The translations under genes were made by a program, and so were the position numbers. From NCBI GenBank assembly GCA_016206785.1, contig JACQQV010000009.1, positions 1 through 54,282 of the forward strand: 54,282 bases of DNA. The letters are read 5' to 3'. The DNA is from Candidatus Omnitrophota bacterium. GTDB lineage: Bacteria > Omnitrophota > Gorgyraeia > JACQQV01. The notes beneath the pieces are model-generated. The model was not told where the DNA came from. It did no database searches and saw nothing but the letters and a program-made list of their open reading frames with translations. This document shows positions 1 through 54,282 of the stretch, one piece after another. Numbering within the stretch: the first letter of the stretch is position 1; every line of letters starts with the position of its first letter.

Positions 1-21
1 ACATTTACCTACAAAATAAGT

Positions 22-27
22 TATAAT
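22..27 (+). promoter_or_regulatory. -10 box directly ahead of the sulfite reductase gene
   Basis: A perfect TATAAT ends 6 bases before the ATG at 34, and no purine-rich ribosome-binding site lies between them. The matching -35 would fall at or before the window edge and cannot be seen. Transcription would begin at or next to the start codon, so I infer a leaderless mRNA. The same spacing recurs elsewhere in the window. Confidence 0.5.
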
Positions 28-33
28 TTAAAC

Positions 34-2409
34 ATGGCAGAAATCCCAAAATTCATTCAAGAAGAGATCGCCCGTTATGCGGAAGAGGTGGTAAAGTTTC
101 GAAAGGGAGAGGTCCCGGATGAGAAATTCCGCCGCTTCCGCCTCCAGCACGGGATCTACGGACAGAGGCAGCCGAATATCCAGATGGTCCGGATTAAGAT
201 TCCGGGCGGATTTTTGACCTCTGAAAAACTCCTGCGCCTTGCTGATATTGTTGAAACCTACGCCCCTTTAAAGATCGGACATCTCACAACCCGCCAGGAT
301 GTGCAGATTCATTTTGTCCCGCTTGAAAGGACTCCGGAAATCATGACACGTCTTGCCGAGGTCGGAATGACCACACGCGAGGCCTGCTCGAACACCGTCC
401 GGAATGTGACCTGCTGCCATTTAACCGGCATTGGACGCGATGAACTTTTTGAAATCCGTCCCTACATGATGGCCACATCCCACCATTTCCTGAGAAACCC
501 TGTCTGCCAGAGTCTTCCGCGGAAATTCAAAATCGCTTTTGAAGGATGCACGAAGGACCACGCCCGACCCTACATCCATGATGTGGGAGTGCAGGCCCTT
601 CTTCGCCGATCGCCCGACGGGAAAGTAGAGCGGGGATTTAAGATTGTCGTCGGGGGAGGACTTTCCACTGTCCCGATCGTCGCCCCGGTTTTGACTGAAT
701 GGGCTCCTGAAGAGGAACTGATTCCTCTCCTTGAGGCGGTCCTCCGGATCTTTGACAGGTATGGCGAGCGAAAAGACAGAAACCGCGCCCGGATCAAATT
801 CCTTGTAAAGATTTGGGGGATCGAGAAATTCCGGGAAGAGGTTTTCAAGGAACGAACGCTCCTTCATGTGGAACCGTCGTGGAATGCGTATCTCAAAGAA
901 ATCGATCGGAGTACCGACGGGGAACCGGCACCGATCGAGCCGATTATTCCGGTCTCAACAAACGGCTTCCGGCTCTTTCTCAAGACGAATACCATTCCCC
1001 AGAGACGGGCGGGGTACCGTGCAGTTCAGGTAAAACTCATCCGGGGAGATGCAACGCCCGAGCAGCTTCGAGCCCTTGCGCGCCTCATAAAACTTTATGG
1101 AAAAGATGAAATCCGCATCACCATCGAACAGAATTTTCTCATCCCGTGGGTGAAAAACGGAGAGGTTGAAAAACTTTACAACGATCTTAAACCGCACGCC
1201 CTCGCCGATGCGGGAGCGGAGACCCTTCTCGATATCACTGCTTGCCCGGGTGCAGATACCTGCAACCTTGGTATTACTTCTTCCCGCGGTCTTACCCTCG
1301 CGATCCTCGATGAACTGAAGAAAGAGAACGGCCGGTTCTCGGAGATCAAGGATATTCATATTAAAATCAGTGGGTGCCCCAATTCCTGCGGCCAGCACCA
1401 TATCGCCTCGATCGGTTTCCATGGGGGCGCGCTGAACTTTGATCGGCATATCGTTCCTTCCTTCCATCTTTTTCTTGGAGGGGTCACGAACGAGAAGGAG
1501 ACCCGCTATGCCCAGCCGATCATGAAGATTCCGTCCAAGTCAATTCCGAAGGCAACCGCACGCCTTGTGAACTATTACCTTGATTCCAAAAAAGAGGGTC
1601 AGCCCTTCGAGGAATTCTATCGTGAACTCGGGAAGGAAAAGGTGAAGACACTCCTTGCCGAGTATGCGGCGATCCCTACTTACGCTGAAAATGCCGACTA
1701 CTATACCGATTGGGCTCAGACGGAGGAGTTTTATCTGAGAAAAGGAATGCAGGGGGAGTGCGCCGGGGCCGCCGTTTCAGAGATTCAACTGGGACTCGGT
1801 GAAGCAGCCGCGCTCTTAAACGAAGCCAAACGTTTCCACACTGAAAAAGTGTACGACACTGTCTTCAAGAAGGCCCAGAAGGCGATCGCATCCGCCGCAA
1901 CTGCACTTTTGGTTTCGAAGGCGGTGGAACCGCTGACCGATGAAGAGGCGATCCACGAACTCGATAACCATTTCATACGGACCGGAGAATTTCCGTCGCA
2001 GTTCCACGATTTCTCCTATCGGATGAAGACACTTTCTTCAGGGCCAAAGGATGAAATGACCTCTCAGAAAATTCTTGAGGAGACAGAGAAAATTCTCAAG
2101 GAATCCGAAAAACAGTTTGCCGTTTTTGCTGAGGCCCTTGAAGCCGGGACCAAAAAGGAGGAAAAGACTATGTCCGAATCCGCTCCCGCACCCCAATTTT
2201 TGGATCTTCGCGGTGTCCGTTGCCCGATTAACTATGTGAAAACAAAACTGAAACTCGAAACGATGAAAAGTGGAGAGTTCCTCCAGATTGTGATTGATGA
2301 AGGGGAGGCGTATGCCAATGTGCCGAATAGTGTCCGGAGCGACGGCCACACAGTCCTCGAAGAAAAGAAACTGGATAAATCCTACCAACTGACGATCCGA
2401 CGAAAGTAA
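34..2409 (+). CDS. Siroheme sulfite/nitrite reductase fused to a TusA-like domain
   Basis: A 791-residue protein. Residues about 30-560 form a ferredoxin-type siroheme/[4Fe-4S] reductase, the family that reduces sulfite to sulfide or nitrite to ammonia in the cytoplasm. The cluster ligands are C404 and C410 (TACPGADTC) and C448 and C452 (GCPNSC). Residues about 570-700 are helical and unassigned. Residues about 718-791 form a TusA/SirA sulfur-carrier domain with its Cys-Pro pair at C730-P731. Ordinary assimilatory enzymes lack such a tail, so direct hand-over of reduced sulfur is a reasonable inference, and I favour sulfite over nitrite for that reason only. ATG 34 is the only good start. Confidence 0.9.
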   Translation: MAEIPKFIQEEIARYAEEVVKFRKGEVPDEKFRRFRLQHGIYGQRQPNIQMVRIKIPGGFLTSEKLLRLADIVETYAPLKIGHLTTRQDVQIHFVPLERTPEIMTRLAEVGMTTREACSNTVRNVTCCHLTGIGRDELFEIRPYMMATSHHFLRNPVCQSLPRKFKIAFEGCTKDHARPYIHDVGVQALLRRSPDGKVERGFKIVVGGGLSTVPIVAPVLTEWAPEEELIPLLEAVLRIFDRYGERKDRNRARIKFLVKIWGIEKFREEVFKERTLLHVEPSWNAYLKEIDRSTDGEPAPIEPIIPVSTNGFRLFLKTNTIPQRRAGYRAVQVKLIRGDATPEQLRALARLIKLYGKDEIRITIEQNFLIPWVKNGEVEKLYNDLKPHALADAGAETLLDITACPGADTCNLGITSSRGLTLAILDELKKENGRFSEIKDIHIKISGCPNSCGQHHIASIGFHGGALNFDRHIVPSFHLFLGGVTNEKETRYAQPIMKIPSKSIPKATARLVNYYLDSKKEGQPFEEFYRELGKEKVKTLLAEYAAIPTYAENADYYTDWAQTEEFYLRKGMQGECAGAAVSEIQLGLGEAAALLNEAKRFHTEKVYDTVFKKAQKAIASAATALLVSKAVEPLTDEEAIHELDNHFIRTGEFPSQFHDFSYRMKTLSSGPKDEMTSQKILEETEKILKESEKQFAVFAEALEAGTKKEEKTMSESAPAPQFLDLRGVRCPINYVKTKLKLETMKSGEFLQIVIDEGEAYANVPNSVRSDGHTVLEEKKLDKSYQLTIRRK
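2156..2172 (+). promoter_or_regulatory. Internal ribosome-binding site and in-frame ATG before the TusA domain
   Basis: A full AGGAGG (2156-2161) lies 8 bases before an in-frame ATG at 2170, codon 713 of the reductase gene. This is exactly the start of the TusA-like domain. It is a stronger signal than anything at the main start and could yield a free 79-residue sulfur-carrier protein from the same mRNA. Confidence 0.5.
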
Positions 2410-2426
2410 CTCCCCCCTTTTTCTTT

Positions 2427-2455
2427 TTGAAAAATCCTAAAAATTTTAGTAAAAT
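2427..2455 (+). promoter_or_regulatory. Sigma-70-type promoter of the Bat operon
   Basis: TTGAAA (2427-2432), a 17-base spacer, then TAAAAT (2450-2455). It sits just after the reductase stop and 53 bases before the MoxR start at 2509. It should drive the operon that runs to about 10560. Confidence 0.65.
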
Positions 2456-2508
2456 AGAGATAGTGTTTTATGCAACCCATTTTTATACATAAAGTTACGG
2501 AGGACCCT

Positions 2509-3501
2509 ATGAACCAGGCAGAGATCCAAGCGATCAATGAAAAGGTGAAGCGGGAAAGTGCGTTTGTAGAAAAACTGCGCAGTGAAATTGCAAAGGTCAT
2601 TGTGGGTCAGGACTACATCATCGAGCGGCTCCTTGTAGGACTCCTTGCCGATGGCCATATCCTCTTGGAAGGGGTCCCGGGGCTTGCCAAGACGCTCTCT
2701 ATTTCAACGCTTGCCCGCGCGATTTCCGCGACATTCCACCGGATTCAGTTTACCCCGGACCTTTTGCCGGCCGATCTCATCGGAACCCAAATTTATCATC
2801 CGAAGGATGGAACCTTTAGCGTCCGGAAAGGCCCTCTCTTTGCCAATATCATTTTGGCCGATGAAATTAACCGTGCCCCTGCGAAGGTGCAGAGTGCTCT
2901 TTTGGAAGCGATGCAGGAGCGGCAGGTGACGATTGGTGAGGAGAGTTTTAAACTGGATGAGCCTTTTTTGGTACTCGCCACCCAAAACCCGATTGAACAG
3001 GAAGGGGTCTATCAACTCCCTGAAGCGCAGGTTGATCGGTTTATGCTGAAACTTAAGATCACCTATCCGAATCGGGATGAGGAAAAGGAAATTTTAAAAC
3101 GGATGGCGAAGGTCGGCAAAAAAATAGACGTCGCCGCCGTCGTCACCATTTCTGAAATTCTTCGTGCGCGGCAGACCCTCAATGAAATCTACCTTGATGA
3201 AAAACTTGAAAAATATATCGTCGATATTGTTTTTGCCACACGAGAGCCGAAACAATTTAAACTCGACCTCGAAGAATACATTGAATATGGGGCCTCTCCG
3301 CGCGCCACGATTTATCTTTCGCTCGCGGCCAAGGCGCATGCGTTTCTTCAGGGAAGGGGATATGTGACACCACAGGATGTCAAAAAGATCGGCCATGATG
3401 TGCTTCGTCACCGGATTATTGTCACCTATGAAGCAGAAGCGGATGAGATGACTTCAGAGACGATCATCGATAAGGTCTTTGAAACGGTTGAAGTGCCGTA
3501 G
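2509..3501 (+). CDS. MoxR-family AAA+ ATPase
   Basis: A cytoplasmic AAA+ ATPase of the MoxR type, 330 residues. Such proteins act as chaperones or maturation factors for proteins with von Willebrand A (VWA) domains encoded next to them. Walker A is GVPGLAKT (55-62), and the Walker B region reads ILADEINRAP. I chose ATG 2509 because GGAGGA lies 5 bases upstream; an in-frame ATG at 2470 adds 13 residues but has no ribosome-binding site. It opens a gene run typical of Bacteroides aerotolerance (Bat) operons, and its likely clients are BatA and BatB downstream. Confidence 0.9.
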   Translation: MNQAEIQAINEKVKRESAFVEKLRSEIAKVIVGQDYIIERLLVGLLADGHILLEGVPGLAKTLSISTLARAISATFHRIQFTPDLLPADLIGTQIYHPKDGTFSVRKGPLFANIILADEINRAPAKVQSALLEAMQERQVTIGEESFKLDEPFLVLATQNPIEQEGVYQLPEAQVDRFMLKLKITYPNRDEEKEILKRMAKVGKKIDVAAVVTISEILRARQTLNEIYLDEKLEKYIVDIVFATREPKQFKLDLEEYIEYGASPRATIYLSLAAKAHAFLQGRGYVTPQDVKKIGHDVLRHRIIVTYEAEADEMTSETIIDKVFETVEVP

Positions 3502-3503
3502 CC

Positions 3504-4379
3504 ATGATTCCCAAAGAACTCCTTCGAAATGTCCGACGGATTCAGATGCGTACAGCGCGCCTTGTCGACAGCCTTTTTGCAGGCGAGTATCACAGTGTCT
3601 TCAAGGGCCGGGGGATTGAATTCCATCAGGTGCGTGAATATCAGCCGGGGGATGAAGTCCGCACGATTGACTGGAATGTGACCGCCCGAACCGGAAAGCC
3701 GTTTGTGAAAGAGTTTATCGAGGAACGGGAACTCACGGTCATGCTCGTCGTCGATGTCTCTTCTTCCGGCCGATTCGGGACGCATGAAAAATTTAAAACA
3801 GAACTTGCCGCAGAACTCGGAGCCCTCCTTGCCCTTTCGGCAATCCGCAATAACGATAAGGTCGGTCTTCTTCTTTTTACAGACAGGATCGAGAAATTCA
3901 TCCCTCCCAAGAAAGGGAAGCGGCATCTCCTTCATGTGATCCGCGAACTCCTTTTCTTTGAACCCAAGGGGCGCGGCACCGATATCGAAGCGGCCCTCCG
4001 ATTCTTAAGTACTGTCTCCAAACGCCGCACCGTCACTTTTCTCATTTCAGATTTTTTTGCCGAGAACTATGAGCGCGCCTTACAGATCGCCAACCGTCGC
4101 CACGATATGATTGCGCTTCTTCTTTCGGATCGAAGGGAAAGGAGCCTTCCTCCCCTTGGTTTTCTGGAACTGGAGGATGCGGAGTCCGGGGAGCGGATGG
4201 TCGTCGACACCCGCCCTTCAAGGGTCCGGAGAAGTTTCGAAGCGCTTACCGAAAAGAGTCTGGAGAAAAAAGAAAGGTTTCTTCGCTCCATCGACGTCGA
4301 TTGCATCAAAATCGAGACGGATGCATCTTATTTTGAGCCGCTCATCCGGTTTTTCAGAATGCGGGAGAGGAGGCGGTAA
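3504..4379 (+). CDS. DUF58 domain protein of the Bat operon
   Basis: A 291-residue soluble protein that starts 2 bases after the MoxR stop. It has the DUF58 signature EFHQVREYQPGDEVRTIDW near residues 35-55, followed by a VWA-like fold with a VDVSSSG motif near residue 84. DUF58 proteins are standard partners of MoxR ATPases, but their biochemical role is not settled. Tight spacing to both neighbours implies co-translation. Confidence 0.9.
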   Translation: MIPKELLRNVRRIQMRTARLVDSLFAGEYHSVFKGRGIEFHQVREYQPGDEVRTIDWNVTARTGKPFVKEFIEERELTVMLVVDVSSSGRFGTHEKFKTELAAELGALLALSAIRNNDKVGLLLFTDRIEKFIPPKKGKRHLLHVIRELLFFEPKGRGTDIEAALRFLSTVSKRRTVTFLISDFFAENYERALQIANRRHDMIALLLSDRRERSLPPLGFLELEDAESGERMVVDTRPSRVRRSFEALTEKSLEKKERFLRSIDVDCIKIETDASYFEPLIRFFRMRERRR

Positions 4380-4383
4380 GAAG

Positions 4384-5310
4384 ATGGCGTTATGCAACAG
4401 GCAACAAGCAACAGGCAACAAGCAACAGGCGGCAGCGTTCCTTCTTGTTGCTTGTCTCTTGTCTCTTGTCGCTTCGGCGGCAGCATTGGCGGATACCGGA
4501 GAACCCCGCATCTCCGCCTCTCTCGACCGTACCGAAATCACAATCGGCGATCGGATTAAACTTTCCCTTGAAGTGGATGTTCCGGGGTCCTCCCGGGTCG
4601 AGACCCCGGATCTTCAGGGAAAACTCGGAGGGCTTGAACTTAAGGCCATCGAAAAGAAAGAACCGAATATTTTCGCCATCACACTCACCGGTTATTCCGT
4701 CGGGAAATACATCATCCCTCCCGTTTCTATCACAGTACACCTCCCCGATGGGTCAGTCTCTTCGTTATCAACGCTGCAACTTTTTGTCGAGATAAAGAGT
4801 ATCCTTAAGGAAGGGGAGACGATGCAGGATATTCGGGACATCAAAGGGGTCCTCCGGTTGGCCGGTTTTTGGGTTTCACCTTCTGTTTTGGTTGGACTCC
4901 TGCTTCTTTTAAGTCTCATCGCTTGGTTTTTCCTTCGGAAGAAAAAAAAATTTTTACCGATGGAGGCCTCTCCACCCCGACCGCCCCATCTTCTTGCACT
5001 TCAGGAACTCGATCGGATCGACGGATCCGGCCTTTCAAAGACAAATGTGAAGGAATATTATTTTCTCATCTCAAACGTCTTACGGCATTATCTGGAGGGC
5101 CGTTTTTCCTATAGGGCCCCGGAGCAGACGACGGAAGAATTCTTGGAAGCAACCTCCGAAGATTCGGTTCTGAATGAATCACAGAAAAAACTCCTTAAGC
5201 ATTTTCTGGAGCAGTGCGATCTTGTGAAGTTTGCCAACTGGACCCCTCCGCCGGTGGAGGTTCTTCGGCTTTCGCGCACCGCACGGGAGTTTATTTACGA
5301 GACGAAATGA
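4384..5310 (+). CDS. DUF4381/BatD-like membrane-anchored protein
   Basis: 308 residues. A signal peptide (hydrophobic FLLVACLLSLVASAAALA at about 19-36) leads into a periplasmic beta-rich domain resembling the N-terminus of BatD. One membrane helix follows (VLVGLLLLLSLIAWFF), then a basic stop-transfer KKKK and a cytoplasmic DUF4381-like helical domain. AGGAGG at 4368-4373 supports ATG 4384. The codons before the hydrophobic core are made of 7-bp tandem repeats (see repeat at 4395), giving an unusual Asn/Gln-rich n-region. It overlaps batA by 4 bases. Confidence 0.8.
   Translation: MALCNRQQATGNKQQAAAFLLVACLLSLVASAAALADTGEPRISASLDRTEITIGDRIKLSLEVDVPGSSRVETPDLQGKLGGLELKAIEKKEPNIFAITLTGYSVGKYIIPPVSITVHLPDGSVSSLSTLQLFVEIKSILKEGETMQDIRDIKGVLRLAGFWVSPSVLVGLLLLLSLIAWFFLRKKKKFLPMEASPPRPPHLLALQELDRIDGSGLSKTNVKEYYFLISNVLRHYLEGRFSYRAPEQTTEEFLEATSEDSVLNESQKKLLKHFLEQCDLVKFANWTPPPVEVLRLSRTAREFIYETK
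4395..4471 (+). repeat. Heptamer repeats in both orientations inside a signal-peptide region
   Basis: Five contiguous 7-bp units alternate CAACAGG and CAACAAG (4395-4429). After a 14-base gap come four units on the opposite strand sense: CTTGTTG, CTTGTCT, CTTGTCT, CTTGTCG (4444-4471). The halves are largely complementary and could fold into a hairpin. All of it lies within the translated signal peptide. Confidence 0.85.
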
Positions 5311-6305
5311 TGGTTTTTGGAAATTTCTGGAATATTCTGTGGATTCCGATTTTAACGATCCCCCTTCTTTTACTGTATCTGCGTCGGAGATCAAGGGGTG
5401 CAGTCCGTTATTCGACGGTATCTTTTTTGAAAAAACTTCCTCAGGGGCCCACCTGGTCGCGGCATCTTTTGATTCTTTTACGTATTGCAGCCCTTGTGCT
5501 TTTGGTGATTGCCCTCATGCGGCCGCGGGAAGGGGTAGAGAAGACGCGCATTCATACCGAGGGAGTTGATATTGTGTTGGCCCTCGATGTCTCAGGAAGC
5601 ATGGCGGCGGAAGATTTTACAATTCGAGGAAAGCGCGAAAATCGCCTTTTTGTGGTGAAGGAAGTGGTTCGCGAATTTATCCAGAGCCGGAAAAATGACC
5701 GGATCGGGATTGTCGTCTTTGGCGGAAGGGCCTACACCCTTTGTCCTTTAACCCTTGATCAGGGAATTCTTCTTCAATTTCTGGATCGCGCGAGAATCGG
5801 TCTTGTGGAGGATGGAACCGCAATCGGCGACGGCATCACCACTGCCCTGAACCGCATCCGGATGACAAGGGCGAAAAGCAAGGTTGTGATCCTGTTAACT
5901 GACGGGGTGCAGAATGCGGGCAAGATTGATCCCAAGACGGCCGCGGAGGTTGCCAAGGCGATCGGGGTTAAAATCTATACGATCGGTGTCGGATCCAAAG
6001 GGGCCGTGCCCTTTCCGATGAAGGATGCCATCGGGAGGACCTTTTATCAGTTGATAGACATTGATCTGGATGAAGGGCTCCTTCAAACGGTGGCGCAGAC
6101 GACAAGCGGGCTCTATTTTCGGGCGACAGATACCGAAGCGCTCGAGGCCATTTATCATCGGATTGATGCCCTTGAAAAAACAAAGATTGAAAGTAATGTC
6201 TATGTCCAGTATCGGGAGCGCTTCGTCCCTTTTGTGATGGCAGGTTTACTATTCATTCTTTTTGAAGCGGCGCTTTCGCAAACTGTTCTACGGTCACTCC
6301 CTTAA
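5307..6305 (+). CDS. batA: BatA-like VWA-domain membrane protein
   Basis: 332 residues. An N-terminal membrane helix (ILWIPILTIPLLLLYL) and a second near residue 60 precede a VWA domain with an intact metal-ion site (ALDVSGSM, DxSxS, about residue 92), and a C-terminal helix ends the chain. In Bat operons BatA forms periplasm-facing complexes with the other Bat proteins; the system is linked to aerotolerance or envelope stress, with the mechanism unknown. The start ATG 5307 overlaps the previous stop as ATGA. An upstream in-frame ATG at 5214 would only extend it into the previous gene. Confidence 0.88.
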   Translation: MMVFGNFWNILWIPILTIPLLLLYLRRRSRGAVRYSTVSFLKKLPQGPTWSRHLLILLRIAALVLLVIALMRPREGVEKTRIHTEGVDIVLALDVSGSMAAEDFTIRGKRENRLFVVKEVVREFIQSRKNDRIGIVVFGGRAYTLCPLTLDQGILLQFLDRARIGLVEDGTAIGDGITTALNRIRMTRAKSKVVILLTDGVQNAGKIDPKTAAEVAKAIGVKIYTIGVGSKGAVPFPMKDAIGRTFYQLIDIDLDEGLLQTVAQTTSGLYFRATDTEALEAIYHRIDALEKTKIESNVYVQYRERFVPFVMAGLLFILFEAALSQTVLRSLP

Positions 6306-6314
6306 AAGGTTCTT

Positions 6315-7310
6315 ATGCAATTTGGAAATCCGCGTGCATTTTTACTTTTTTGGATTTTACCGGCGTTCCTCCTTTTTTATATCCTGGTATTTAGAAAAAG
6401 GAAGCGCGCCCTTGAGACATTTGCCGGAAAGGTTCTCTATACAAAACTCCTCGTAGGTGTTAGTTCCTTCAAACGGGGTCTTAAGGCAACGCTCATTCTC
6501 TTTTCGGTCCTTTTTATGATCCTCGCCCTTGCAGAGCCAAAATGGGGGTTTGAGGTTCAGGAGATCAAGCGCCGCGGAACCGATGTGGTGGTTGCGCTCG
6601 ATGTCTCCAAAAGCATGCTTGCCGAAGATGTGAAGCCGAACCGGCTTTCGCGGGCAAAACTTGAGATTGAAAATTTGTTTAGCGAGTTAACGGGTGATCG
6701 GGTGGCACTCGTTCCTTTCGCAGGTTCGTCCTTCATTCAGTGTCCTTTAACCGTCGATTATGCGACCGCAAAACTTTTTTTGGACGATGTGAACGTGACC
6801 TCCATTCCCCGGGGAGGAACCGATATTGGAGGGGCGATCCACAAGGCGATCGAGGCCTTTGAGGCGGGTGGCGAAGGGGGGCGGGTCATCTTACTTGTAA
6901 CCGACGGGGAGGATCATGGAAAAGCGCTGGAAGGACCTTTGAAAGAGGCGAAGGAAAAGGGGATCACGATCTATCCGATCGGCATCGGTCGTCCTGAAGG
7001 GGCACCGATCCCTTCCCCCGAGGCAGAAGGAAAGACAGAGTATGTTCGAAGTCGCGAAGGGACCGTTATTCTTTCAAGATTGGATCCAAAACTCCTTGAG
7101 CAAATTGCCGCCTCTACCGGTGGAAAGGGGGGCGTGATCGGTTCCGGAGACTTTTCTTTGGAAGACCTTTATACCCATGAGATCGCAAGACTCGATAAAA
7201 TCGAGCGGGAGACGCAGCAGAAAAAAGAGTATCACCATAGGTTTCAGTGGCCCCTCTCCGTTGCGATCGCCCTTTTATTCCTTGAAGGGGTGTTGCGTGA
7301 ACGCAAATAA
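6315..7310 (+). CDS. batB: BatB-like VWA-domain membrane protein
   Basis: 331 residues, the same architecture as its neighbour BatA: two N-terminal membrane helices, a VWA domain with the metal site ALDVSKSM near residue 96, and a C-terminal helix close to residue 320. The metal-coordinating DxSxS is complete. AAAGG sits just ahead of ATG 6315. The two VWA proteins are probably paralogues that act together. The gene end overlaps the GTG start of BatC. Confidence 0.88.
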   Translation: MQFGNPRAFLLFWILPAFLLFYILVFRKRKRALETFAGKVLYTKLLVGVSSFKRGLKATLILFSVLFMILALAEPKWGFEVQEIKRRGTDVVVALDVSKSMLAEDVKPNRLSRAKLEIENLFSELTGDRVALVPFAGSSFIQCPLTVDYATAKLFLDDVNVTSIPRGGTDIGGAIHKAIEAFEAGGEGGRVILLVTDGEDHGKALEGPLKEAKEKGITIYPIGIGRPEGAPIPSPEAEGKTEYVRSREGTVILSRLDPKLLEQIAASTGGKGGVIGSGDFSLEDLYTHEIARLDKIERETQQKKEYHHRFQWPLSVAIALLFLEGVLRERK

Positions 7311-7917
7311 AAGATTCTTTTGGGTGATCGCTTCTCTCGTTCTTTCCGGATTTATCTTTAACGCCGCACCGCAGAAGGTAGAGGAGGGAAATCGCTATTT
7401 TGAAAAGGGAGACTATGAGAAAGCACTCGACCGCTATGGCAAGGCGCAAACCGCACGGCCCAATGCCCCAGAGATCCCTTTTAACATGGGAAACAGTTTC
7501 TATCGGGAAAAACGGTTTGATGAGGCGATTCAATCGCACAACCGCTCGATTGAACTTGGGCCCGATGCCCTCAAGGCAAAGGCTCATTACAATATCGGAA
7601 ACTCCCTCTACCGAAAAGGGGATGTACAAGGAGCCCTTGAGGCGTACAAAAAGGCGGTCGATCTCGATCCGAGTGACGTAGACACCAAGTACAACATCGA
7701 ATTTATTCAGCGTGAACAAGAGGCGTCATCGCAAAAGAGTCAGTCCGAACAGGAAGAAAAACCGCAGCCCACACAGGAAGAGAAGAAGGAAACAGAACTT
7801 TCCAAAAAGGATGCGGAACGGCTCCTTGGCGCACTTCAATCTGAAGAAAAATCGCTTCCGAAGGAGAAGGAAAAGATGCAGCGGCACCAGGAAGAACCGG
7901 TTTTGAAGGATTGGTAA
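7297..7917 (+). CDS. batC: BatC-like TPR protein
   Basis: 206 residues from a GTG at 7297, which lies inside the end of batB and is preceded by GAAGGGG at 7284-7290. A signal or anchor helix (FFWVIASLVLSGFIF) is followed by about three tetratricopeptide repeats (roughly residues 30-135) and a long Glu/Lys/Gln-rich charged tail. TPR proteins of this position are scaffolds in the periplasmic Bat complex. Starting farther upstream would give an unnatural basic extension overlapping batB. Confidence 0.82.
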   Translation: MNANKRFFWVIASLVLSGFIFNAAPQKVEEGNRYFEKGDYEKALDRYGKAQTARPNAPEIPFNMGNSFYREKRFDEAIQSHNRSIELGPDALKAKAHYNIGNSLYRKGDVQGALEAYKKAVDLDPSDVDTKYNIEFIQREQEASSQKSQSEQEEKPQPTQEEKKETELSKKDAERLLGALQSEEKSLPKEKEKMQRHQEEPVLKDW

Positions 7918-7918
7918 G

Positions 7919-9817
7919 ATGAAGCGGAGCTTATACTTTATTCTGATGGGGGTTTTTTGTTTTGGAATTCTTGCGGCGCTTGCAGATGAACCGAGCCTCT
8001 CCGTCTCGATCGACAAAGAGCGCGTTGTGATCGGAGACGCCGTCCGGTTGACGTTAAGTCTCCAGGGGGCTACCTCTTCACATGCTCCGGAACTCCCGCC
8101 GATTCCCGATTTTGAGGTGCAGTATGTCGGTGCCAGCATGCAGTCGTTTACCAGTATGACCGTGATTATTCAGGGGAAAAAGGTGGAAGAGAAGAGATCG
8201 GGCGGTGGGGTCGACTTTGAGTATGCACTGACCCCGAAGCGGGTCGGGACACTCACGATCCCCCGTTTTTCCTTTATGCTCGATGAAAAAAGGTACTCTA
8301 CTTCCGAACCCTTCGTGATCCAGGTTTCGGACTTTACAGAAACGCAGCAGGATGTTTTCCTTAAAGTCTCCGTCGACAAAGAGACCCTTTACCTTGGCGA
8401 ATCCGCACTCCTCACCTTCGAATGGTATTTTGACAAAGACATTCAGGATTATTCCTTAAAGATCCCCTGGTACGGGTCGCTCAAAGATTTTCTCGTCGAA
8501 GATCCGAAACAGGACCCGCAGGCGCAACATGCCCAGATCATCATCAACGACAAAGAAAAGATGACTGCCGAGAAAAAGAACGTCATCTATCAGGGAAAAC
8601 GGTACACCGTGCTTAGTTTCCAAAAAATCCTCACCCCCATTGCCCAAGGAACCTATACCCTCGATCCCGCGTTTTTAAAGGCTCTCGTTGTGAAAGGGTA
8701 TGAATCCTCGCGAATGGAGCACGTCCCATTTTTTAGATACTACTCAGACTTTGATCAATTCTTTAATCGTGGAAGACGCGCCGTGACCGATACGGCGTTA
8801 AGCCGCTCAAAGCCGGTCGCTATTGCCGTAAGACCTCTCCCAGAGACGAATAAACCAGTCACCTTTACCGGTGCGGTTGGAAGTTTCGATTTTCAAGTGA
8901 CACTTTCCCCTGAAAAGGTGCAGCGCGGGGAGCCGGTCACGGTCACGATGAAGGTAATCGGATCCGGGAATTTTAATGAGGTGCAGCTTCCTGATTTTCC
9001 GGAACCTTCTGCCTTTAAAGGATACACCCCTGAGATTAAAACCGACACAAGTAATGCCGACGGGCTTGTAATCGGGGAGAAGACCTTTACGAAGGTTTTG
9101 GTTGGCCGCCGCGAGGGAAAATATGAGATTCCGAGTCTCTCTTTTGCCTACTTCGATCCGACCAAGGAGAAATATGAAACGCTGACAAGGGGACCATTCC
9201 CGATCGAAGTGTTACCCGGTACAGGGCAAGAAGAACCGGTGCGGCTTGCGAGCCCTCCTCCGGTCGCTGTCCACCGCGGCAAAGAGATCAAGGTCCTTAC
9301 CCAGGATATCCGCTACATCAAAACCGATCTGGGAAAACTGGAAGGGGGAAGACCACCCCTGTATCAGTCGTCCCTTTTTTGGTACTTGGGATTTGGACCG
9401 CTCCCGCTCTTCACCTCCTTAAGTTTTCTCATTCAAAGACGTCGCAAAAGATTTCAAGAGGATATCGCCTTTGCCCGAAGGACACATGCCTTTAAAAAGG
9501 CACAGAAGGAACTGACCGAGTCTCGACGCTATTTAAGTGGCGGAAATGCCGACGCTTTTTATGCCACCCTTTCAAAAGCGCTCTTGGACTTCCTTGCGGA
9601 TAAACTGAATCGGCCCCTTGGTGGGATTCCGTTTGAAGCGGCAGATCTTTTAAAGGAAAGGAAAGTGGATGAAGTGCTCCTTTCAGACCTTCGGCACTCC
9701 CTTGAGCGGCTCGACCTTGCCAAGTTCTCGGCGGTCAGGGGGGACCTCGATGAGATGCAGAAACTTTTTGGAAATGTGGAGAAACTGATTTTTCAGTTTG
9801 AAAAAGTGATCCGATGA
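7919..9817 (+). CDS. batD: BatD oxygen-tolerance protein
   Basis: 632 residues. A signal peptide (LYFILMGVFCFGILAALA) is followed by repeated immunoglobulin-like periplasmic domains. One membrane helix lies near residue 490 (SLFWYLGFGPLPLFTSLSFLI), and a cytoplasmic helical tail follows. Length and layout match the BatD family. The starting segment (SLSVSIDKERVVIGDAVRL) resembles the start of the protein at 4384, so the operon holds a long and a short member of this fold. It overlaps batE by 4 bases. Confidence 0.88.
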   Translation: MKRSLYFILMGVFCFGILAALADEPSLSVSIDKERVVIGDAVRLTLSLQGATSSHAPELPPIPDFEVQYVGASMQSFTSMTVIIQGKKVEEKRSGGGVDFEYALTPKRVGTLTIPRFSFMLDEKRYSTSEPFVIQVSDFTETQQDVFLKVSVDKETLYLGESALLTFEWYFDKDIQDYSLKIPWYGSLKDFLVEDPKQDPQAQHAQIIINDKEKMTAEKKNVIYQGKRYTVLSFQKILTPIAQGTYTLDPAFLKALVVKGYESSRMEHVPFFRYYSDFDQFFNRGRRAVTDTALSRSKPVAIAVRPLPETNKPVTFTGAVGSFDFQVTLSPEKVQRGEPVTVTMKVIGSGNFNEVQLPDFPEPSAFKGYTPEIKTDTSNADGLVIGEKTFTKVLVGRREGKYEIPSLSFAYFDPTKEKYETLTRGPFPIEVLPGTGQEEPVRLASPPPVAVHRGKEIKVLTQDIRYIKTDLGKLEGGRPPLYQSSLFWYLGFGPLPLFTSLSFLIQRRRKRFQEDIAFARRTHAFKKAQKELTESRRYLSGGNADAFYATLSKALLDFLADKLNRPLGGIPFEAADLLKERKVDEVLLSDLRHSLERLDLAKFSAVRGDLDEMQKLFGNVEKLIFQFEKVIR

Positions 9818-10560
9818 GAAAATTCTTTTTTCTAATTTTCTTTCTTAGCGCAACCTTCGTTTTTGCAAATGAGGTGAGCGATACCTTTTTCCTTGCAAAT
9901 CAAAAATATTCTGAGGGAAACTACGAAGAGGCGATCACCTTCTACGAAAAACTTGTTGAGTCCGGCATCCCAAGTGGCCCCCTTTACTATAACCTTGGAA
10001 ATAGTTACATGAAACTGGGTCGGCTCGGGAAATCGATCCTAAACTACGAACGGGCAAAGCGGCTTATGGGCCTGGATGAGGATCTTCTCGCGAATCTTTC
10101 GTATGTGGAGTCCCAACTTGAACAGGCGCAGCCGAAGGAGGAGCATCGCTTCTATGAAATCGCCTTTTTCTGGGTGCGGAATCAGTTTACTGCGGAGGGG
10201 TGGATCATTTTCCTTGCGGTGGTCTTTAATCTTCTCTTTGTGGTGTTAACCCTTGCAACCTTCGTTAAAAAAATTCAAAAACCCCTTATTTCTTTCGCAT
10301 GGCTCTTGGCTATTGTGACCGCTTTCTCCTTTCTCTTTGGCTTTTCCAAAATGAGTGCCACCGAGAAAGAGAAAGAGGGCGTGATTGTCGAGACCACTGC
10401 GGATGTTCGGTACTCTCCCTCCACAACTGGCGCGGTCGCCTTTCAACTGAAGGAAGGGATCCGGGCGCAGATCCTTCGCAAGGAGGGTGACTTTTGCTAC
10501 ATCCGCCTAACGCGCGACAAAACCGGCTGGGTCGCGGCAGCTATGATTGAGGAGATTTAG
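9814..10560 (+). CDS. batE: BatE-like TPR and SH3 protein
   Basis: 248 residues. A signal peptide (FFFLIFFLSATFVFA) precedes TPR repeats (about 25-105), two membrane helices (about 128-150 and 158-178) and a C-terminal bacterial SH3 domain (about 190-248, ending DKTGWVAAAMIEEI). This order is typical of BatE, the usual last gene of Bat operons. It starts with an ATGA overlap on batD. Confidence 0.85.
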   Translation: MRKFFFLIFFLSATFVFANEVSDTFFLANQKYSEGNYEEAITFYEKLVESGIPSGPLYYNLGNSYMKLGRLGKSILNYERAKRLMGLDEDLLANLSYVESQLEQAQPKEEHRFYEIAFFWVRNQFTAEGWIIFLAVVFNLLFVVLTLATFVKKIQKPLISFAWLLAIVTAFSFLFGFSKMSATEKEKEGVIVETTADVRYSPSTTGAVAFQLKEGIRAQILRKEGDFCYIRLTRDKTGWVAAAMIEEI

Positions 10561-10565
10561 AGGTC

Positions 10566-10754
10566 ATGACTCAAAAGCAGTTTAACCTTGTTACGGGCAC
10601 AATTTTCGCAGTGATTGCTGTCCTTCACCTCCTGCGTCTTATCTATCACTGGAATGCCCTGATCGCCAACCGCCCTGTCCCGCTCGGCGTAAGTGTCGTT
10701 GCATGTGTCGTGGCGGGTTATTTGGCTTGGCAGGGATTCCGGTTGAGAAAATAG
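10566..10754 (+). CDS. Small two-helix membrane protein
   Basis: 62 residues with two predicted membrane helices (about 9-26 and 40-55) joined by a short basic loop, ending in RLRK. AGAGG just ahead of ATG 10566, 5 bases after batE, suggests it is co-transcribed. I cannot assign a function. Position between batE and an oxidase gene hints at a membrane or respiration-related role only. Confidence 0.7.
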   Translation: MTQKQFNLVTGTIFAVIAVLHLLRLIYHWNALIANRPVPLGVSVVACVVAGYLAWQGFRLRK

Positions 10755-10768
10755 GGTAAAGTGATAAA

Positions 10769-11437
10769 ATGAAAATGGGGGACGAGGCTAAAACAAATAC
10801 CGACCTTCGTCAAGAACAGGAGAAAACACTCACCTCTCCGAGACGGCGCTATAGTCTTCTGGCGCAGCTACTCTTCGTCTCCCTGAACCTTTTCTATGGG
10901 CGGAAGAAGTCTCTTTCGAAGTTTAAAGTCTTGGAGGTGATCGCCCGTGTTCCGTATCAGGCGTGGGAGCATGTCGCCTACATCGCCATGACGCATACCT
11001 ACAAGTGGCCTGACTTTGCAAGGCGCATCTTTGAATTTGTCAAGGAAGCAAGGCACCAGCAGGATAACGAACAGTGGCATCTTTTGATCCTCGAGGAGAT
11101 GACGGCGAAGAAACATCTCAAGGAGAACTTTTTCCTCTACCGCCTCATGCCCCAAGCGATGGCTTTTTTCTACTACCATGTCAGTTGGCTCCTCTATGTG
11201 ATGAAACCGGCCTCAAGTTATGCCTTAAACGCCGATTTTGAAGACCATGCCGAACATGAGTATATGGAATTTGTGCGTGAACACCCGGAGTTCGAACGGG
11301 AGCCCTTTGAGAGCGACTTTGAAGGCGATTACGGCGAGTTTGAGAGCCTGGCAGATCTTTTCCGGCGCATTGCACTGGATGAACGGCTGCACAAGGAAGA
11401 GAGCGAAACCCGCATCCAGCACGCCCGGTTTCATTAA
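10769..11437 (+). CDS. Divergent alternative oxidase (diiron quinol oxidase family)
   Basis: 222 residues. Four-helix diiron signatures in the alternative oxidase order: LEVIARVP (E56; compare LETVAxVP), NEQWHL (E101, H104; compare NERMHL), FEDHAEHEYMEF (E158 region; compare LEEEA), and DERLH (E205, H208; compare DExxH). All metal ligands are present. The family oxidises quinol and reduces oxygen to water without proton pumping, as a monotopic membrane protein. The hydrophobic segment at about 121-145 fits membrane attachment. M3 (10775) is an alternative start. It follows the Bat operon closely. Confidence 0.78.
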   Translation: MKMGDEAKTNTDLRQEQEKTLTSPRRRYSLLAQLLFVSLNLFYGRKKSLSKFKVLEVIARVPYQAWEHVAYIAMTHTYKWPDFARRIFEFVKEARHQQDNEQWHLLILEEMTAKKHLKENFFLYRLMPQAMAFFYYHVSWLLYVMKPASSYALNADFEDHAEHEYMEFVREHPEFEREPFESDFEGDYGEFESLADLFRRIALDERLHKEESETRIQHARFH

Positions 11438-11471
11438 TGAGAAAAGCAGAAAAAAGTCTTAGTTGTCCTGT

Positions 11472-11981
11472 ATGACCATGCACTTTATGCTGGATGGCTA
11501 TAACGTCCTCATGCGGATTCCGGAACTCTTTGGGAAAAGGGTCGATATTCCGTTTGAACCGACCCGCGAGGGACTCCTCCAGTTTCTCGCCAAGTACCGA
11601 CCGCAGGGGAGTGAGAAAAACGACGTGAGTGTTGTCTTCGACGGATTTACAGCGATGAAGATGGATTGGCAAACCCTTCGGAAAAAGGGGATACAAGTTA
11701 TTTTTTCGGATGAGAAATCGGCCGATGACAAAATTTTCCAGATGGTCCAAGATACAGAGAGACACCGAGAAACGGTGGTTGTCACGGATGATCGGGAACT
11801 TTCGGAACGGATAGGGTATTTAAAAGTCAAGGTCGTTTCGATCCAAGAGTTTCTTTCAAAAGTGATCGCAAAATATCCGAAACCGGCCGCAGCGCGAGAT
11901 GATGTGAAGAAACGCCTTTCGCCGAACGAGGAGTGGAAGATTACGGAGGAACTCAAAAAAATTTGGTTAAAAAGAACTTGA
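11472..11981 (+). CDS. NYN/YacP-like PIN-fold protein
   Basis: About 169 residues, a YacP-like NYN domain. These are PIN-fold proteins related to ribonucleases and probably act on RNA. Acidic motifs seen: LDGYNVL near the start, VVFDG, SADDKIF and VVTDDREL, the usual metal-binding positions of the fold. ATG 11478 (MHFMLDGYN) is an equally possible start, and no strong ribosome-binding site decides. The stop codon overlaps the -35 box of the next transcription unit. Confidence 0.75.
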   Translation: MTMHFMLDGYNVLMRIPELFGKRVDIPFEPTREGLLQFLAKYRPQGSEKNDVSVVFDGFTAMKMDWQTLRKKGIQVIFSDEKSADDKIFQMVQDTERHRETVVVTDDRELSERIGYLKVKVVSIQEFLSKVIAKYPKPAAARDDVKKRLSPNEEWKITEELKKIWLKRT

Positions 11982-12005
11982 CAAAGGAAGTAGAAGGAAT
12001 AAAAT
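11978..12005 (+). promoter_or_regulatory. Promoter of the cobalamin riboswitch unit
   Basis: A perfect TTGACA (11978-11983), 16-base spacer, then TAAAAT (12000-12005). Transcription would start near 12012, just ahead of the riboswitch aptamer. Confidence 0.7.
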
Positions 12006-12017
12006 AAAACTCACAAT

Positions 12018-12195
12018 TGAATAACAGTTGCATAGGTGGCGATCGCCTCAATAGGGAAGCCGGTGAAACTCCGGCACGGTCCCGCCGCTGTAACCCCTGA
12101 AAGGTGACTCAAGCGTCACTGCCCCAGATGGGATGGGAAGGCGCTTGAGAAAGGAAGAGGGGAAGTCAGAAGACCTGCCTGTGCACAGAAACCAC
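12018..12195 (+). ncRNA. Cobalamin (adenosylcobalamin) riboswitch
   Basis: The conserved aptamer core is present: AGGGAA followed by GCCGGTGAAACTCCGGC, then CGGTCCCGCCGCTGTAA, and the 3-prime B12 box GTCAGAAGACCTGCC (about 12165-12179). It lies between its own promoter and nrdB, with an intrinsic terminator at 12235. High B12 should therefore reduce expression downstream. The outer stem borders are approximate. Confidence 0.95.
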
Positions 12196-12234
12196 TGCCC
12201 CGTGGTAAGGGTAAGGGTGGATAAACCGGGAATC

Positions 12235-12267
12235 TCCCTACTTCAAATTGAGGTAGGGATTTTTATT
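12235..12267 (+). terminator. Intrinsic terminator, riboswitch expression platform
   Basis: TCCCTACTTC (12235-12244) pairs with GAGGTAGGGA (12250-12259), including one G-U pair, around a 5-base loop. A run of T follows from 12260. It stands about 40 bases after the aptamer, as expected for B12-induced termination. Confidence 0.8.
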
Positions 12268-12273
12268 TGAGGC

Positions 12274-12311
12274 CATGACTTATGGAGTCTGGTAGGACGA
12301 CATAAGTCATG
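12274..12311 (+). repeat. Hairpin element with GAGT/ACGA core, copy 1
   Basis: A perfect 11-bp stem (CATGACTTATG at 12274-12284 with CATAAGTCATG at 12301-12311) encloses GAGT, 8 bases, ACGA. It sits between the riboswitch terminator and nrdB, about 60 bases before the start codon. Two related hairpins with the same GAGT/ACGA core occur at 47044 and 47119. Confidence 0.75.
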
Positions 12312-12370
12312 AGGCCGAAAATATCCCGAGGGCAAAGCCCGAGTGATCTTTCACCACAAACAGGAGCCGT

Positions 12371-13342
12371 ATGATCGAGCCTATTCTTGAAGAAAATAAA
12401 GATCGATTTGTCCTTTTTCCTATTCAACATACTGAAATTTGGAATATGTATAAGAAAGCCGAAGCGAGTTTTTGGACAGCCGAAGAAATTGATTTGTCAC
12501 ACGACTTGAAAGATTGGGAAATACTGAGTCAGGAGGAAAAGTATTTTATCAAGCATGTTTTGGCTTTCTTTGCGGCGAGCGATGGGATTGTCAATGAAAA
12601 CCTTGCGACTCATTTCGTGCGAGAAGTGCAGATTCCGGAAGCACGATGTTTTTACGGCTTCCAGATCATGATGGAGAATATTCATTCCGAGACCTATTCT
12701 CTTCTGATAGACACGTATATCGACGACAATACCGAAAAACAAAAACTCTTTCGAGCAATCGAAACCATACCTTGTGTTGGGAAGAAAGCAGAGTGGGCAC
12801 TGCGCTGGATCAAAGAGGGTTCTTTTCTAGAACGCCTTGTTGCATTCGCTGCGATCGAGGGAATTTTCTTTTCCGGAAGTTTCTGCGCGATTTTTTGGCT
12901 TAAAAAGAGGGGGCTAATGCCCGGGCTTTCCTTTTCCAATGAATTGATTTCGAGAGACGAAGGATTGCATTGCGACTTCGCGTGCTTGCTGTATCAGACT
13001 CTTCAAAATAAGCTTGTTATTGAGAAAGTTCACCAAATGATAAGAAATGCCGTGGAAATCGAAAAGGAGTTTATTGTCGATGCGTTGCCGATTGATCTTA
13101 TTGGGATGAATTCTAAAATGATGTCCCAATATATCGAATTCGTGGCGGATAGGCTTTTATCGGCTCTCGGCTACCCAAAATTATTCCGTTCGGAGAACCC
13201 TTTCGATTTTATGGAACTCATTTCACTGCAAGGCAAAACGAACTTTTTCGAAAAAAGGGTCGGGGAATACCAAAAAGCCGGGGTGATTTCAAAAGACATC
13301 AAAGAGAAAAATTACGCTTTTAACACGGACGCTGACTTCTAA
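12371..13342 (+). CDS. nrdB: Class I ribonucleotide reductase, small (radical) subunit
   Basis: 323 residues. It forms the diiron-tyrosyl radical used by NrdA to make deoxynucleotides in aerobic cells. The ligands are all present and spaced as in the eukaryote-like class Ia proteins: D71, E102, H105, E163, E197 and H200, with the radical tyrosine at Y109 ([11 protein letters not shown]). AGGAG lies 6 bases ahead of ATG 12371. It is preceded by a cobalamin riboswitch, so this B12-independent enzyme is probably made when B12 is scarce. nrdA follows 19 bases later. Confidence 0.95.
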
Positions 13343-13361
13343 CGCCTAAAAAGAAGACCCT

Positions 13362-15692
13362 ATGTTTGTTATCAAAAGAGACGGGAGACGCGAATCGGTT
13401 AAATTTGACAAGGTCACAAGTCGCATTGAACGGCTTTGTTATGGACTCGATCCGAAGCATGTGGATCCCGCCGACGTCGCTAAAAAGGTGATACAAGGTA
13501 TTTATGACGGTGTCACGACCAGTGAACTCGATAATCTTGCCGCTGAGATTGCCGCGTCGCTTACGACCAAGCATCCCGATTATGCGCTTTTGGCGTCTCG
13601 CATTGCCGTCTCAAACTTGCACAAGAACACTAAAAAATCATTCTCTGAAACGATCCGGGACCTTTATAAGTATGTGAATCCAAAGACCGGACAACGCGCC
13701 CCCCTCATTGCCCGGGACGTTTATCAGATTGTCGAAAAGAATGCTGAAATTTTGGATTCCACCATTATTTATGACCGGGATTTTGATTTAGACTATTTCG
13801 GGTTTAAGACCCTCGAAAAAGGATATCTTCTTCAAATCAACGGGAAAGTCGTCGAACGTCCACAACATCTATTGATGCGTGTCGCTGTAGGAATTCATAA
13901 AGAAGATATCGATTCCGCGATTGAGACCTATACTCTCATGTCTCAACGCTGGTATATTCACGCAACCCCCACGCTTTTCAACGCCGGAACGCCAAAGCCG
14001 CAACTTTCTTCTTGTTTTCTGCTTCAAGTAAAGGACGACAGCATCGAAGGAATCTACGATACGCTCAAACAATGTGCGAAAATTTCACAGTCAGCCGGCG
14101 GTATTGGTCTCAGCATTCACAATATCCGCGCAACGGGTTCTTATATCAGAGGCTCAAACGGCACTTCGAATGGCATCGTGCCGATGCTGCGCGTTTTTAA
14201 CGATACGGCCCGCTATGTCGATCAAGGTGGAGGCAAGAGAAAAGGCGCGTTCGCCATTTATCTTGAGCCTTGGCATGCCGATATTTTCGAGTTTCTCGAT
14301 TTGAAGAAAAACCACGGCAAAGATGAGATGCGCGCGCGGGATCTTTTCTTCGCGCTTTGGGTGCCGGATCTTTTCATGAAACGCGTCGAGGAGAACGGTC
14401 CATGGTCTCTTTTTTGCCCCAATGAGGCCAAGGGTCTTTCAGAAACCTATGGAGAAGAGTTTGACGTGTTGTATACGCGTTATGAGAACGAGGGGAGGGC
14501 GCGAAAGACGATCCATGCGCAGGAGTTGTGGTTTGCGATTCTTGAAGCGCAGATTGAAACAGGCACGCCGTATATGCTTTATAAGGACGCGGCCAACCGG
14601 AAATCGAATCAAAAAAACCTCGGCATCCTCAAGAGCTCAAATCTTTGTACGGAAATCATAGAATATACTTCTCCCGAGGAAGTTGCCGTATGCAATCTCG
14701 CCTCTATCGCCCTTCCTCGCTTCGTGATTGATGGGCGTTTTGATTATGATCGATTGTTCGAGCTCACGAAAGTTGTCACGCGGAACTTAAACAAAGTCAT
14801 CGACGTGAATTACTATCCTGTCGAAGAGGCAAAGCGTTCCAATTTCCGGCACCGTCCGATTGGTATCGGTGTCCAAGGTTTGGCAGATGTATTCATCCTG
14901 TTACGCCTACCCTTTGATTCCGTTGAAGCAAGAAAACTGAACCAGGAGATATTTGAAACTATTTATTTCGGAGCGATGACGGCGTCAAAGGACCTCGCAA
15001 AGCAATACGGACCTTACGAAACGTTTGTCGGTTCGCCCGCTTCTCAAGGGATGTTTCAATTTGATCTATGGGGGGTCATGCCATCTCCAAAGTGGGATTG
15101 GGTGCACCTGAAAGAGGAAGTGAAACAATACGGCTTAAGAAACTCGCTCCTTATTGCACCTATGCCAACCGCCTCCACTTCTCAGATACTCGGAAACAAT
15201 GAATGCATCGAGCCTTATACATCAAATCTCTATAACCGTAGGGTTTTGTCCGGAGAGTTTATCGTTGTGAATAAATATCTTTTGAGAGATCTCGTAGAGC
15301 TCGGAATTTGGAATAGTCAGATCAGGGAAAAGATCATTACCCATAACGGTTCGATTCAAGACATCGAAGAAATCCCGAAAAATATTAAGGACATTTACCG
15401 CACGGTTTGGGAGATTAAACAGCGGTCACTCATCGATATGGCAGCAGATCGGGGGGCTTTCATTTGCCAGTCTCAATCGTTGAATTTGTTTCATCAGGAG
15501 CCGAATTTCTCAAAATTGACTTCTATGCATTTCTACGCCTGGAAAAAAGGTCTGAAAACCGGAATGTATTATCTTCGTACAAAATCGGCTGCAGATGCCA
15601 TCAAATTTACGGTCGAGAGTAAGGATACGATGCAGGCGGATTTGGCTTGTGCCCTGGACAACAAAGACGAATGCGTTTCTTGCAGTAGCTAA
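13362..15692 (+). CDS. nrdA: Class I ribonucleotide reductase, large (catalytic) subunit
   Basis: 776 residues, full length. An N-terminal ATP-cone (about 1-90, starting [17 protein letters not shown]) implies allosteric control by ATP/dATP. The catalytic cysteines appear in PQLSSCFLL and AVCNLASI, and the NLCTEI motif holds the active-site Asn, Cys and Glu. The C-terminus ends in ECVSCSS, the CxxC pair that is re-reduced by thioredoxin or glutaredoxin. It pairs with the adjacent nrdB; the order B then A is less common than A then B. Confidence 0.95.
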
Positions 15693-15730
15693 CCGTTTGC
15701 AGTCTTTTCCCACTGAAACGAGGAACCCAC

Positions 15731-17878
15731 ATGTTGAAAACAGCATTGCTTGTCTGCTCGCGAATCGGCGTTTGTTGCCTGTTGTTCATGGTTTGCTTGT
15801 TCGATACGTCATCCCTGTTTGCAGAAAAACCTGAGCAGGAGAAAAAGGGGACTGAATTCGAGGAGGGCATTTCGGAAATCCTCTCCGCCCCTTTCGGGAT
15901 TGTCGTCTCCCTCGGCAATATTCTTGTAAGTCCCTCGCGGCTTCCGGGGAAAGCGGAAGCGCTCTACCGGTATCCTTCCCATGTGACCGTCATCACCCAA
16001 GAAGAAATCAGAGCATCGAAGGCGAAAAATATTCCGGAACTTTTACGCCACACCGAAGGGATTTATATGCATGATGCGGTCGGAAATAACCAAGACCTTA
16101 CGGTAAGCCTTCGTGGATTTAACGACGGGGAGGATTTGATTGTTTTGGTAGATGGCATCAAGGTGAATGAACCGGATGCGAATAATATGATCTTTCCACT
16201 CATTCCGCTGGGGACGATCGAGCGGATTGAGATTCATCGGGGAACTTCCTCTGCAATTTATGGAGACGGGGTCTTTTCAGGGGTTGTGAATATCATCACA
16301 AAGCGCGCTCCCGTCGACAAGGAGGCCTTTGCCGAGTCGGCCTTTGAATATGGGAGTTATCAGAGCCAGCGCTACAGTGAATTTGTCGGAGGAAAGGCGG
16401 GCCCGACCGACTGGTCATTTTCTTATGTGAGGGATTTAACCGACGGATACCGTTCAAACGGCGGTTTGCGTGGGACCTTTATCGACGGCAAATGGGCGAT
16501 CTCCTCGGAGGATAAATTCTTGTGGCAGATCCTCGTGAAAAATACCGATGAAAGTATGCAAAATCCAGGGGCCCTCACCGCCTCTGAGATGACAGAGGAC
16601 AGGCGGCAAACAGAGAATCCCTCGGACGGACGCGAGATGTTCATGACGATCGTCTCCACCGATTTGGATTGGAACCTTGAGGAACTTCTTTCGCTCCGGA
16701 CAAATCTTTTTTATCGGGAAACAAGCCTTGACTTTGTCACCACAAGCCGGACCTTTCCGACAACCTCTGGCACCGATGAACTGATTACCGACACCTTCCA
16801 GCGGGGAGTGGTGGTGGAACTCTCTCGGGACCAAGAGATTCTGGGGACCGCCCATCATCTTGTGGCGGGAACTGAGTTTACCTCAAATCTTCAGGATGAT
16901 GAGAGATTTGATACCACAAACGGCGTTCGTACCGCCATCACCACAAGCCGTGTGACAGACAAAAAGACAACCGGTGTCTACGGCCAGTACGACTTTGATG
17001 TAACCGACTGGTGCCGGCTGAATGCGGGGTTGAGGTTTGACGACGTGAGTTTCCATTTTGTGAACGAACTCGATGCGACCGCAAACCGAAAGAATCATTT
17101 CTCGACGACGAGTCCAAAGGTCGGGGTGGTATTACAGCCGTGGGAGGAACGTCTGAGTCTATTTGGAAATTTTTCACGCTCCTTTAAATCGCCGAATATC
17201 TCGGACCTTTTTGCCTTTCCGGGGGTAGGGGGCTCAGACCCCAATCTTGGTCCTGAAAAAGGGGAAAGTTTCGAAGGGGGAGTCCGTTTCAATCTTTGGG
17301 AGAGGATTTTAGGAGCCTTAAGCTATTTTCGGGTTAATTTAAGCGATGAGATTCGATTTGATGGCACCGCCACCTCTGTCGAGTTTCCCTTCGGAAAATT
17401 CACCAATGTGGCAAAGACAAGGCGCCATGGTGTGGAACTCTCCTTAAAAGGAAACACCCTCGGTCTCGATGGGTATTTCACATACGCCTTTACCGACGCC
17501 ACGCTCCGATCAGGCGATAATAGCGGGAGAAAACTCACCATGGTTCCGCCCAATCAGTTTACCTGGGGCGCTTCTCACACCTACCGCGAGGCACTTACCC
17601 TTGGATTCGACGGATTCTATATGGATGATCAGTATGTGACAGGGGATGATGCAAATACCGATTCTCCCTTGGAAGATTACCTGGTCACAAATGCGCAGCT
17701 CGTTTACAAACAGAAAGACGACCTTGAAATTTTCTTCCGTGTGAACAATCTTTTTGATACACTGTATAGCACAAGGGCCGTGATCATCGGCTTTTCCGAG
17801 GCCTTTGCGACTGGTACCCGATTTTTCAATCCGGCCCCGGAGCGGAATGCAACGGTCGGAATCCGACTTAGATTTTAA
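15731..17878 (+). CDS. TonB-dependent outer-membrane receptor, probably for cobalamin
   Basis: 715 residues. A signal peptide (about 1-34) is followed by a plug domain. Plug motifs include VTVITQEEIRASKAKNIPEL, LRGFNDGEDLIVLVDGIKV and TIERIEIHRGTSSAIYGDG. A 22-strand barrel follows, with the usual closing aromatic-rich strand ATVGIRLRF. Family knowledge gives uptake of a large scarce nutrient driven by TonB. The cobalamin riboswitch upstream and a BtuF-like protein downstream make B12 or corrinoid the likely substrate (BtuB role), though sequence alone does not prove it. CGAGGA precedes ATG 15731. Confidence 0.85.
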   Translation: MLKTALLVCSRIGVCCLLFMVCLFDTSSLFAEKPEQEKKGTEFEEGISEILSAPFGIVVSLGNILVSPSRLPGKAEALYRYPSHVTVITQEEIRASKAKNIPELLRHTEGIYMHDAVGNNQDLTVSLRGFNDGEDLIVLVDGIKVNEPDANNMIFPLIPLGTIERIEIHRGTSSAIYGDGVFSGVVNIITKRAPVDKEAFAESAFEYGSYQSQRYSEFVGGKAGPTDWSFSYVRDLTDGYRSNGGLRGTFIDGKWAISSEDKFLWQILVKNTDESMQNPGALTASEMTEDRRQTENPSDGREMFMTIVSTDLDWNLEELLSLRTNLFYRETSLDFVTTSRTFPTTSGTDELITDTFQRGVVVELSRDQEILGTAHHLVAGTEFTSNLQDDERFDTTNGVRTAITTSRVTDKKTTGVYGQYDFDVTDWCRLNAGLRFDDVSFHFVNELDATANRKNHFSTTSPKVGVVLQPWEERLSLFGNFSRSFKSPNISDLFAFPGVGGSDPNLGPEKGESFEGGVRFNLWERILGALSYFRVNLSDEIRFDGTATSVEFPFGKFTNVAKTRRHGVELSLKGNTLGLDGYFTYAFTDATLRSGDNSGRKLTMVPPNQFTWGASHTYREALTLGFDGFYMDDQYVTGDDANTDSPLEDYLVTNAQLVYKQKDDLEIFFRVNNLFDTLYSTRAVIIGFSEAFATGTRFFNPAPERNATVGIRLRF

Positions 17879-17889
17879 AGGAGTTCAAG

Positions 17890-18405
17890 ATGGAGTATGT
17901 CTTAATCGTTTTGGCAGCGCTTGTAAGGGTTCTTCCTCATCCTCCGAACGTTACCCCTGTTGGAGCCATTGCGCTTTTTGGAGGGGCGTATCTTTCTCGC
18001 CGCTTTGCCCTTCTTTATCCCTTGGCCATCATGGCTCTCTCGGATTTTGTGTTGAATCCGATGTATGGACTTCCGCTTATGATCCCAGAGACCCCCTTTG
18101 TCTACGGAAGCTTCCTCATCACAGGCTGTTTGGGACTTTGGTGTCGACGTTACCGCAGCGCCGCTATTCTGTATCTCGCTTCTTTGATCAGTTCCATCCT
18201 GTTCTATCTCATTACCAATTTTGGAACGTGGTTGGTCAGCGGACTTTATCCGAAGAATGCGACGGGACTCCTTCAGTGTTATGTCATGGCCATCCCCTTT
18301 TTCCGGAATAGCCTGATAGGGAACTTCCTCTGGCTTTCGATCCTCCTGGGGGTGTATCGTCTCGCCCATCGTTTCCTTTCTGATCGAAGCCGCGCTTCGG
18401 CCTGA
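17890..18405 (+). CDS. DUF6580-like multi-pass membrane protein
   Basis: 171 residues with about five membrane helices. The start (LVRVLPHPPNVTPVGAIAL) resembles the DUF6580 family of small integral membrane proteins, whose size and fold recall substrate-binding subunits of ECF transporters. AGGAG 7 bases ahead of ATG 17890 and an 11-base gap to the receptor gene place it in the B12 unit. I infer a role in inner-membrane corrinoid handling; no biochemical function is visible in the sequence. Confidence 0.65.
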   Translation: MEYVLIVLAALVRVLPHPPNVTPVGAIALFGGAYLSRRFALLYPLAIMALSDFVLNPMYGLPLMIPETPFVYGSFLITGCLGLWCRRYRSAAILYLASLISSILFYLITNFGTWLVSGLYPKNATGLLQCYVMAIPFFRNSLIGNFLWLSILLGVYRLAHRFLSDRSRASA

Positions 18406-18424
18406 CCCTTTTCTCTTATATCAG

Positions 18425-19099
18425 ATGGTACCCCATACCGCACTGTTATGGACCGGGGGAAAGGATTCCACCCTCGCCCTTTATGAGGCGAAGGCACTGG
18501 GATGGGAGGTGGCGGCCCTCGTCACGTTTATTCCCCCGGCAGCAGAATTTCTGGCTCATCCTCTTTGCGTCATGAAATTCCAGGCGGAGGCACTCGGTTT
18601 CCCCCATTACACCTTCGAAGTACACGAACCTTTTCAGGCAGGTTACGAAGAGGCCCTCCATGCGTTGAAGACGAAGCATGGCATTACGCAATGCATCACG
18701 GGGGATATTGCGGAAGTCGATGGTCAGCCCAATTGGATTAGGGAGTGCAGTCGGTCTTCGGGTGTCCATGTGTGGACCCCTTTGTGGGGGAGGGAAAGAC
18801 GTGAACTCCTCGAAAAACTCCTTGCCCACAAATTTCAGATTATTTTTTCCTGCGTCAAGAAACCTTGGTTCACGATGGAATGGCTGGGGAAGACATTGGA
18901 TCTGAACGCTTTGGAGGCGTTAGAGGTCTTGAGAGAGAAAACCGGATTAGACATCTGCGGAGAAGAGGGGGAATACCACACCTTAGTATTGGATGGCCCT
19001 TTGTTCCGAAAAAGGATTCGTATAGATCAATATTCCAAGGAAACCAAAGATTCACTCATGTATCTCAAGATACAAAAGCTCTCCCTCGCGTCTTCTTGA
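18425..19099 (+). CDS. PF01902 (diphthine-ammonia-ligase-like) ATPase
   Basis: 224 residues of the adenine-nucleotide alpha-hydrolase fold. The PP-loop LLWTGGKDSTLAL is at about 8-20; family-typical stretches GDIAEVDGQPNWI and CGEEGEYHTLVLDGP follow. In eukaryotes and archaea this family (Dph6) uses ATP and ammonia to amidate diphthine; bacteria have no diphthamide, so the substrate differs. Its place between a membrane protein and a BtuF-like protein in a B12-riboswitch unit suggests amidation or another ATP-dependent step in corrinoid salvage, which is inference. Confidence 0.8.
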   Translation: MVPHTALLWTGGKDSTLALYEAKALGWEVAALVTFIPPAAEFLAHPLCVMKFQAEALGFPHYTFEVHEPFQAGYEEALHALKTKHGITQCITGDIAEVDGQPNWIRECSRSSGVHVWTPLWGRERRELLEKLLAHKFQIIFSCVKKPWFTMEWLGKTLDLNALEALEVLREKTGLDICGEEGEYHTLVLDGPLFRKRIRIDQYSKETKDSLMYLKIQKLSLASS

Positions 19100-19141
19100 T
19101 CTTCCTTTTCAAGCCCTCTGGTACTTGCTACAATAGAGACG

Positions 19142-20053
19142 ATGAAGATCGTCTCTTTTTTACCGAGTGCCACCGAAATCCTTTATGCCTTAAATCTGGG
19201 TCGAGCCGTCCACGGGGTCTCCCACGAGTGCGATTATCCGCCGCAAGTCACACGCAAGCCTGTGGTGATGCAGGCCAATTTTCCTTCACAGGATCTTTCT
19301 GACCGCCAGATCGACCGAAGGGTCCGGGAGGCCCTTCAGCGAGGGAGAGAACTTTACCGCATTGACCAAGTTCTTCTGGAAAGGATTGCACCGGATCTCA
19401 TTGTGACCCAAAAGTTGTGCGATGTATGTGCCGTCTCGACCGACACCGTCCAGGCGGCGATCCGTGGCATCTCCCCCAGACCCAAAGTCCTTTCCCTCCA
19501 TCCACACTCCCTCGAGGGAGTTTTCGAGGATATTGTCAGCGTCGGGAAATTGACCGGCAAGACCGAATGGGCGAAGCGGTATGCAGATAGCCTCCGGCGG
19601 CGCGTTGTGCGAGTGCGGGAGAAGACGAGGGGACTTCCAAGACGCCGCGTCTTTTCGATGGAATGGTGTGATCCGATCATGAATGCGGGCCACTGGATCC
19701 CTGAAATGGTTTGGATTGCAGGAGGGGTAGAGGGACTTTCTGAAAAGGGGAAGCCATCTGTGCGGATTCCGTGGGAGAAAGTGCGCCGCTACAACCCTGA
19801 GGTTCTCCTTATCATGCCATGCGGTTTCTCGATGAGGCAGAGTGTTGAAAGGGCTAAAACACTTTCAAGACTTCCCGGCTGGCGCGATCTTCTTGCTGTT
19901 CGGATGAAACAGGTCTATTGTCTGGATGGGTCCTCCTATTACAATCGCCCGGGGCCACGCCTCGTTGAGGGACTCGAAATCATGGCAAAATTGATTCATC
20001 CTGAAGTCTTTAAGACCTCCCGTTTCAAGAAGGGGTCGGTCCAATGTCTGTAA
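19142..20053 (+). CDS. BtuF-like cobalamin-binding protein
   Basis: 303 residues of the metal/corrinoid-binding periplasmic-protein fold (PF01497): MKIVSFLPSATEILYAL at the start, DLIVTQKLCDVCAV in the middle, then a helical backbone and a second lobe. Many relatives are annotated as cobalamin-binding proteins. No export signal is seen at ATG 19142, so it may act in the cytoplasm or the start may be wrong. A TACAAT box ends 7 bases before the ATG. It overlaps the GH1 gene by 10 bases. No partner BtuC/BtuD permease genes lie nearby. Confidence 0.8.
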   Translation: MKIVSFLPSATEILYALNLGRAVHGVSHECDYPPQVTRKPVVMQANFPSQDLSDRQIDRRVREALQRGRELYRIDQVLLERIAPDLIVTQKLCDVCAVSTDTVQAAIRGISPRPKVLSLHPHSLEGVFEDIVSVGKLTGKTEWAKRYADSLRRRVVRVREKTRGLPRRRVFSMEWCDPIMNAGHWIPEMVWIAGGVEGLSEKGKPSVRIPWEKVRRYNPEVLLIMPCGFSMRQSVERAKTLSRLPGWRDLLAVRMKQVYCLDGSSYYNRPGPRLVEGLEIMAKLIHPEVFKTSRFKKGSVQCL

Positions 20054-21354
20054 TTCGATTCCCGAAAAATTTTCTCTGGGGGAGTGCCACTTCTGCCCAT
20101 CAGGTTGAAGGCGGAAACACCATGAACGATTGGTGGGAATGGGAAGAGAAGGGGAAAGCCGCGGATAAATCCGGGGAGGCATGCCAGCATTACTCACGTT
20201 TTCAGGAAGATTTTGACATTGCAAAAGAGCTTCATCACAACGCCCACCGCTTCTCCATCGAATGGAGTCGGATTGAGCCGGAAGAGGGCCAGTGGAGTCA
20301 TTCTACCCTTCTCCATTATCGAGAAGTTCTTCAGACGCTTCGGGCGAGGGGGCTGGAACCGGTCGTCACCCTCCATCATTTCACGAATCCCCGGTGGCTC
20401 TCCCGTCAAGGAGGTTGGGAGAGCCCGACGGTGATCGAGCGTTTTAGCCGTTATGTGCGGTATGTCGTCGATTTTATGGGAAATGACATCCGCTACTGGA
20501 TCACCTTGAACGAACCCCTTGTGTACGTCTATCAAGGATATATCGCAGGGGTCTGGCCGCCCGGCGTGAAATCATTTGAGAAGGCGATTCGGGTTATCCG
20601 TAATCAACTCCTGGCCCATGCCCATGCCTATCGGATTATCCACGCCGTTGCCAAACAGAATCTCTGGCCCATCCCCGCCGTCGGTTTTGCAAAAAATATG
20701 ATCCTTTTTTCTCCTTGCAGCACTCGTTCGTTAGCGGATCGGCTTTCCACATGGATCCGGCACACCTTTTTTAATCGGTTGTATCTCAGAACGCTTACAT
20801 CAGGACGGCTTCTCTATCCCGGGATCTTTTTTGAGAAGCACCCGGTCACCGAGAAAACCCTTGATTTTGTAGGAATCAATTATTACACACGCGACTTTGT
20901 CCATTTCGGAGGGATGACCCTTCCTGAAATTTTTGGAAATATCTGCAGTCTCGAACACCATGTCTCTATCGGCCCACGCAATGATCTTGGCTGGGAGATC
21001 TACCCGGGGGGGCTTTATCAGGCGATCCGAGAAATCTACCGTTTTCGACTCCCGATCCTCGTTACTGAAAATGGACTCTGCACGAATCGCGATGAAGAGC
21101 GGTGGCCTTTTATTCGTGCGCACCTTTTGCAGGTCCATCGGGCGATGGAGGAGGGAATTCCCATTTGGGGTTACCTTTATTGGTCGCTTTTGGATAATTT
21201 CGAATGGGCGGAAGGATTTAAACCCCGTTTTGGGCTCGTCGAGGTCGATTATAAGACCCAACGCCGCACCATCCGTTCCAGCGCGAAACGGTTTGCCGAA
21301 GTCTGCAGAACGGGACAACTGTCTCTTGATGGTCCAGAACCGCCCCGGGCATGA
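20044..21354 (+). CDS. Family GH1 beta-glycosidase
   Basis: 436 residues, full-length TIM-barrel glycosidase of family GH1. The acid/base Glu is E157 in TLNEP and the nucleophile is E342 in VTENG; other family motifs are [15 protein letters not shown] at the N-terminus and [13 protein letters not shown] near the C-terminus. It would hydrolyse beta-glucosides or related sugars in the cytoplasm (no signal peptide). It overlaps the BtuF-like gene by 10 bases and the next gene by 4, so translation is probably coupled, although its function has no clear link to B12. Confidence 0.92.
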
Positions 21355-23477
21355 AGCGGCTTTCAAATTGCGTTTTGATACTTCTTTTCATGGTGGGTAT
21401 AGAGGGTTGTGTACAGAAGGAGAAAAGCGTGACAGAACATGTGACGGGAAAACCGAATCGATTGATTCATGAAAAGAGTCCCTATCTTTTGCAGCACGCC
21501 TATAATCCCGTCGACTGGTATCCGTGGGGAGAGGAGGCGTTTGAGAAAGCAAAGAAAGAGGATAAACCGATATTCCTTTCCGTCGGCTACTCTACATGCC
21601 ACTGGTGCCATGTGATGGAAAAGGAATCGTTCGAGGATTCAGAAGTTGCGAAGATCATGAATGACCATTTTGTCTCCATCAAGGTGGACCGCGAAGAAAG
21701 GCCCGATGTGGACAATATCTACATGTCTTTTGTGATGGCCATGAGTGGTTCCGGGGGATGGCCCTTAAATGTTTTTTTGACGCCGGATCGAAAGCCCTTT
21801 TATGGCGGCACCTATTTCCCGCCGGTTGAGATGTGGGGACGCCCTAGCTTCAAGACCCTTCTCCTCCAGATCGCAGACGCATGGAAAAATCAGAAGGGAT
21901 CCTTACTCGAATCCAGCAACTCCTTGGCGGAGGCGTTTAAAGAACAATCGGATCGCTCATCGGAAAAGAAGTTTACACTTTCTGAGAAAACGCTTGAGGG
22001 AGGTGCGAGTCAATTCGCCTCTCAATATGATGGGTCCTATGGAGGGTTTGGCCCTGCGCCAAAATTCCCGCGAAGTCATACCCTTTCGTTCCTTCTTCGG
22101 CATTGGAAAAGATCAGGCGATCCCAGAGCCCTTGAGATGGTCGAAAAAACTCTTCAAGAAATGGCCAAAGGAGGGATGTATGATCATCTGGGAGGAGGAT
22201 TCCATCGCTATTCCACCGATGGCCAATGGCGCATTCCTCATTTTGAAAAGATGCTTTATGACCAAGCGATTCTTTCCAGAAGTTATCTCGAGGCCTATCA
22301 AGTGACAAAGAAACAAGAGTACGCTGCGACGGCGAGAGACATCTTTGACTACGTACTCCGAGATATGCAAAGCCCGGAAGGGGGATTCTATTCCGCAGAA
22401 GATGCCGACAGCGCCCCAGATCCGAAACATCCTGATGAAAAATCCGAAGGGGCTTTTTATCTTTGGAAGAAAGAAGAGATCTTAAAAATTCTTGGCGAAG
22501 AGAAAGGAAAGGCATTCTCTTATCGCTACGGCATCGAAGAAGAGGGGGGCGTCCTTTATGAAGCGCATCCGGTCGAAGATGCGCTTTCCGAGGAAAAGAA
22601 GAAACTTTTTTCAGAAAGAACAAAACGGTTGCGTCCCCACTTAGACGATAAAATCCTCGTGGATTGGAATGGACTTATGATCTCAAGCTTGGCCTTTGGC
22701 GCTCAGGTGCTCGAGAATCCGCGGTACGAAAAGGCTGCGAGAGAGGCAGCCGATTTTATCCTGGAAAAATTAATTCGGGAGGATGGCCGACTACTTCACC
22801 GGTATCGGGAGAAGGAGGCGGCGATTCTGGGAACCCTTGAGGATTACGCCTTTTTCATTCACGGGCTTTTGGATCTTTACGAAGCAAGTTTTGAAGTCCG
22901 TTATCTTGAATCGGCGAAACGGCTCTGTATTCAGATGCGCGATCTCTTTTGGGATGACAAAGAAGGAGGGTTTTTTCTCACGGGCGATGACGCGGAGAAG
23001 CTTCTCCTTCGCCCGAAAGAACTTTACGACGGTGCTATTCCGTCGGGGAATTCAGTGGCCGTACTTGACCTTTTGCGTCTCGGAAGGTTCACCATGGAAA
23101 GATCTTTTGAGGAAAAAGCGAAACAGCTTTTCGACACTTTCTCCGCCCAGATTGCGCAATCTCCGATGCATTTTCCGCAACTCCTCATCGCCCTTCATTT
23201 CGCGCTCGGCCCTTCCAAAGAAATTGTGATTGCTGGTGAAAAGGAAGACCCGCAGACACAAGCGATGCTTAAAACCATTTATGAGCGGTTTATCCCGAAC
23301 AAAATCGTTGTGCTCCATCCTTCCGGAAAAGAGGGAAAAGCGATTGAATCTCTTGTTCCTTTTGTCGCTTCTCAAGATCCAATGGATGGAAAAACAACTG
23401 CCTATGTCTGTGAAAATTATGTTTGCAATCTTCCCACAAACGATGTGAAGGTGTTGGAATCTCTTTTAGAAAAATAG
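21351..23477 (+). CDS. SSP411/YyaL-type thioredoxin-fold lipoprotein
   Basis: 708 residues. A lipoprotein signal with lipidated Cys C20 (GIEGC) leads into an N-terminal thioredoxin-like domain ([19 protein letters not shown], redox motif C83-H-W-C86). A long alpha/alpha-barrel domain of the six-hairpin glycosidase type follows. The family (human SSP411, bacterial YyaL) is widespread with no proven activity. The lipid anchor places this one in the envelope. It overlaps the GH1 gene by 4 bases. A close paralogue lies at 28837. Confidence 0.9.
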
Positions 23478-23505
23478 AAAAATTAAAATAATAGGATCTA
23501 TTCAT

Positions 23506-23550
23506 AACCCATTGTAAAAATTAGAGTTACAGTGGGTTTATTTTTTATTT
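23506..23550 (+). terminator. Intrinsic terminator after the SSP411 lipoprotein gene
   Basis: A 12-bp stem AACCCATTGTAA / TTACAGTGGGTT (one G-T pair) with a 9-base loop is followed by a long T-rich run. It closes the B12-riboswitch unit before the MerR promoter. Confidence 0.85.
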
Positions 23551-23560
23551 AAAATTCCTC

Positions 23561-23592
23561 TTGACATTCCAGTATACTGGAAGGTGTATACT
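23561..23592 (+). promoter_or_regulatory. MerR-type promoter and operator
   Basis: TTGACA (23561-23566) and TATACT (23587-23592) are separated by 20 bases, longer than the usual 17. The perfect 16-bp palindrome TTCCAGTATACTGGAA (23567-23582) fills the spacer. This is the classic layout in which a MerR-family protein untwists an overlong promoter when it binds its metal. It controls the merR gene and the operon behind it. Confidence 0.88.
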
Positions 23593-23608
23593 TAGGGTGA
23601 GGTAAGCA

Positions 23609-24040
23609 ATGGGACGAAACGGCCTTTTTATCGGTGAGTTAAGTAAGCAAACAGGAGTTCCCACAAAAACGGTCCGCTATTATGAGCAGTTCGGTCTCCT
23701 TTCAAAGCCAAAACGGACGGATTCGAGATACCGGCTCTATACTCAAGAAGATGTGGAAAAACTTAAGTTTATCAAGAAAGCCCAAAGTTTTGGACTGAAA
23801 CTTTTAGAGATTCACAGCATCATATCTTGTAGCAAAGAGGGTCTTGAGCCCTGTTGCGATCTGGTCAGGGACCTGTTCAACCGGAAGATCAAAGAATTTG
23901 AGAACAAGATTGAAGAATTGGCTACCATGCGGAATCGACTTAAGGAAAAACTCAAGATGTGGGTTAAACCAAAGCAAGCAAAGAAAACAAAATATGCTGT
24001 TTGCCCACAGATTGAGACAGAAAGGAGAAAAAGAAAATGA
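23609..24040 (+). CDS. MerR-family metal-responsive regulator
   Basis: 143 residues. A winged helix (LFIGELSKQTGVPTKTVRYYEQFGLL) leads into the long dimer helix. Candidate metal ligands are C74 (SCSKEG), C82-C83 (EPCCDL) and C132 (AVCPQIE). Aligned by eye with MerR of mercury operons, C82/83 and C132 match two of its three mercury ligands. The middle Cys of VCACH is absent (here MWVKP), so the metal may not be Hg(II). It autoregulates through the operator at 23567. Confidence 0.9.
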   Translation: MGRNGLFIGELSKQTGVPTKTVRYYEQFGLLSKPKRTDSRYRLYTQEDVEKLKFIKKAQSFGLKLLEIHSIISCSKEGLEPCCDLVRDLFNRKIKEFENKIEELATMRNRLKEKLKMWVKPKQAKKTKYAVCPQIETERRKRK

Positions 24041-24213
24041 CACCCAAAAGAAAAGTATCGCTTTGCCCGGCCTGCGGGGCCTGTCCAGAGGTTGCCCTCT
24101 ACGACAACGAGGTCTGGATCGGGGAGAAAGGAAATCTCGCCAAGCTGAATAAGGAAGCTTGGAATCAACTGGTTGAAGAGATCCAGAAAGGAAACCTCAA
24201 GAAAATCTCATGA
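24037..24213 (+). CDS. Small CxxCxxC protein of the metal operon
   Basis: 58 residues, basic N-terminus followed by CPACGAC (residues 10-16) and then a short domain (VALYDNEVWIGEKGNLAKL). The three cysteines look like a soft-metal or zinc site. AAAGGAG lies about 9 bases ahead of ATG 24037. It overlaps merR and the MerTP gene by 4 bases each. Such a small Cys protein placed between sensor and transporter might pass or buffer metal; I know no defined family for it. Confidence 0.75.
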   Translation: MTPKRKVSLCPACGACPEVALYDNEVWIGEKGNLAKLNKEAWNQLVEEIQKGNLKKIS

Positions 24214-24770
24214 AGGCGCAACGGCTTGGAATCTTATCAGGCGTGGTGGCCTCGGTCTGCTGTCTGGGGCCACCGCTTCTCATCCTTCTTGGACTTGGGA
24301 CATTAGGCCTTGGCTCTTTCTTCGGAAAATACCACTGGTATTTCATCCTGGCTGGGACTCTTCTCTTGGGCTTCGCCTGGAGAAGTTACCTGAAGGAAAA
24401 AAGACGATGCACAACAGCAGGTTGCAGGATGGTTCGGCAGGGACAGACCCGTTCGATTCTTCTTTTAGCAACGCTGATTGTCGCCGTTTTTGTCGGCCTC
24501 AACCTCTACACCTATGCAGGAGGCTATAGCGCCACGGCCCTACTTCAGAAGGCGGGAGAAAAACAGATCGTCATTCCAGTTGAAGGAATGAGCTGTTTTA
24601 CCTGTGAATTAAGCGTTCAAAAAGCGTTAGGAGGCCTTAAAGGGGTTACATCTTCTAAGGCAAGTGCCAAAAAAGGAAGTGTCGCCGTCTCCTACGATCC
24701 AAGCCAGGTTTCGGTTGAGGATCTGGTAGAGGCGATCAACAAAACTGGCTATAGGGCCGAGGAGCCATAG
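24210..24770 (+). CDS. MerT-MerP-type fusion metal transporter
   Basis: 186 residues. MerT-like membrane part: first helix with vicinal C17-C18 (SVCCLGPPLL), a second helix (about 44-58), a cytoplasmic loop with C67 and C72 (RRCTTAGCRM), and a third helix (about 82-100). An HMA domain follows, with GMSCFTC (C129, C132). MerT moves Hg(II) from the periplasm to the cytosol, taking it from MerP; here both are one chain. Without merA in the window the cargo could be another soft metal such as copper. Starts with an ATGA overlap. Confidence 0.88.
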   Translation: MKAQRLGILSGVVASVCCLGPPLLILLGLGTLGLGSFFGKYHWYFILAGTLLLGFAWRSYLKEKRRCTTAGCRMVRQGQTRSILLLATLIVAVFVGLNLYTYAGGYSATALLQKAGEKQIVIPVEGMSCFTCELSVQKALGGLKGVTSSKASAKKGSVAVSYDPSQVSVEDLVEAINKTGYRAEEP

Positions 24771-24781
24771 GAGGTGGGACG

Positions 24782-24958
24782 ATGGGTATCATCCTCGTTA
24801 TTGCGGTCGTTTTCACCGTTTTGATCCTCACTTACACCATTGATCCTGAGGTCAAACGGTGCGAATACTGTGAGGGGCCGATCACCTTGCGAGAGCTTTG
24901 GACCCACTTTAAGAAATGTCCTCTCTGCCCAAAGCCAAAAAGGGGAGGAGCCGACTAA
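24782..24958 (+). CDS. Small membrane protein with zinc-ribbon-like tail
   Basis: 58 residues. One N-terminal membrane helix (IILVIAVVFTVLILTYTI), then a short soluble part with CEYC and CPLC pairs, the layout of a small zinc ribbon or soft-metal site. AGGAGGTGGG stands ahead of ATG 24782. No family recognised. Its place between MerTP and a CopZ-like protein suggests membrane-bound metal hand-over; this is inference. Confidence 0.7.
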   Translation: MGIILVIAVVFTVLILTYTIDPEVKRCEYCEGPITLRELWTHFKKCPLCPKPKRGGAD

Positions 24959-24965
24959 TCGTATC

Positions 24966-25052
24966 GTGAGACAGCTCTTAGGAAGTGTAGCGATCTTGCT
25001 CTTAGTGGGCTTAATCATCTACTGTTGCCTTTTTCTCCATCGGTCGCCATAA
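24966..25052 (+). CDS. Possible 28-residue membrane peptide
   Basis: A GTG-started reading frame encodes a short basic start, one strongly hydrophobic helix containing two adjacent cysteines (LLVGLIIYCCLFLH), and a stop. A GGGGAGGAG stretch lies about 15 bases upstream, which is far, so the start is uncertain. It fills the gap between two genes of the metal operon exactly and ends within the ribosome-binding site of the next. Confidence 0.4.
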   Translation: MRQLLGSVAILLLVGLIIYCCLFLHRSP

Positions 25053-25063
25053 GGAGGCTGGAT

Positions 25064-25603
25064 ATGTCCGGTTCATGCTGCCCCTCATCTCCAAAACCTG
25101 AGCCACCACAGAAAACTGAAACAGAGGACTGTTGTGAGTATCATCCTCCACAGAAATGCGGACCTGAGAAGTGTCCTAAATGCCAGGAGTTGGGGAAAAC
25201 GGTTCAGAGGATGACCCTTGGTTCTCTGGTAAGACCAGAGAAACGCCCTCAGATACCGGTTGTGGATGAGTTCTGCTTCTGCCGAAACCCCCAGTGTGAT
25301 GTGGTCTATTTTCAGTCAGAAAAGATTATCTTTCGAAAAGGTGATTTAAGCGTGAAGGTGGGAATCAAAGAACCTGATAACCCCACCGTCCCAGTCTGCT
25401 ACTGTTTTGGTTGGACCCCAAAGACAATCCGCGCCGAGATCGAAGCGACAGGCAAGACCACAGTGGTAGATCAGATCAAGACCCAGGTGAAGGCCGGCAA
25501 CTGCTATTGCGAAGTGACCAATCCCCAAGGAAGTTGCTGTCTGGGAAACGTCACAAATGTGGTGAAGCAGGTAGCGGCTTTATTCCGAGAAAAGATGCGA
25601 TAA
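25064..25603 (+). CDS. CopZ-type [2Fe-2S]/zinc metallochaperone domain protein
   Basis: 179 residues with 18 cysteines. The core (about 68-165) matches the N-terminal domain of the Archaeoglobus CopZ copper chaperone, which binds a [2Fe-2S] cluster and zinc and can reduce Cu(II). Motifs: EFCFCRNPQCDVVYF, VPVCYCFGWT, AGNCYCEV and GSCCLGN. The C-terminal HMA domain of CopZ is missing, but HMA domains are supplied by two neighbours. A Cys-rich N-terminal tail (SCCPSSP, DCCEYH, KCPKC) adds metal sites. AAGGAGG 6 bases ahead of ATG 25064 fixes the start. Confidence 0.85.
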   Translation: MSGSCCPSSPKPEPPQKTETEDCCEYHPPQKCGPEKCPKCQELGKTVQRMTLGSLVRPEKRPQIPVVDEFCFCRNPQCDVVYFQSEKIIFRKGDLSVKVGIKEPDNPTVPVCYCFGWTPKTIRAEIEATGKTTVVDQIKTQVKAGNCYCEVTNPQGSCCLGNVTNVVKQVAALFREKMR

Positions 25604-25604
25604 G

Positions 25605-26153
25605 ATGCAAAAGACAATTGGATCCTTGATCCTGGTCATCCTCTTGAGCATATCGGTCAGTAGTCAAAGTTCTGCCGAAATTGAAGGGATCCAACTTCAG
25701 GTAGACGGGCTTTCTTGTCCTTTCTGTGCCATCGGGATTAACAAGCATCTAAAGCAGCAAGCCGGTCTCGAAGGGATTGAGGTTCATCTGAAGCAGGGGG
25801 TGACCGAGGGGAAGCTCCCGCCCGGCAAAGGGATCGATATCGGCAAGGTCCGGCAGGCGGTTCAGGAAGCCGGCTTTACGCTTCGGGGGATTAAGCTCAC
25901 GATCATTGGGCGCATTATCCAAGACAACGGCCATTTGGCGATTGAATCCAGGGGCGATGGTACCCAGTTTTTACTCTTTGATCGCGGGCACCGGGAAGTG
26001 GAGTCGGGAATTTTTCTTGAAGAGAAACTGCGGCAAAGACTCGAACAGGCGAGAGGTGCAGGGAAAATCGTCCGTGTCAGCGGAGCGGTGCATGAACATA
26101 AAGGACTCCCTTCAGCCCTCATGATTGAATCAGTTGAAATGATTCCAGAATGA
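25605..26153 (+). CDS. Exported HMA-domain metal-binding protein
   Basis: 182 residues. A signal peptide (IGSLILVILLSISVSSQSSA) is followed by an HMA-type domain with VDGLSCPFC (C38, C41) at about 28-95. A second beta-rich domain (about 97-180) has no clear assignment. The protein should bind a soft metal in the periplasm, like MerP. It starts 1 base after the CopZ-like gene and overlaps the barrel gene by 4. Confidence 0.82.
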   Translation: MQKTIGSLILVILLSISVSSQSSAEIEGIQLQVDGLSCPFCAIGINKHLKQQAGLEGIEVHLKQGVTEGKLPPGKGIDIGKVRQAVQEAGFTLRGIKLTIIGRIIQDNGHLAIESRGDGTQFLLFDRGHREVESGIFLEEKLRQRLEQARGAGKIVRVSGAVHEHKGLPSALMIESVEMIPE

Positions 26154-27040
26154 AATGGCTGCTTGCAATAGGCCTGTTATTTTTTCTTCCAACACCTGCA
26201 TCGGGCGTTGCTATCAATGCCGATATAGGCCTCACCCCCGCCAAAGATCAAACCATCCTTCGCAGTCAGGTCCGCTATCAGCGAAAGTCTGACGATCCAA
26301 CTAATCAAAATCGGGATGAACGGGTCTGGGAATTTCCACAAACCATCGTGTATGGTTTTACAGAAAGTGTTGCAGGAATCTTGACCGTCCCTTATTTGGA
26401 CAAGGAGCTTAGGACCGTCAGTGGAACAGAGCGAATCATCCGAGAGGATAGCGGCGTCGGGGATATCTCTGTTTTGGCGAAATACCTCGCCTATCGTCAA
26501 GACTTTCCGGGTGCCACATCGCGACTTTCCCTCATCGGGGGGATGGAACTGCCGACAGGACAGAGCGGGGATTCCGATGCACAGGGAAAGTTGCCGCGGA
26601 CCCTTCAACTCGGCTCCGGTTCGTGGGACCCGATCGTCGGAGCCGCTTATACCCGCCAGACACTCGACGATGAATGGGATCTCAATGCAACCTATCAGTT
26701 TAATACCGCCTCCAATCAGTTTGAGTTTGGGGATCTTTTAAAATATACCGTCGCCTACCAGAAACGCGTCTGGCCATGGCAACTCCCTGAACGCGGAGTC
26801 TACACCCAATTGAATCTGGTCTTGGAGGCCAACGGTGTCTGGGCTCAAAAGAATCGAAGTGGGGGGAGTCTTGTTGACAACTCGGGAGGGAATACCATCT
26901 TCTTATCTCCTGGCCTTCAGGCCGCCTCTCAGTTTGCCGTGGTGGAGATCTCCGCACAGCTCCCAACCCTCCAGACCCTTAACGGCAACCAAGTAGAGAC
27001 AGACTTTGTGTGGGTCAGCAGTATCCGTGTGACGTTTTGA
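26150..27040 (+). CDS. Outer-membrane beta-barrel, MetA-pathway transporter type
   Basis: 296 residues. A signal peptide (WLLAIGLLFFLPTPASG) is followed by alternating amphipathic strands such as TIVYGFTESVAGILTVPY, GVGDISVLAKYLAY and SRLSLIGGMELPTG, ending in a C-terminal Phe after the strand VWVSSIRVTF. It resembles the PF13557 group of outer-membrane proteins, often annotated simply as transporters. As last gene of the metal operon it could be the outer-membrane port for the metal; no metal-binding motif is obvious in it. Confidence 0.75.
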   Translation: MKWLLAIGLLFFLPTPASGVAINADIGLTPAKDQTILRSQVRYQRKSDDPTNQNRDERVWEFPQTIVYGFTESVAGILTVPYLDKELRTVSGTERIIREDSGVGDISVLAKYLAYRQDFPGATSRLSLIGGMELPTGQSGDSDAQGKLPRTLQLGSGSWDPIVGAAYTRQTLDDEWDLNATYQFNTASNQFEFGDLLKYTVAYQKRVWPWQLPERGVYTQLNLVLEANGVWAQKNRSGGSLVDNSGGNTIFLSPGLQAASQFAVVEISAQLPTLQTLNGNQVETDFVWVSSIRVTF

Positions 27041-27049
27041 CAGGTACTT

Positions 27050-27079
27050 TTGACGAATGGGATATTCTTGTGTTATAAT
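27050..27079 (+). promoter_or_regulatory. Promoter of the 27088 gene
   Basis: TTGACG (27050-27055), 18-base spacer, then a perfect TATAAT (27074-27079). The ATG at 27088 follows only 8 bases after the -10 box, with no ribosome-binding site, so the mRNA may be leaderless. Confidence 0.6.
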
Positions 27080-27087
27080 AACTCAGT

Positions 27088-27522
27088 ATGAGTACCGTTC
27101 ACCGCTGGAAAAAAGCCTTTTCCTTCGTTGTCTTCGCATGTAGTTTTGCTTTCCTAATCGCACTGCATCACTGTGTCCTGCCGCAGCGGGGCAAGCAAAC
27201 GATGGAAGGAAATCGTCTGACTAACGAAAGCGCCTCTTTCCGTTCGGCTGTGGCCCTCTCGGCCGAAACTCACTGCAAAGGAACAGGCCACTGCGCTTCC
27301 ATCTATGCGGTCCTTCCCTCAGAAAGAATTTTGGCTAACCTTAGTGTCTTATCTTCCGAAAGCATGAAGATGACGGCATGGCAAACGTCCGCCACTCCTC
27401 CGAACATGGCCCCCATCTTTTCAAAAACAGGATGGAGTCCTCCGGCATCAAGGCTCATTTATTCAAGCCCCTTTTACCGCACGACCTTTTCCGTCCACGC
27501 GCCTCCCTCTTTTCCTGCCTAA
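27088..27522 (+). CDS. Exported protein of unknown function
   Basis: 144 residues. Basic start and a hydrophobic segment (FSFVVFACSFAFLIALHHCVLP) suggest export or an anchor. The rest is Ser/Pro-rich and of low complexity, with a small Cys/His cluster (ETHCKGTGHCASIY) that might bind a metal. I recognise no family. A good promoter directly ahead supports it as a real gene. Confidence 0.55.
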   Translation: MSTVHRWKKAFSFVVFACSFAFLIALHHCVLPQRGKQTMEGNRLTNESASFRSAVALSAETHCKGTGHCASIYAVLPSERILANLSVLSSESMKMTAWQTSATPPNMAPIFSKTGWSPPASRLIYSSPFYRTTFSVHAPPSFPA

Positions 27523-27607
27523 TCCGGCACTTTAATCACTTTCACTACAAGAGTCGTTTTTAAATTCTTTTCCTTCATTTTCAGGAACTCAACCAGAAGG
27601 AGGCAAT

Positions 27608-28120
27608 ATGAGACAAGACGAGGTTTCAAGAATCGTGATGGCAGTGGGTGTGAGTGGGTTACTGCTTTTGTCCCCATCGGTCTTTGCCGCCGAGCATGGA
27701 GGGAAAGAACATGGGGGAACACCTGCTCCGAAAGCGAAGGAACATGGCGGCACGACGCAAGAGCATGGCGGTCAGGCGCTGAAGGTCGAGCCGTCGGCTG
27801 ATCAGATCCGTCAGGCGATCCGGGACCACATCGCCGCAACCGAGCAAAAGAAAGGAGCCTTCACGATCAAAGATGAGGCAACCGGAGCGACCCGCACGCT
27901 AAAGCTGGCACGCGTCCATGACCGCGTGGGCAAGACCGGGAATTTCTACTACTCCTGCTCGGACATGCGCGATGTGAAAAACGGGGAGCTGCTTGATTTG
28001 GATTTTGACGTGGATGCCAAGGGCGGTCAACTCAAGGTCGTAGATGAACGGATCCACAAAGTCGAAGGCAAAGCCCGTTACACGTACGACGAGAACGACA
28101 ACCGGATTCCGCTTCGGTGA
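27608..28120 (+). CDS. Exported protein with EHGG repeats
   Basis: 170 residues. A signal peptide ending near SVFAAEHG is followed at once by four EHGG units (about residues 29-55: EHGG KEHGG, then EHGG TTQEHGG), a likely metal-binding His cluster. The remaining 110 residues form a compact domain with a YYSCSDMRDVKNG motif and a calculable alpha/beta pattern, family unknown. AGAAGGAGG precedes ATG 27608. Its GGTGA end gives the GTG start of the L,D-transpeptidase gene. I infer a periplasmic metal-related role from the repeats and the neighbouring metal operon. Confidence 0.75.
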   Translation: MRQDEVSRIVMAVGVSGLLLLSPSVFAAEHGGKEHGGTPAPKAKEHGGTTQEHGGQALKVEPSADQIRQAIRDHIAATEQKKGAFTIKDEATGATRTLKLARVHDRVGKTGNFYYSCSDMRDVKNGELLDLDFDVDAKGGQLKVVDERIHKVEGKARYTYDENDNRIPLR

Positions 28121-28818
28121 GACGGCGTCTCATTTTTGGAGCGCTTGCTCTACTCATTGCCGTAATCGCGGCGTGGGGCAGTCTCCGGTGGTCAAAGGCT
28201 CAACCGACGGTACATGCGCAGAAAGTCCTTCGTCAGGCCGAGCAGACGGAGAGGTTTGGAAATCTCAGGTTGGACGCTTTGTTATCCTCAACCGACCCCA
28301 ACGTCAGAACATTCACGATCCAACCCGGCGATACCCTGGGGAGAATCGCAAGGCGTTTCGGTGTCACGGTCGGACTTCTCAAGCGGGCGAACCGGCTCAC
28401 GGGCGACCTCATCCGCCCGGGACAGAAGTTGAGAGTGCCGGAGATGGCGTTTCGAATCACCATTGACAAATCGGACAATGTCCTCACCCTTTGGAATGGG
28501 GAGGAGTCGGTCAAAACGTACCGGGTTGCCACAGGGGACAACAATATTACACCCGTTGGCACCTTTACGATCGTGAATAAAGTCGTTGACCCTGTCTGGT
28601 ATACGACGGGGGCGGTCTTTCCGCCGGACAGTCCCAAGAATATCCTGGGTAGCCGCTGGATGGGACTGTCGGAGCCCAGTTACGGTATCCACGGAACGAC
28701 CGATCCCTTAACAATCGGTCAGCAGGTCACAGCGGGATGCGTCAGGATGCAGAACAAAGACGTAGAGGAGTTGTTTGATCTTATCCCTATCGGGACGGAA
28801 GTGGCTATTGTCGACTGA
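28117..28818 (+). CDS. LysM and L,D-transpeptidase (YkuD) protein
   Basis: 233 residues from a GTG at 28117, overlapping the previous stop by 4 bases. An N-terminal membrane helix (LIFGALALLIAVIAAWGSL) is followed by a LysM domain (FTIQPGDTLGRIARRFGV, about 65-108) and a YkuD catalytic domain (about 112-232). The active-site motif is present: HGT, then TAGCVRM with the nucleophilic Cys. It would form 3-3 cross-links or attach proteins in peptidoglycan at the periplasmic face. The order LysM then YkuD is common. Confidence 0.9.
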   Translation: MRRRLIFGALALLIAVIAAWGSLRWSKAQPTVHAQKVLRQAEQTERFGNLRLDALLSSTDPNVRTFTIQPGDTLGRIARRFGVTVGLLKRANRLTGDLIRPGQKLRVPEMAFRITIDKSDNVLTLWNGEESVKTYRVATGDNNITPVGTFTIVNKVVDPVWYTTGAVFPPDSPKNILGSRWMGLSEPSYGIHGTTDPLTIGQQVTAGCVRMQNKDVEELFDLIPIGTEVAIVD

Positions 28819-28836
28819 CAGGAAGGATTCTTTACC

Positions 28837-31137
28837 GTGAAGCTGAGGCATCTTGTCATTCTTGGCGTGGTCTTGGTGAATCTTTTTCTGGCAGCACTTT
28901 TTCTGGATCTTTTCCGGTATAAAAGAATTCCGACGTCTTGGCTCCATCTGAATCATGCCAGCTCTTCTGATGTCATTGTAGAGTCCGATACAACGTCAAA
29001 GAGTAACGCTCACGGACAAAATCGTAAACCGAACCGGCTGATCAACGAGAAGAGCCCTTACCTGTTGCAGCATGCCTACAATCCCGTCAACTGGTATCCA
29101 TGGGGGAGTGAGGCATTTGAGAAGGCGAAGAAGGAGGATAAACCGATCTTTCTTTCGATCGGTTACTCTACCTGTCACTGGTGCCATGTGATGGAAAGGG
29201 AGTCTTTCTCCGATCCAAAGGTCGCTGCCATTATGAACGAGCACTTTGTCTCCATCAAAGTAGACCGTGAAGAAAGGCCTGATGTTGACACTATCTATAT
29301 GGCGGCTGTCATGACGATGACCGGATCCGGCGGCTGGCCCCTCACTGCGTTTGTCACACCGGATCTTAAACCCTTCTATGGCGGGACCTATTTCCCCCCG
29401 GAAGATAAATGGGGGCGTCCCGGACTCAAGACGCTTTTACGGGGAATTGCGGACGCATGGAAGAATCGGAGGGGTGAGGTTCTCCGCTCAAGTGAATCGC
29501 TCACCCAATTGATACAAGCCCAATCGCACACAGAAGCCGGCAAAGGAGTTTCTCTCTCCGAGGAAACGCTTAAAAAAGGATTTCAGCAGTACGCATCTCA
29601 ATTCGATAGCGATGATGGGGGTTTCGGCAGTGCTCCCAAATTCCCGAGAAGCCACTCACTTTCATTTCTCCTTCGGTATTGGAAGAAATCCCAGGACCCC
29701 AAAGCGCTTGAGATGGTGGAGAAGACGTTGCAAGAGATGGCGAAGGGCGGCATGTATGACCATATCGGAGGGGGGTTCCACCGCTATTCCACAGACCCAC
29801 AATGGCGCGTGCCCCATTTTGAGAAGATGCTCTATGATCAGACCATCCTCGCCAAGACCTACCTCGAGGCGTATCAGGTTACGAAAAAAGATGAGTATGC
29901 CAGGATTGCGCGGGAAATTTTCGACTATGTCCTAAGGGACATGACCGGCCCTGAGGGGGGATTTTACTCTGCTGAAGACGCCGATAGCGCCCCGGATCCC
30001 AAACATCCGGATGAAAAATCAGAAGGGGCCTTTTATCTATGGACAAAGAGTGAAGTTTCAAAAATCCTTGGGAAGGAGGAGGCCGAGACATTCAGTTATC
30101 GTTACGGCGTTCAGCCAAACGGAAATACCCCGTTTGATCCGCATGGCGAATTTACCGGAAAGAATATCCTCTATGAAGCCCACAGCCTGGAAGAGACGGC
30201 CGAGAAGTTCGGAAAATCGGTTGAGGAAGCGGGATTAACGCTTCTGGACGCCAAGATGAAACTTTTTGCAACACGCTCCAAGCGCCTTCGGCCCCATTTG
30301 GATGATAAGATTCTCGCCGACTGGAATGGTCTTATGATCTCAAGCCTTGCCTTTGGATCGCGCGTTCTAAATGAGCCAAAATATCGCCAGGCCGCGGAGA
30401 AGGCGGCCGACTTTATCCTCTCAACATTAGTGACGAAGGAAGGAAGACTTCTTCACCGATACCGGAAAGGGGAAGCGGCGCTTGCCGGGACCATTGAAGA
30501 CTATGCCTTTTTCATTCACGGGCTTTTCGACCTTTATGAGGCGACATTTGACTCACGCTATCTGGAGTGGGCGAAGAGACTTGCCGCCACGATGGTTCAA
30601 CTTTTTTGGGACGAGAAAAACGGCGGGTTTTTCTTTACCGCCGATGATGCCGAAAAGCTCCTTTTCCGGCCCAGGGAGTTATACGACGGTGCAATTCCCT
30701 CTGGAAACTCTGTGGCGGCGCTGGATCTTATCCGCGTGGGGCGTCTCACGATGGAAAAAGAGTTTGAAGGAAAGGCGGAGGTCTTAATGAAAACCTTCTC
30801 TGGAGAGATTTCCAACACCCCCATGGCGTATCCACAACTCCTTATCGCTTTAGATTTCGCCTTGGGGCCGTCAAAGGAAATCGTGATCGCCGGCACACCG
30901 GATGATCCGGCCACAGGGGCGATGGTCCGGGAAGTCTTCGGGCGGTTTCTTCCCAATAAAGTCGTAGCACTCCGTCTTCCCGGAGAAGAAGGCGAGAGGC
31001 TTTCAACCCTTGTTCCTTTTGCAAAGCTACAAGTCCCGTTGGGAGGAAAGGCGACCGCTTACGTCTGTGAGAACTATGTTTGCAATCTCCCAACGACAGA
31101 CCTTGAAAAAATGATCACCCTGCTGGAGGAGAAATAA
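28837..31137 (+). CDS. SSP411/YyaL-type protein, second copy
   Basis: 766 residues from a GTG at 28837 with AGGAAGG upstream. It is closely similar to the protein at 21351 along its length, including [19 protein letters not shown], the redox motif C113-H-W-C116 and the glycosidase-like barrel. It differs at the start: an uncleaved membrane anchor ([21 protein letters not shown]) replaces the lipoprotein signal. It also carries an extra segment in the second half (about 430-470). The pairing with L,D-transpeptidase and a DsbD-TlpA protein suggests an envelope redox function; activity unproven. Confidence 0.9.
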
Positions 31138-31139
31138 CC

Positions 31140-32876
31140 GTGGATCCATCTGTGACGACATTTGCGGGACTTTTTCTGATGGGGCTTGCCCTGAATCTCA
31201 CCCCTTGTGTCTACCCCATGATCTCTGTGACGGTCTCCTTATTCGGAGGGAGGGGCCAAACAAAGTTTTCGTCAGCTCTTTTGAGGGCTGTCGTATATGT
31301 CTTCGGGATTGCTGTGATGTACAGCTCTCTCGGTCTGGTTGCGGCTTTTACCGGAGGCCTCTTCGGGGCGCTTCTTCAGAACCGCTGGGTCTTGGGAGGG
31401 ATTGCTTTATTACTTTTCCTGCTCGCCTTAAGCACGTTTGGGGTCTTTCGACTTCAACCACCCAGCTCTCTTTTAAACAAACTATCCAGAAAACAGATGC
31501 CGGGACTTTTCGGCCTTTTTTTCTCAGGTGTCGTCGTTGGCATCTTTGCAGCCCCCTGCATCGGCCCGCCGGTTGTGGCACTTCTTACGTACGTCGGGAC
31601 ACGGGGGGATCCCCTTTTCGGGTTCTGGGCGCTCTTTGTCCTCTCACTCGGCCTGGGGTCTCCCTACATTGTGCTCGGAACCTTTTCAGGGCTTCTGAAG
31701 AAACTTCCAAAATCGGGGATTTGGCTTGTGTGGATTGAGAAGATTTTTGGTGTTATCCTTTTGGTCGTCGCCTCATTTTATTTTTCGCTCGGGTTTGCCC
31801 CGCAGTTTATTCCTTGGATTTTGCCTGCCTCACTCACCCTCGGCGGTATCTATCTCGGTTTTCTGGAAGGCTCCGGGAAGGACCGCCCTGTCTTTCCTTG
31901 GATCAAGAAAGGAATTGGGACTTGCCTGATCGCCTCCAGTCTCTTTCTTACGGCGGCGCCGGTCACTCCCCCAAAAGAAACGGTGGAATGGGAGCCGTTT
32001 CGCATGGAAAGGCTCGCGGAGGCGAAAGAGGCGGGGGAGCCGGTCATCATCGATTTCTATGCGGAGTGGTGCATTCCCTGTCTTGAATTTGAGCGGTTCA
32101 CCTATACCCATCCAAAAGTGATCCAAGAGCTTGAGCCGTTTGTAAGACTCAAGGCCGACCTGACCTATATGGAGGATCCCCGAACAAAAGTGATTGTGGA
32201 CAAATTCGGAATTGTTGCCCTTCCGAACATCGTCTTTCTGGGTCCGGACGGGAGAGAGATAAAGGAATCGCGCATCCTCGGTTTTATGCCTGCCCCTGAA
32301 TTTGTGAAGCGCATCAAGTCCTTAAAAAGGACGATGGGCTTTTCAGTATCGCCGGTTAAAGTCGCTTCCCCTCCCGCAACCGATTCCGCCGACGGAGAGG
32401 AATTGATTGGTACAAAAGCGCCCGAATGGACAGTCTCAAGTTGGTTTAACTCAGAACCAAAGGAACTTTCGGATTTTAGGGGAAAGGTCGTTCTCGTTCG
32501 ATTCTGGACAGGACCAGACTGCCCTTACTGCGCCGCGTCAGCCCCTGTTTTAAATGAGCTCTACAGCCGCTACAGGGAAAAGGATTTTGTTGTGATTGGA
32601 ATCTATCACCATAAGTCCCAGACGCCTTTGACAAAAGAGCATGTGGAGCAGCTCATCAGGAAATACGGGTTTGAATTTCCGGTCGCGATCGATCCAAACT
32701 GGACAACACTCAGAAAGTGGTGGTTAGATGGAAAGGAACGGGCCTGGACTTCCGTTAGCTTCTTGATTGACCAAGAGGGAACGATTCGCTACATCCACCC
32801 GGGCGGTTCCTACACGACGAAGGAGACACAGGAGTTGGAGGCTGCGATCGATCAACTGTTATCCGGCATTTCTTAA
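31140..32876 (+). CDS. DsbD-type thiol reductant transporter fused to a TlpA-like thioredoxin
   Basis: 578 residues from a GTG at 31140 with GGAGGAG upstream. A CcdA/DsbD membrane core of about eight helices carries the two redox cysteines C23 (LTPCVYP) and C140 (AAPCIGP). A periplasmic thioredoxin domain (C311-IP-C314, AEWCIPC) follows, then an AhpC/TlpA-like thioredoxin (C461-PY-C464). It would carry electrons from cytoplasmic thioredoxin to periplasmic thiols. The N-terminal DsbD-alpha domain of E. coli DsbD is absent and the extra TlpA domain takes its place, so a self-contained relay is likely. Only 2 bases separate it from the SSP411 gene. Confidence 0.88.
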   Translation: MDPSVTTFAGLFLMGLALNLTPCVYPMISVTVSLFGGRGQTKFSSALLRAVVYVFGIAVMYSSLGLVAAFTGGLFGALLQNRWVLGGIALLLFLLALSTFGVFRLQPPSSLLNKLSRKQMPGLFGLFFSGVVVGIFAAPCIGPPVVALLTYVGTRGDPLFGFWALFVLSLGLGSPYIVLGTFSGLLKKLPKSGIWLVWIEKIFGVILLVVASFYFSLGFAPQFIPWILPASLTLGGIYLGFLEGSGKDRPVFPWIKKGIGTCLIASSLFLTAAPVTPPKETVEWEPFRMERLAEAKEAGEPVIIDFYAEWCIPCLEFERFTYTHPKVIQELEPFVRLKADLTYMEDPRTKVIVDKFGIVALPNIVFLGPDGREIKESRILGFMPAPEFVKRIKSLKRTMGFSVSPVKVASPPATDSADGEELIGTKAPEWTVSSWFNSEPKELSDFRGKVVLVRFWTGPDCPYCAASAPVLNELYSRYREKDFVVIGIYHHKSQTPLTKEHVEQLIRKYGFEFPVAIDPNWTTLRKWWLDGKERAWTSVSFLIDQEGTIRYIHPGGSYTTKETQELEAAIDQLLSGIS

Positions 32877-32958
32877 TTAGAAACCGTCCGAAACAATCAA
32901 ATCTTCCTGAATCCAAATCTCCAAAATCGCATCTCATCTAAATAGAAAGGAGATATCC

Positions 32959-33987
32959 ATGCCTGAGCTTCGCCAGAATCTTGCCACGAAAGAATGGGTG
33001 ATCATCGCTTCCGAGCGATCCAAGAAGCCGTATGATTTCAAGAAAGAGGCTCCTTCGGAACCGACCCCTTCATTCGTTCAAAATTGCCCCTTCTGTATTG
33101 GGAATGAGGATAAGACAGAAAAAGATCTTCTGGTCTACCCGGCGTTGGATTCCCGATGGCCGTGGGGGGTCCGCATCATTCCGAATAAATTTCCGGCGCT
33201 TCTCCCTTCGCCGGACTGTAAAATTGAACCTCGCCGAAGGGAAGGCCCGTATCTGTCCATGGATGGGATTGGACATCATGAAGTCATCATCGAACATCCC
33301 GATCATAGCCAGACCCCCGGTACGATGACGATGGAGGAAATTGAACTGGTTCTTAAAGCCTATTACGAGCGATATCATTCCCTGGAAAAGGATTGTAACA
33401 ACCATTTAATCACCATCTTTCAAAATCACGGAGTCCGTGGGGGCGCCTCTCTCAGACACCCACACTCACAACTCATTACAACGGGGATTGTGCCCCTCCA
33501 TATCCGGCATCTCCTTTTCGAGGCCGAGCGTTATTATGATGATCAAGGGAAGTGTATCTTCTGCGATATGTTACGGTATGAGAAGTCGGCAGGCGTTCGT
33601 ATCGTCTACGAAAACCGCGACATGGTGGCTTTCGTCCCCTATGCGGCGAGTGTGGCGTATGAAGTTTGGATTTTACCGCGCGTGCATCAGGCGGCATTTG
33701 GGAAAATTGAACCACAGATTCTTCATTCTCTCGCCGATGTTCTCCGACAGATACTAGGTCGGATGTATATTTTACTTGGGGACCCCGATTATAATTACGT
33801 GATTCGTACAGCCCCCTATCCGTTTTCCGACGTTCCTTTTTATCATTGGTACTTTGAGGTGCAACCACGAATCTCCCAACGGGCCGGTTTTGAGATTGGA
33901 TCTGGTATCAATATTAATATGGAACTTCCCGAAGAATCTGCGCGGCGCCTTCGGGAAATTTCTGTGAACCCGTTGTTGACGGGGTGA
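32959..33987 (+). CDS. galT: Galactose-1-phosphate uridylyltransferase family protein
   Basis: 342 residues of the HIT superfamily GalT branch. It has the zinc-binding CPFC (43-46), a second CIFC, and the catalytic HPHSQ, whose central His forms the nucleotidyl intermediate. The family swaps UMP (or AMP in some relatives) between sugar phosphates. A diverged GalT could act on glucose-1-phosphate or another sugar, so the symbol is tentative. AAAGGAGAT stands 7 bases ahead of ATG 32959. Neighbours give no sugar pathway. Confidence 0.85.
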   Translation: MPELRQNLATKEWVIIASERSKKPYDFKKEAPSEPTPSFVQNCPFCIGNEDKTEKDLLVYPALDSRWPWGVRIIPNKFPALLPSPDCKIEPRRREGPYLSMDGIGHHEVIIEHPDHSQTPGTMTMEEIELVLKAYYERYHSLEKDCNNHLITIFQNHGVRGGASLRHPHSQLITTGIVPLHIRHLLFEAERYYDDQGKCIFCDMLRYEKSAGVRIVYENRDMVAFVPYAASVAYEVWILPRVHQAAFGKIEPQILHSLADVLRQILGRMYILLGDPDYNYVIRTAPYPFSDVPFYHWYFEVQPRISQRAGFEIGSGININMELPEESARRLREISVNPLLTG

Positions 33988-34004
33988 GTTGGCTGTGATA
34001 GCAT
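33976..34004 (+). promoter_or_regulatory. Possible promoter of the ECF sigma gene
   Basis: TTGACG (33976-33981), 17-base spacer, TAGCAT (33999-34004). The -35 overlaps the end of the GalT gene. The sigma gene's ATG at 34011 comes 6 bases after the -10, again compatible with a leaderless mRNA. The -10 match is only 4 of 6. Confidence 0.4.
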
Positions 34005-34010
34005 GAAACT

Positions 34011-34661
34011 ATGGCAATGTCTCCACTAGATGATCAAGAGCTTATCAGCCGGCTCAAGAAAAAAGATGAAGCTGCCTTAGAGGCACTGATAGCGCAATAT
34101 GAAACCAAAGTCTTTGGTCTGGCAGTGCGCTTCACAGGAAATCATCAGGATGCGGAAGAAATCCTCCAGGATGTCTTCTGGACTATTTTTGAGAAGATCG
34201 ACACGTTTCGCGGAGAGTCAAAATTCTCGAGCTGGATCTATCGGATCGCCACCAACGTTGCACTCATGAAGCTGCGCAAGCGGCCAAAGATTCGGGAGAT
34301 TCCGTTGGAAGAAGAGCTTGGCCCAGCGATGACCGAGGATGGGATGATCGCAGAGCCTGTCGTGGACTGGTCGAGACTTGCCGATGAGGAATTGGATCGT
34401 AAAGAACTGGACCATCGCATTGAGGGGGCCATTGGCCTTCTACCACTGGACTATCGGAGTGTGTTTGTACTGAGAGACGTTGAAGGACTCTCAGCGGAGG
34501 AGACGAGTCGAATTCTTCGGATTTCTATTGCGGCGCTCAAGAGTCGACTCCATCGTGCACGGCTTTTTTTGCGTAAGCAATTGGCAGACTATACACAAGT
34601 CCCGCAATCCTCTTTAGAGGCGGATCAAGTCGGGATGAAAAAGGATGAACCCCATGCTTAA
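34011..34661 (+). CDS. ECF-type RNA polymerase sigma factor
   Basis: 216 residues, group IV sigma-70. Region 2 (about 25-92: DAEEILQDVFWTIFEKIDTF, FSSWIYRIATNVAL) recognises the -10 and core polymerase. Region 4 (about 140-195: LPLDYRSVFVLRDVEGLSAEE, IAALKSRLHRAR) reads the -35. The downstream gene overlaps by 17 bases and encodes a zinc-finger anti-sigma, the usual partner. The stress it answers is not visible; nearby thiol and arsenic genes make redox or metal stress a guess. ATG 34017 is an alternative start. Confidence 0.9.
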   Translation: MAMSPLDDQELISRLKKKDEAALEALIAQYETKVFGLAVRFTGNHQDAEEILQDVFWTIFEKIDTFRGESKFSSWIYRIATNVALMKLRKRPKIREIPLEEELGPAMTEDGMIAEPVVDWSRLADEELDRKELDHRIEGAIGLLPLDYRSVFVLRDVEGLSAEETSRILRISIAALKSRLHRARLFLRKQLADYTQVPQSSLEADQVGMKKDEPHA

Positions 34662-34926
34662 ATGTCGCGATATTGGTCAACTTCTCTATGACTACGTGGA
34701 AGGTGTTTTAGATCCTCCCATTCGCCAACAACTGGAGCAGCATTTGGCAGATTGTCCCGGTTGCATCGCCTTTGTCAATACTTATAGACAGACAATCACT
34801 CTATCGAAAGAGCTGCGCGAAGAAGAAATCCCTCAGGAACTTCAGCAAAAACTACAGAGTTTCATCAAGGAAAAACTACACGAGCCTGGTTTCTGGTCTC
34901 GACTCCGTACCCGCCTGACGGGTTGA
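34645..34926 (+). CDS. Zinc-finger anti-sigma factor
   Basis: 93 residues. An anti-sigma zinc-binding domain has C7 and the HxxxCxxC motif (HLADCPGC, about 33-40). The tail (about 45-93) is helical and charged with no membrane helix, so this is a soluble anti-sigma, often a direct sensor of oxidation or metals through the zinc site. The start inside the sigma gene implies translational coupling. ATG 34654 is an alternative. Confidence 0.85.
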   Translation: MNPMLKCRDIGQLLYDYVEGVLDPPIRQQLEQHLADCPGCIAFVNTYRQTITLSKELREEEIPQELQQKLQSFIKEKLHEPGFWSRLRTRLTG

Positions 34927-35058
34927 GGGTAAACTCTCTTTCTTCGCGGTCTTCTCCCACTTATAACCCACCCTCACTTCTTACCGATTTCCTTAAAACA
35001 TCTGAATCCTTTTCCTCAGTCACGCATCATAATGAGTGAAGGCGTAAGGAGGTAAACG

Positions 35059-35262
35059 ATGAACGTTCAATCCATCGTACAACAATTGCTCGACGGGGAT
35101 CCTCATCAGATCGGCCAACTGACCCAAGACTGCGGTTCATGCCAGAGGTTTGTCCGTCAGATTCGCAGGAAACCAAAACGTGAGGTCGGCTGGGACGATG
35201 TTCCACAGGAACTCTTGGAGCGATTCTCGTCGCAGTGGCATCGACGATTATTCATGTATTAA
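35059..35262 (+). CDS. Small anti-sigma-like protein with degenerate zinc motif
   Basis: 67 residues. It resembles the second half of the anti-sigma at 34645: DCGSCQRFV against DCPGCIAFV, and DDVPQELLERFSS against EEIPQELQQKLQS. The His four residues before the first Cys is replaced by Leu, so a standard zinc site cannot form. AAGGAGG 8 bases ahead of ATG 35059 is strong. I read it as a diverged relative that might modulate the sigma/anti-sigma pair; function unproven. Confidence 0.6.
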   Translation: MNVQSIVQQLLDGDPHQIGQLTQDCGSCQRFVRQIRRKPKREVGWDDVPQELLERFSSQWHRRLFMY

Positions 35263-35298
35263 TCAGTAACCCTGGTCAGTTGAAAGGAGGGTAACAAA

Positions 35299-35661
35299 GT
35301 GATTCAAGCGAAGGCAATTACAAAAGAAAAACTTTGGCAGAAATTGAAACGAGGTGAAGAGGTACAGGTCGTTAACGTCTTGGACTCCAATGGGTACACA
35401 CTGGGACTGATCAAAGGATCCAAGAAGATTCCTCTCGCAGAACTTGACCAACGCATCGATGAGTTAGATAAGTCGAAAGAGGTTGTGACCTACTGTGCAG
35501 GCTATGCCTGCAGCACCTCGAAGATAGCGGCAGAGAAACTGACCGCCAAAGGGTTTAAGGTCAAGGCATACGAAGGCGGAATCATAGAGTGGAAAGAAGC
35601 TGGCCTTCCCATTGAGGAGCCAACCACCAAGCCCTCACCCCATTCCTCATGTTGTGGATGA
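35299..35661 (+). CDS. Rhodanese-like sulfurtransferase
   Basis: 120 residues from a GTG at 35299 with AAAGGAGG upstream. Single rhodanese domain with catalytic C66 in TYCAGYACSTS, a loop length typical of active sulfurtransferases. The tail ends in SSCCG, a possible second thiol or metal site. It would move sulfane sulfur to an acceptor in the cytoplasm. The DsrE-like protein next door fits a sulfur relay. Confidence 0.85.
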   Translation: MIQAKAITKEKLWQKLKRGEEVQVVNVLDSNGYTLGLIKGSKKIPLAELDQRIDELDKSKEVVTYCAGYACSTSKIAAEKLTAKGFKVKAYEGGIIEWKEAGLPIEEPTTKPSPHSSCCG

Positions 35662-35731
35662 GAACCCATTATCCCAAGACGCTGGTTTTATCCACAGAGA
35701 CCGGGTATAATCGGAACTAAAGGAGATTCCC

Positions 35732-36172
35732 ATGCTGAAAATCATTTTCGGAGTTCTATTGTGCATCATGGCCTTAGTCATTGTCACACCTCCTACTTAC
35801 GCGGCAGGCAAGTATGCCGTTATCCTCCAGGCGGGCAAAGAAAGTCACGAAGGAACGGCGCGGGCGGTGCATGCATTTCTTTATGCTCGAGAACTCAAAG
35901 AACATGGTCATGAAGTCGTACTGATTTTCGATGGCGCAGGGACCGAGTGGATTGAGGAACTCAGCAATCCGGAAAGTAGTTCAGGGATCAAACCAGCCTA
36001 TGAAGCAGTAAGAAAACTCGGCATCACCGAGATCATTTGCGACTTTTGCTCGGTCGCATTCGGAGTGAAAGATCGTCTTTCGGAACGGAAACTACCGCTT
36101 GTTGCAGAATTTGAAGGTCATCCGAGTATTGCGAAATGGGCAGACGCCGGCTATCAGCTTATTGTGCTATAA
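35732..36172 (+). CDS. Exported DsrE/DsrF-like protein
   Basis: 146 residues. A signal peptide (MLKIIFGVLLCIMALVIVTPPTYA) is followed by a DsrE-like Rossmann fold (KYAVILQAGKESHEGTARAV, HAFLYARELKEHGHEVVLIFDG). A CDFC motif near residue 105 could carry persulfide or metal. DsrE proteins are normally cytoplasmic sulfur carriers; an exported form is less usual. A TATAAT at 35706-35711 may be the -10 of its promoter. AAAGGAG lies 8 bases before ATG 35732. Confidence 0.8.
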   Translation: MLKIIFGVLLCIMALVIVTPPTYAAGKYAVILQAGKESHEGTARAVHAFLYARELKEHGHEVVLIFDGAGTEWIEELSNPESSSGIKPAYEAVRKLGITEIICDFCSVAFGVKDRLSERKLPLVAEFEGHPSIAKWADAGYQLIVL

Positions 36173-36885
36173 TCATTTGTCTTCTCCTTCTTCCAACGGT
36201 GAGGGGCGAAGCGTTTGATCAGACCCATGCCGAGTGGACGCAACTTTTATCGAAACATGTTCATGAAGGCAAAGTGAATTATCGAGGGTTTCTTGAGGCC
36301 AAACCCTTTTTGGAACACTATCTCTTTGAACTTGCTTCTCCAACGCCGCAGGAATTCCGAAGATGGACCAAAGAGGAACAACTCGCTTTTTGGATCAATG
36401 CCTACAACGCCTTCACGGTAAAAATCATTTTGGATCATTATCCGATCCAAAGCATCAAGAAAATTCCTGGGGTCTGGGACCGTTTTACCTTCGATGCGGC
36501 AGGACAGAGGGTCACATTGAATCAGGTTGAGCATTTCATCCTCCGCGCGGAGTTCAAGGAACCGAGAATCCACATGGCCATCGTATGTGCCTCCATAGGA
36601 TGCCCGCCCCTACGGAGCGAAGCGTATATGGCCTCAGAGCTTAATGCGCAGCTGGACGACAACGCGACGCAATTTTTTAAGGATCCCCTGAAGGCGCGAT
36701 GGGATCCTAAGAAAAAGATGCTCTTTCTTTCGCCGATTTTTTCCTGGTTTCGTGAAGATTTCGGATCTCCCCGAGAGTTCTTTTTGTTTGTGAAAAGATA
36801 CCTCCCTCCGGAGATCGCGCATCAGATCGAGGAAGGGAAAACGCATGTGCGCTTTCTTTTTTATGATTGGTCGTTGAACGAATAG
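36136..36885 (+). CDS. DUF547 family exported protein
   Basis: 249 residues. ATG 36136 overlaps the DsrE-like gene by 37 bases. This start gives a proper signal peptide (GRRRLSAYCAIIICLLLLPTVRG), which supports it. The DUF547 domain has typical stretches: AFWINAYNAFTVKIIL, HMAIVCASIGCPPLRSEAY and LSPIFSWFREDF. Function of the family is unknown; it often sits beside arsenic or thiol genes, as here beside arsM. No strong ribosome-binding site, so coupling to the upstream gene is likely. Confidence 0.82.
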   Translation: MGRRRLSAYCAIIICLLLLPTVRGEAFDQTHAEWTQLLSKHVHEGKVNYRGFLEAKPFLEHYLFELASPTPQEFRRWTKEEQLAFWINAYNAFTVKIILDHYPIQSIKKIPGVWDRFTFDAAGQRVTLNQVEHFILRAEFKEPRIHMAIVCASIGCPPLRSEAYMASELNAQLDDNATQFFKDPLKARWDPKKKMLFLSPIFSWFREDFGSPREFFLFVKRYLPPEIAHQIEEGKTHVRFLFYDWSLNE

Positions 36886-36903
36886 ATGAAGGAGAAAAAC
36901 ACG

Positions 36904-37950
36904 ATGAAGATCGACATTGAACTTGCCGTAAAAGAGCGGTATGCCAAGGGGGCTCACCAAAAAGAAGAGGCGCTTTGCTGTCCGGCATCCTCCTACAATC
37001 CAAAATTTTTAGAGGTCATTCCGCGGGAGATCATTGAAAAAGATTACGGTTGCGGAGATCCTTCGAAGTATGTAAAGGAAGGGGACGTGGTTCTGGATCT
37101 TGGAAGCGGCGCCGGAAAGTTCTGTTTCATCGCTTCCCAGATTGTTGGGTCGAAAGGAAAGGTTATCGGAATCGATTTTAACCCCGCGATGTTAGCCCTT
37201 GCCCGGAAATATCAAAAAGAGATTGGGGACAGGATCGGCTATCACAACGTGGGATTTCGAAGAGGGAGGGTTCAGGATTTAAAAGTGGCGGATGAATCGA
37301 TCGATGTCATCGTCTCAAACTGCGTCTTAAATTTGGTGAGACCTGAAGACAAAGAAAAACTTTTCAAAGAAATGCATCGAGTCCTTAAACGGGGAGGGCG
37401 TGTGGCCATTTCGGATATTGTGAGCGACGAGGATGTGCCGATGAAACTCCAGGAGGATCCGGAACTCTGGTCAGGATGCATCTCAGGTGCATTTCGAGAG
37501 GATCTCTTTCTTGCCGCCTTTGAGGCCGCCGGCTTCTACGGCATTCAAATCGAATCCGTAGCCCATGAACCGTTTCGGGTCATTGAAGGCATTGAATTTC
37601 GCTCCATCACTGTCACCGCCTATAAAGGAAAGGAGGGACCCTGTCTTGAACGAAATCATGCAGTCATTTACAAAGGGCCTTGGAAACAGGTGGAAGATGA
37701 CGACAAACATGTCTTAAAACGAGGGATTCGTACCGCAGTCTGCGACAAAACCTATCAAATCTTTTCAAAAAAACCTTATCGGGACGAAGTCATTCTTGTT
37801 CCTCCTCGAAAAGAGATTCCGTTGGACAAGGCGGGACTTTTCGATTGCTCCCGTTCCGCTGTTCGCGATCCTCGTGAAACAAAAGGAAAGGCCTATCGAA
37901 AAACCATGACGGCGAGAGCCGCTTGTAGTCCTGAAGGAGGATGTTGCTAA
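36904..37950 (+). CDS. arsM: Arsenite S-adenosylmethionine methyltransferase
   Basis: 348 residues. SAM-binding motif I is DLGSGAG (65-71). The family cysteines are present: C25-C26, C50 (DYGCG), C140 (SNCVLNL) and C192 (SGCISGAF), the last two being the arsenic-binding pair in ArsM. The last 100 residues form an extra domain ending in CSPEGGCC, also seen in longer ArsM proteins. It methylates trivalent arsenic in the cytosol. I chose ATG 36904 because AAGGAG lies 10 bases upstream; ATG 36886 adds six residues. Pit and ArsS follow. Confidence 0.9.
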   Translation: MKIDIELAVKERYAKGAHQKEEALCCPASSYNPKFLEVIPREIIEKDYGCGDPSKYVKEGDVVLDLGSGAGKFCFIASQIVGSKGKVIGIDFNPAMLALARKYQKEIGDRIGYHNVGFRRGRVQDLKVADESIDVIVSNCVLNLVRPEDKEKLFKEMHRVLKRGGRVAISDIVSDEDVPMKLQEDPELWSGCISGAFREDLFLAAFEAAGFYGIQIESVAHEPFRVIEGIEFRSITVTAYKGKEGPCLERNHAVIYKGPWKQVEDDDKHVLKRGIRTAVCDKTYQIFSKKPYRDEVILVPPRKEIPLDKAGLFDCSRSAVRDPRETKGKAYRKTMTARAACSPEGGCC

Positions 37951-39092
37951 TGTGGGTTTTTGGTATCTTTCTTGCGGCACTCTTTGTCGCCTATGCGAAT
38001 GGTGCAAACGACAATTTCAAAGGGGTCGCCACTCTCCTTGGAAGTGGAACAACTTCTTACCGAAAGGCGCTCGTCTGGGCGACAGTCACGACACTGGCCG
38101 GTTCCCTGGTTTCCTTTCTCCTTGCCACCCAACTCGTCAAAACTTTTAGCGGGAGGGGATTGGTACCGGATAGCGTGGTTCATGCCCCTCCTTTCCTCGT
38201 CGCCGTCATCTTGGGTGCGGCGCTCACTGTTTTCCTTGCCACCAAAATGGGTATGCCGATTTCGACGACGCACGCCTTGACCGGTGCCCTATTGGGGGGT
38301 GGCCTTATCACGGTGGGGAGCGAGCTCGGTTTTGGCGTTTTGGGGAAAAATTTTTTCGTTCCACTTCTTTTAAGTCCCATTGTTTCAATGATACTTGCAA
38401 TAGCCGTTTACCCTCTCTTGAGAAGAGTGAGGAGGGTCTGTGGCATCACCAAAGAAAGTTGTCTTTGCGTGGGAGGAAGACTCCTTCCGATCGGGACGAA
38501 GGTGGCCTTGGGGGACTCTTCTTTTGCAACAACACAAGTTCCGATCGTCGACGTGGTCATTGGCGAAGCATCAGACTGTGCCCAGCAATCGGTGGAGATT
38601 TATTCAGGAAAATTTCTTGGCATCACAGCCCAGCGGTTTCTTGATTTCTTTCATTTCTTGAGTGCGGGGGCTGTCAGTTTTGCCCGAGGGATGAATGATA
38701 CGCCGAAGATCGTTGCGCTCCTTGTGGCCACAAGCGCCTTGGGGTTTCAAGGAGGAATCGTTGGCGTGGCCCTTGCGATGGCCGTTGGAGGGCTTGTGAG
38801 CGCAAGAAAAGTGGCGGAAACGATTTCTCTACGGATTACGCAGATGAATCATGGTCAGGGCTTTACCGCCAATGCCGTGACCGCCTTCTTGGTCATCCTC
38901 GCCTCCCGATGGGGAATGCCGGTTTCCACAACGCATGTTTCCTGTGGGTCACTCTTTGGCATCGGTCTCGTGAATGGGAAGGCGGATTGGAAAGTGATTC
39001 GCGGCATTCTTGCTGCATGGGTTTTGACACTTCCAGTGGCAGCCGCCTCTTCGGCAATCCTTTATGTCCTTTTTAGGAGGATCGCTGCATGA
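37950..39092 (+). CDS. PiT-family inorganic phosphate transporter
   Basis: 380 residues with about ten membrane helices and both PiT repeats: GANDNFKG near residue 18 and GMNDTPK near residue 249, with the repeated G-MP-STTHA/V motifs. It moves phosphate (and by analogy arsenate, which it cannot exclude well) with a cation. The ATG overlaps the arsM stop (TAATG), and GAAGGAGG at 37933-37940 is 9 bases upstream. An ATG at 37941 touches that site and is unlikely. Its place between arsM and arsS is notable. Confidence 0.92.
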   Translation: MWVFGIFLAALFVAYANGANDNFKGVATLLGSGTTSYRKALVWATVTTLAGSLVSFLLATQLVKTFSGRGLVPDSVVHAPPFLVAVILGAALTVFLATKMGMPISTTHALTGALLGGGLITVGSELGFGVLGKNFFVPLLLSPIVSMILAIAVYPLLRRVRRVCGITKESCLCVGGRLLPIGTKVALGDSSFATTQVPIVDVVIGEASDCAQQSVEIYSGKFLGITAQRFLDFFHFLSAGAVSFARGMNDTPKIVALLVATSALGFQGGIVGVALAMAVGGLVSARKVAETISLRITQMNHGQGFTANAVTAFLVILASRWGMPVSTTHVSCGSLFGIGLVNGKADWKVIRGILAAWVLTLPVAAASSAILYVLFRRIAA

Positions 39093-40057
39093 ACCGATTC
39101 GACGAAAAAATTTCCGTCGTCACCAAGGATTTCAGAAAAAGAAAAATTGAAATCCTTCAGGTGAATGTCGGAAAATACTGCAACATGACCTGTTCCCACT
39201 GTCACGTGGAGGCGGGCCCCACCAAAACTGAAGAAAACATGGACCGGAAAACAGCGGAGGCGGTCATCCGTTTTCTCGATCGCTCCGGGATCAAGCAAGT
39301 GGATCTTACCGGTGGAGCGCCGGAACTGAATCCCCATTTCGATTACCTGGTCACCGAGTCAAGAATTCGGGGAGCCCATGTGATGGATCGTTGCAACTTG
39401 ACCGTCTTTTTTGAAAAGGGAAAGGAATATCTTCCGAAGTTCCTCGCGGATCAGAGGGTCGAAGTGATTGCGTCTTTGCCTTGTTACTCCGAGGGGAATG
39501 TCGATAAACAGCGGGGGAGCGGGACCTTTGATGCTTCGATCAAAGCGCTTCTTTGGCTCAATAAATTGGGATACGGAAAAGAAGGAAGCGGTCTTATTCT
39601 TAATCTTGTGTATAATCCCGTTGGTTCGCATCTTCCCCCACCACAGGATACATTAGAGAAGGATTACAAACTGAGACTTCTGGAAGATTTTGGGGCCGTT
39701 TTTAATCGCCTCTATACGATTACCAATATGCCGATCACACGCTATGAGAAATATCTCAGGGCATTCGGCCAATATGAAAAATATGTAGCTCTCTTGGAAA
39801 GAAGTTTCAATCCTCAGACCGTTGAGGGACTCATGTGCCGGGGTACCTTAAGTGTCGGATGGGATGGGAAACTCTACGACTGCGATTTTAATCAGATGCT
39901 TACCATGCACCTCAACGGCCGCGCCGCAGGGCCTCAACCGACGATTTTTGATGTAACGCTTGAGGAACTTGAAAACCGGGAGATTCTTACAGGGAATCAC
40001 TGTTTCGGCTGCACGGCCGGGTGTGGCTCCAGTTGCGGTGGTGCTATTGCAACATAA
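39089..40057 (+). CDS. arsS: Arsenosugar biosynthesis radical SAM protein ArsS
   Basis: 322 residues. The radical SAM cluster motif CNMTCSHC lies near residue 30, followed by VEAGPTKTEENMDRKT, typical of ArsS. The C-terminal Cys-rich part (HCFGCTAGCGSSCGGA) matches the ArsS tail. The family joins a 5-deoxyadenosyl unit to dimethylated arsenic on the way to arsenosugars, working after ArsM. It overlaps the Pit gene by 4 bases. Confidence 0.9.
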   Translation: MNRFDEKISVVTKDFRKRKIEILQVNVGKYCNMTCSHCHVEAGPTKTEENMDRKTAEAVIRFLDRSGIKQVDLTGGAPELNPHFDYLVTESRIRGAHVMDRCNLTVFFEKGKEYLPKFLADQRVEVIASLPCYSEGNVDKQRGSGTFDASIKALLWLNKLGYGKEGSGLILNLVYNPVGSHLPPPQDTLEKDYKLRLLEDFGAVFNRLYTITNMPITRYEKYLRAFGQYEKYVALLERSFNPQTVEGLMCRGTLSVGWDGKLYDCDFNQMLTMHLNGRAAGPQPTIFDVTLEELENREILTGNHCFGCTAGCGSSCGGAIAT

Positions 40058-40072
40058 GGTTACTGATGCCGA

Positions 40073-40171
40073 GGGGTGACGTGGCGTAGGGCTCCCATTC
40101 GCCTGCAGCCGAAAGGCGAAGCCCCTGCCTGCCGGCAGGCAGGGAATGGGATAACACCACGGCAGGACCCC
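40073..40171 (+). repeat. Nested inverted-repeat element between arsS and the MerA-like gene
   Basis: Outer arms GGGGT (40073-40077) / ACCCC (40167-40171), then CGTGG (40080-40084) / CCACG (40157-40161), then CCCATT (40094-40099) / AATGGG (40145-40150). These enclose a hairpin CGCC...GGCG (40100-40118) and a perfect 22-bp palindrome CCCTGCCTGCC/GGCAGGCAGGG (40123-40144). The shape is a three-way junction. It fills the 137-base gap and ends just before the ribosome-binding site of the next gene. Confidence 0.7.
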
Positions 40172-40194
40172 GAGGCGAAAAGGAATCGTGTATT

Positions 40195-41640
40195 ATGGAA
40201 CATTATGATCTTGTAGTAATTGGTGGAGGCGCAGGGGGTCTCGTCGCCGCACTCGGAGGAGCGCGGCTCGGCGCAAAGACGGCGCTCATTGAAAAAAGAA
40301 AATTAGGAGGGGACTGTCTCCATTATGGGTGCGTTCCGAGCAAAACCTTGATTTATTCCGCAAAGGTCCATTCCTTAATCCGCCGGGCCGATGAATTTGG
40401 CGTTGGGCCGGCCCAGGCCCAACTTGATTTTAAAAAGGTGATGCAGCGGATGCGCGAGGTCCAGGCAAGAATTGGAGAACATGACGCACCAGAAAATTTT
40501 GAGAAGCAAGGTATCAAAGTTCTCTTTGGAGAAGGGCATTTTGAAGATTCCCGTACCTTTTCCGTCGATGGAAAGACACTTCGTGCCAAACGTTTTGTGA
40601 TCGCCACCGGTTCCCGTCCTGTCATTCTTCCCATCCCGGGGCTCAAAGAAAGTGGCGTCCTCACGAATGAAATGGCAATCGATACCCTCAAGGAACTTCC
40701 TTCCTCGATCGCTATTCTAGGTGCCGGACCGATCGGGATGGAATTTGCTCAAGTTTTTCTCCGTCTGGGATCCAAGGTGACGGTCATCGAGAAAATGGGC
40801 CAGATTCTTCCAAGGGAAGATAAAGAAATTGCCGATACCCTTGAAGGGATTCTTCGAAAAGAAGGGATGCAGATTGTGACCTGTACGGAGGTGAAGGAGG
40901 TTAAGCGGAAAGGGCAAAAGAAGACCCTGGAGGCGATCTGCCCTCTTGATAAAGACCATCCGGGCGCCGGAGAGACTTTTGAAGTGGATGAAGTGATGAT
41001 CGCGATCGGTCGTGCCCCAAATGTAGAGGGACTCGGCCTTGAGGCGGCCGGGGTGGCTTACACGAAAAAGGGAATTACCGTCGATACAAAGATGCGGACC
41101 TCTCAAAAACATATTTTTTCCGTTGGAGATGTTGCAGGACCTTATCCTTTTACCCATATGGCGGAGCATCAGGGAGGCGTCGCCCTTTCGAATGCCTTTT
41201 TTCCTTTTTTGGGGAGAAAAGCCGATTATTTCGCTGTCCCCTGGGTGACTTATACAGACCCTGAACTAGGTCGGGTTGGGGATACGGAATCCGAAGCAAA
41301 AGAAAAACATGGTGTAATCAGCATCTATCGTTTTCCATTCCAAAGTGCAGACCGGGCCATCATCGAAGGAGAAGAAGGAGGACTCATCAAAGTCATTTGT
41401 GACAAAAAAGGATTTATCCTCGGTGCCCATGTCTTAGGGCCCAATGGAGGAGAGCTCCTTCATGAGTTTACCATTGCCAAGAAAAATCGTTTAAAGATCG
41501 GACAACTTTCTTCTACCATCCATGCCTATCCAACACTTGCGCAGGCGGTCCGAAAAACTGCGGATCAGTATTACACGGAGAAACTGTTTAAAGGTTTTCT
41601 TCCAAAATTGGCACGGATGCTGGTGAGACTCGCTCGATGA
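40195..41640 (+). CDS. MerA-like FAD disulfide oxidoreductase
   Basis: 481 residues of the pyridine nucleotide-disulfide oxidoreductase family. FAD-binding VVIGGGAGG at the start, redox-active C41 and C46 (GGDCLHYGCVPSKTL), NAD(P) motif ILGAGPIGMEFA, and the C-terminal HAYPTLAQ in place of HAHPTLSE of lipoamide dehydrogenases. It lacks both the N-terminal HMA domain and the C-terminal vicinal cysteines of true mercuric reductase, so mercury reduction is unlikely. Close relatives are often annotated as mercuric reductase. The following gene overlaps by 4 bases. Confidence 0.88.
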   Translation: MEHYDLVVIGGGAGGLVAALGGARLGAKTALIEKRKLGGDCLHYGCVPSKTLIYSAKVHSLIRRADEFGVGPAQAQLDFKKVMQRMREVQARIGEHDAPENFEKQGIKVLFGEGHFEDSRTFSVDGKTLRAKRFVIATGSRPVILPIPGLKESGVLTNEMAIDTLKELPSSIAILGAGPIGMEFAQVFLRLGSKVTVIEKMGQILPREDKEIADTLEGILRKEGMQIVTCTEVKEVKRKGQKKTLEAICPLDKDHPGAGETFEVDEVMIAIGRAPNVEGLGLEAAGVAYTKKGITVDTKMRTSQKHIFSVGDVAGPYPFTHMAEHQGGVALSNAFFPFLGRKADYFAVPWVTYTDPELGRVGDTESEAKEKHGVISIYRFPFQSADRAIIEGEEGGLIKVICDKKGFILGAHVLGPNGGELLHEFTIAKKNRLKIGQLSSTIHAYPTLAQAVRKTADQYYTEKLFKGFLPKLARMLVRLAR

Positions 41641-42296
41641 ATCAGAAAAACCGGTCTGTTTGGATTAAGTTTGGTATCTTTTGCGCTTTTCTTTTTTTGA
41701 TTTACGGTATTTTTCGATTATTCCGTATCGATTACCATCAGTTTACCCCACAACGTGTTCGCGGGTTTCTTTTAGGATTCGGGGCTTGGGCCCCGATCGT
41801 CTACATCGTTTTCTATGTGATTCGGCCACTGGTTCTATTTCCTGCTGGGATTTTGAGTATTACGGGCGGGCTTGCATTCGGCTCTCTCTTTGGAACTCTC
41901 TACACGGTCATTGGGGCGACGTTATGTGCCCTATGGGAATTTCTTTTTGCGCGTGCCTTTGGCCGGGAAGCAGTCGGCAAGTTTATTAAAGGAAAAATCA
42001 CGAGACTCGACGAAGGGATTGAAAAGCATGGATTCATGACGGTCCTTTGGGTGCGGCTCATTCCGAGTGTGGCCTATGACATGCAAAACTATGGCCTGGG
42101 GCTTACGAAGGTAAGACTGAAAGACTATTTCTGGGCAACCCTCTTCGGGATTATCCCCGGCACCTTTGCTTTTGTCTATTTGGGGAGCTCCCTTACCGAC
42201 CTCAAAAATTTCTGGAAGTTTTTGGCTGCCGTTCTCCTTGTCGCCGCTCTCTCCTTCCTTCCGAAAGTGTGGAAAAAGAGGCCGGATAAGGTATAA
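41637..42296 (+). CDS. TVP38/TMEM64-family (VTT domain) membrane protein
   Basis: 219 residues with about five membrane helices and the VTT core: FGAWAPIVYIVFYVIRPL, FPAGILSITGGLAFGSLFG and GREAVGKFIKGK. Family members are DedA-like and may move lipids or small solutes; the bacterial role is not settled. Overlap (ATGA) with the MerA-like flavoprotein gene is a pairing seen widely and suggests they act together. Confidence 0.88.
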   Translation: MNQKNRSVWIKFGIFCAFLFLIYGIFRLFRIDYHQFTPQRVRGFLLGFGAWAPIVYIVFYVIRPLVLFPAGILSITGGLAFGSLFGTLYTVIGATLCALWEFLFARAFGREAVGKFIKGKITRLDEGIEKHGFMTVLWVRLIPSVAYDMQNYGLGLTKVRLKDYFWATLFGIIPGTFAFVYLGSSLTDLKNFWKFLAAVLLVAALSFLPKVWKKRPDKV

Positions 42297-42297
42297 T
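42292..42297 (+). promoter_or_regulatory. -10 box ahead of the acyl-CoA synthetase gene
   Basis: A perfect TATAAT overlaps the end of the previous gene and ends 6 bases before the GTG start at 42304. The -35 region (GTGGAA at 17 bases) is poor. Another candidate for leaderless transcription. Confidence 0.35.
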
Positions 42298-42303
42298 AGG
42301 TTC

Positions 42304-44439
42304 GTGAAACAGACTCAAACAAAATCCCTCCAAACCCTTTTTTGTCCCAAATCGATCGCCGTGATCGGCGCAAGCCGCCGCCCTGAAAGTGTCGGCGGTT
42401 CCCTTTTTTCGAACCTTCTTTTTAATGGATATAAGGGCATCCTCTATCCGGTAAACCCCAAAGCGGACAGCATCTTCGGAGTTCGCTGTTACCCCGGCCT
42501 CTCAGATGTCCCCGGGCCGGTGGATCTTGCGGTTCTCATTGTGCCGAATGTTGTGGTTCCGAAGACTCTTGATGAGTGTGGTCGGAAAGGGATTCGAAAC
42601 GCCATCATTATCTCCGCAGGGTTTAAAGAAGTCGGCGGAGAAGGGACTCTTCTTGAACAGGCGGTAAAAAAGAAGGTCAGAAAATACAAGATACGTCTCA
42701 TCGGCCCAAACTGTCTCGGCATCATTAATACCGATGGCGCTGTTTCCATGAATGCAACGTTCGGACGGACGATGCCGATCGAAGGGAACATCGCCTTTAT
42801 CTCGCAAAGCGGCGCTCTCTGCACCGCAGTGCTTGATTATGCCAAGGGAGAGAAGATCGGTTTTTCAAAATTCATCAGTATGGGAAACAAGGCGGATATC
42901 AACGAGAATGACCTTCTTTTGTTTCTAAAGGACGATCCCAAGACAAAGGTCGTCCTTTTGTATCTGGAAGATCTTGCAGATGGCCGTCGGTTTATTGAGA
43001 TTGCGCGGGAGATTACCGGAGAAGTCGAAAACCGAAAACCGATCCTTGCGATTAAATCGGGTCGGACTCCCCAAGGGGCGAGGGCCGCTTCTTCCCATAC
43101 CGGATCTTTGATGGGCTCAGATGAAGTATATGATGCGGTCTTTGCACAATGTGGGGTCCTCCGCGTCGACACGATTGAGGAACTTTTCGATTACGCGCGG
43201 GCCTTCTCCAAACAGCCGATCCCCCGCGGCAGGAAAGTCGCCATCGTGACCAATGCAGGAGGCCCGGGGATTATGGCGACGGACGCGGCGATCCGTTATG
43301 GTCTTGACCTTGCCGTTCTTTCCAAATCAACAACGCATGCCCTCCGTCGCGCCCTTCCTTCGACGGCAAACCTTGCGAACCCTGTCGATGTGATTGGAGA
43401 CGCACGGCATGACCGGTATGAAGCGGCCCTTCGGGCGGTCCTCAAGGATCCCTCTGTGGATGGAACGATTGTCATCCTCACTCCGCAGGCAATGACCGAT
43501 ATCGAGGAGATTGCCCGTGTGATCGGGAAGGCGGGGAAGAATGTTTTGAAGCCGATTCTCGGTTGTTTTATGGGAATTGTGGATGTGTCGAAGGGGGTTC
43601 GGATCTTGGAAGACCATGGTATTCCGAATTACAAATTTCCTGAGGCTGCTGTCCGATCCTTTTCTAAAATGGTTTCGTACGACTGGTGGGTAGGCCGTCC
43701 GCGTACCCAATTTAAACATTTCACCGTCCAGAAGAAAAAGGCGCGCTCTCTCATTCAACGGGCGATTCGCGCCAAAAAACATTATCTTTCCGATATCGAA
43801 ACGTTTCAGATCTTGGATTGTTACGGCTTTCCACTCCTTCGACATGAACTGGCTCATAATGTGACGGAAGCGCTGCACGCGGCCCACAGGATCGGTTATC
43901 CCGTTGCCCTTAAAGTTGTTTCCCCTCATATTATTCATAAATTTGATGTCGGCGGTGTTCTTCTCAACATAAAAGATCCAAATGAACTGATTCGCTCCTA
44001 TGATCGGATCATCGATTCCATTCGAACCAAAATCCCGAAAGCGCATATCACAGGAGTTCATGTTCAAGAGATGGCAAAGACCGGGAAGGAAGTCTTTTTA
44101 GGAATGAAGCAGGATCCCCATTTCGGCCCCATCCTCCTTTTCGGCCTCGGTGGAATCTATGTGGAAGCGCTTCGAGATGTTTCTTTTCGCGTCGCGCCCA
44201 TTCGGGAGTTTGGGGCGGAACGGATGATGGAAGGGATTCGATCGTATCCGATCTTAAGGGGCCTTCGGGGCGAGAAACCTGTGGATTTCAAAATCCTTGC
44301 AGAATGCATCCTACGTCTTTCGCAATTTTCTGTGGAACTCGAAGGGATTGAAGAACTCGACATCAATCCCATGATGGTTTATGCCACAGGAGGTGGCGCC
44401 AAAATCTGCGACGCTCGTATCATTCTCAAGCCGGCGTAG
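42304..44439 (+). CDS. ADP-forming acetyl/acyl-CoA synthetase, fused subunits
   Basis: 711 residues. The order is CoA-binding domain (IAVIGASRRPESVGG, about 15-140), a ligase domain with FISQSG and the phospho-histidine motif SSHTGSLMG near residue 265, then an ATP-grasp domain (about 490-705, ending LDINPMMVYATGG). It interconverts acyl-CoA, ADP and phosphate with the acid, CoA and ATP, giving substrate-level ATP from acetate formation or activating acids. The GTG start fits the domain border; longer forms run into the VTT gene. Its last two codons and stop lie within the tRNA-Thr gene. Confidence 0.9.
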   Translation: MKQTQTKSLQTLFCPKSIAVIGASRRPESVGGSLFSNLLFNGYKGILYPVNPKADSIFGVRCYPGLSDVPGPVDLAVLIVPNVVVPKTLDECGRKGIRNAIIISAGFKEVGGEGTLLEQAVKKKVRKYKIRLIGPNCLGIINTDGAVSMNATFGRTMPIEGNIAFISQSGALCTAVLDYAKGEKIGFSKFISMGNKADINENDLLLFLKDDPKTKVVLLYLEDLADGRRFIEIAREITGEVENRKPILAIKSGRTPQGARAASSHTGSLMGSDEVYDAVFAQCGVLRVDTIEELFDYARAFSKQPIPRGRKVAIVTNAGGPGIMATDAAIRYGLDLAVLSKSTTHALRRALPSTANLANPVDVIGDARHDRYEAALRAVLKDPSVDGTIVILTPQAMTDIEEIARVIGKAGKNVLKPILGCFMGIVDVSKGVRILEDHGIPNYKFPEAAVRSFSKMVSYDWWVGRPRTQFKHFTVQKKKARSLIQRAIRAKKHYLSDIETFQILDCYGFPLLRHELAHNVTEALHAAHRIGYPVALKVVSPHIIHKFDVGGVLLNIKDPNELIRSYDRIIDSIRTKIPKAHITGVHVQEMAKTGKEVFLGMKQDPHFGPILLFGLGGIYVEALRDVSFRVAPIREFGAERMMEGIRSYPILRGLRGEKPVDFKILAECILRLSQFSVELEGIEELDINPMMVYATGGGAKICDARIILKPA

Positions 44440-44504
44440 CTCAGGGGCAGAGCAGCGGTTTCGTAAACCGCGGGTCGGAGGTTCAATTCCTCTCGCCGGC
44501 TCCA
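44430..44504 (+). tRNA. tRNA-Thr (anticodon CGT)
   Basis: A 75-base cloverleaf: acceptor GCCGGCG pairs with CGCCGGC; D stem GCTC/GAGC; anticodon stem GCGGT/ACCGC with loop TTCGTAA, so anticodon CGT reading ACG; T loop TTCAATT. Discriminator T and an encoded CCA end the gene. The first 10 bases overlap the end of the upstream coding sequence. Confidence 0.95.
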
Positions 44505-44511
44505 TTTCTTA

Positions 44512-44540
44512 TTGCCAAACGGGCACTTTTCCTCTATAAT
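44512..44540 (+). promoter_or_regulatory. Promoter of the endonuclease IV gene
   Basis: TTGCCA (44512-44517), 17-base spacer, perfect TATAAT (44535-44540). The start codon at 44563 follows after 22 bases, with a GAGG ribosome-binding site between. Confidence 0.75.
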
Positions 44541-44562
44541 AAAGTCTCTCTTGAGGTTTCCG

Positions 44563-45420
44563 ATGATGCTTCTGGGAGCCCACATGTCGATTGCAGGGGG
44601 TCTTGACAAGGCGATTGAGCGGGGTCAATCGATCGGCTGCACCGCGATCCAAATTTTTACAAAAAATTCAAACCAGTGGCGCACCCCCCCTTTAAGAGAA
44701 GGGGAAGTCAGCGTCTTTAAAACGCGCAGGAAATCGTGGGGAGCAGGTTCTGTATTTGCTCACGATTCTTACCTTATCAATCTCGGAAGCCCCGACGAAG
44801 TTCTTTATCGGCGGTCGCTCAGTGCCTTTCAGGATGAATACGATCGGTGCGAGACATTGGGACTTGATTTCTTGGTGATGCATCCCGGTGCCCATGTGGG
44901 GGCAGGGGAGGAAGGGAGCCTCGCGCAGATCGCACGTGCCGTCAAAACAGTTTTGCATCATTCGCCAAAAGGGAAAACACTTATCCTTTTTGAGACCACG
45001 GCAGGACAAGGCTCGAACGTCGGACATCGTTTCGAGCATCTGCACAGCCTTCTTGATGAAAGTGGCCCCCCGGAGCGGCTCGGGGTTTGTTTTGACACCT
45101 GCCATGTGTTTGCCGCGGGGTATGATCTTCGAACAAAGAAAGCCTACGAAGAGACCATGAAAACATTTGATGCGACCGTAGGGGTCAACCGCATCAAAGC
45201 GTTTCATCTGAATGATTCAAAGAAAGGGCTCAACTGCCATGTGGATCGGCATGAGCATATCGGGAAAGGCGCGATCGGGCTTGAGGCGTTTCGGGCTCTC
45301 ATGAATGATAAGCGATTTGAAAACATTCCGAAGGTTCTTGAAACGCCCAAGGGAGAAGATCTTGAGGAAGATATCATGAATCTTGCGACTCTCCGCCGTC
45401 TCGTGAAAAAAGGAAGATAA
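44563..45420 (+). CDS. nfo: Endonuclease IV, AP endonuclease
   Basis: 285 residues, AP endonuclease family 2 TIM barrel that cuts DNA 5-prime to abasic sites. Signature stretches are LLGAHMSIAGGL at the start, HPGAH, GVCFDTCHVFAAGYD and HLNDSK, and HVDRHEHIGKG, which hold the His/Glu/Asp ligands of three zinc ions. Start chosen at ATG 44563, since the promoter -10 lies between it and any longer start; ATG 44566 is also possible. The next gene starts 2 bases after the stop. Confidence 0.93.
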   Translation: MMLLGAHMSIAGGLDKAIERGQSIGCTAIQIFTKNSNQWRTPPLREGEVSVFKTRRKSWGAGSVFAHDSYLINLGSPDEVLYRRSLSAFQDEYDRCETLGLDFLVMHPGAHVGAGEEGSLAQIARAVKTVLHHSPKGKTLILFETTAGQGSNVGHRFEHLHSLLDESGPPERLGVCFDTCHVFAAGYDLRTKKAYEETMKTFDATVGVNRIKAFHLNDSKKGLNCHVDRHEHIGKGAIGLEAFRALMNDKRFENIPKVLETPKGEDLEEDIMNLATLRRLVKKGR

Positions 45421-45422
45421 CC

Positions 45423-46082
45423 ATGGCCTACGACATTGCGAAGGAAGAAACCTGGCGCGTTTTCCGGATCATGTCGGAGTTTGTCGACGGGTTCGAGGAT
45501 CTTTCCCAGTTGGGACCCGCAATTTCCATTTTTGGGTCGAGCCGAGCAAAACCGAACGATGCAAATTACAAAAAAGCGGAACGCCTTGCACGACTTTTGG
45601 TGAAAGAAGGCTACGCCGTCATTACCGGGGCCGGCCCAGGCATTATGGAGGGGGCCAACAAGGGGGCGTTTGAAGCGGGGGGTGAATCGATCGGTCTCAA
45701 TATCCAACTTCCCTTTATCCAGAAACCGAATTCTTATATCAAGACGAAATTGGAGTTCCGTTACTTTTTCTGTAGACGGGTCATGTTCGTCAAATATGCC
45801 AGTGCCTTTGTCATGCTCCCGGGCGGTTACGGAACCCTCGATGAATTTTTCGAGATCATTACCCTCATCCAGACGCAGAAGATCACTCCACTTCCCGTCA
45901 TTCTTTTAGGAGAAAAATATTGGAATACGTTTTTGAAGTGGGCCAAAGAGACGCTTCTTGCAGGAGACTATATCGAACCTCAAGACCTTAAAATTTTTCA
46001 AATCGTGGACACCCCGGAAGAGGTGATTCAGATTATCCGCCACCTGCCGCATCCCAAGGGGCGCTCGAGGATAAAAAGATGA
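45423..46082 (+). CDS. LOG-family Rossmann protein (TIGR00730 type)
   Basis: 219 residues with the lysine-decarboxylase-like/LOG motif: PGGYGTLDE near residue 138 and GAGPGIMEGANKGAF near residue 70. Characterised members release the free base from nucleotide 5-monophosphates (cytokinin ribotides in plants, AMP-like substrates in bacteria). The catalytic Arg/Glu region is present (CRRVMF). Cytoplasmic. It sits between DNA-repair and reductase genes in one operon. Confidence 0.88.
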   Translation: MAYDIAKEETWRVFRIMSEFVDGFEDLSQLGPAISIFGSSRAKPNDANYKKAERLARLLVKEGYAVITGAGPGIMEGANKGAFEAGGESIGLNIQLPFIQKPNSYIKTKLEFRYFFCRRVMFVKYASAFVMLPGGYGTLDEFFEIITLIQTQKITPLPVILLGEKYWNTFLKWAKETLLAGDYIEPQDLKIFQIVDTPEEVIQIIRHLPHPKGRSRIKR

Positions 46083-47059
46083 AGCAGCGTTTATTAGGAA
46101 AAACAGAAGTCGCCGTTTCTGAAATCGGTTTTGGCGTTTGGACCGTGAGCACCGGTTGGTGGGGAGAAAAAAGCGATGAGGAAGCGGTCTCTCTCTTAAA
46201 GAAAGCCTTCGAGCTGGGGGTCACCTTCTTTGATACTGCCGATACCTACGGATCGGGTCGAGGAGAAACGCTCTTGGCCAAGGCCTTCGGGGGAAATCAG
46301 AACGTCACGATCGCCACAAAATTCGGATACAATTTTTACGACGGAAAGCGGGAAAGCCAAAGAGAATTTCCTCAGGATTTTTCAGAGACATTTGTCCGTT
46401 TTGCCCTCGAACAGAGTTTGAGGCGGCTCGGGCGCGACACGATCGACCTCTACCAGATTCATAATCCACGGATGGACGCCATCGACAACGACGGCCTCTT
46501 TGAACTCTTGGAGCAATTCAGACAGGAAGGAAAGATCCGTGCCTATGGGGTCGCCCTCGGTCCCGCTATCGGATGGAAAGAAGAAGGGATGCAAGCGATG
46601 GAAAAACGCAAGGTCCATTCCCTTCAGACGGTCTACAATCTTTTGGAACAGGACCCTGGACGGGACTTTTTCCCCGTCGCGAAGATTACGGACGCAGCGA
46701 TTTTGGTGCGCGTCCCCCATTCTTCCGGGCTCCTTGAGGGAAAATATACGGAGAAGACCGCCTTTCCGGAGACAGATCACCGGAGCCACCGCCCACGGGA
46801 ATGGCTGACCGAGGGGCTTAAGAAATTGGGAAAACTCGAATTTCTAAAGGAGAAAATGACGCTTTCGCAGGCGGCATTGAAATATATCCTTGCGGAGCCG
46901 ACCGTCGCTTCTTGCCTTCCCAATATCTACCATGAGGAACAGCTGGCGGAGTTTGCTGCCGCTTCCGACTGCCCTGACCTCTCACACGAAGAAATCGAGC
47001 GGGTCAACGACCTCTATGCGCATGCTTTTTATCAAATGAAGACACAAGTTACGGAGTGA
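46079..47059 (+). CDS. Aldo/keto reductase
   Basis: 326 residues. NADPH-dependent reductase barrel with the catalytic tetrad visible: FDTADTYGSGRGE (Asp and Tyr near 52-57), IATKFGYNF (Lys near 81) and YQIHNPR (His). The substrate cannot be told. It overlaps the LOG gene by 4 bases. Its stop codon lies in the loop of a hairpin element at 47044. Confidence 0.9.
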   Translation: MKQRLLGKTEVAVSEIGFGVWTVSTGWWGEKSDEEAVSLLKKAFELGVTFFDTADTYGSGRGETLLAKAFGGNQNVTIATKFGYNFYDGKRESQREFPQDFSETFVRFALEQSLRRLGRDTIDLYQIHNPRMDAIDNDGLFELLEQFRQEGKIRAYGVALGPAIGWKEEGMQAMEKRKVHSLQTVYNLLEQDPGRDFFPVAKITDAAILVRVPHSSGLLEGKYTEKTAFPETDHRSHRPREWLTEGLKKLGKLEFLKEKMTLSQAALKYILAEPTVASCLPNIYHEEQLAEFAAASDCPDLSHEEIERVNDLYAHAFYQMKTQVTE

Positions 47060-47074
47060 AACGACGTAACTTGT
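47044..47074 (+). repeat. Hairpin element with GAGT/ACGA core, copy 2
   Basis: A perfect 10-bp stem ACAAGTTACG (47044-47053) / CGTAACTTGT (47065-47074) encloses GAGT, GAA, ACGA. The stop codon of the aldo/keto reductase gene (TGA, 47057-47059) sits in the loop. It has the same core as copies at 12274 and 47119 but different arms. Confidence 0.75.
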
Positions 47075-47086
47075 TGTCTGAATTTG

Positions 47087-47115
47087 ATCCGCCAAAGATC
47101 TTTGGCGGATTTAAT
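47087..47115 (+). terminator. Palindromic terminator-like hairpin
   Basis: A perfect 24-base palindrome ATCCGCCAAAGATCTTTGGCGGAT (12 + 12) is followed by TTAAT. The T-run is short, so termination is likely but not certain. It stands between two GAGT/ACGA hairpins of opposite orientation, between the reductase and thioredoxin genes. Confidence 0.6.
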
Positions 47116-47117
47116 TT

Positions 47118-47163
47118 ACACAGAAACTTATGTCGTCCTGTGAGAACTCCATAAGTTTCGTGT
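47118..47163 (-). repeat. Hairpin element with GAGT/ACGA core, copy 3
   Basis: Read on the minus strand: GAAACTTATG, GAGT, 9 bases, ACGA, CATAAGTTTC, with the stem extended by four more pairs (ACAC/GTGT) past one bulged base. It is about 100 bases from copy 2 and in the opposite orientation. Its central part is nearly identical to copy 1 at 12274. Confidence 0.75.
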
Positions 47164-47186
47164 TCATTGAAGAAAGGGAAATAGCA

Positions 47187-47519
47187 ATGGGTGAACATGT
47201 GTTGGAAGTGGATGACCAGAGTTTTGAGAAGGAAGTGGAGCGGGCCGATAGGCCGGTCGTTGTCGATTTTTGGGCGGAGTGGTGCGGTCCCTGCAAGATG
47301 CTTTCCCCGATCGTCGAAGAGGTCGCCAAGGAATACAAAGAGGTAAAGTTCTGCAGGTTGAATGTCGATGACAATCCCAATCAGGCAGGGAAATTTCAGA
47401 TCATGAGTATTCCCACCCTCATCTTCTTTAAACAGGGCAAAGCGATTGATAAGGTCGTTGGCCTCATCTCAAAAGGGGAGATGGTCAAGCGGGTCCAGGG
47501 GGTTTTAGGCAGCGAGTGA
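47187..47519 (+). CDS. trxA: Thioredoxin
   Basis: 110 residues, full-length thioredoxin with active site WCGPC (about 31-35) and the cis-Pro loop SIPTL. It reduces protein disulfides in the cytosol and could serve the class I ribonucleotide reductase and the DsbD-type protein in this window. GAAAGGG upstream supports ATG 47187; the longer in-frame stretch before it lies within the hairpin region. It overlaps purN by 4 bases. Confidence 0.95.
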   Translation: MGEHVLEVDDQSFEKEVERADRPVVVDFWAEWCGPCKMLSPIVEEVAKEYKEVKFCRLNVDDNPNQAGKFQIMSIPTLIFFKQGKAIDKVVGLISKGEMVKRVQGVLGSE

Positions 47520-48121
47520 AAAGGATCGCTGTCTTCTGCTCAGGAGAGGGAACCAATCTTCAGGCCATCCTCGATGCGGTCCGAACGAAACGATTGAAGG
47601 CAAGCCTCGCCGTGGTCGTCTCCGATCGCCCCGCCGCATTTGCCTTAACACGGGCCAGAGGGGCCGGCGTCGAAACGCTTGTACTTCGTCCCCGCGAGTA
47701 TCCCTCCCGGTTAGATTATGAGCAGACCCTTTTACGGAAGTTGAAATCCCGCCGGATTGACATCATCGTTCTGGCGGGATTTATGAGAATTTTAAGCCCT
47801 GCGTTTGTGCGTGCCTATCGGCACCGGATTCTCAATATCCACCCTGCCCTTCTCCCTTCCTTTCGCGGGAGGAGTGCTGTCCGGGATACGCTTCGGCATG
47901 GGGTCAAGGTCACCGGGGTCACCGTCCATCTTGTCGATGAAGGGGTCGATACAGGACCGATTGTTTTACAAGAAACTGTTCCGGTCAAACGGGGTGATAC
48001 GGAGAAAACCCTTCATGAGCGGATTCATCGGGTGGAGCACCGTCTTTACCCGAAAGCGATCGGACTACTTCTTCAGGAGAAGCTCCGCATCGTAGGAAGG
48101 AAGGTTGAAATTGTTCGGTGA
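47516..48121 (+). CDS. purN: Phosphoribosylglycinamide formyltransferase
   Basis: 201 residues from a GTG overlapping the trxA stop (GTGA). It transfers formyl from 10-formyltetrahydrofolate to GAR in purine synthesis. The catalytic stretch NIHPALLPSF carries Asn and His, and the conserved Asp lies in VHLVDEGVDTGPI. Normal family length. The last 57 bases overlap the end of a gene on the other strand. Confidence 0.92.
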   Translation: MKRIAVFCSGEGTNLQAILDAVRTKRLKASLAVVVSDRPAAFALTRARGAGVETLVLRPREYPSRLDYEQTLLRKLKSRRIDIIVLAGFMRILSPAFVRAYRHRILNIHPALLPSFRGRSAVRDTLRHGVKVTGVTVHLVDEGVDTGPIVLQETVPVKRGDTEKTLHERIHRVEHRLYPKAIGLLLQEKLRIVGRKVEIVR

Positions 48122-49057
48122 GAGGAGTTGGGCGAGGCCGATCTTTTTCCGTCGATAGAGTTCTAGGACATCCCTTCCGAGGATAAAGGAGTGATCGAGA
48201 AAAGGAAGCTTGATTTCGACGCTGTCGAACGCACTAAAGTGATACCCCTGCAACACGTCTAAAATCCCCTCAAGGCTTGCGCCCAAGAGTCTTTCTTCAT
48301 CTTCACTTCCCAGCGTTTCCAAAAGACCCATAAGCCGTTCCCGCGCTTCTAGCGTAATGACAAACCTTCCGAATCGTTTTTCTTTACCTCCCCAGTCGGC
48401 AGCCTCCTGGTGGGGGAGGAACTTTCCATGCACCGTTTTGATTTCGAACCCCTCTTTTAATTGGGATTCCTCTTCAAAAGCGGTTTTAATCCGTCGGGCG
48501 ATCTGGGTGGCAAGGAATTGCTCCATCCGCACTTCTTCGAGATGGAACGGTTCTTCTTTCCCGGAGAAGACACCCAGGCCAATCCCAAAATCGAGAAGCA
48601 TCCGTTTGGTGTATTCTGTCCGTGAAAGATCCCCATAATTGAGGCGCCGGATGTCCTGGATATACCGGGTGAGACGTAGTTCAATCCCCGGGATCCGCTT
48701 GTCCTGTGCAACGACCACATAAAAATCAAGAGGGTGGTCTGTGCTCAAGACGACACGGGAAGTGGCAAGGATCACGCCATCCAGCTTGTCTCCGACATCC
48801 GGGGAAAGCTTTAAGGTGGAGTCGAGAAGTTTCTCAAGGGGGACCATGACCCCGAGGGTCTTTCCGGCAATCTGCACAGAGACGTCGACCCCGTACTCTT
48901 TTTTGCACAGTTCCGTGAGGGATGCGATGAGTTGATGTTTGGGATAGGTAGGGCTGCATCCTGCCAAAAAGAGCATGCACCCCATCAGAAGAACAAACCG
49001 TTTCACCCCGTTAGAAACACCTAACATAGTTGTACATAAGTTTCTAACGGGGTTCAT
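48065..49057 (-). CDS. Lipoprotein of unknown function
   Basis: 330 residues. Lipobox LFLAGC places the lipidated Cys at 34, after an unusually long n-region. Residues 2-18 (NPVRN ... VSNGV) are encoded by a palindromic repeat (49005-49053). The mature part is alpha/beta with no known domain; motifs include GVDVSVQIAGKTLGVMVP and SYDAELLLKK at the end. It starts 1 base after the FtsH-like gene, so the two probably act together at the membrane. ATG codons at residues 11 and 25 are alternatives. The 3-prime end overlaps purN. Confidence 0.72.
   Translation of the reverse strand: MNPVRNLCTTMLGVSNGVKRFVLLMGCMLFLAGCSPTYPKHQLIASLTELCKKEYGVDVSVQIAGKTLGVMVPLEKLLDSTLKLSPDVGDKLDGVILATSRVVLSTDHPLDFYVVVAQDKRIPGIELRLTRYIQDIRRLNYGDLSRTEYTKRMLLDFGIGLGVFSGKEEPFHLEEVRMEQFLATQIARRIKTAFEEESQLKEGFEIKTVHGKFLPHQEAADWGGKEKRFGRFVITLEARERLMGLLETLGSEDEERLLGASLEGILDVLQGYHFSAFDSVEIKLPFLDHSFILGRDVLELYRRKKIGLAQLLSPNNFNLPSYDAELLLKK
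49005..49053. repeat. Palindromic element in the lipoprotein start region
   Basis: Perfect 14-bp arms ACCCCGTTAGAAAC (49005-49018) and GTTTCTAACGGGGT (49040-49053) with a 21-base loop. On the minus strand it is translated as NPVRN, a short spacer and VSNGV. It starts 4 bases inside the coding sequence. Confidence 0.85.
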
Positions 49058-49058
49058 C

Positions 49059-50729
49059 TTAGGAAGATTTTGAAGAAGAGGAAGACCGGCTTCTTCCGTA
49101 TTCTACAAAGATCGCTTCGATCTCGTCGTATTCCAGCTCTTCTTTCTGGAGAAGTTCGCCCGCAAATCGGTCGAGGATCTTTTCCTCTTTTTTAAGGAGT
49201 CCCTCTACCTCTTTGAGACACTCTTGGAGGATCCGGTTGGTTTCCATGTTCAGTTCATATTTGAGCCGGTCCGAAAGGAGGTCATTCGTCGAGTCTCTGC
49301 CGGCCGTAAACCCGGTAAGGAGTGTGTAATCTCCCAGGAAACCGTTGGTTCCCATCCCGTACTGCCAGACCATCGCACTCGCTTTGGCCATCGCATTACG
49401 AAAGTCCGCCGCGACGCCATTGGAGGTGACCCCGAATTTGAATTTTTCAGCGACGTATCCGGCCAGAGAGACTTTGATGTCCGCCAGGAGTTTATCCCGG
49501 CTGTCCGTATGCCACTCCTCGCGGGGCTGATGATGGACGACGCCGAGAGCCTCGCCTCTTGCGATGATGGAGGCCTTGAAGACATCATCGGTCGGATGAA
49601 GGAAATAGAGGGTCACAAGATGCCCGCTTTCATGATAGGCGGTGATTTTTCGCTCTTCAGGGGTCATATGAACCCTGTGTTTTAACCCCATGTCAATCCG
49701 CTCCATCGCTTCACTCAAGTCCTTATATTCGACCGTGTCTTTTCCCTTTCGGGTAGCGATGAGGGCGGATTCTTTGATGATATTTTCAATATCGGCGGGA
49801 CTTTTATAGACACTCTTTCGGGCAAGCCGCCCGACGTCGAGGGTGGAATCATATTTTACTTTTCCAAGATAATACGCAAAGAGTTTTTCTCGTTCTTCGA
49901 GGTTCGGGCGTCCCACGAAGATTTTCCGATCGAACCTTCCAGGACGGAGAAGTGCCGCATCAAGAACGCCCTCTGCGGCATTGGTTGCACCAATGACAAT
50001 CACATTCGCGTCCTTTTCATTTAACCCATCCATCTCCACAAGGAGTTGGTTCTGCGTGGTATTGGTTTCCTGGGCGCCACCAAACATGTTAAACGTTCTT
50101 GAGCGGCCAATGGCATCCAGTTCGTCAATAAACAGAACGCATGCCCCGTACCCGTAGGCAAGGGTTCTTGCCTTGTCAAAGAGTTTCCGCACCCGCGAAG
50201 AGCCGACCCCTACAAAAATTTCGTTAAATTCACTCGCCGCCATAGCAATAAAAGGGATACCCGCTTCGGTTGCGATCGCCTTGGCAAGGTAGGTTTTTCC
50301 GCAACCTGGAGGCCCAACCAGAAGAAGTCCGCGTACGATCTTCCCTCCAATCTTTTTAAGACGGGCTCGGTCCTTCATGAGCTGTACGACCTCCATTGCC
50401 TCTATCTTGGCCTCTTCCATCCCGATGACATCACTCCATTTGACGTCTACCTCAGACCCTTTGATCGTCCGTTTCCCGACATTGGCAAGGCCGCGGCCAA
50501 AACCGATGAGGTACATGAAGACGAAGACGGCGGCGCTAATCCCGGAGAGCATGACGCTGATTGGAAGTTGCGCCAGGGTCATGTTCCGATAGAATGACTC
50601 TAAGGACATAAGCCCCCAAATCGAAAAGACGATGAGGAGGAAAATGGAAAAGAGGATAATAATTTTTAGCCGGTGCATCATGAAGAACATCCGGAACCGG
50701 TGACTCTTGATGGGCATTGGTTTTGGCAT
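49059..50729 (-). CDS. FtsH-like membrane AAA+ metalloprotease
   Basis: 556 residues. Two N-terminal membrane helices (about 22-42 and 55-77) are followed by the AAA module: Walker A GPPGCGKT (139-146), pore loop FVGVG, Walker B CVLFIDELDA, and the arginine-finger region RPGRFDRK. The M41 protease domain has the zinc motif HESGH (366-370) and an Asp in VAADFRNA as likely third ligand. The region between the helices is much shorter than in E. coli FtsH, and the tail is Ser-rich. It would degrade membrane or damaged proteins. ATG 50729 is chosen because longer starts lie upstream of the promoter. Confidence 0.88.
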   Translation of the reverse strand: MPKPMPIKSHRFRMFFMMHRLKIIILFSIFLLIVFSIWGLMSLESFYRNMTLAQLPISVMLSGISAAVFVFMYLIGFGRGLANVGKRTIKGSEVDVKWSDVIGMEEAKIEAMEVVQLMKDRARLKKIGGKIVRGLLLVGPPGCGKTYLAKAIATEAGIPFIAMAASEFNEIFVGVGSSRVRKLFDKARTLAYGYGACVLFIDELDAIGRSRTFNMFGGAQETNTTQNQLLVEMDGLNEKDANVIVIGATNAAEGVLDAALLRPGRFDRKIFVGRPNLEEREKLFAYYLGKVKYDSTLDVGRLARKSVYKSPADIENIIKESALIATRKGKDTVEYKDLSEAMERIDMGLKHRVHMTPEERKITAYHESGHLVTLYFLHPTDDVFKASIIARGEALGVVHHQPREEWHTDSRDKLLADIKVSLAGYVAEKFKFGVTSNGVAADFRNAMAKASAMVWQYGMGTNGFLGDYTLLTGFTAGRDSTNDLLSDRLKYELNMETNRILQECLKEVEGLLKKEEKILDRFAGELLQKEELEYDEIEAIFVEYGRSRSSSSSKSS

Positions 50730-50751
50730 AGATGTATTCCCTTGACGTAAA

Positions 50752-50780
50752 AGTATATCATACCTTTGGTTAAATGTCAA
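50752..50780 (-). promoter_or_regulatory. Promoter of the FtsH-like gene
   Basis: On the minus strand: perfect TTGACA (50780-50775), 17-base spacer, TATACT (50757-50752). The start codon at 50729 follows after a 22-base leader with an AAGGG site. Bases 50781-50861 between this and the tRNA promoter show nothing I can name. Confidence 0.85.
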
Positions 50781-50861
50781 TTTGTCCCCCCCTGCCTTCT
50801 CTGCGGATCCATTTGGGGAAGCGTAAGTTATAGCGATATTTTTAGTTCATTAAAAACTTTT

Positions 50862-50890
50862 TTGTGAAAAGGAACCCTTTTTGTTATAAT
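50862..50890 (+). promoter_or_regulatory. Promoter of the tRNA-Glu gene
   Basis: TTGTGA (50862-50867), 17-base spacer, perfect TATAAT (50885-50890), 9 bases before the tRNA. Confidence 0.75.
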
Positions 50891-50899
50891 TTCTGCCGC

Positions 50900-50977
50900 G
50901 GCCTCATCGTCTAGCCTGGTCTAGGACGTCAGGTTCTCAGCCTGAAGACTGGGGTTCAAATCCCCATGGGGCTACCA
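50900..50977 (+). tRNA. tRNA-Glu (anticodon CTC)
   Basis: A 78-base cloverleaf: acceptor GGCCTCA pairs with TGGGGCT (G-T pairs at the ends), the Glu-like start CATCGTCTAG, anticodon stem TCAGG/CCTGA with loop TTCTCAG, so anticodon CTC reading GAG. T arm TGGGG/CCCCA, then an encoded CCA. Confidence 0.93.
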
Positions 50978-50995
50978 TTTTTCTATCTGTCTATC

Positions 50996-51024
50996 TTGAC
51001 TCTTAACGGGTAAAGTGGTATACT
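50996..51024 (+). promoter_or_regulatory. Promoter ahead of the 51157 gene
   Basis: TTGACT (50996-51001), 17-base spacer, TATACT (51019-51024). It implies an mRNA with a leader of about 125 bases that holds a tandem repeat and a hairpin. Confidence 0.75.
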
Positions 51025-51056
51025 TTATTTCAAATTGAACAGTTGAGGTCACCTAA

Positions 51057-51104
51057 CGGTTGATCGGTTAGCCGGTTAGCCGGTAAGCGGGTGTGCGGGT
51101 TAAG
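51057..51104 (+). repeat. Six-copy 8-bp tandem repeat in an mRNA leader
   Basis: Six contiguous units, CGGTTGAT, CGGTTAGC, CGGTTAGC, CGGTAAGC, GGGTGTGC and GGGTTAAG, the middle ones closest to each other. It lies between the promoter at 50996 and the coding sequence at 51157. Confidence 0.8.
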
Positions 51105-51122
51105 AAGGGTCGAGGACCGTAT

Positions 51123-51153
51123 CATAACCATATCATTGAAACAGAAGGTTATG
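51123..51153 (+). promoter_or_regulatory. Hairpin over the ribosome-binding site of the 51157 gene
   Basis: CATAACC (51123-51129) pairs with GGTTATG (51147-51153), ending 3 bases before the ATG. The weak ribosome-binding site AGAAGG (51143-51148) lies in its 3-prime side, so translation could be limited by this stem. Confidence 0.45.
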
Positions 51154-51156
51154 TGA

Positions 51157-51549
51157 ATGCTTGAGATAAATTATAGTGGAATCCCGCAAGAAAATCTAAA
51201 CAAAAATGTACGAATTTGTGAGATCTGTTCCAACGAGTTCGCACCGAGCAAATACCGCCCCAATCAGAAGATCTGCTCTAACCTAGCGTGTCAGACAGAA
51301 CGCCAGAAGCGGAATATTCTTTCCTGGCGTGCGCGGAATCCCGCCTATTTTCGACATATTCATGCCAATCCCCATTGGCGGAACAAGCGGAGCCTCCGTT
51401 CCAGGCAATGGCGTCTCACCCATTCAGCCCATATTCGGCAATATCGTGAAGCGCATCGGGAGTATTACAGGCTTTATATGAGAGAATACATGCGGCAATA
51501 CCGCAGACGCCGTAGGGGAGGCGAGGTGGCGGTTGAAGGGACTTCGTAG
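51157..51549 (+). CDS. Small Cys4/Arg-rich protein, putative nucleic-acid-binding
   Basis: 130 residues. An N-terminal zinc-finger-like pattern CEIC (about 21-24), then CSNLAC (about 40-45), followed by a strongly basic helical part rich in Arg, Trp and Tyr (WRARNPAYFRHIHANPHWRN, REYMRQYRRRRRGG). The charge suggests DNA or RNA binding. I recognise no named family. It has its own promoter, a tandem-repeat leader and a possible inhibitory hairpin at the start. Confidence 0.65.
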   Translation: MLEINYSGIPQENLNKNVRICEICSNEFAPSKYRPNQKICSNLACQTERQKRNILSWRARNPAYFRHIHANPHWRNKRSLRSRQWRLTHSAHIRQYREAHREYYRLYMREYMRQYRRRRRGGEVAVEGTS

Positions 51550-51560
51550 AGGGAGATTTC

Positions 51561-51815
51561 ATGGAAGAAGGAGAGGGATACCGGTTTTTGAAACTGACGG
51601 AGCGGACCCGCATCTTTGAGATTTTAGGTTGGATCTCTTTGGCGGTCGGGGCGGGTGCGATGTTCGTGCTGTTATTCGGGGGAGGGACTCCTGAGAGCCC
51701 TCGACTTGCGGGGATTTTCTGGTTTGCCTTAGGCGGTGTCTATTTTCTCATTTTCAAAACCATTGGCGGGATCATTCAACTTCTTTTGGAGATCGAATCG
51801 CGCCTGAGGCCGTAG
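51561..51815 (+). CDS. Small two-helix membrane protein
   Basis: 84 residues with two membrane helices (about 20-40 and 49-72) joined by a short Gly/Pro-rich loop. No family recognised. It lies 11 bases after the Cys4 protein and 9 bases before the ROK gene, so one operon is likely. Confidence 0.65.
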   Translation: MEEGEGYRFLKLTERTRIFEILGWISLAVGAGAMFVLLFGGGTPESPRLAGIFWFALGGVYFLIFKTIGGIIQLLLEIESRLRP

Positions 51816-51824
51816 GGGGTTTTG

Positions 51825-53042
51825 ATGAAAGAGATCGGATTTGATGATGATTTGATGTCAGGACGCGGGCGGAAAAGCCTCGCCATCCTGGAGGCGATCC
51901 GTCGGCAGGGGCCGCTGACCAAGACGGATATTTCAAAATTGGTGAAGCTCAATATTGTGACCGTCTCCAACTATGTGAACGATTTCATTCAGAAGCGTCT
52001 CATCCTTGAGAAAGATATCGATGTCTCGACGGGGGGACGGAGGCCGGTGCTTGTACAACTGAACAAGGAAGCGGGATATGTGATCGGCGTCGGGTTTAAT
52101 CTCTTTAATTCCGTAGCACTCCTCGTTGACCTTGAGGGGAATGTGGTGAATGACCTCAAAATGAGCCGCCCCGACGAGCGGGCAACCAGCGTGATGGATC
52201 ACCTCGTTGAGATCATTGAGGGTCTCCTTTCAAGGTCCAAGGTCGAAAAAGAGAAGGTCCAGAAGATCGGGATCGGCATCGCCGGCCTTCTCGATAAAGG
52301 AGGGGGAAGTCTCCGTTGGCCGGAGAAGATGGGAGAAGGGTTCGGCTATATTTATGTTCCGATCCGCAATGAGATCGAGCGGCGCTTTGGGATTCCGGTT
52401 CTTTTGGAAAATGATGCGACGGTCGCAGCCTTCGGGGAGTATTGGCTCTCTCTCGATCCTCAGATCAAACATCTCCTTTTTATGTTTGCGGGGGCAGGGC
52501 TTGGGATCGTGATTAACGGCGAAATCTATCGCGGCGCAAGCGGCAATGCGGGGGAATATGCGATTCAGAATCCTGTCCAAGATGACAAGTTCAATTGCTA
52601 CGAAGGAAATCCCTGTTTTCTAAAGAAGTGGACCGCGGACATCAGCATGGTTGCCCTTGCCAAAAAGGCGCTCCGGGAAGGGATGCAATCTGAAATTCTA
52701 AAATATGCCGGCTCGATTGACAAGGTCGACCTTCAAGCGGTCTTCAAGGCAGCCAAATTTGGGGATCGCCTCGCCGTGGAACTCGTGGAGCATGCGGGGG
52801 TGCGGCTTGGCGTCAAGGCGGCCTGGCTCATCAATCTTTTCAATCCTGAGGTGTTGGTGATCGGAGGGGGGCTTGAAGAGGCGGGCGCACTCCTCATGGA
52901 TGCTGTGAAAAAGACCATTTCAGGGTGGGCCTTTCCGGAAATGGCGAATGCCTGTAAGATCATTCCTTCAAGGCTCGGAGAGAACGCGGTCGCCCTCGGC
53001 GCGGCGAGCCTTTCAATTCGCGACATATTTGTACAGTCATGA
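51825..53042 (+). CDS. ROK-family transcriptional regulator, degenerate kinase part
   Basis: 405 residues. An N-terminal winged helix (about 14-75: ILEAIRRQGPLTKTDISKLV) binds DNA, and a ROK sugar-kinase-like domain follows. The catalytic Asp motif LENDATVAAFGE is present. The phosphate loop is altered (GVGFNLFNS in place of DxGGTK). The zinc site is altered too (GNAGEYA for GEIGH; NCYEGNPC for the CxCGxxGC pattern). It is probably a sugar- or nucleotide-sensing regulator without kinase activity. ATG 51825 is preferred to a TTG three bases earlier. Confidence 0.85.
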   Translation: MKEIGFDDDLMSGRGRKSLAILEAIRRQGPLTKTDISKLVKLNIVTVSNYVNDFIQKRLILEKDIDVSTGGRRPVLVQLNKEAGYVIGVGFNLFNSVALLVDLEGNVVNDLKMSRPDERATSVMDHLVEIIEGLLSRSKVEKEKVQKIGIGIAGLLDKGGGSLRWPEKMGEGFGYIYVPIRNEIERRFGIPVLLENDATVAAFGEYWLSLDPQIKHLLFMFAGAGLGIVINGEIYRGASGNAGEYAIQNPVQDDKFNCYEGNPCFLKKWTADISMVALAKKALREGMQSEILKYAGSIDKVDLQAVFKAAKFGDRLAVELVEHAGVRLGVKAAWLINLFNPEVLVIGGGLEEAGALLMDAVKKTISGWAFPEMANACKIIPSRLGENAVALGAASLSIRDIFVQS

Positions 53043-53064
53043 CCATATCAACCGTATCATGAAG

Positions 53065-53112
53065 AGGGACGTTTTCCGATTCGTCCCTAGGGACGCGTCG
53101 GAAAGCGTCCCT
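53065..53112. repeat. REP-like double palindrome
   Basis: Two 24-base halves, each flanked by AGGGACG and CGTCCCT, lie back to back (53065-53088 and 53089-53112). The halves are also nearly perfect inverted copies of each other, so the whole 48 bases fold into one long stem with two G-T pairs and one mismatch. It begins 22 bases after the ROK stop. No REP-type transposase gene is present in the window. Confidence 0.8.
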
Positions 53113-53115
53113 GAT

Positions 53116-53133
53116 TGTTTCTATACAGAAACA
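53116..53133. repeat. Short inverted repeat after the ROK gene
   Basis: TGTTTCT (53116-53122) and AGAAACA (53127-53133) with a 4-base loop. No T-run follows, so it is not a clear terminator; it could be an operator or part of the preceding repeat. The stretch 53134-53229 shows nothing else I can name. Confidence 0.4.
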
Positions 53134-53229
53134 AAGTGTTAACAAAGCCATAGTTTAGCCCCTCTAAATCCCTCATTTCTCGTCGGAAACACCAATTAGT
53201 TAGGGAAGACAATAGGTAGAAATTTTTCC

Positions 53230-53258
53230 TTGACACTGACGGAGTCTCATGGTATAGT
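53230..53258 (+). promoter_or_regulatory. Promoter of the c-di-GMP riboswitch unit
   Basis: Perfect TTGACA (53230-53235), 17-base spacer, TATAGT (53253-53258). It gives a leader of roughly 210 bases before the first start codon. Confidence 0.8.
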
Positions 53259-53350
53259 TTGTATTGTTAGTGAAGCAAGAAAATTGCTCATTTATTTTTT
53301 TAGATTAGTTTCTTACGACTTTTAAAAAGATTTGTAAGTCGATAAGAGTT

Positions 53351-53435
53351 TTCCGATAAAGGCAAACCTCAAGCGATTGAGGGGCGCAAAACTCCGGTCC
53401 CGCAGCACGGAGTGCGGGAGGCCGAGTTGCCGAAG
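53351..53435 (+). ncRNA. Cyclic di-GMP-I (GEMM-I) riboswitch
   Basis: The core matches the family: AAAGGCAAACC, a stem CCTCAA/TTGAGG capped by a GCGA tetraloop, GGGCGCAAAACTCCGG (with the tetraloop receptor side), a variable stem CCCGCA/TGCGGG, and GGCCGAGTTGCCGA at the end. The base just before CAAACC is G (position 20 in the usual numbering), as in c-di-GMP-binding members; cGAMP-preferring ones usually carry A. Borders are approximate. Confidence 0.9.
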
Positions 53436-53463
53436 AAAAATGGCGACTCGGCCAATTTGTTTT
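53420..53463 (+). terminator. Terminator of the c-di-GMP riboswitch
   Basis: GGCCGAGTTGCC (53420-53431) pairs with GGCGACTCGGCC (53442-53453) over 12 pairs with one G-T, followed by AATTTGTTTT. Its left arm is part of the aptamer's 3-prime conserved strand, so ligand binding should prevent the terminator: an ON switch. Confidence 0.8.
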
Positions 53464-53477
53464 AGGGAGGATGAAAA

Positions 53478-53870
53478 ATGAAAAAACAAGCAATGAAAGT
53501 TGGGATGACAGTTGTGGTGATTCTTTTTGTCGCGAACACCGCTTTTGCAGCCACGGGAAGTAGACCTGACCCCCCCAGTCTGGACCCGCCAGTCTTCATT
53601 ACTCCAGATCCGCCCGACGTCTCGATTCAACCGGTTGATGACCCAGGGGCGAAGGGCCAAGCGATTGCCATTGAGAAGAGCCACAAAAATGCGGGAAAGG
53701 TTGTAGGCAAGGCAGGAGTTCTTGAAGCCCGTGAAGGACCGGGAATGAAAGTTGTGAAACCCTCGGTCCCCGGCGATATTGTCAGAGAGAAAAAGGGCAA
53801 GGGCCATGCTTATGCGTACGGTCTTTATGACCTGACGGGCACCAAAGCAAAAGGTCCCAAGAACAAATAA
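53478..53870 (+). CDS. Small exported protein under c-di-GMP control
   Basis: 130 residues. A signal peptide (MTVVVILFVANTAFA) is followed by a Pro/Asp-rich low-complexity stretch (RPDPPSLDPPVFITPDPPD) and a basic Gly/Lys-rich tail (REKKGKGHAYAYGLYD, TKAKGPKNK). No fold recognised. GGGAGG ahead of ATG 53478 gives strong translation. The riboswitch upstream suggests a surface or matrix role in the attached lifestyle. Confidence 0.75.
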   Translation: MKKQAMKVGMTVVVILFVANTAFAATGSRPDPPSLDPPVFITPDPPDVSIQPVDDPGAKGQAIAIEKSHKNAGKVVGKAGVLEAREGPGMKVVKPSVPGDIVREKKGKGHAYAYGLYDLTGTKAKGPKNK

Positions 53871-53877
53871 GGACGGC

Positions 53878-54231
53878 ATGATGACGGAAAAGACCAGTCT
53901 TATGTTGAGATGGATTGGGGGTGTAGGAGCGATGGGGGTTCTCTTCTTTATATTTATAGGGACGGCGTGGGCCTTGGAGGCCAAACCGATGGATCATCCG
54001 GCGCTCAGTCACACCAACACACAACCGTCACGAACCATGTATCAGGCCATGAATCGCTATGAAGCGCCGGCGGCAAGACCTTCTGAGGGGAAGACGGCGA
54101 AGGTCATGAGTGCCATGAACAAAAGACTTGAGTTTCGCGAGAAGATTCAGGACCTTAAGAATCCGGTGGCTTATAAGGCGCTTTTCCGGCAGGAACTGAA
54201 GGCCCAGAATCCGAATCAGAGGGAAAGATGA
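53878..54231 (+). CDS. Small exported protein, second in the riboswitch unit
   Basis: 117 residues. A signal peptide or anchor (WIGGVGAMGVLFFIFIGTAWA) is followed by a short, mostly helical, charged mature part with no known domain (NKRLEFREKIQDLKNPVAY). ATAAGGA stands ahead of ATG 53878, 7 bases after the previous stop; ATG 53881 is also possible. Function unknown. The next gene overlaps by 4 bases. Confidence 0.7.
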   Translation: MMTEKTSLMLRWIGGVGAMGVLFFIFIGTAWALEAKPMDHPALSHTNTQPSRTMYQAMNRYEAPAARPSEGKTAKVMSAMNKRLEFREKIQDLKNPVAYKALFRQELKAQNPNQRER

Positions 54232-54282
54232 AAAAGGGTCTCGTTATTTTTTTAGTCGGGGTTTTCTTCTGGTTCTGGTGGA
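54228..54282 (+). CDS. Start of a further gene, cut by the window end
   Basis: An ATGA overlap starts a reading frame open to the window edge. The 18 visible codons (KKGLVIFLVGVFFWFWW) form a typical signal peptide or membrane anchor, so a third envelope protein of the riboswitch unit is likely. Nothing can be said about the rest. Confidence 0.6.
   Translation, partial: MKKGLVIFLVGVFFWFWW

Follow-up and report, generated by a model that had tools for sequence, protein, structure and literature searches.

A conserved cassette with the build of a mercury-resistance operon, usually without MerA, in Omnitrophota and Elusimicrobiota

Introduction

Classic mer operons of the Tn501/Tn21 type (merR-merT-merP-merA) are transcribed in a single direction from a long-spacer promoter under a MerR sensor, and NmerA/MerA receives the metal after MerT. 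The C-terminal Cys pair is a defining mark of MerA, and free cytosolic Hg(II) is expected to damage a cell that has no reductase (PMC8261052). How cells survive the Hg(II) that they generate in the cytosol when they have no MerA is a question that a survey of 84,032 genomes, published in 2021, left unanswered (PMC8261052). For the Fe-S domain of CopZ proteins (CopZ-N), the relative that has been characterised is a Cu(II)-reducing copper chaperone (PMC7558416). Mercury importers and CopZ-N meet in two places that are known from database records and for which we found no paper, namely a MerR-MerF-CopZ-N cluster in Stanieria and a single chain in the planctomycete K2D in which CopZ-N, MerT and MerP are fused. 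Both pair a mercury importer with CopZ-N under MerR.

Here we analyse a cassette in a window of 54,282 nt (the whole stretch of DNA under study) from an Omnitrophota genome. The cassette has the build of a mercury-resistance operon, usually lacks MerA, and has an Fe-S protein at the reductase's place. With the Tn501/Tn21 type it shares the MerR sensor, the long-spacer promoter, the single direction of transcription, a MerT with two Cys pairs and a MerP domain, and two of its relatives have merA inside the cluster. In contrast to that type, merA is absent from the window genome and from most loci, MerT and MerP are fused, the operator half-sites are zntA-like, the sensor lacks one Hg ligand, and CopZ-N, a microprotein, a secreted HMA-OB protein and a barrel are added. 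The Stanieria cluster and the K2D fusion lack the secreted HMA protein, the barrel and the microprotein. The first-pass annotation did not know this combination as a described system, and we agree: in the literature on MerTP with CopZ, on merA-less mer operons and on Omnitrophota mercury resistance (subscription journals lay mostly outside the search), we found no description of the cassette, and the whole combination was found in no paper of the searchable literature.

Results and Discussion

The cassette consists of an operator, whose -35 hexamer begins at position 23561, and eight reading frames, all on the + strand and closely packed or overlapping (Table 1). Overlaps of four bases join MerR to the microprotein, the microprotein to MerTP, and the secreted HMA protein to the barrel. 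The remaining gaps are 11 bases from MerTP to the 58-aa membrane peptide, 7 from there to the 28-aa peptide, 11 to CopZ-N and 1 to the secreted HMA protein. This spacing suggests that 23561-27040 is one transcription unit. All genes named in the first-pass annotation were located where it had placed them, on the + strand. The gene set that it listed (MerR, CxxCxxC microprotein, MerT-MerP, CopZ-type Fe-S protein, secreted HMA protein and barrel) was thus confirmed by coordinates, with family tests in addition for MerR, MerT-MerP and CopZ-N. Of the "one or two tiny membrane peptides", the 58-aa peptide is upheld by its good ribosome site, and no relative of it turned up when the loci were compared. 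For the 28-aa peptide, a gene is only plausible.

Table 1. Features of the cassette (positions in the window)
Feature	Coordinates	Strand	Evidence or composition
MerR-type operator/promoter	23561..23592	+	TTGACA, 20-base spacer with palindrome TTCCAGTATACTGGAA, TATACT
MerR-family sensor, 143 aa	23609..24040	+	PF13411/PF09278; nearest solved relative Hg-MerR 4ua1; orthologues
Mic58, 58-aa microprotein, CPACGACP motif	24037..24213	+	copies in other Omnitrophota genomes
MerTP fusion, 186 aa	24210..24770	+	PF02411 + PF00403 over cut-off
58-aa membrane peptide, CEYC + CPLCP motifs	24782..24958	+	ribosome site AGGAGG
Possible 28-aa membrane peptide with CC, GTG start	24966..25052	+	reading frame only
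CopZ N-domain protein, 179 aa, without HMA part	25064..25603	+	NF047645, PF18423, 2hu9 alignment
Secreted HMA protein, 182 aa: signal peptide, HMA domain (CPFC), OB fold	25605..26153	+	model, fold search, orthologue
Putative outer-membrane barrel, 296 aa, Phenol_MetA_deg type	26150..27040	+	orthologue L011 over PF13557 cut-off

The comparison covered 38 loci of the phyla Omnitrophota and Elusimicrobiota, of which 31 have MerR and 32 have MerT or MerTP; because the metagenome-assembled genomes come in short contigs, a gene missing close to a contig end is weak evidence of absence. The recurrence of these genes as a group in both phyla goes beyond chance and bears out the earlier proposal of one conserved multi-compartment metal relay. 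Among 285 Omnitrophota genomes, 12 carry the CopZ-N cassette. Outside these phyla, a Methylomonas plasmid has a MerR-MerT(P)-CopZ-N core with weak MerT and MerP matches. In one genome (G103), MerC takes the place of MerTP and adjoins the microprotein.

The transporter has the features of a mer importer. MerT (PF02411, 38.5 bits; cut-off 32.9) and HMA (PF00403, 57.1 bits, over cut-off) domains lie in a single chain, with CC in the first membrane helix, the loop pair CTTAGC, and GMSCFTC in the C-terminal MerP domain; both Cys pairs of a MerT/MerP-type importer are therefore in place. Its best NCBIfam match is the MerTP family NF033556, with which it shares domain order and cysteine pairs, but with 105 bits, where the cut-off is 180, it counts as a divergent relative. 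Plasmids yielded one distant match to MerTP and, when searched for the adjoining Mic58, none. No Pfam or NCBIfam family matched Mic58 over cut-off; 10 of the 285 Omnitrophota genomes carry copies of about 61-68% identity, and almost all of these lie at CopZ-N loci. The cassette gives this highly conserved CPACGACP microprotein an association in two poorly known phyla.

The Fe-S protein is a member of the CopZ_Nterm_CC family of putative iron-sulfur cluster-binding metallochaperones (NF047645, 122.6 bits; curated cut-off 100) and also exceeds the cut-off for zf_CopZ (PF18423, 64.9 bits). Alignment to the N-domain of Archaeoglobus fulgidus CopZ (PDB 2hu9) showed that the Zn and [2Fe-2S] motif cysteines are kept. 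Unlike A. fulgidus CopZ, the window protein has no C-terminal HMA domain and has extra N-terminal Cys motifs, and its operon partner is MerTP, not a copper ATPase.

The absence of a mercuric reductase and a P-type ATPase, reported from the cassette by the first-pass annotation, extends at family cut-offs to the whole genome for MerA and P1B-ATPases, in an assembly that is 95% complete. The two best MerA matches, at 371 and 288 bits, fell short of the 454-bit cut-off, and neither a P1B copper ATPase nor an HMA-type CopZ partner was found. The same annotation had named merA or a copper-export ATPase as a fixed partner in relatives as evidence against itself; merA is only occasional (2 of 38 loci, L011 and L052) and thus no fixed partner, and P1B-ATPases occur in 0 of 38. 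The sole genuine MerA among the 285 Omnitrophota genomes lies inside the cluster, and the second is that of L011. Both have the C-terminal vicinal pair (SCCA), which no protein of the window genome combines with a MerA score over cut-off, and reach 537 and 544 bits; short CC-containing N-termini replace the HMA domain.

A MerA-like FAD enzyme is encoded in the window at 40195-41640, and MerTP and CopZ-N might supply Hg(II) to it as a separate reductase. Such enzymes occur in 8 of the 12 CopZ-N genomes and in 61 of the 273 others (counts that ignore shared ancestry), within about 15 kb of the cassette in 6 of the 8 and at 3 kb in L047 and L039; in Synechocystis, a distant merA is under MerR control (PMC6741143). 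However, the enzyme is the 371-bit match, it has no C-terminal Cys pair, it lies outside the control of this operator despite the genomic linkage, and its window neighbours include arsenic-type genes among others. A shared metal/redox island may be all that the linkage reflects. We regard detoxification through this enzyme as unlikely.

The operator pattern (TTGACA-20-TATACT) occurs once in the whole genome (1.6 Mb) and in 0 of 100 window shuffles, and a regulon that includes the MerA-like enzyme was rejected on that single occurrence. The same arrangement with a 20-base spacer lies upstream of merR in 17 related loci. The half-sites are of the CTGGAGT type, which we take to be closer to zntA-type operators than to the GTAC type of Gram-positive mer operators; the latter was seen in L056 and L059.

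The sensor passes both MerR domain cut-offs (PF13411, 68.7 bits; PF09278, 50.5). Its best NCBIfam match is ZntR (94.5 bits), narrowly above Hg-MerR (92.2), both under cut-off, and its nearest solved relative is an Hg-MerR. Its cysteines are Cys74, Cys82-Cys83 and Cys132 (CPQIE): two of the three Hg-binding positions are kept, with one extra adjacent Cys, and the middle ligand (Cys114/117) is absent. The Elusimicrobiota orthologues have all three and score highest against Hg-MerR. According to a review, Ser77 of Cu(I) sensors is the main determinant of +1 versus +2 metals (PMC9909328); the window sensor has Cys82/Cys83 at that position, and the +2-type Cys is kept among orthologues. By this sequence rule, the sensor is of the +2-metal type.

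These features bear on two other metal assignments. The ZntR match, the 20-base spacer and the CTGGAGT-type half-sites would suit an operon that handles Zn, Cd or Pb, metals other than mercury, through a ZntR/CadR-like sensor. We find this improbable: the operon and all 38 loci lack a P1B-ATPase or other exporter, the transporter families are mercury importers, two relatives have merA, and import of surplus Zn, Cd or Pb would make no sense.

The guess of the first-pass annotation was copper acquisition or insertion, in which the barrel, secreted HMA protein, MerTP and CopZ-N would import Cu for cuproenzymes such as a heme-copper oxidase. The genome encodes a COX1-family oxidase, HMA domains carry copper too, exporters are absent, and the Cu(II)-reducing chaperone (PMC7558416) is the characterised relative of CopZ-N. 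The comparison does not support this guess. The sensor has +2-type Cys82/Cys83, not Ser, and its Elusimicrobiota orthologues are Hg-MerR-like; MerT, MerTP and MerC are all mercury-transporter families, and MerA joins them in two relatives. A MerR activator induced by metal excess fits the logic of detoxification, not of import for use, and the cassette is limited to 12 of 285 Omnitrophota genomes. Copper acquisition was rejected as the leading reading on sensor class and the MerC and MerA partners, and is very unlikely.

We infer the identity of the metal, its direction of flow, CopZ-N as its acceptor and its final fate as follows. The cassette is probably an operon of the mer type. Its inducer, acting through the cassette's own MerR, would be a thiophilic divalent metal, with Hg(II) the most likely candidate, and MerP and MerT would pass this metal to CopZ-N. 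Periplasmic metal would be bound by the MerP domain and the secreted HMA-OB protein, and would cross the inner membrane through MerT by way of the paired Cys of the first helix and then the cytosolic-loop pair. MerT would hand it to the cytosolic [2Fe-2S]/Zn protein CopZ-N, with the help of the CPACGACP microprotein. CopZ-N would substitute for NmerA, perhaps for MerA, and probably terminates the pathway by sequestering or reducing the metal. The recurrence of the core, the MerC and MerA partners, the +2-type Cys and the operator with its 20-base spacer count for a mer-type reading. Counting against Hg(II) are the missing middle ligand, the zntA-like half-sites and ZntR as top NCBIfam match, as well as the lack of merA in most loci when reductase-free cytosolic Hg(II) is harmful (PMC8261052).

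Cu(II) reduction by the characterised relative of the Fe-S domain (PMC7558416) makes Hg(II) reduction by CopZ-N a direct question. We propose with much reserve that CopZ-N is itself the terminal enzyme of a merA-independent mercury detoxification: Hg(II) would pass to it from MerT and be either reduced or sequestered permanently. Unlike classic mer operons, such a system would also have an arm in the periplasm and outer membrane. The cassette is a specific, testable candidate answer to how cells survive cytosolic Hg(II) without MerA: a mercury-type importer with a likely cytosolic Fe-S partner, fused to it in one lineage and accompanied by a genuine MerA in two more. The cassette is small enough to be reconstructed in a laboratory strain.

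The barrel and the secreted HMA protein may act in the envelope as a coupled module through which metal enters, leaves or is scavenged. The window barrel had no Pfam match; its orthologue in L011, 70% identical, scored 37 bits for PF13557 (cut-off 22). Structure prediction did not resolve the fold in the three sequences tried (pLDDT 31 for the window protein). The secreted HMA protein scored 12.7 bits in the window, under the HMA cut-off, and its orthologue passes (30.1 versus 24.8). It occurs in 16 of the 38 loci and accompanies all 13 barrels in the same locus, and the cassette gives this pair an association in two poorly known phyla. The predicted structure of the secreted HMA protein (mean pLDDT 76) and a fold search gave an HMA domain and an OB fold, the latter overlooked in the first-pass annotation.

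Gene content and conservation

The window genome comprises 1.60 Mb in 50 contigs (95% complete), and its closest public relatives are Candidatus Omnitrophota. The operon, at 23561-27040 on the + strand, opens with a MerR-type operator and continues with eight reading frames that lie close together. Domain searches placed MerR, the MerT-MerP fusion (MerTP; MerT and HMA) and the CopZ N-domain Fe-S protein lacking an HMA part (CopZ-N) above curated cut-offs. The last two genes, encoding a secreted HMA protein and a putative barrel, scored weakly alone; their orthologues at the related locus L011 exceed the PF00403 and PF13557 cut-offs. The observation of the first-pass annotation stands. The secreted protein has the HMA domain assigned to it, but is longer than was thought: its model (mean pLDDT 76) predicts an HMA domain of ferredoxin-like fold with an OB fold after it; its structural matches are partly HMA metallochaperones and partly OB-fold proteins.

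With CopZ-N as the query, 84,980 species genomes yielded 12 loci, 11 labelled Omnitrophota and one Elusimicrobia. A family search placed CopZ-N above cut-off in 12/285 Omnitrophota and 15/248 Elusimicrobiota genomes; it is therefore accessory. Among 38 loci compared for gene content, MerR was present in 31, MerT or MerTP in 30 (two more, L011 and L052, are severed by contig ends), the secreted HMA protein in 16 and the barrel in 13, each time with the secreted HMA protein in the same locus. The proposed co-occurrence of MerTP, CopZ-N, secreted HMA protein and barrel is thus seen across two phyla. The 58-aa microprotein (CPACGACP motif) occurred in 10/285 Omnitrophota genomes, nine of which also had a CopZ-N match (Fisher p about 1e-12, shared ancestry ignored).

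Two loci filed under one Elusimicrobia genome (L157 and L012, genome G289) are 53-65% identical to the window, and the remaining Elusimicrobiota copies 25-43%; G289 also has a second, divergent copy (L163). L157 and L012 would be explained either by a recent horizontal transfer of the cassette or by a contaminated assembly. In several loci an NHL-repeat secreted protein lies between or beside the secreted HMA protein and barrel, and in three (L158, L165, L168) the NHL frame itself runs on into an HMA domain. At L037, too, one frame spans two proteins, the first cytosolic and the second exported.

Features of the window and of related loci
Feature	Location	Strand	Remarks
MerR-type operator	23561-23592	+	TTGACA-TTCCAGTATACTGGAAGGTG-TATACT; 20-base spacer
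MerA-like FAD reductase	40195-41640		Redox pair Cys41, Cys46; no C-terminal pair
Thioredoxin-domain (DUF255-like) paralogues	21351-23477; 28837-31137		Flank operon
DsbD-thioredoxin fusion	31140-32876		
Gene cluster	36136-42296		DUF547-like, ArsM-like methyltransferase ending GGCC, phosphate-type permease, ArsS-like radical SAM, MerA-like FAD reductase, TVP38-like membrane protein
Gene cluster	15731-20053		TonB-dependent receptor, then small membrane, ATP-pyrophosphatase-like and BtuF-like genes
L011			MerTP end, MerA, 59-aa YHS-like protein, CopZ-N, then MerR, secreted HMA, barrel, NHL, microprotein
L052			MerTP end, MerA, DUF3047, CopZ-N remnant, secreted HMA, barrel
L126	1827-2414		MerR, microprotein, then MerC-type transporter (PF03203 above cut-off), GDCCVxC-domain protein
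L037, NHL-repeat protein	10021-10962		
L037, CopZ-N frame	8190-9443		No stop before signal peptide and second barrel; 417 aa
L053, plasmid pK2D_1 (CP036351.1)	4989-6224		CopZ-N, MerT and MerP in one 411-residue protein adjoining merR

The sensor and its operator

The operator occurs once in the window (0 in 100 shuffles) and once in the whole genome, and its spacer can be set beside the 19-20 bases typical of MerR promoters (PMC9909328). The same arrangement lies directly upstream of merR in 16 related Omnitrophota loci and one Elusimicrobia locus; their half-sites include CTCTGGAGTATACTCTAGAG. In Elusimicrobiota loci, sites resembling CTATACTNNGGTATAG occupy the same place. The residue that separates +1 from +2 metal sensors is Ser77 in CueR and Cys77/Cys79 in CadR/ZntR (PMC9909328). 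At this position the window MerR has Cys82-Cys83, with a CP motif at 132; of the three Hg-MerR cysteines, the middle one is missing. The Elusimicrobiota sensors retain the full set of three, and all five of those tested had Hg-MerR as their top family, yet fell below its strict cut-off. From these cysteines and family scores, the sensed metal is likely divalent and thiophilic, with Hg(II) the best candidate.

Association with mercury genes

Two relatives, L011 and L052, encode a genuine mercuric reductase within the cluster. Both proteins are above the MerA cut-off and end in SCCA, the C-terminal vicinal pair being a defining mark of MerA (PMC8261052). Their N-termini are short, CC-containing and without an HMA domain, consistent with CopZ-N doing the job of NmerA. 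At L126, a MerC-type transporter and a GDCCVxC protein stand in place of MerTP and CopZ-N. The copper acquisition first proposed is disfavoured by the +2-metal class of the sensor, its Hg-MerR-like orthologues and the merA and MerC partners. The best reading is a variant mer-type operon in which CopZ-N would substitute for NmerA, and perhaps for MerA too, and to which a periplasmic and outer-membrane module would have been added. The gene anatomy, its conservation, the class of sensor and the partner genes are shown directly; the metal, its direction of flow and the terminal chemistry are what we infer.

The terminal step

As the first-pass annotation had stated of the operon, mercuric reductase and P-type ATPase are missing: neither MerA nor a P1B-ATPase scored above cut-off in the 95%-complete window genome, and among the 285 Omnitrophota genomes MerA did so in one, through the L052 copy only. 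A separate reductase, apart from the operon, possibly performs the terminal step, as suggested by Synechocystis, where a distant merA is under control of a MerR (PMC6741143). The window's MerA-like protein is a candidate. Strong MerA-like matches occur in 8/12 CopZ-N-positive versus 61/273 other Omnitrophota genomes (Fisher p 0.002, ancestry ignored; the genuine MerA of genome G038 is counted among the 61), and in 6/8 CopZ-N-positive genomes the gene lies within about 15 kb of CopZ-N (ancestry again ignored). At L047 and L039 the distance is 3 kb, with TVP38-like and DUF547-like genes between (named by reading the sequence). Linked though it is, the reductase is outside the control of the operon's operator, which is unique in the genome. 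Alternatively, CopZ-N itself may end the pathway: Cu(II) reduction is known for the homologous domain in A. fulgidus CopZ (PMC7558416), and the window protein retains the cysteines of that domain's Zn and [2Fe-2S] motifs.

CopZ-N in other bacteria

The fusion on planctomycete plasmid pK2D_1 is annotated 'mercuric reductase merA' but is really CopZ-N-MerT-MerP without a reductase domain. Because MerP is periplasmic and MerT has three helices, its CopZ-N end would be cytosolic, where the acceptor should be. Stanieria has MerR-MerF-CopZ-N, and Stenotrophomonas and Cytobacillus plasmids carry MerR-CopZ-N pairs close to recombinase or transposition genes. On an Enterococcus plasmid a heavy-metal P-type ATPase adjoins CopZ-N, which counts against a mercury-only view; the domain therefore serves more than one metal system.

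Neighboring genes

DUF255-like thioredoxin-domain and DsbD-thioredoxin genes also accompany the CopZ-N operon at several related loci. The cluster containing the MerA-like reductase reads as one for arsenic/redox handling, its other gene names coming from reading the sequence. The cluster beginning with the TonB-dependent receptor looks like a cobalamin-type uptake cluster.
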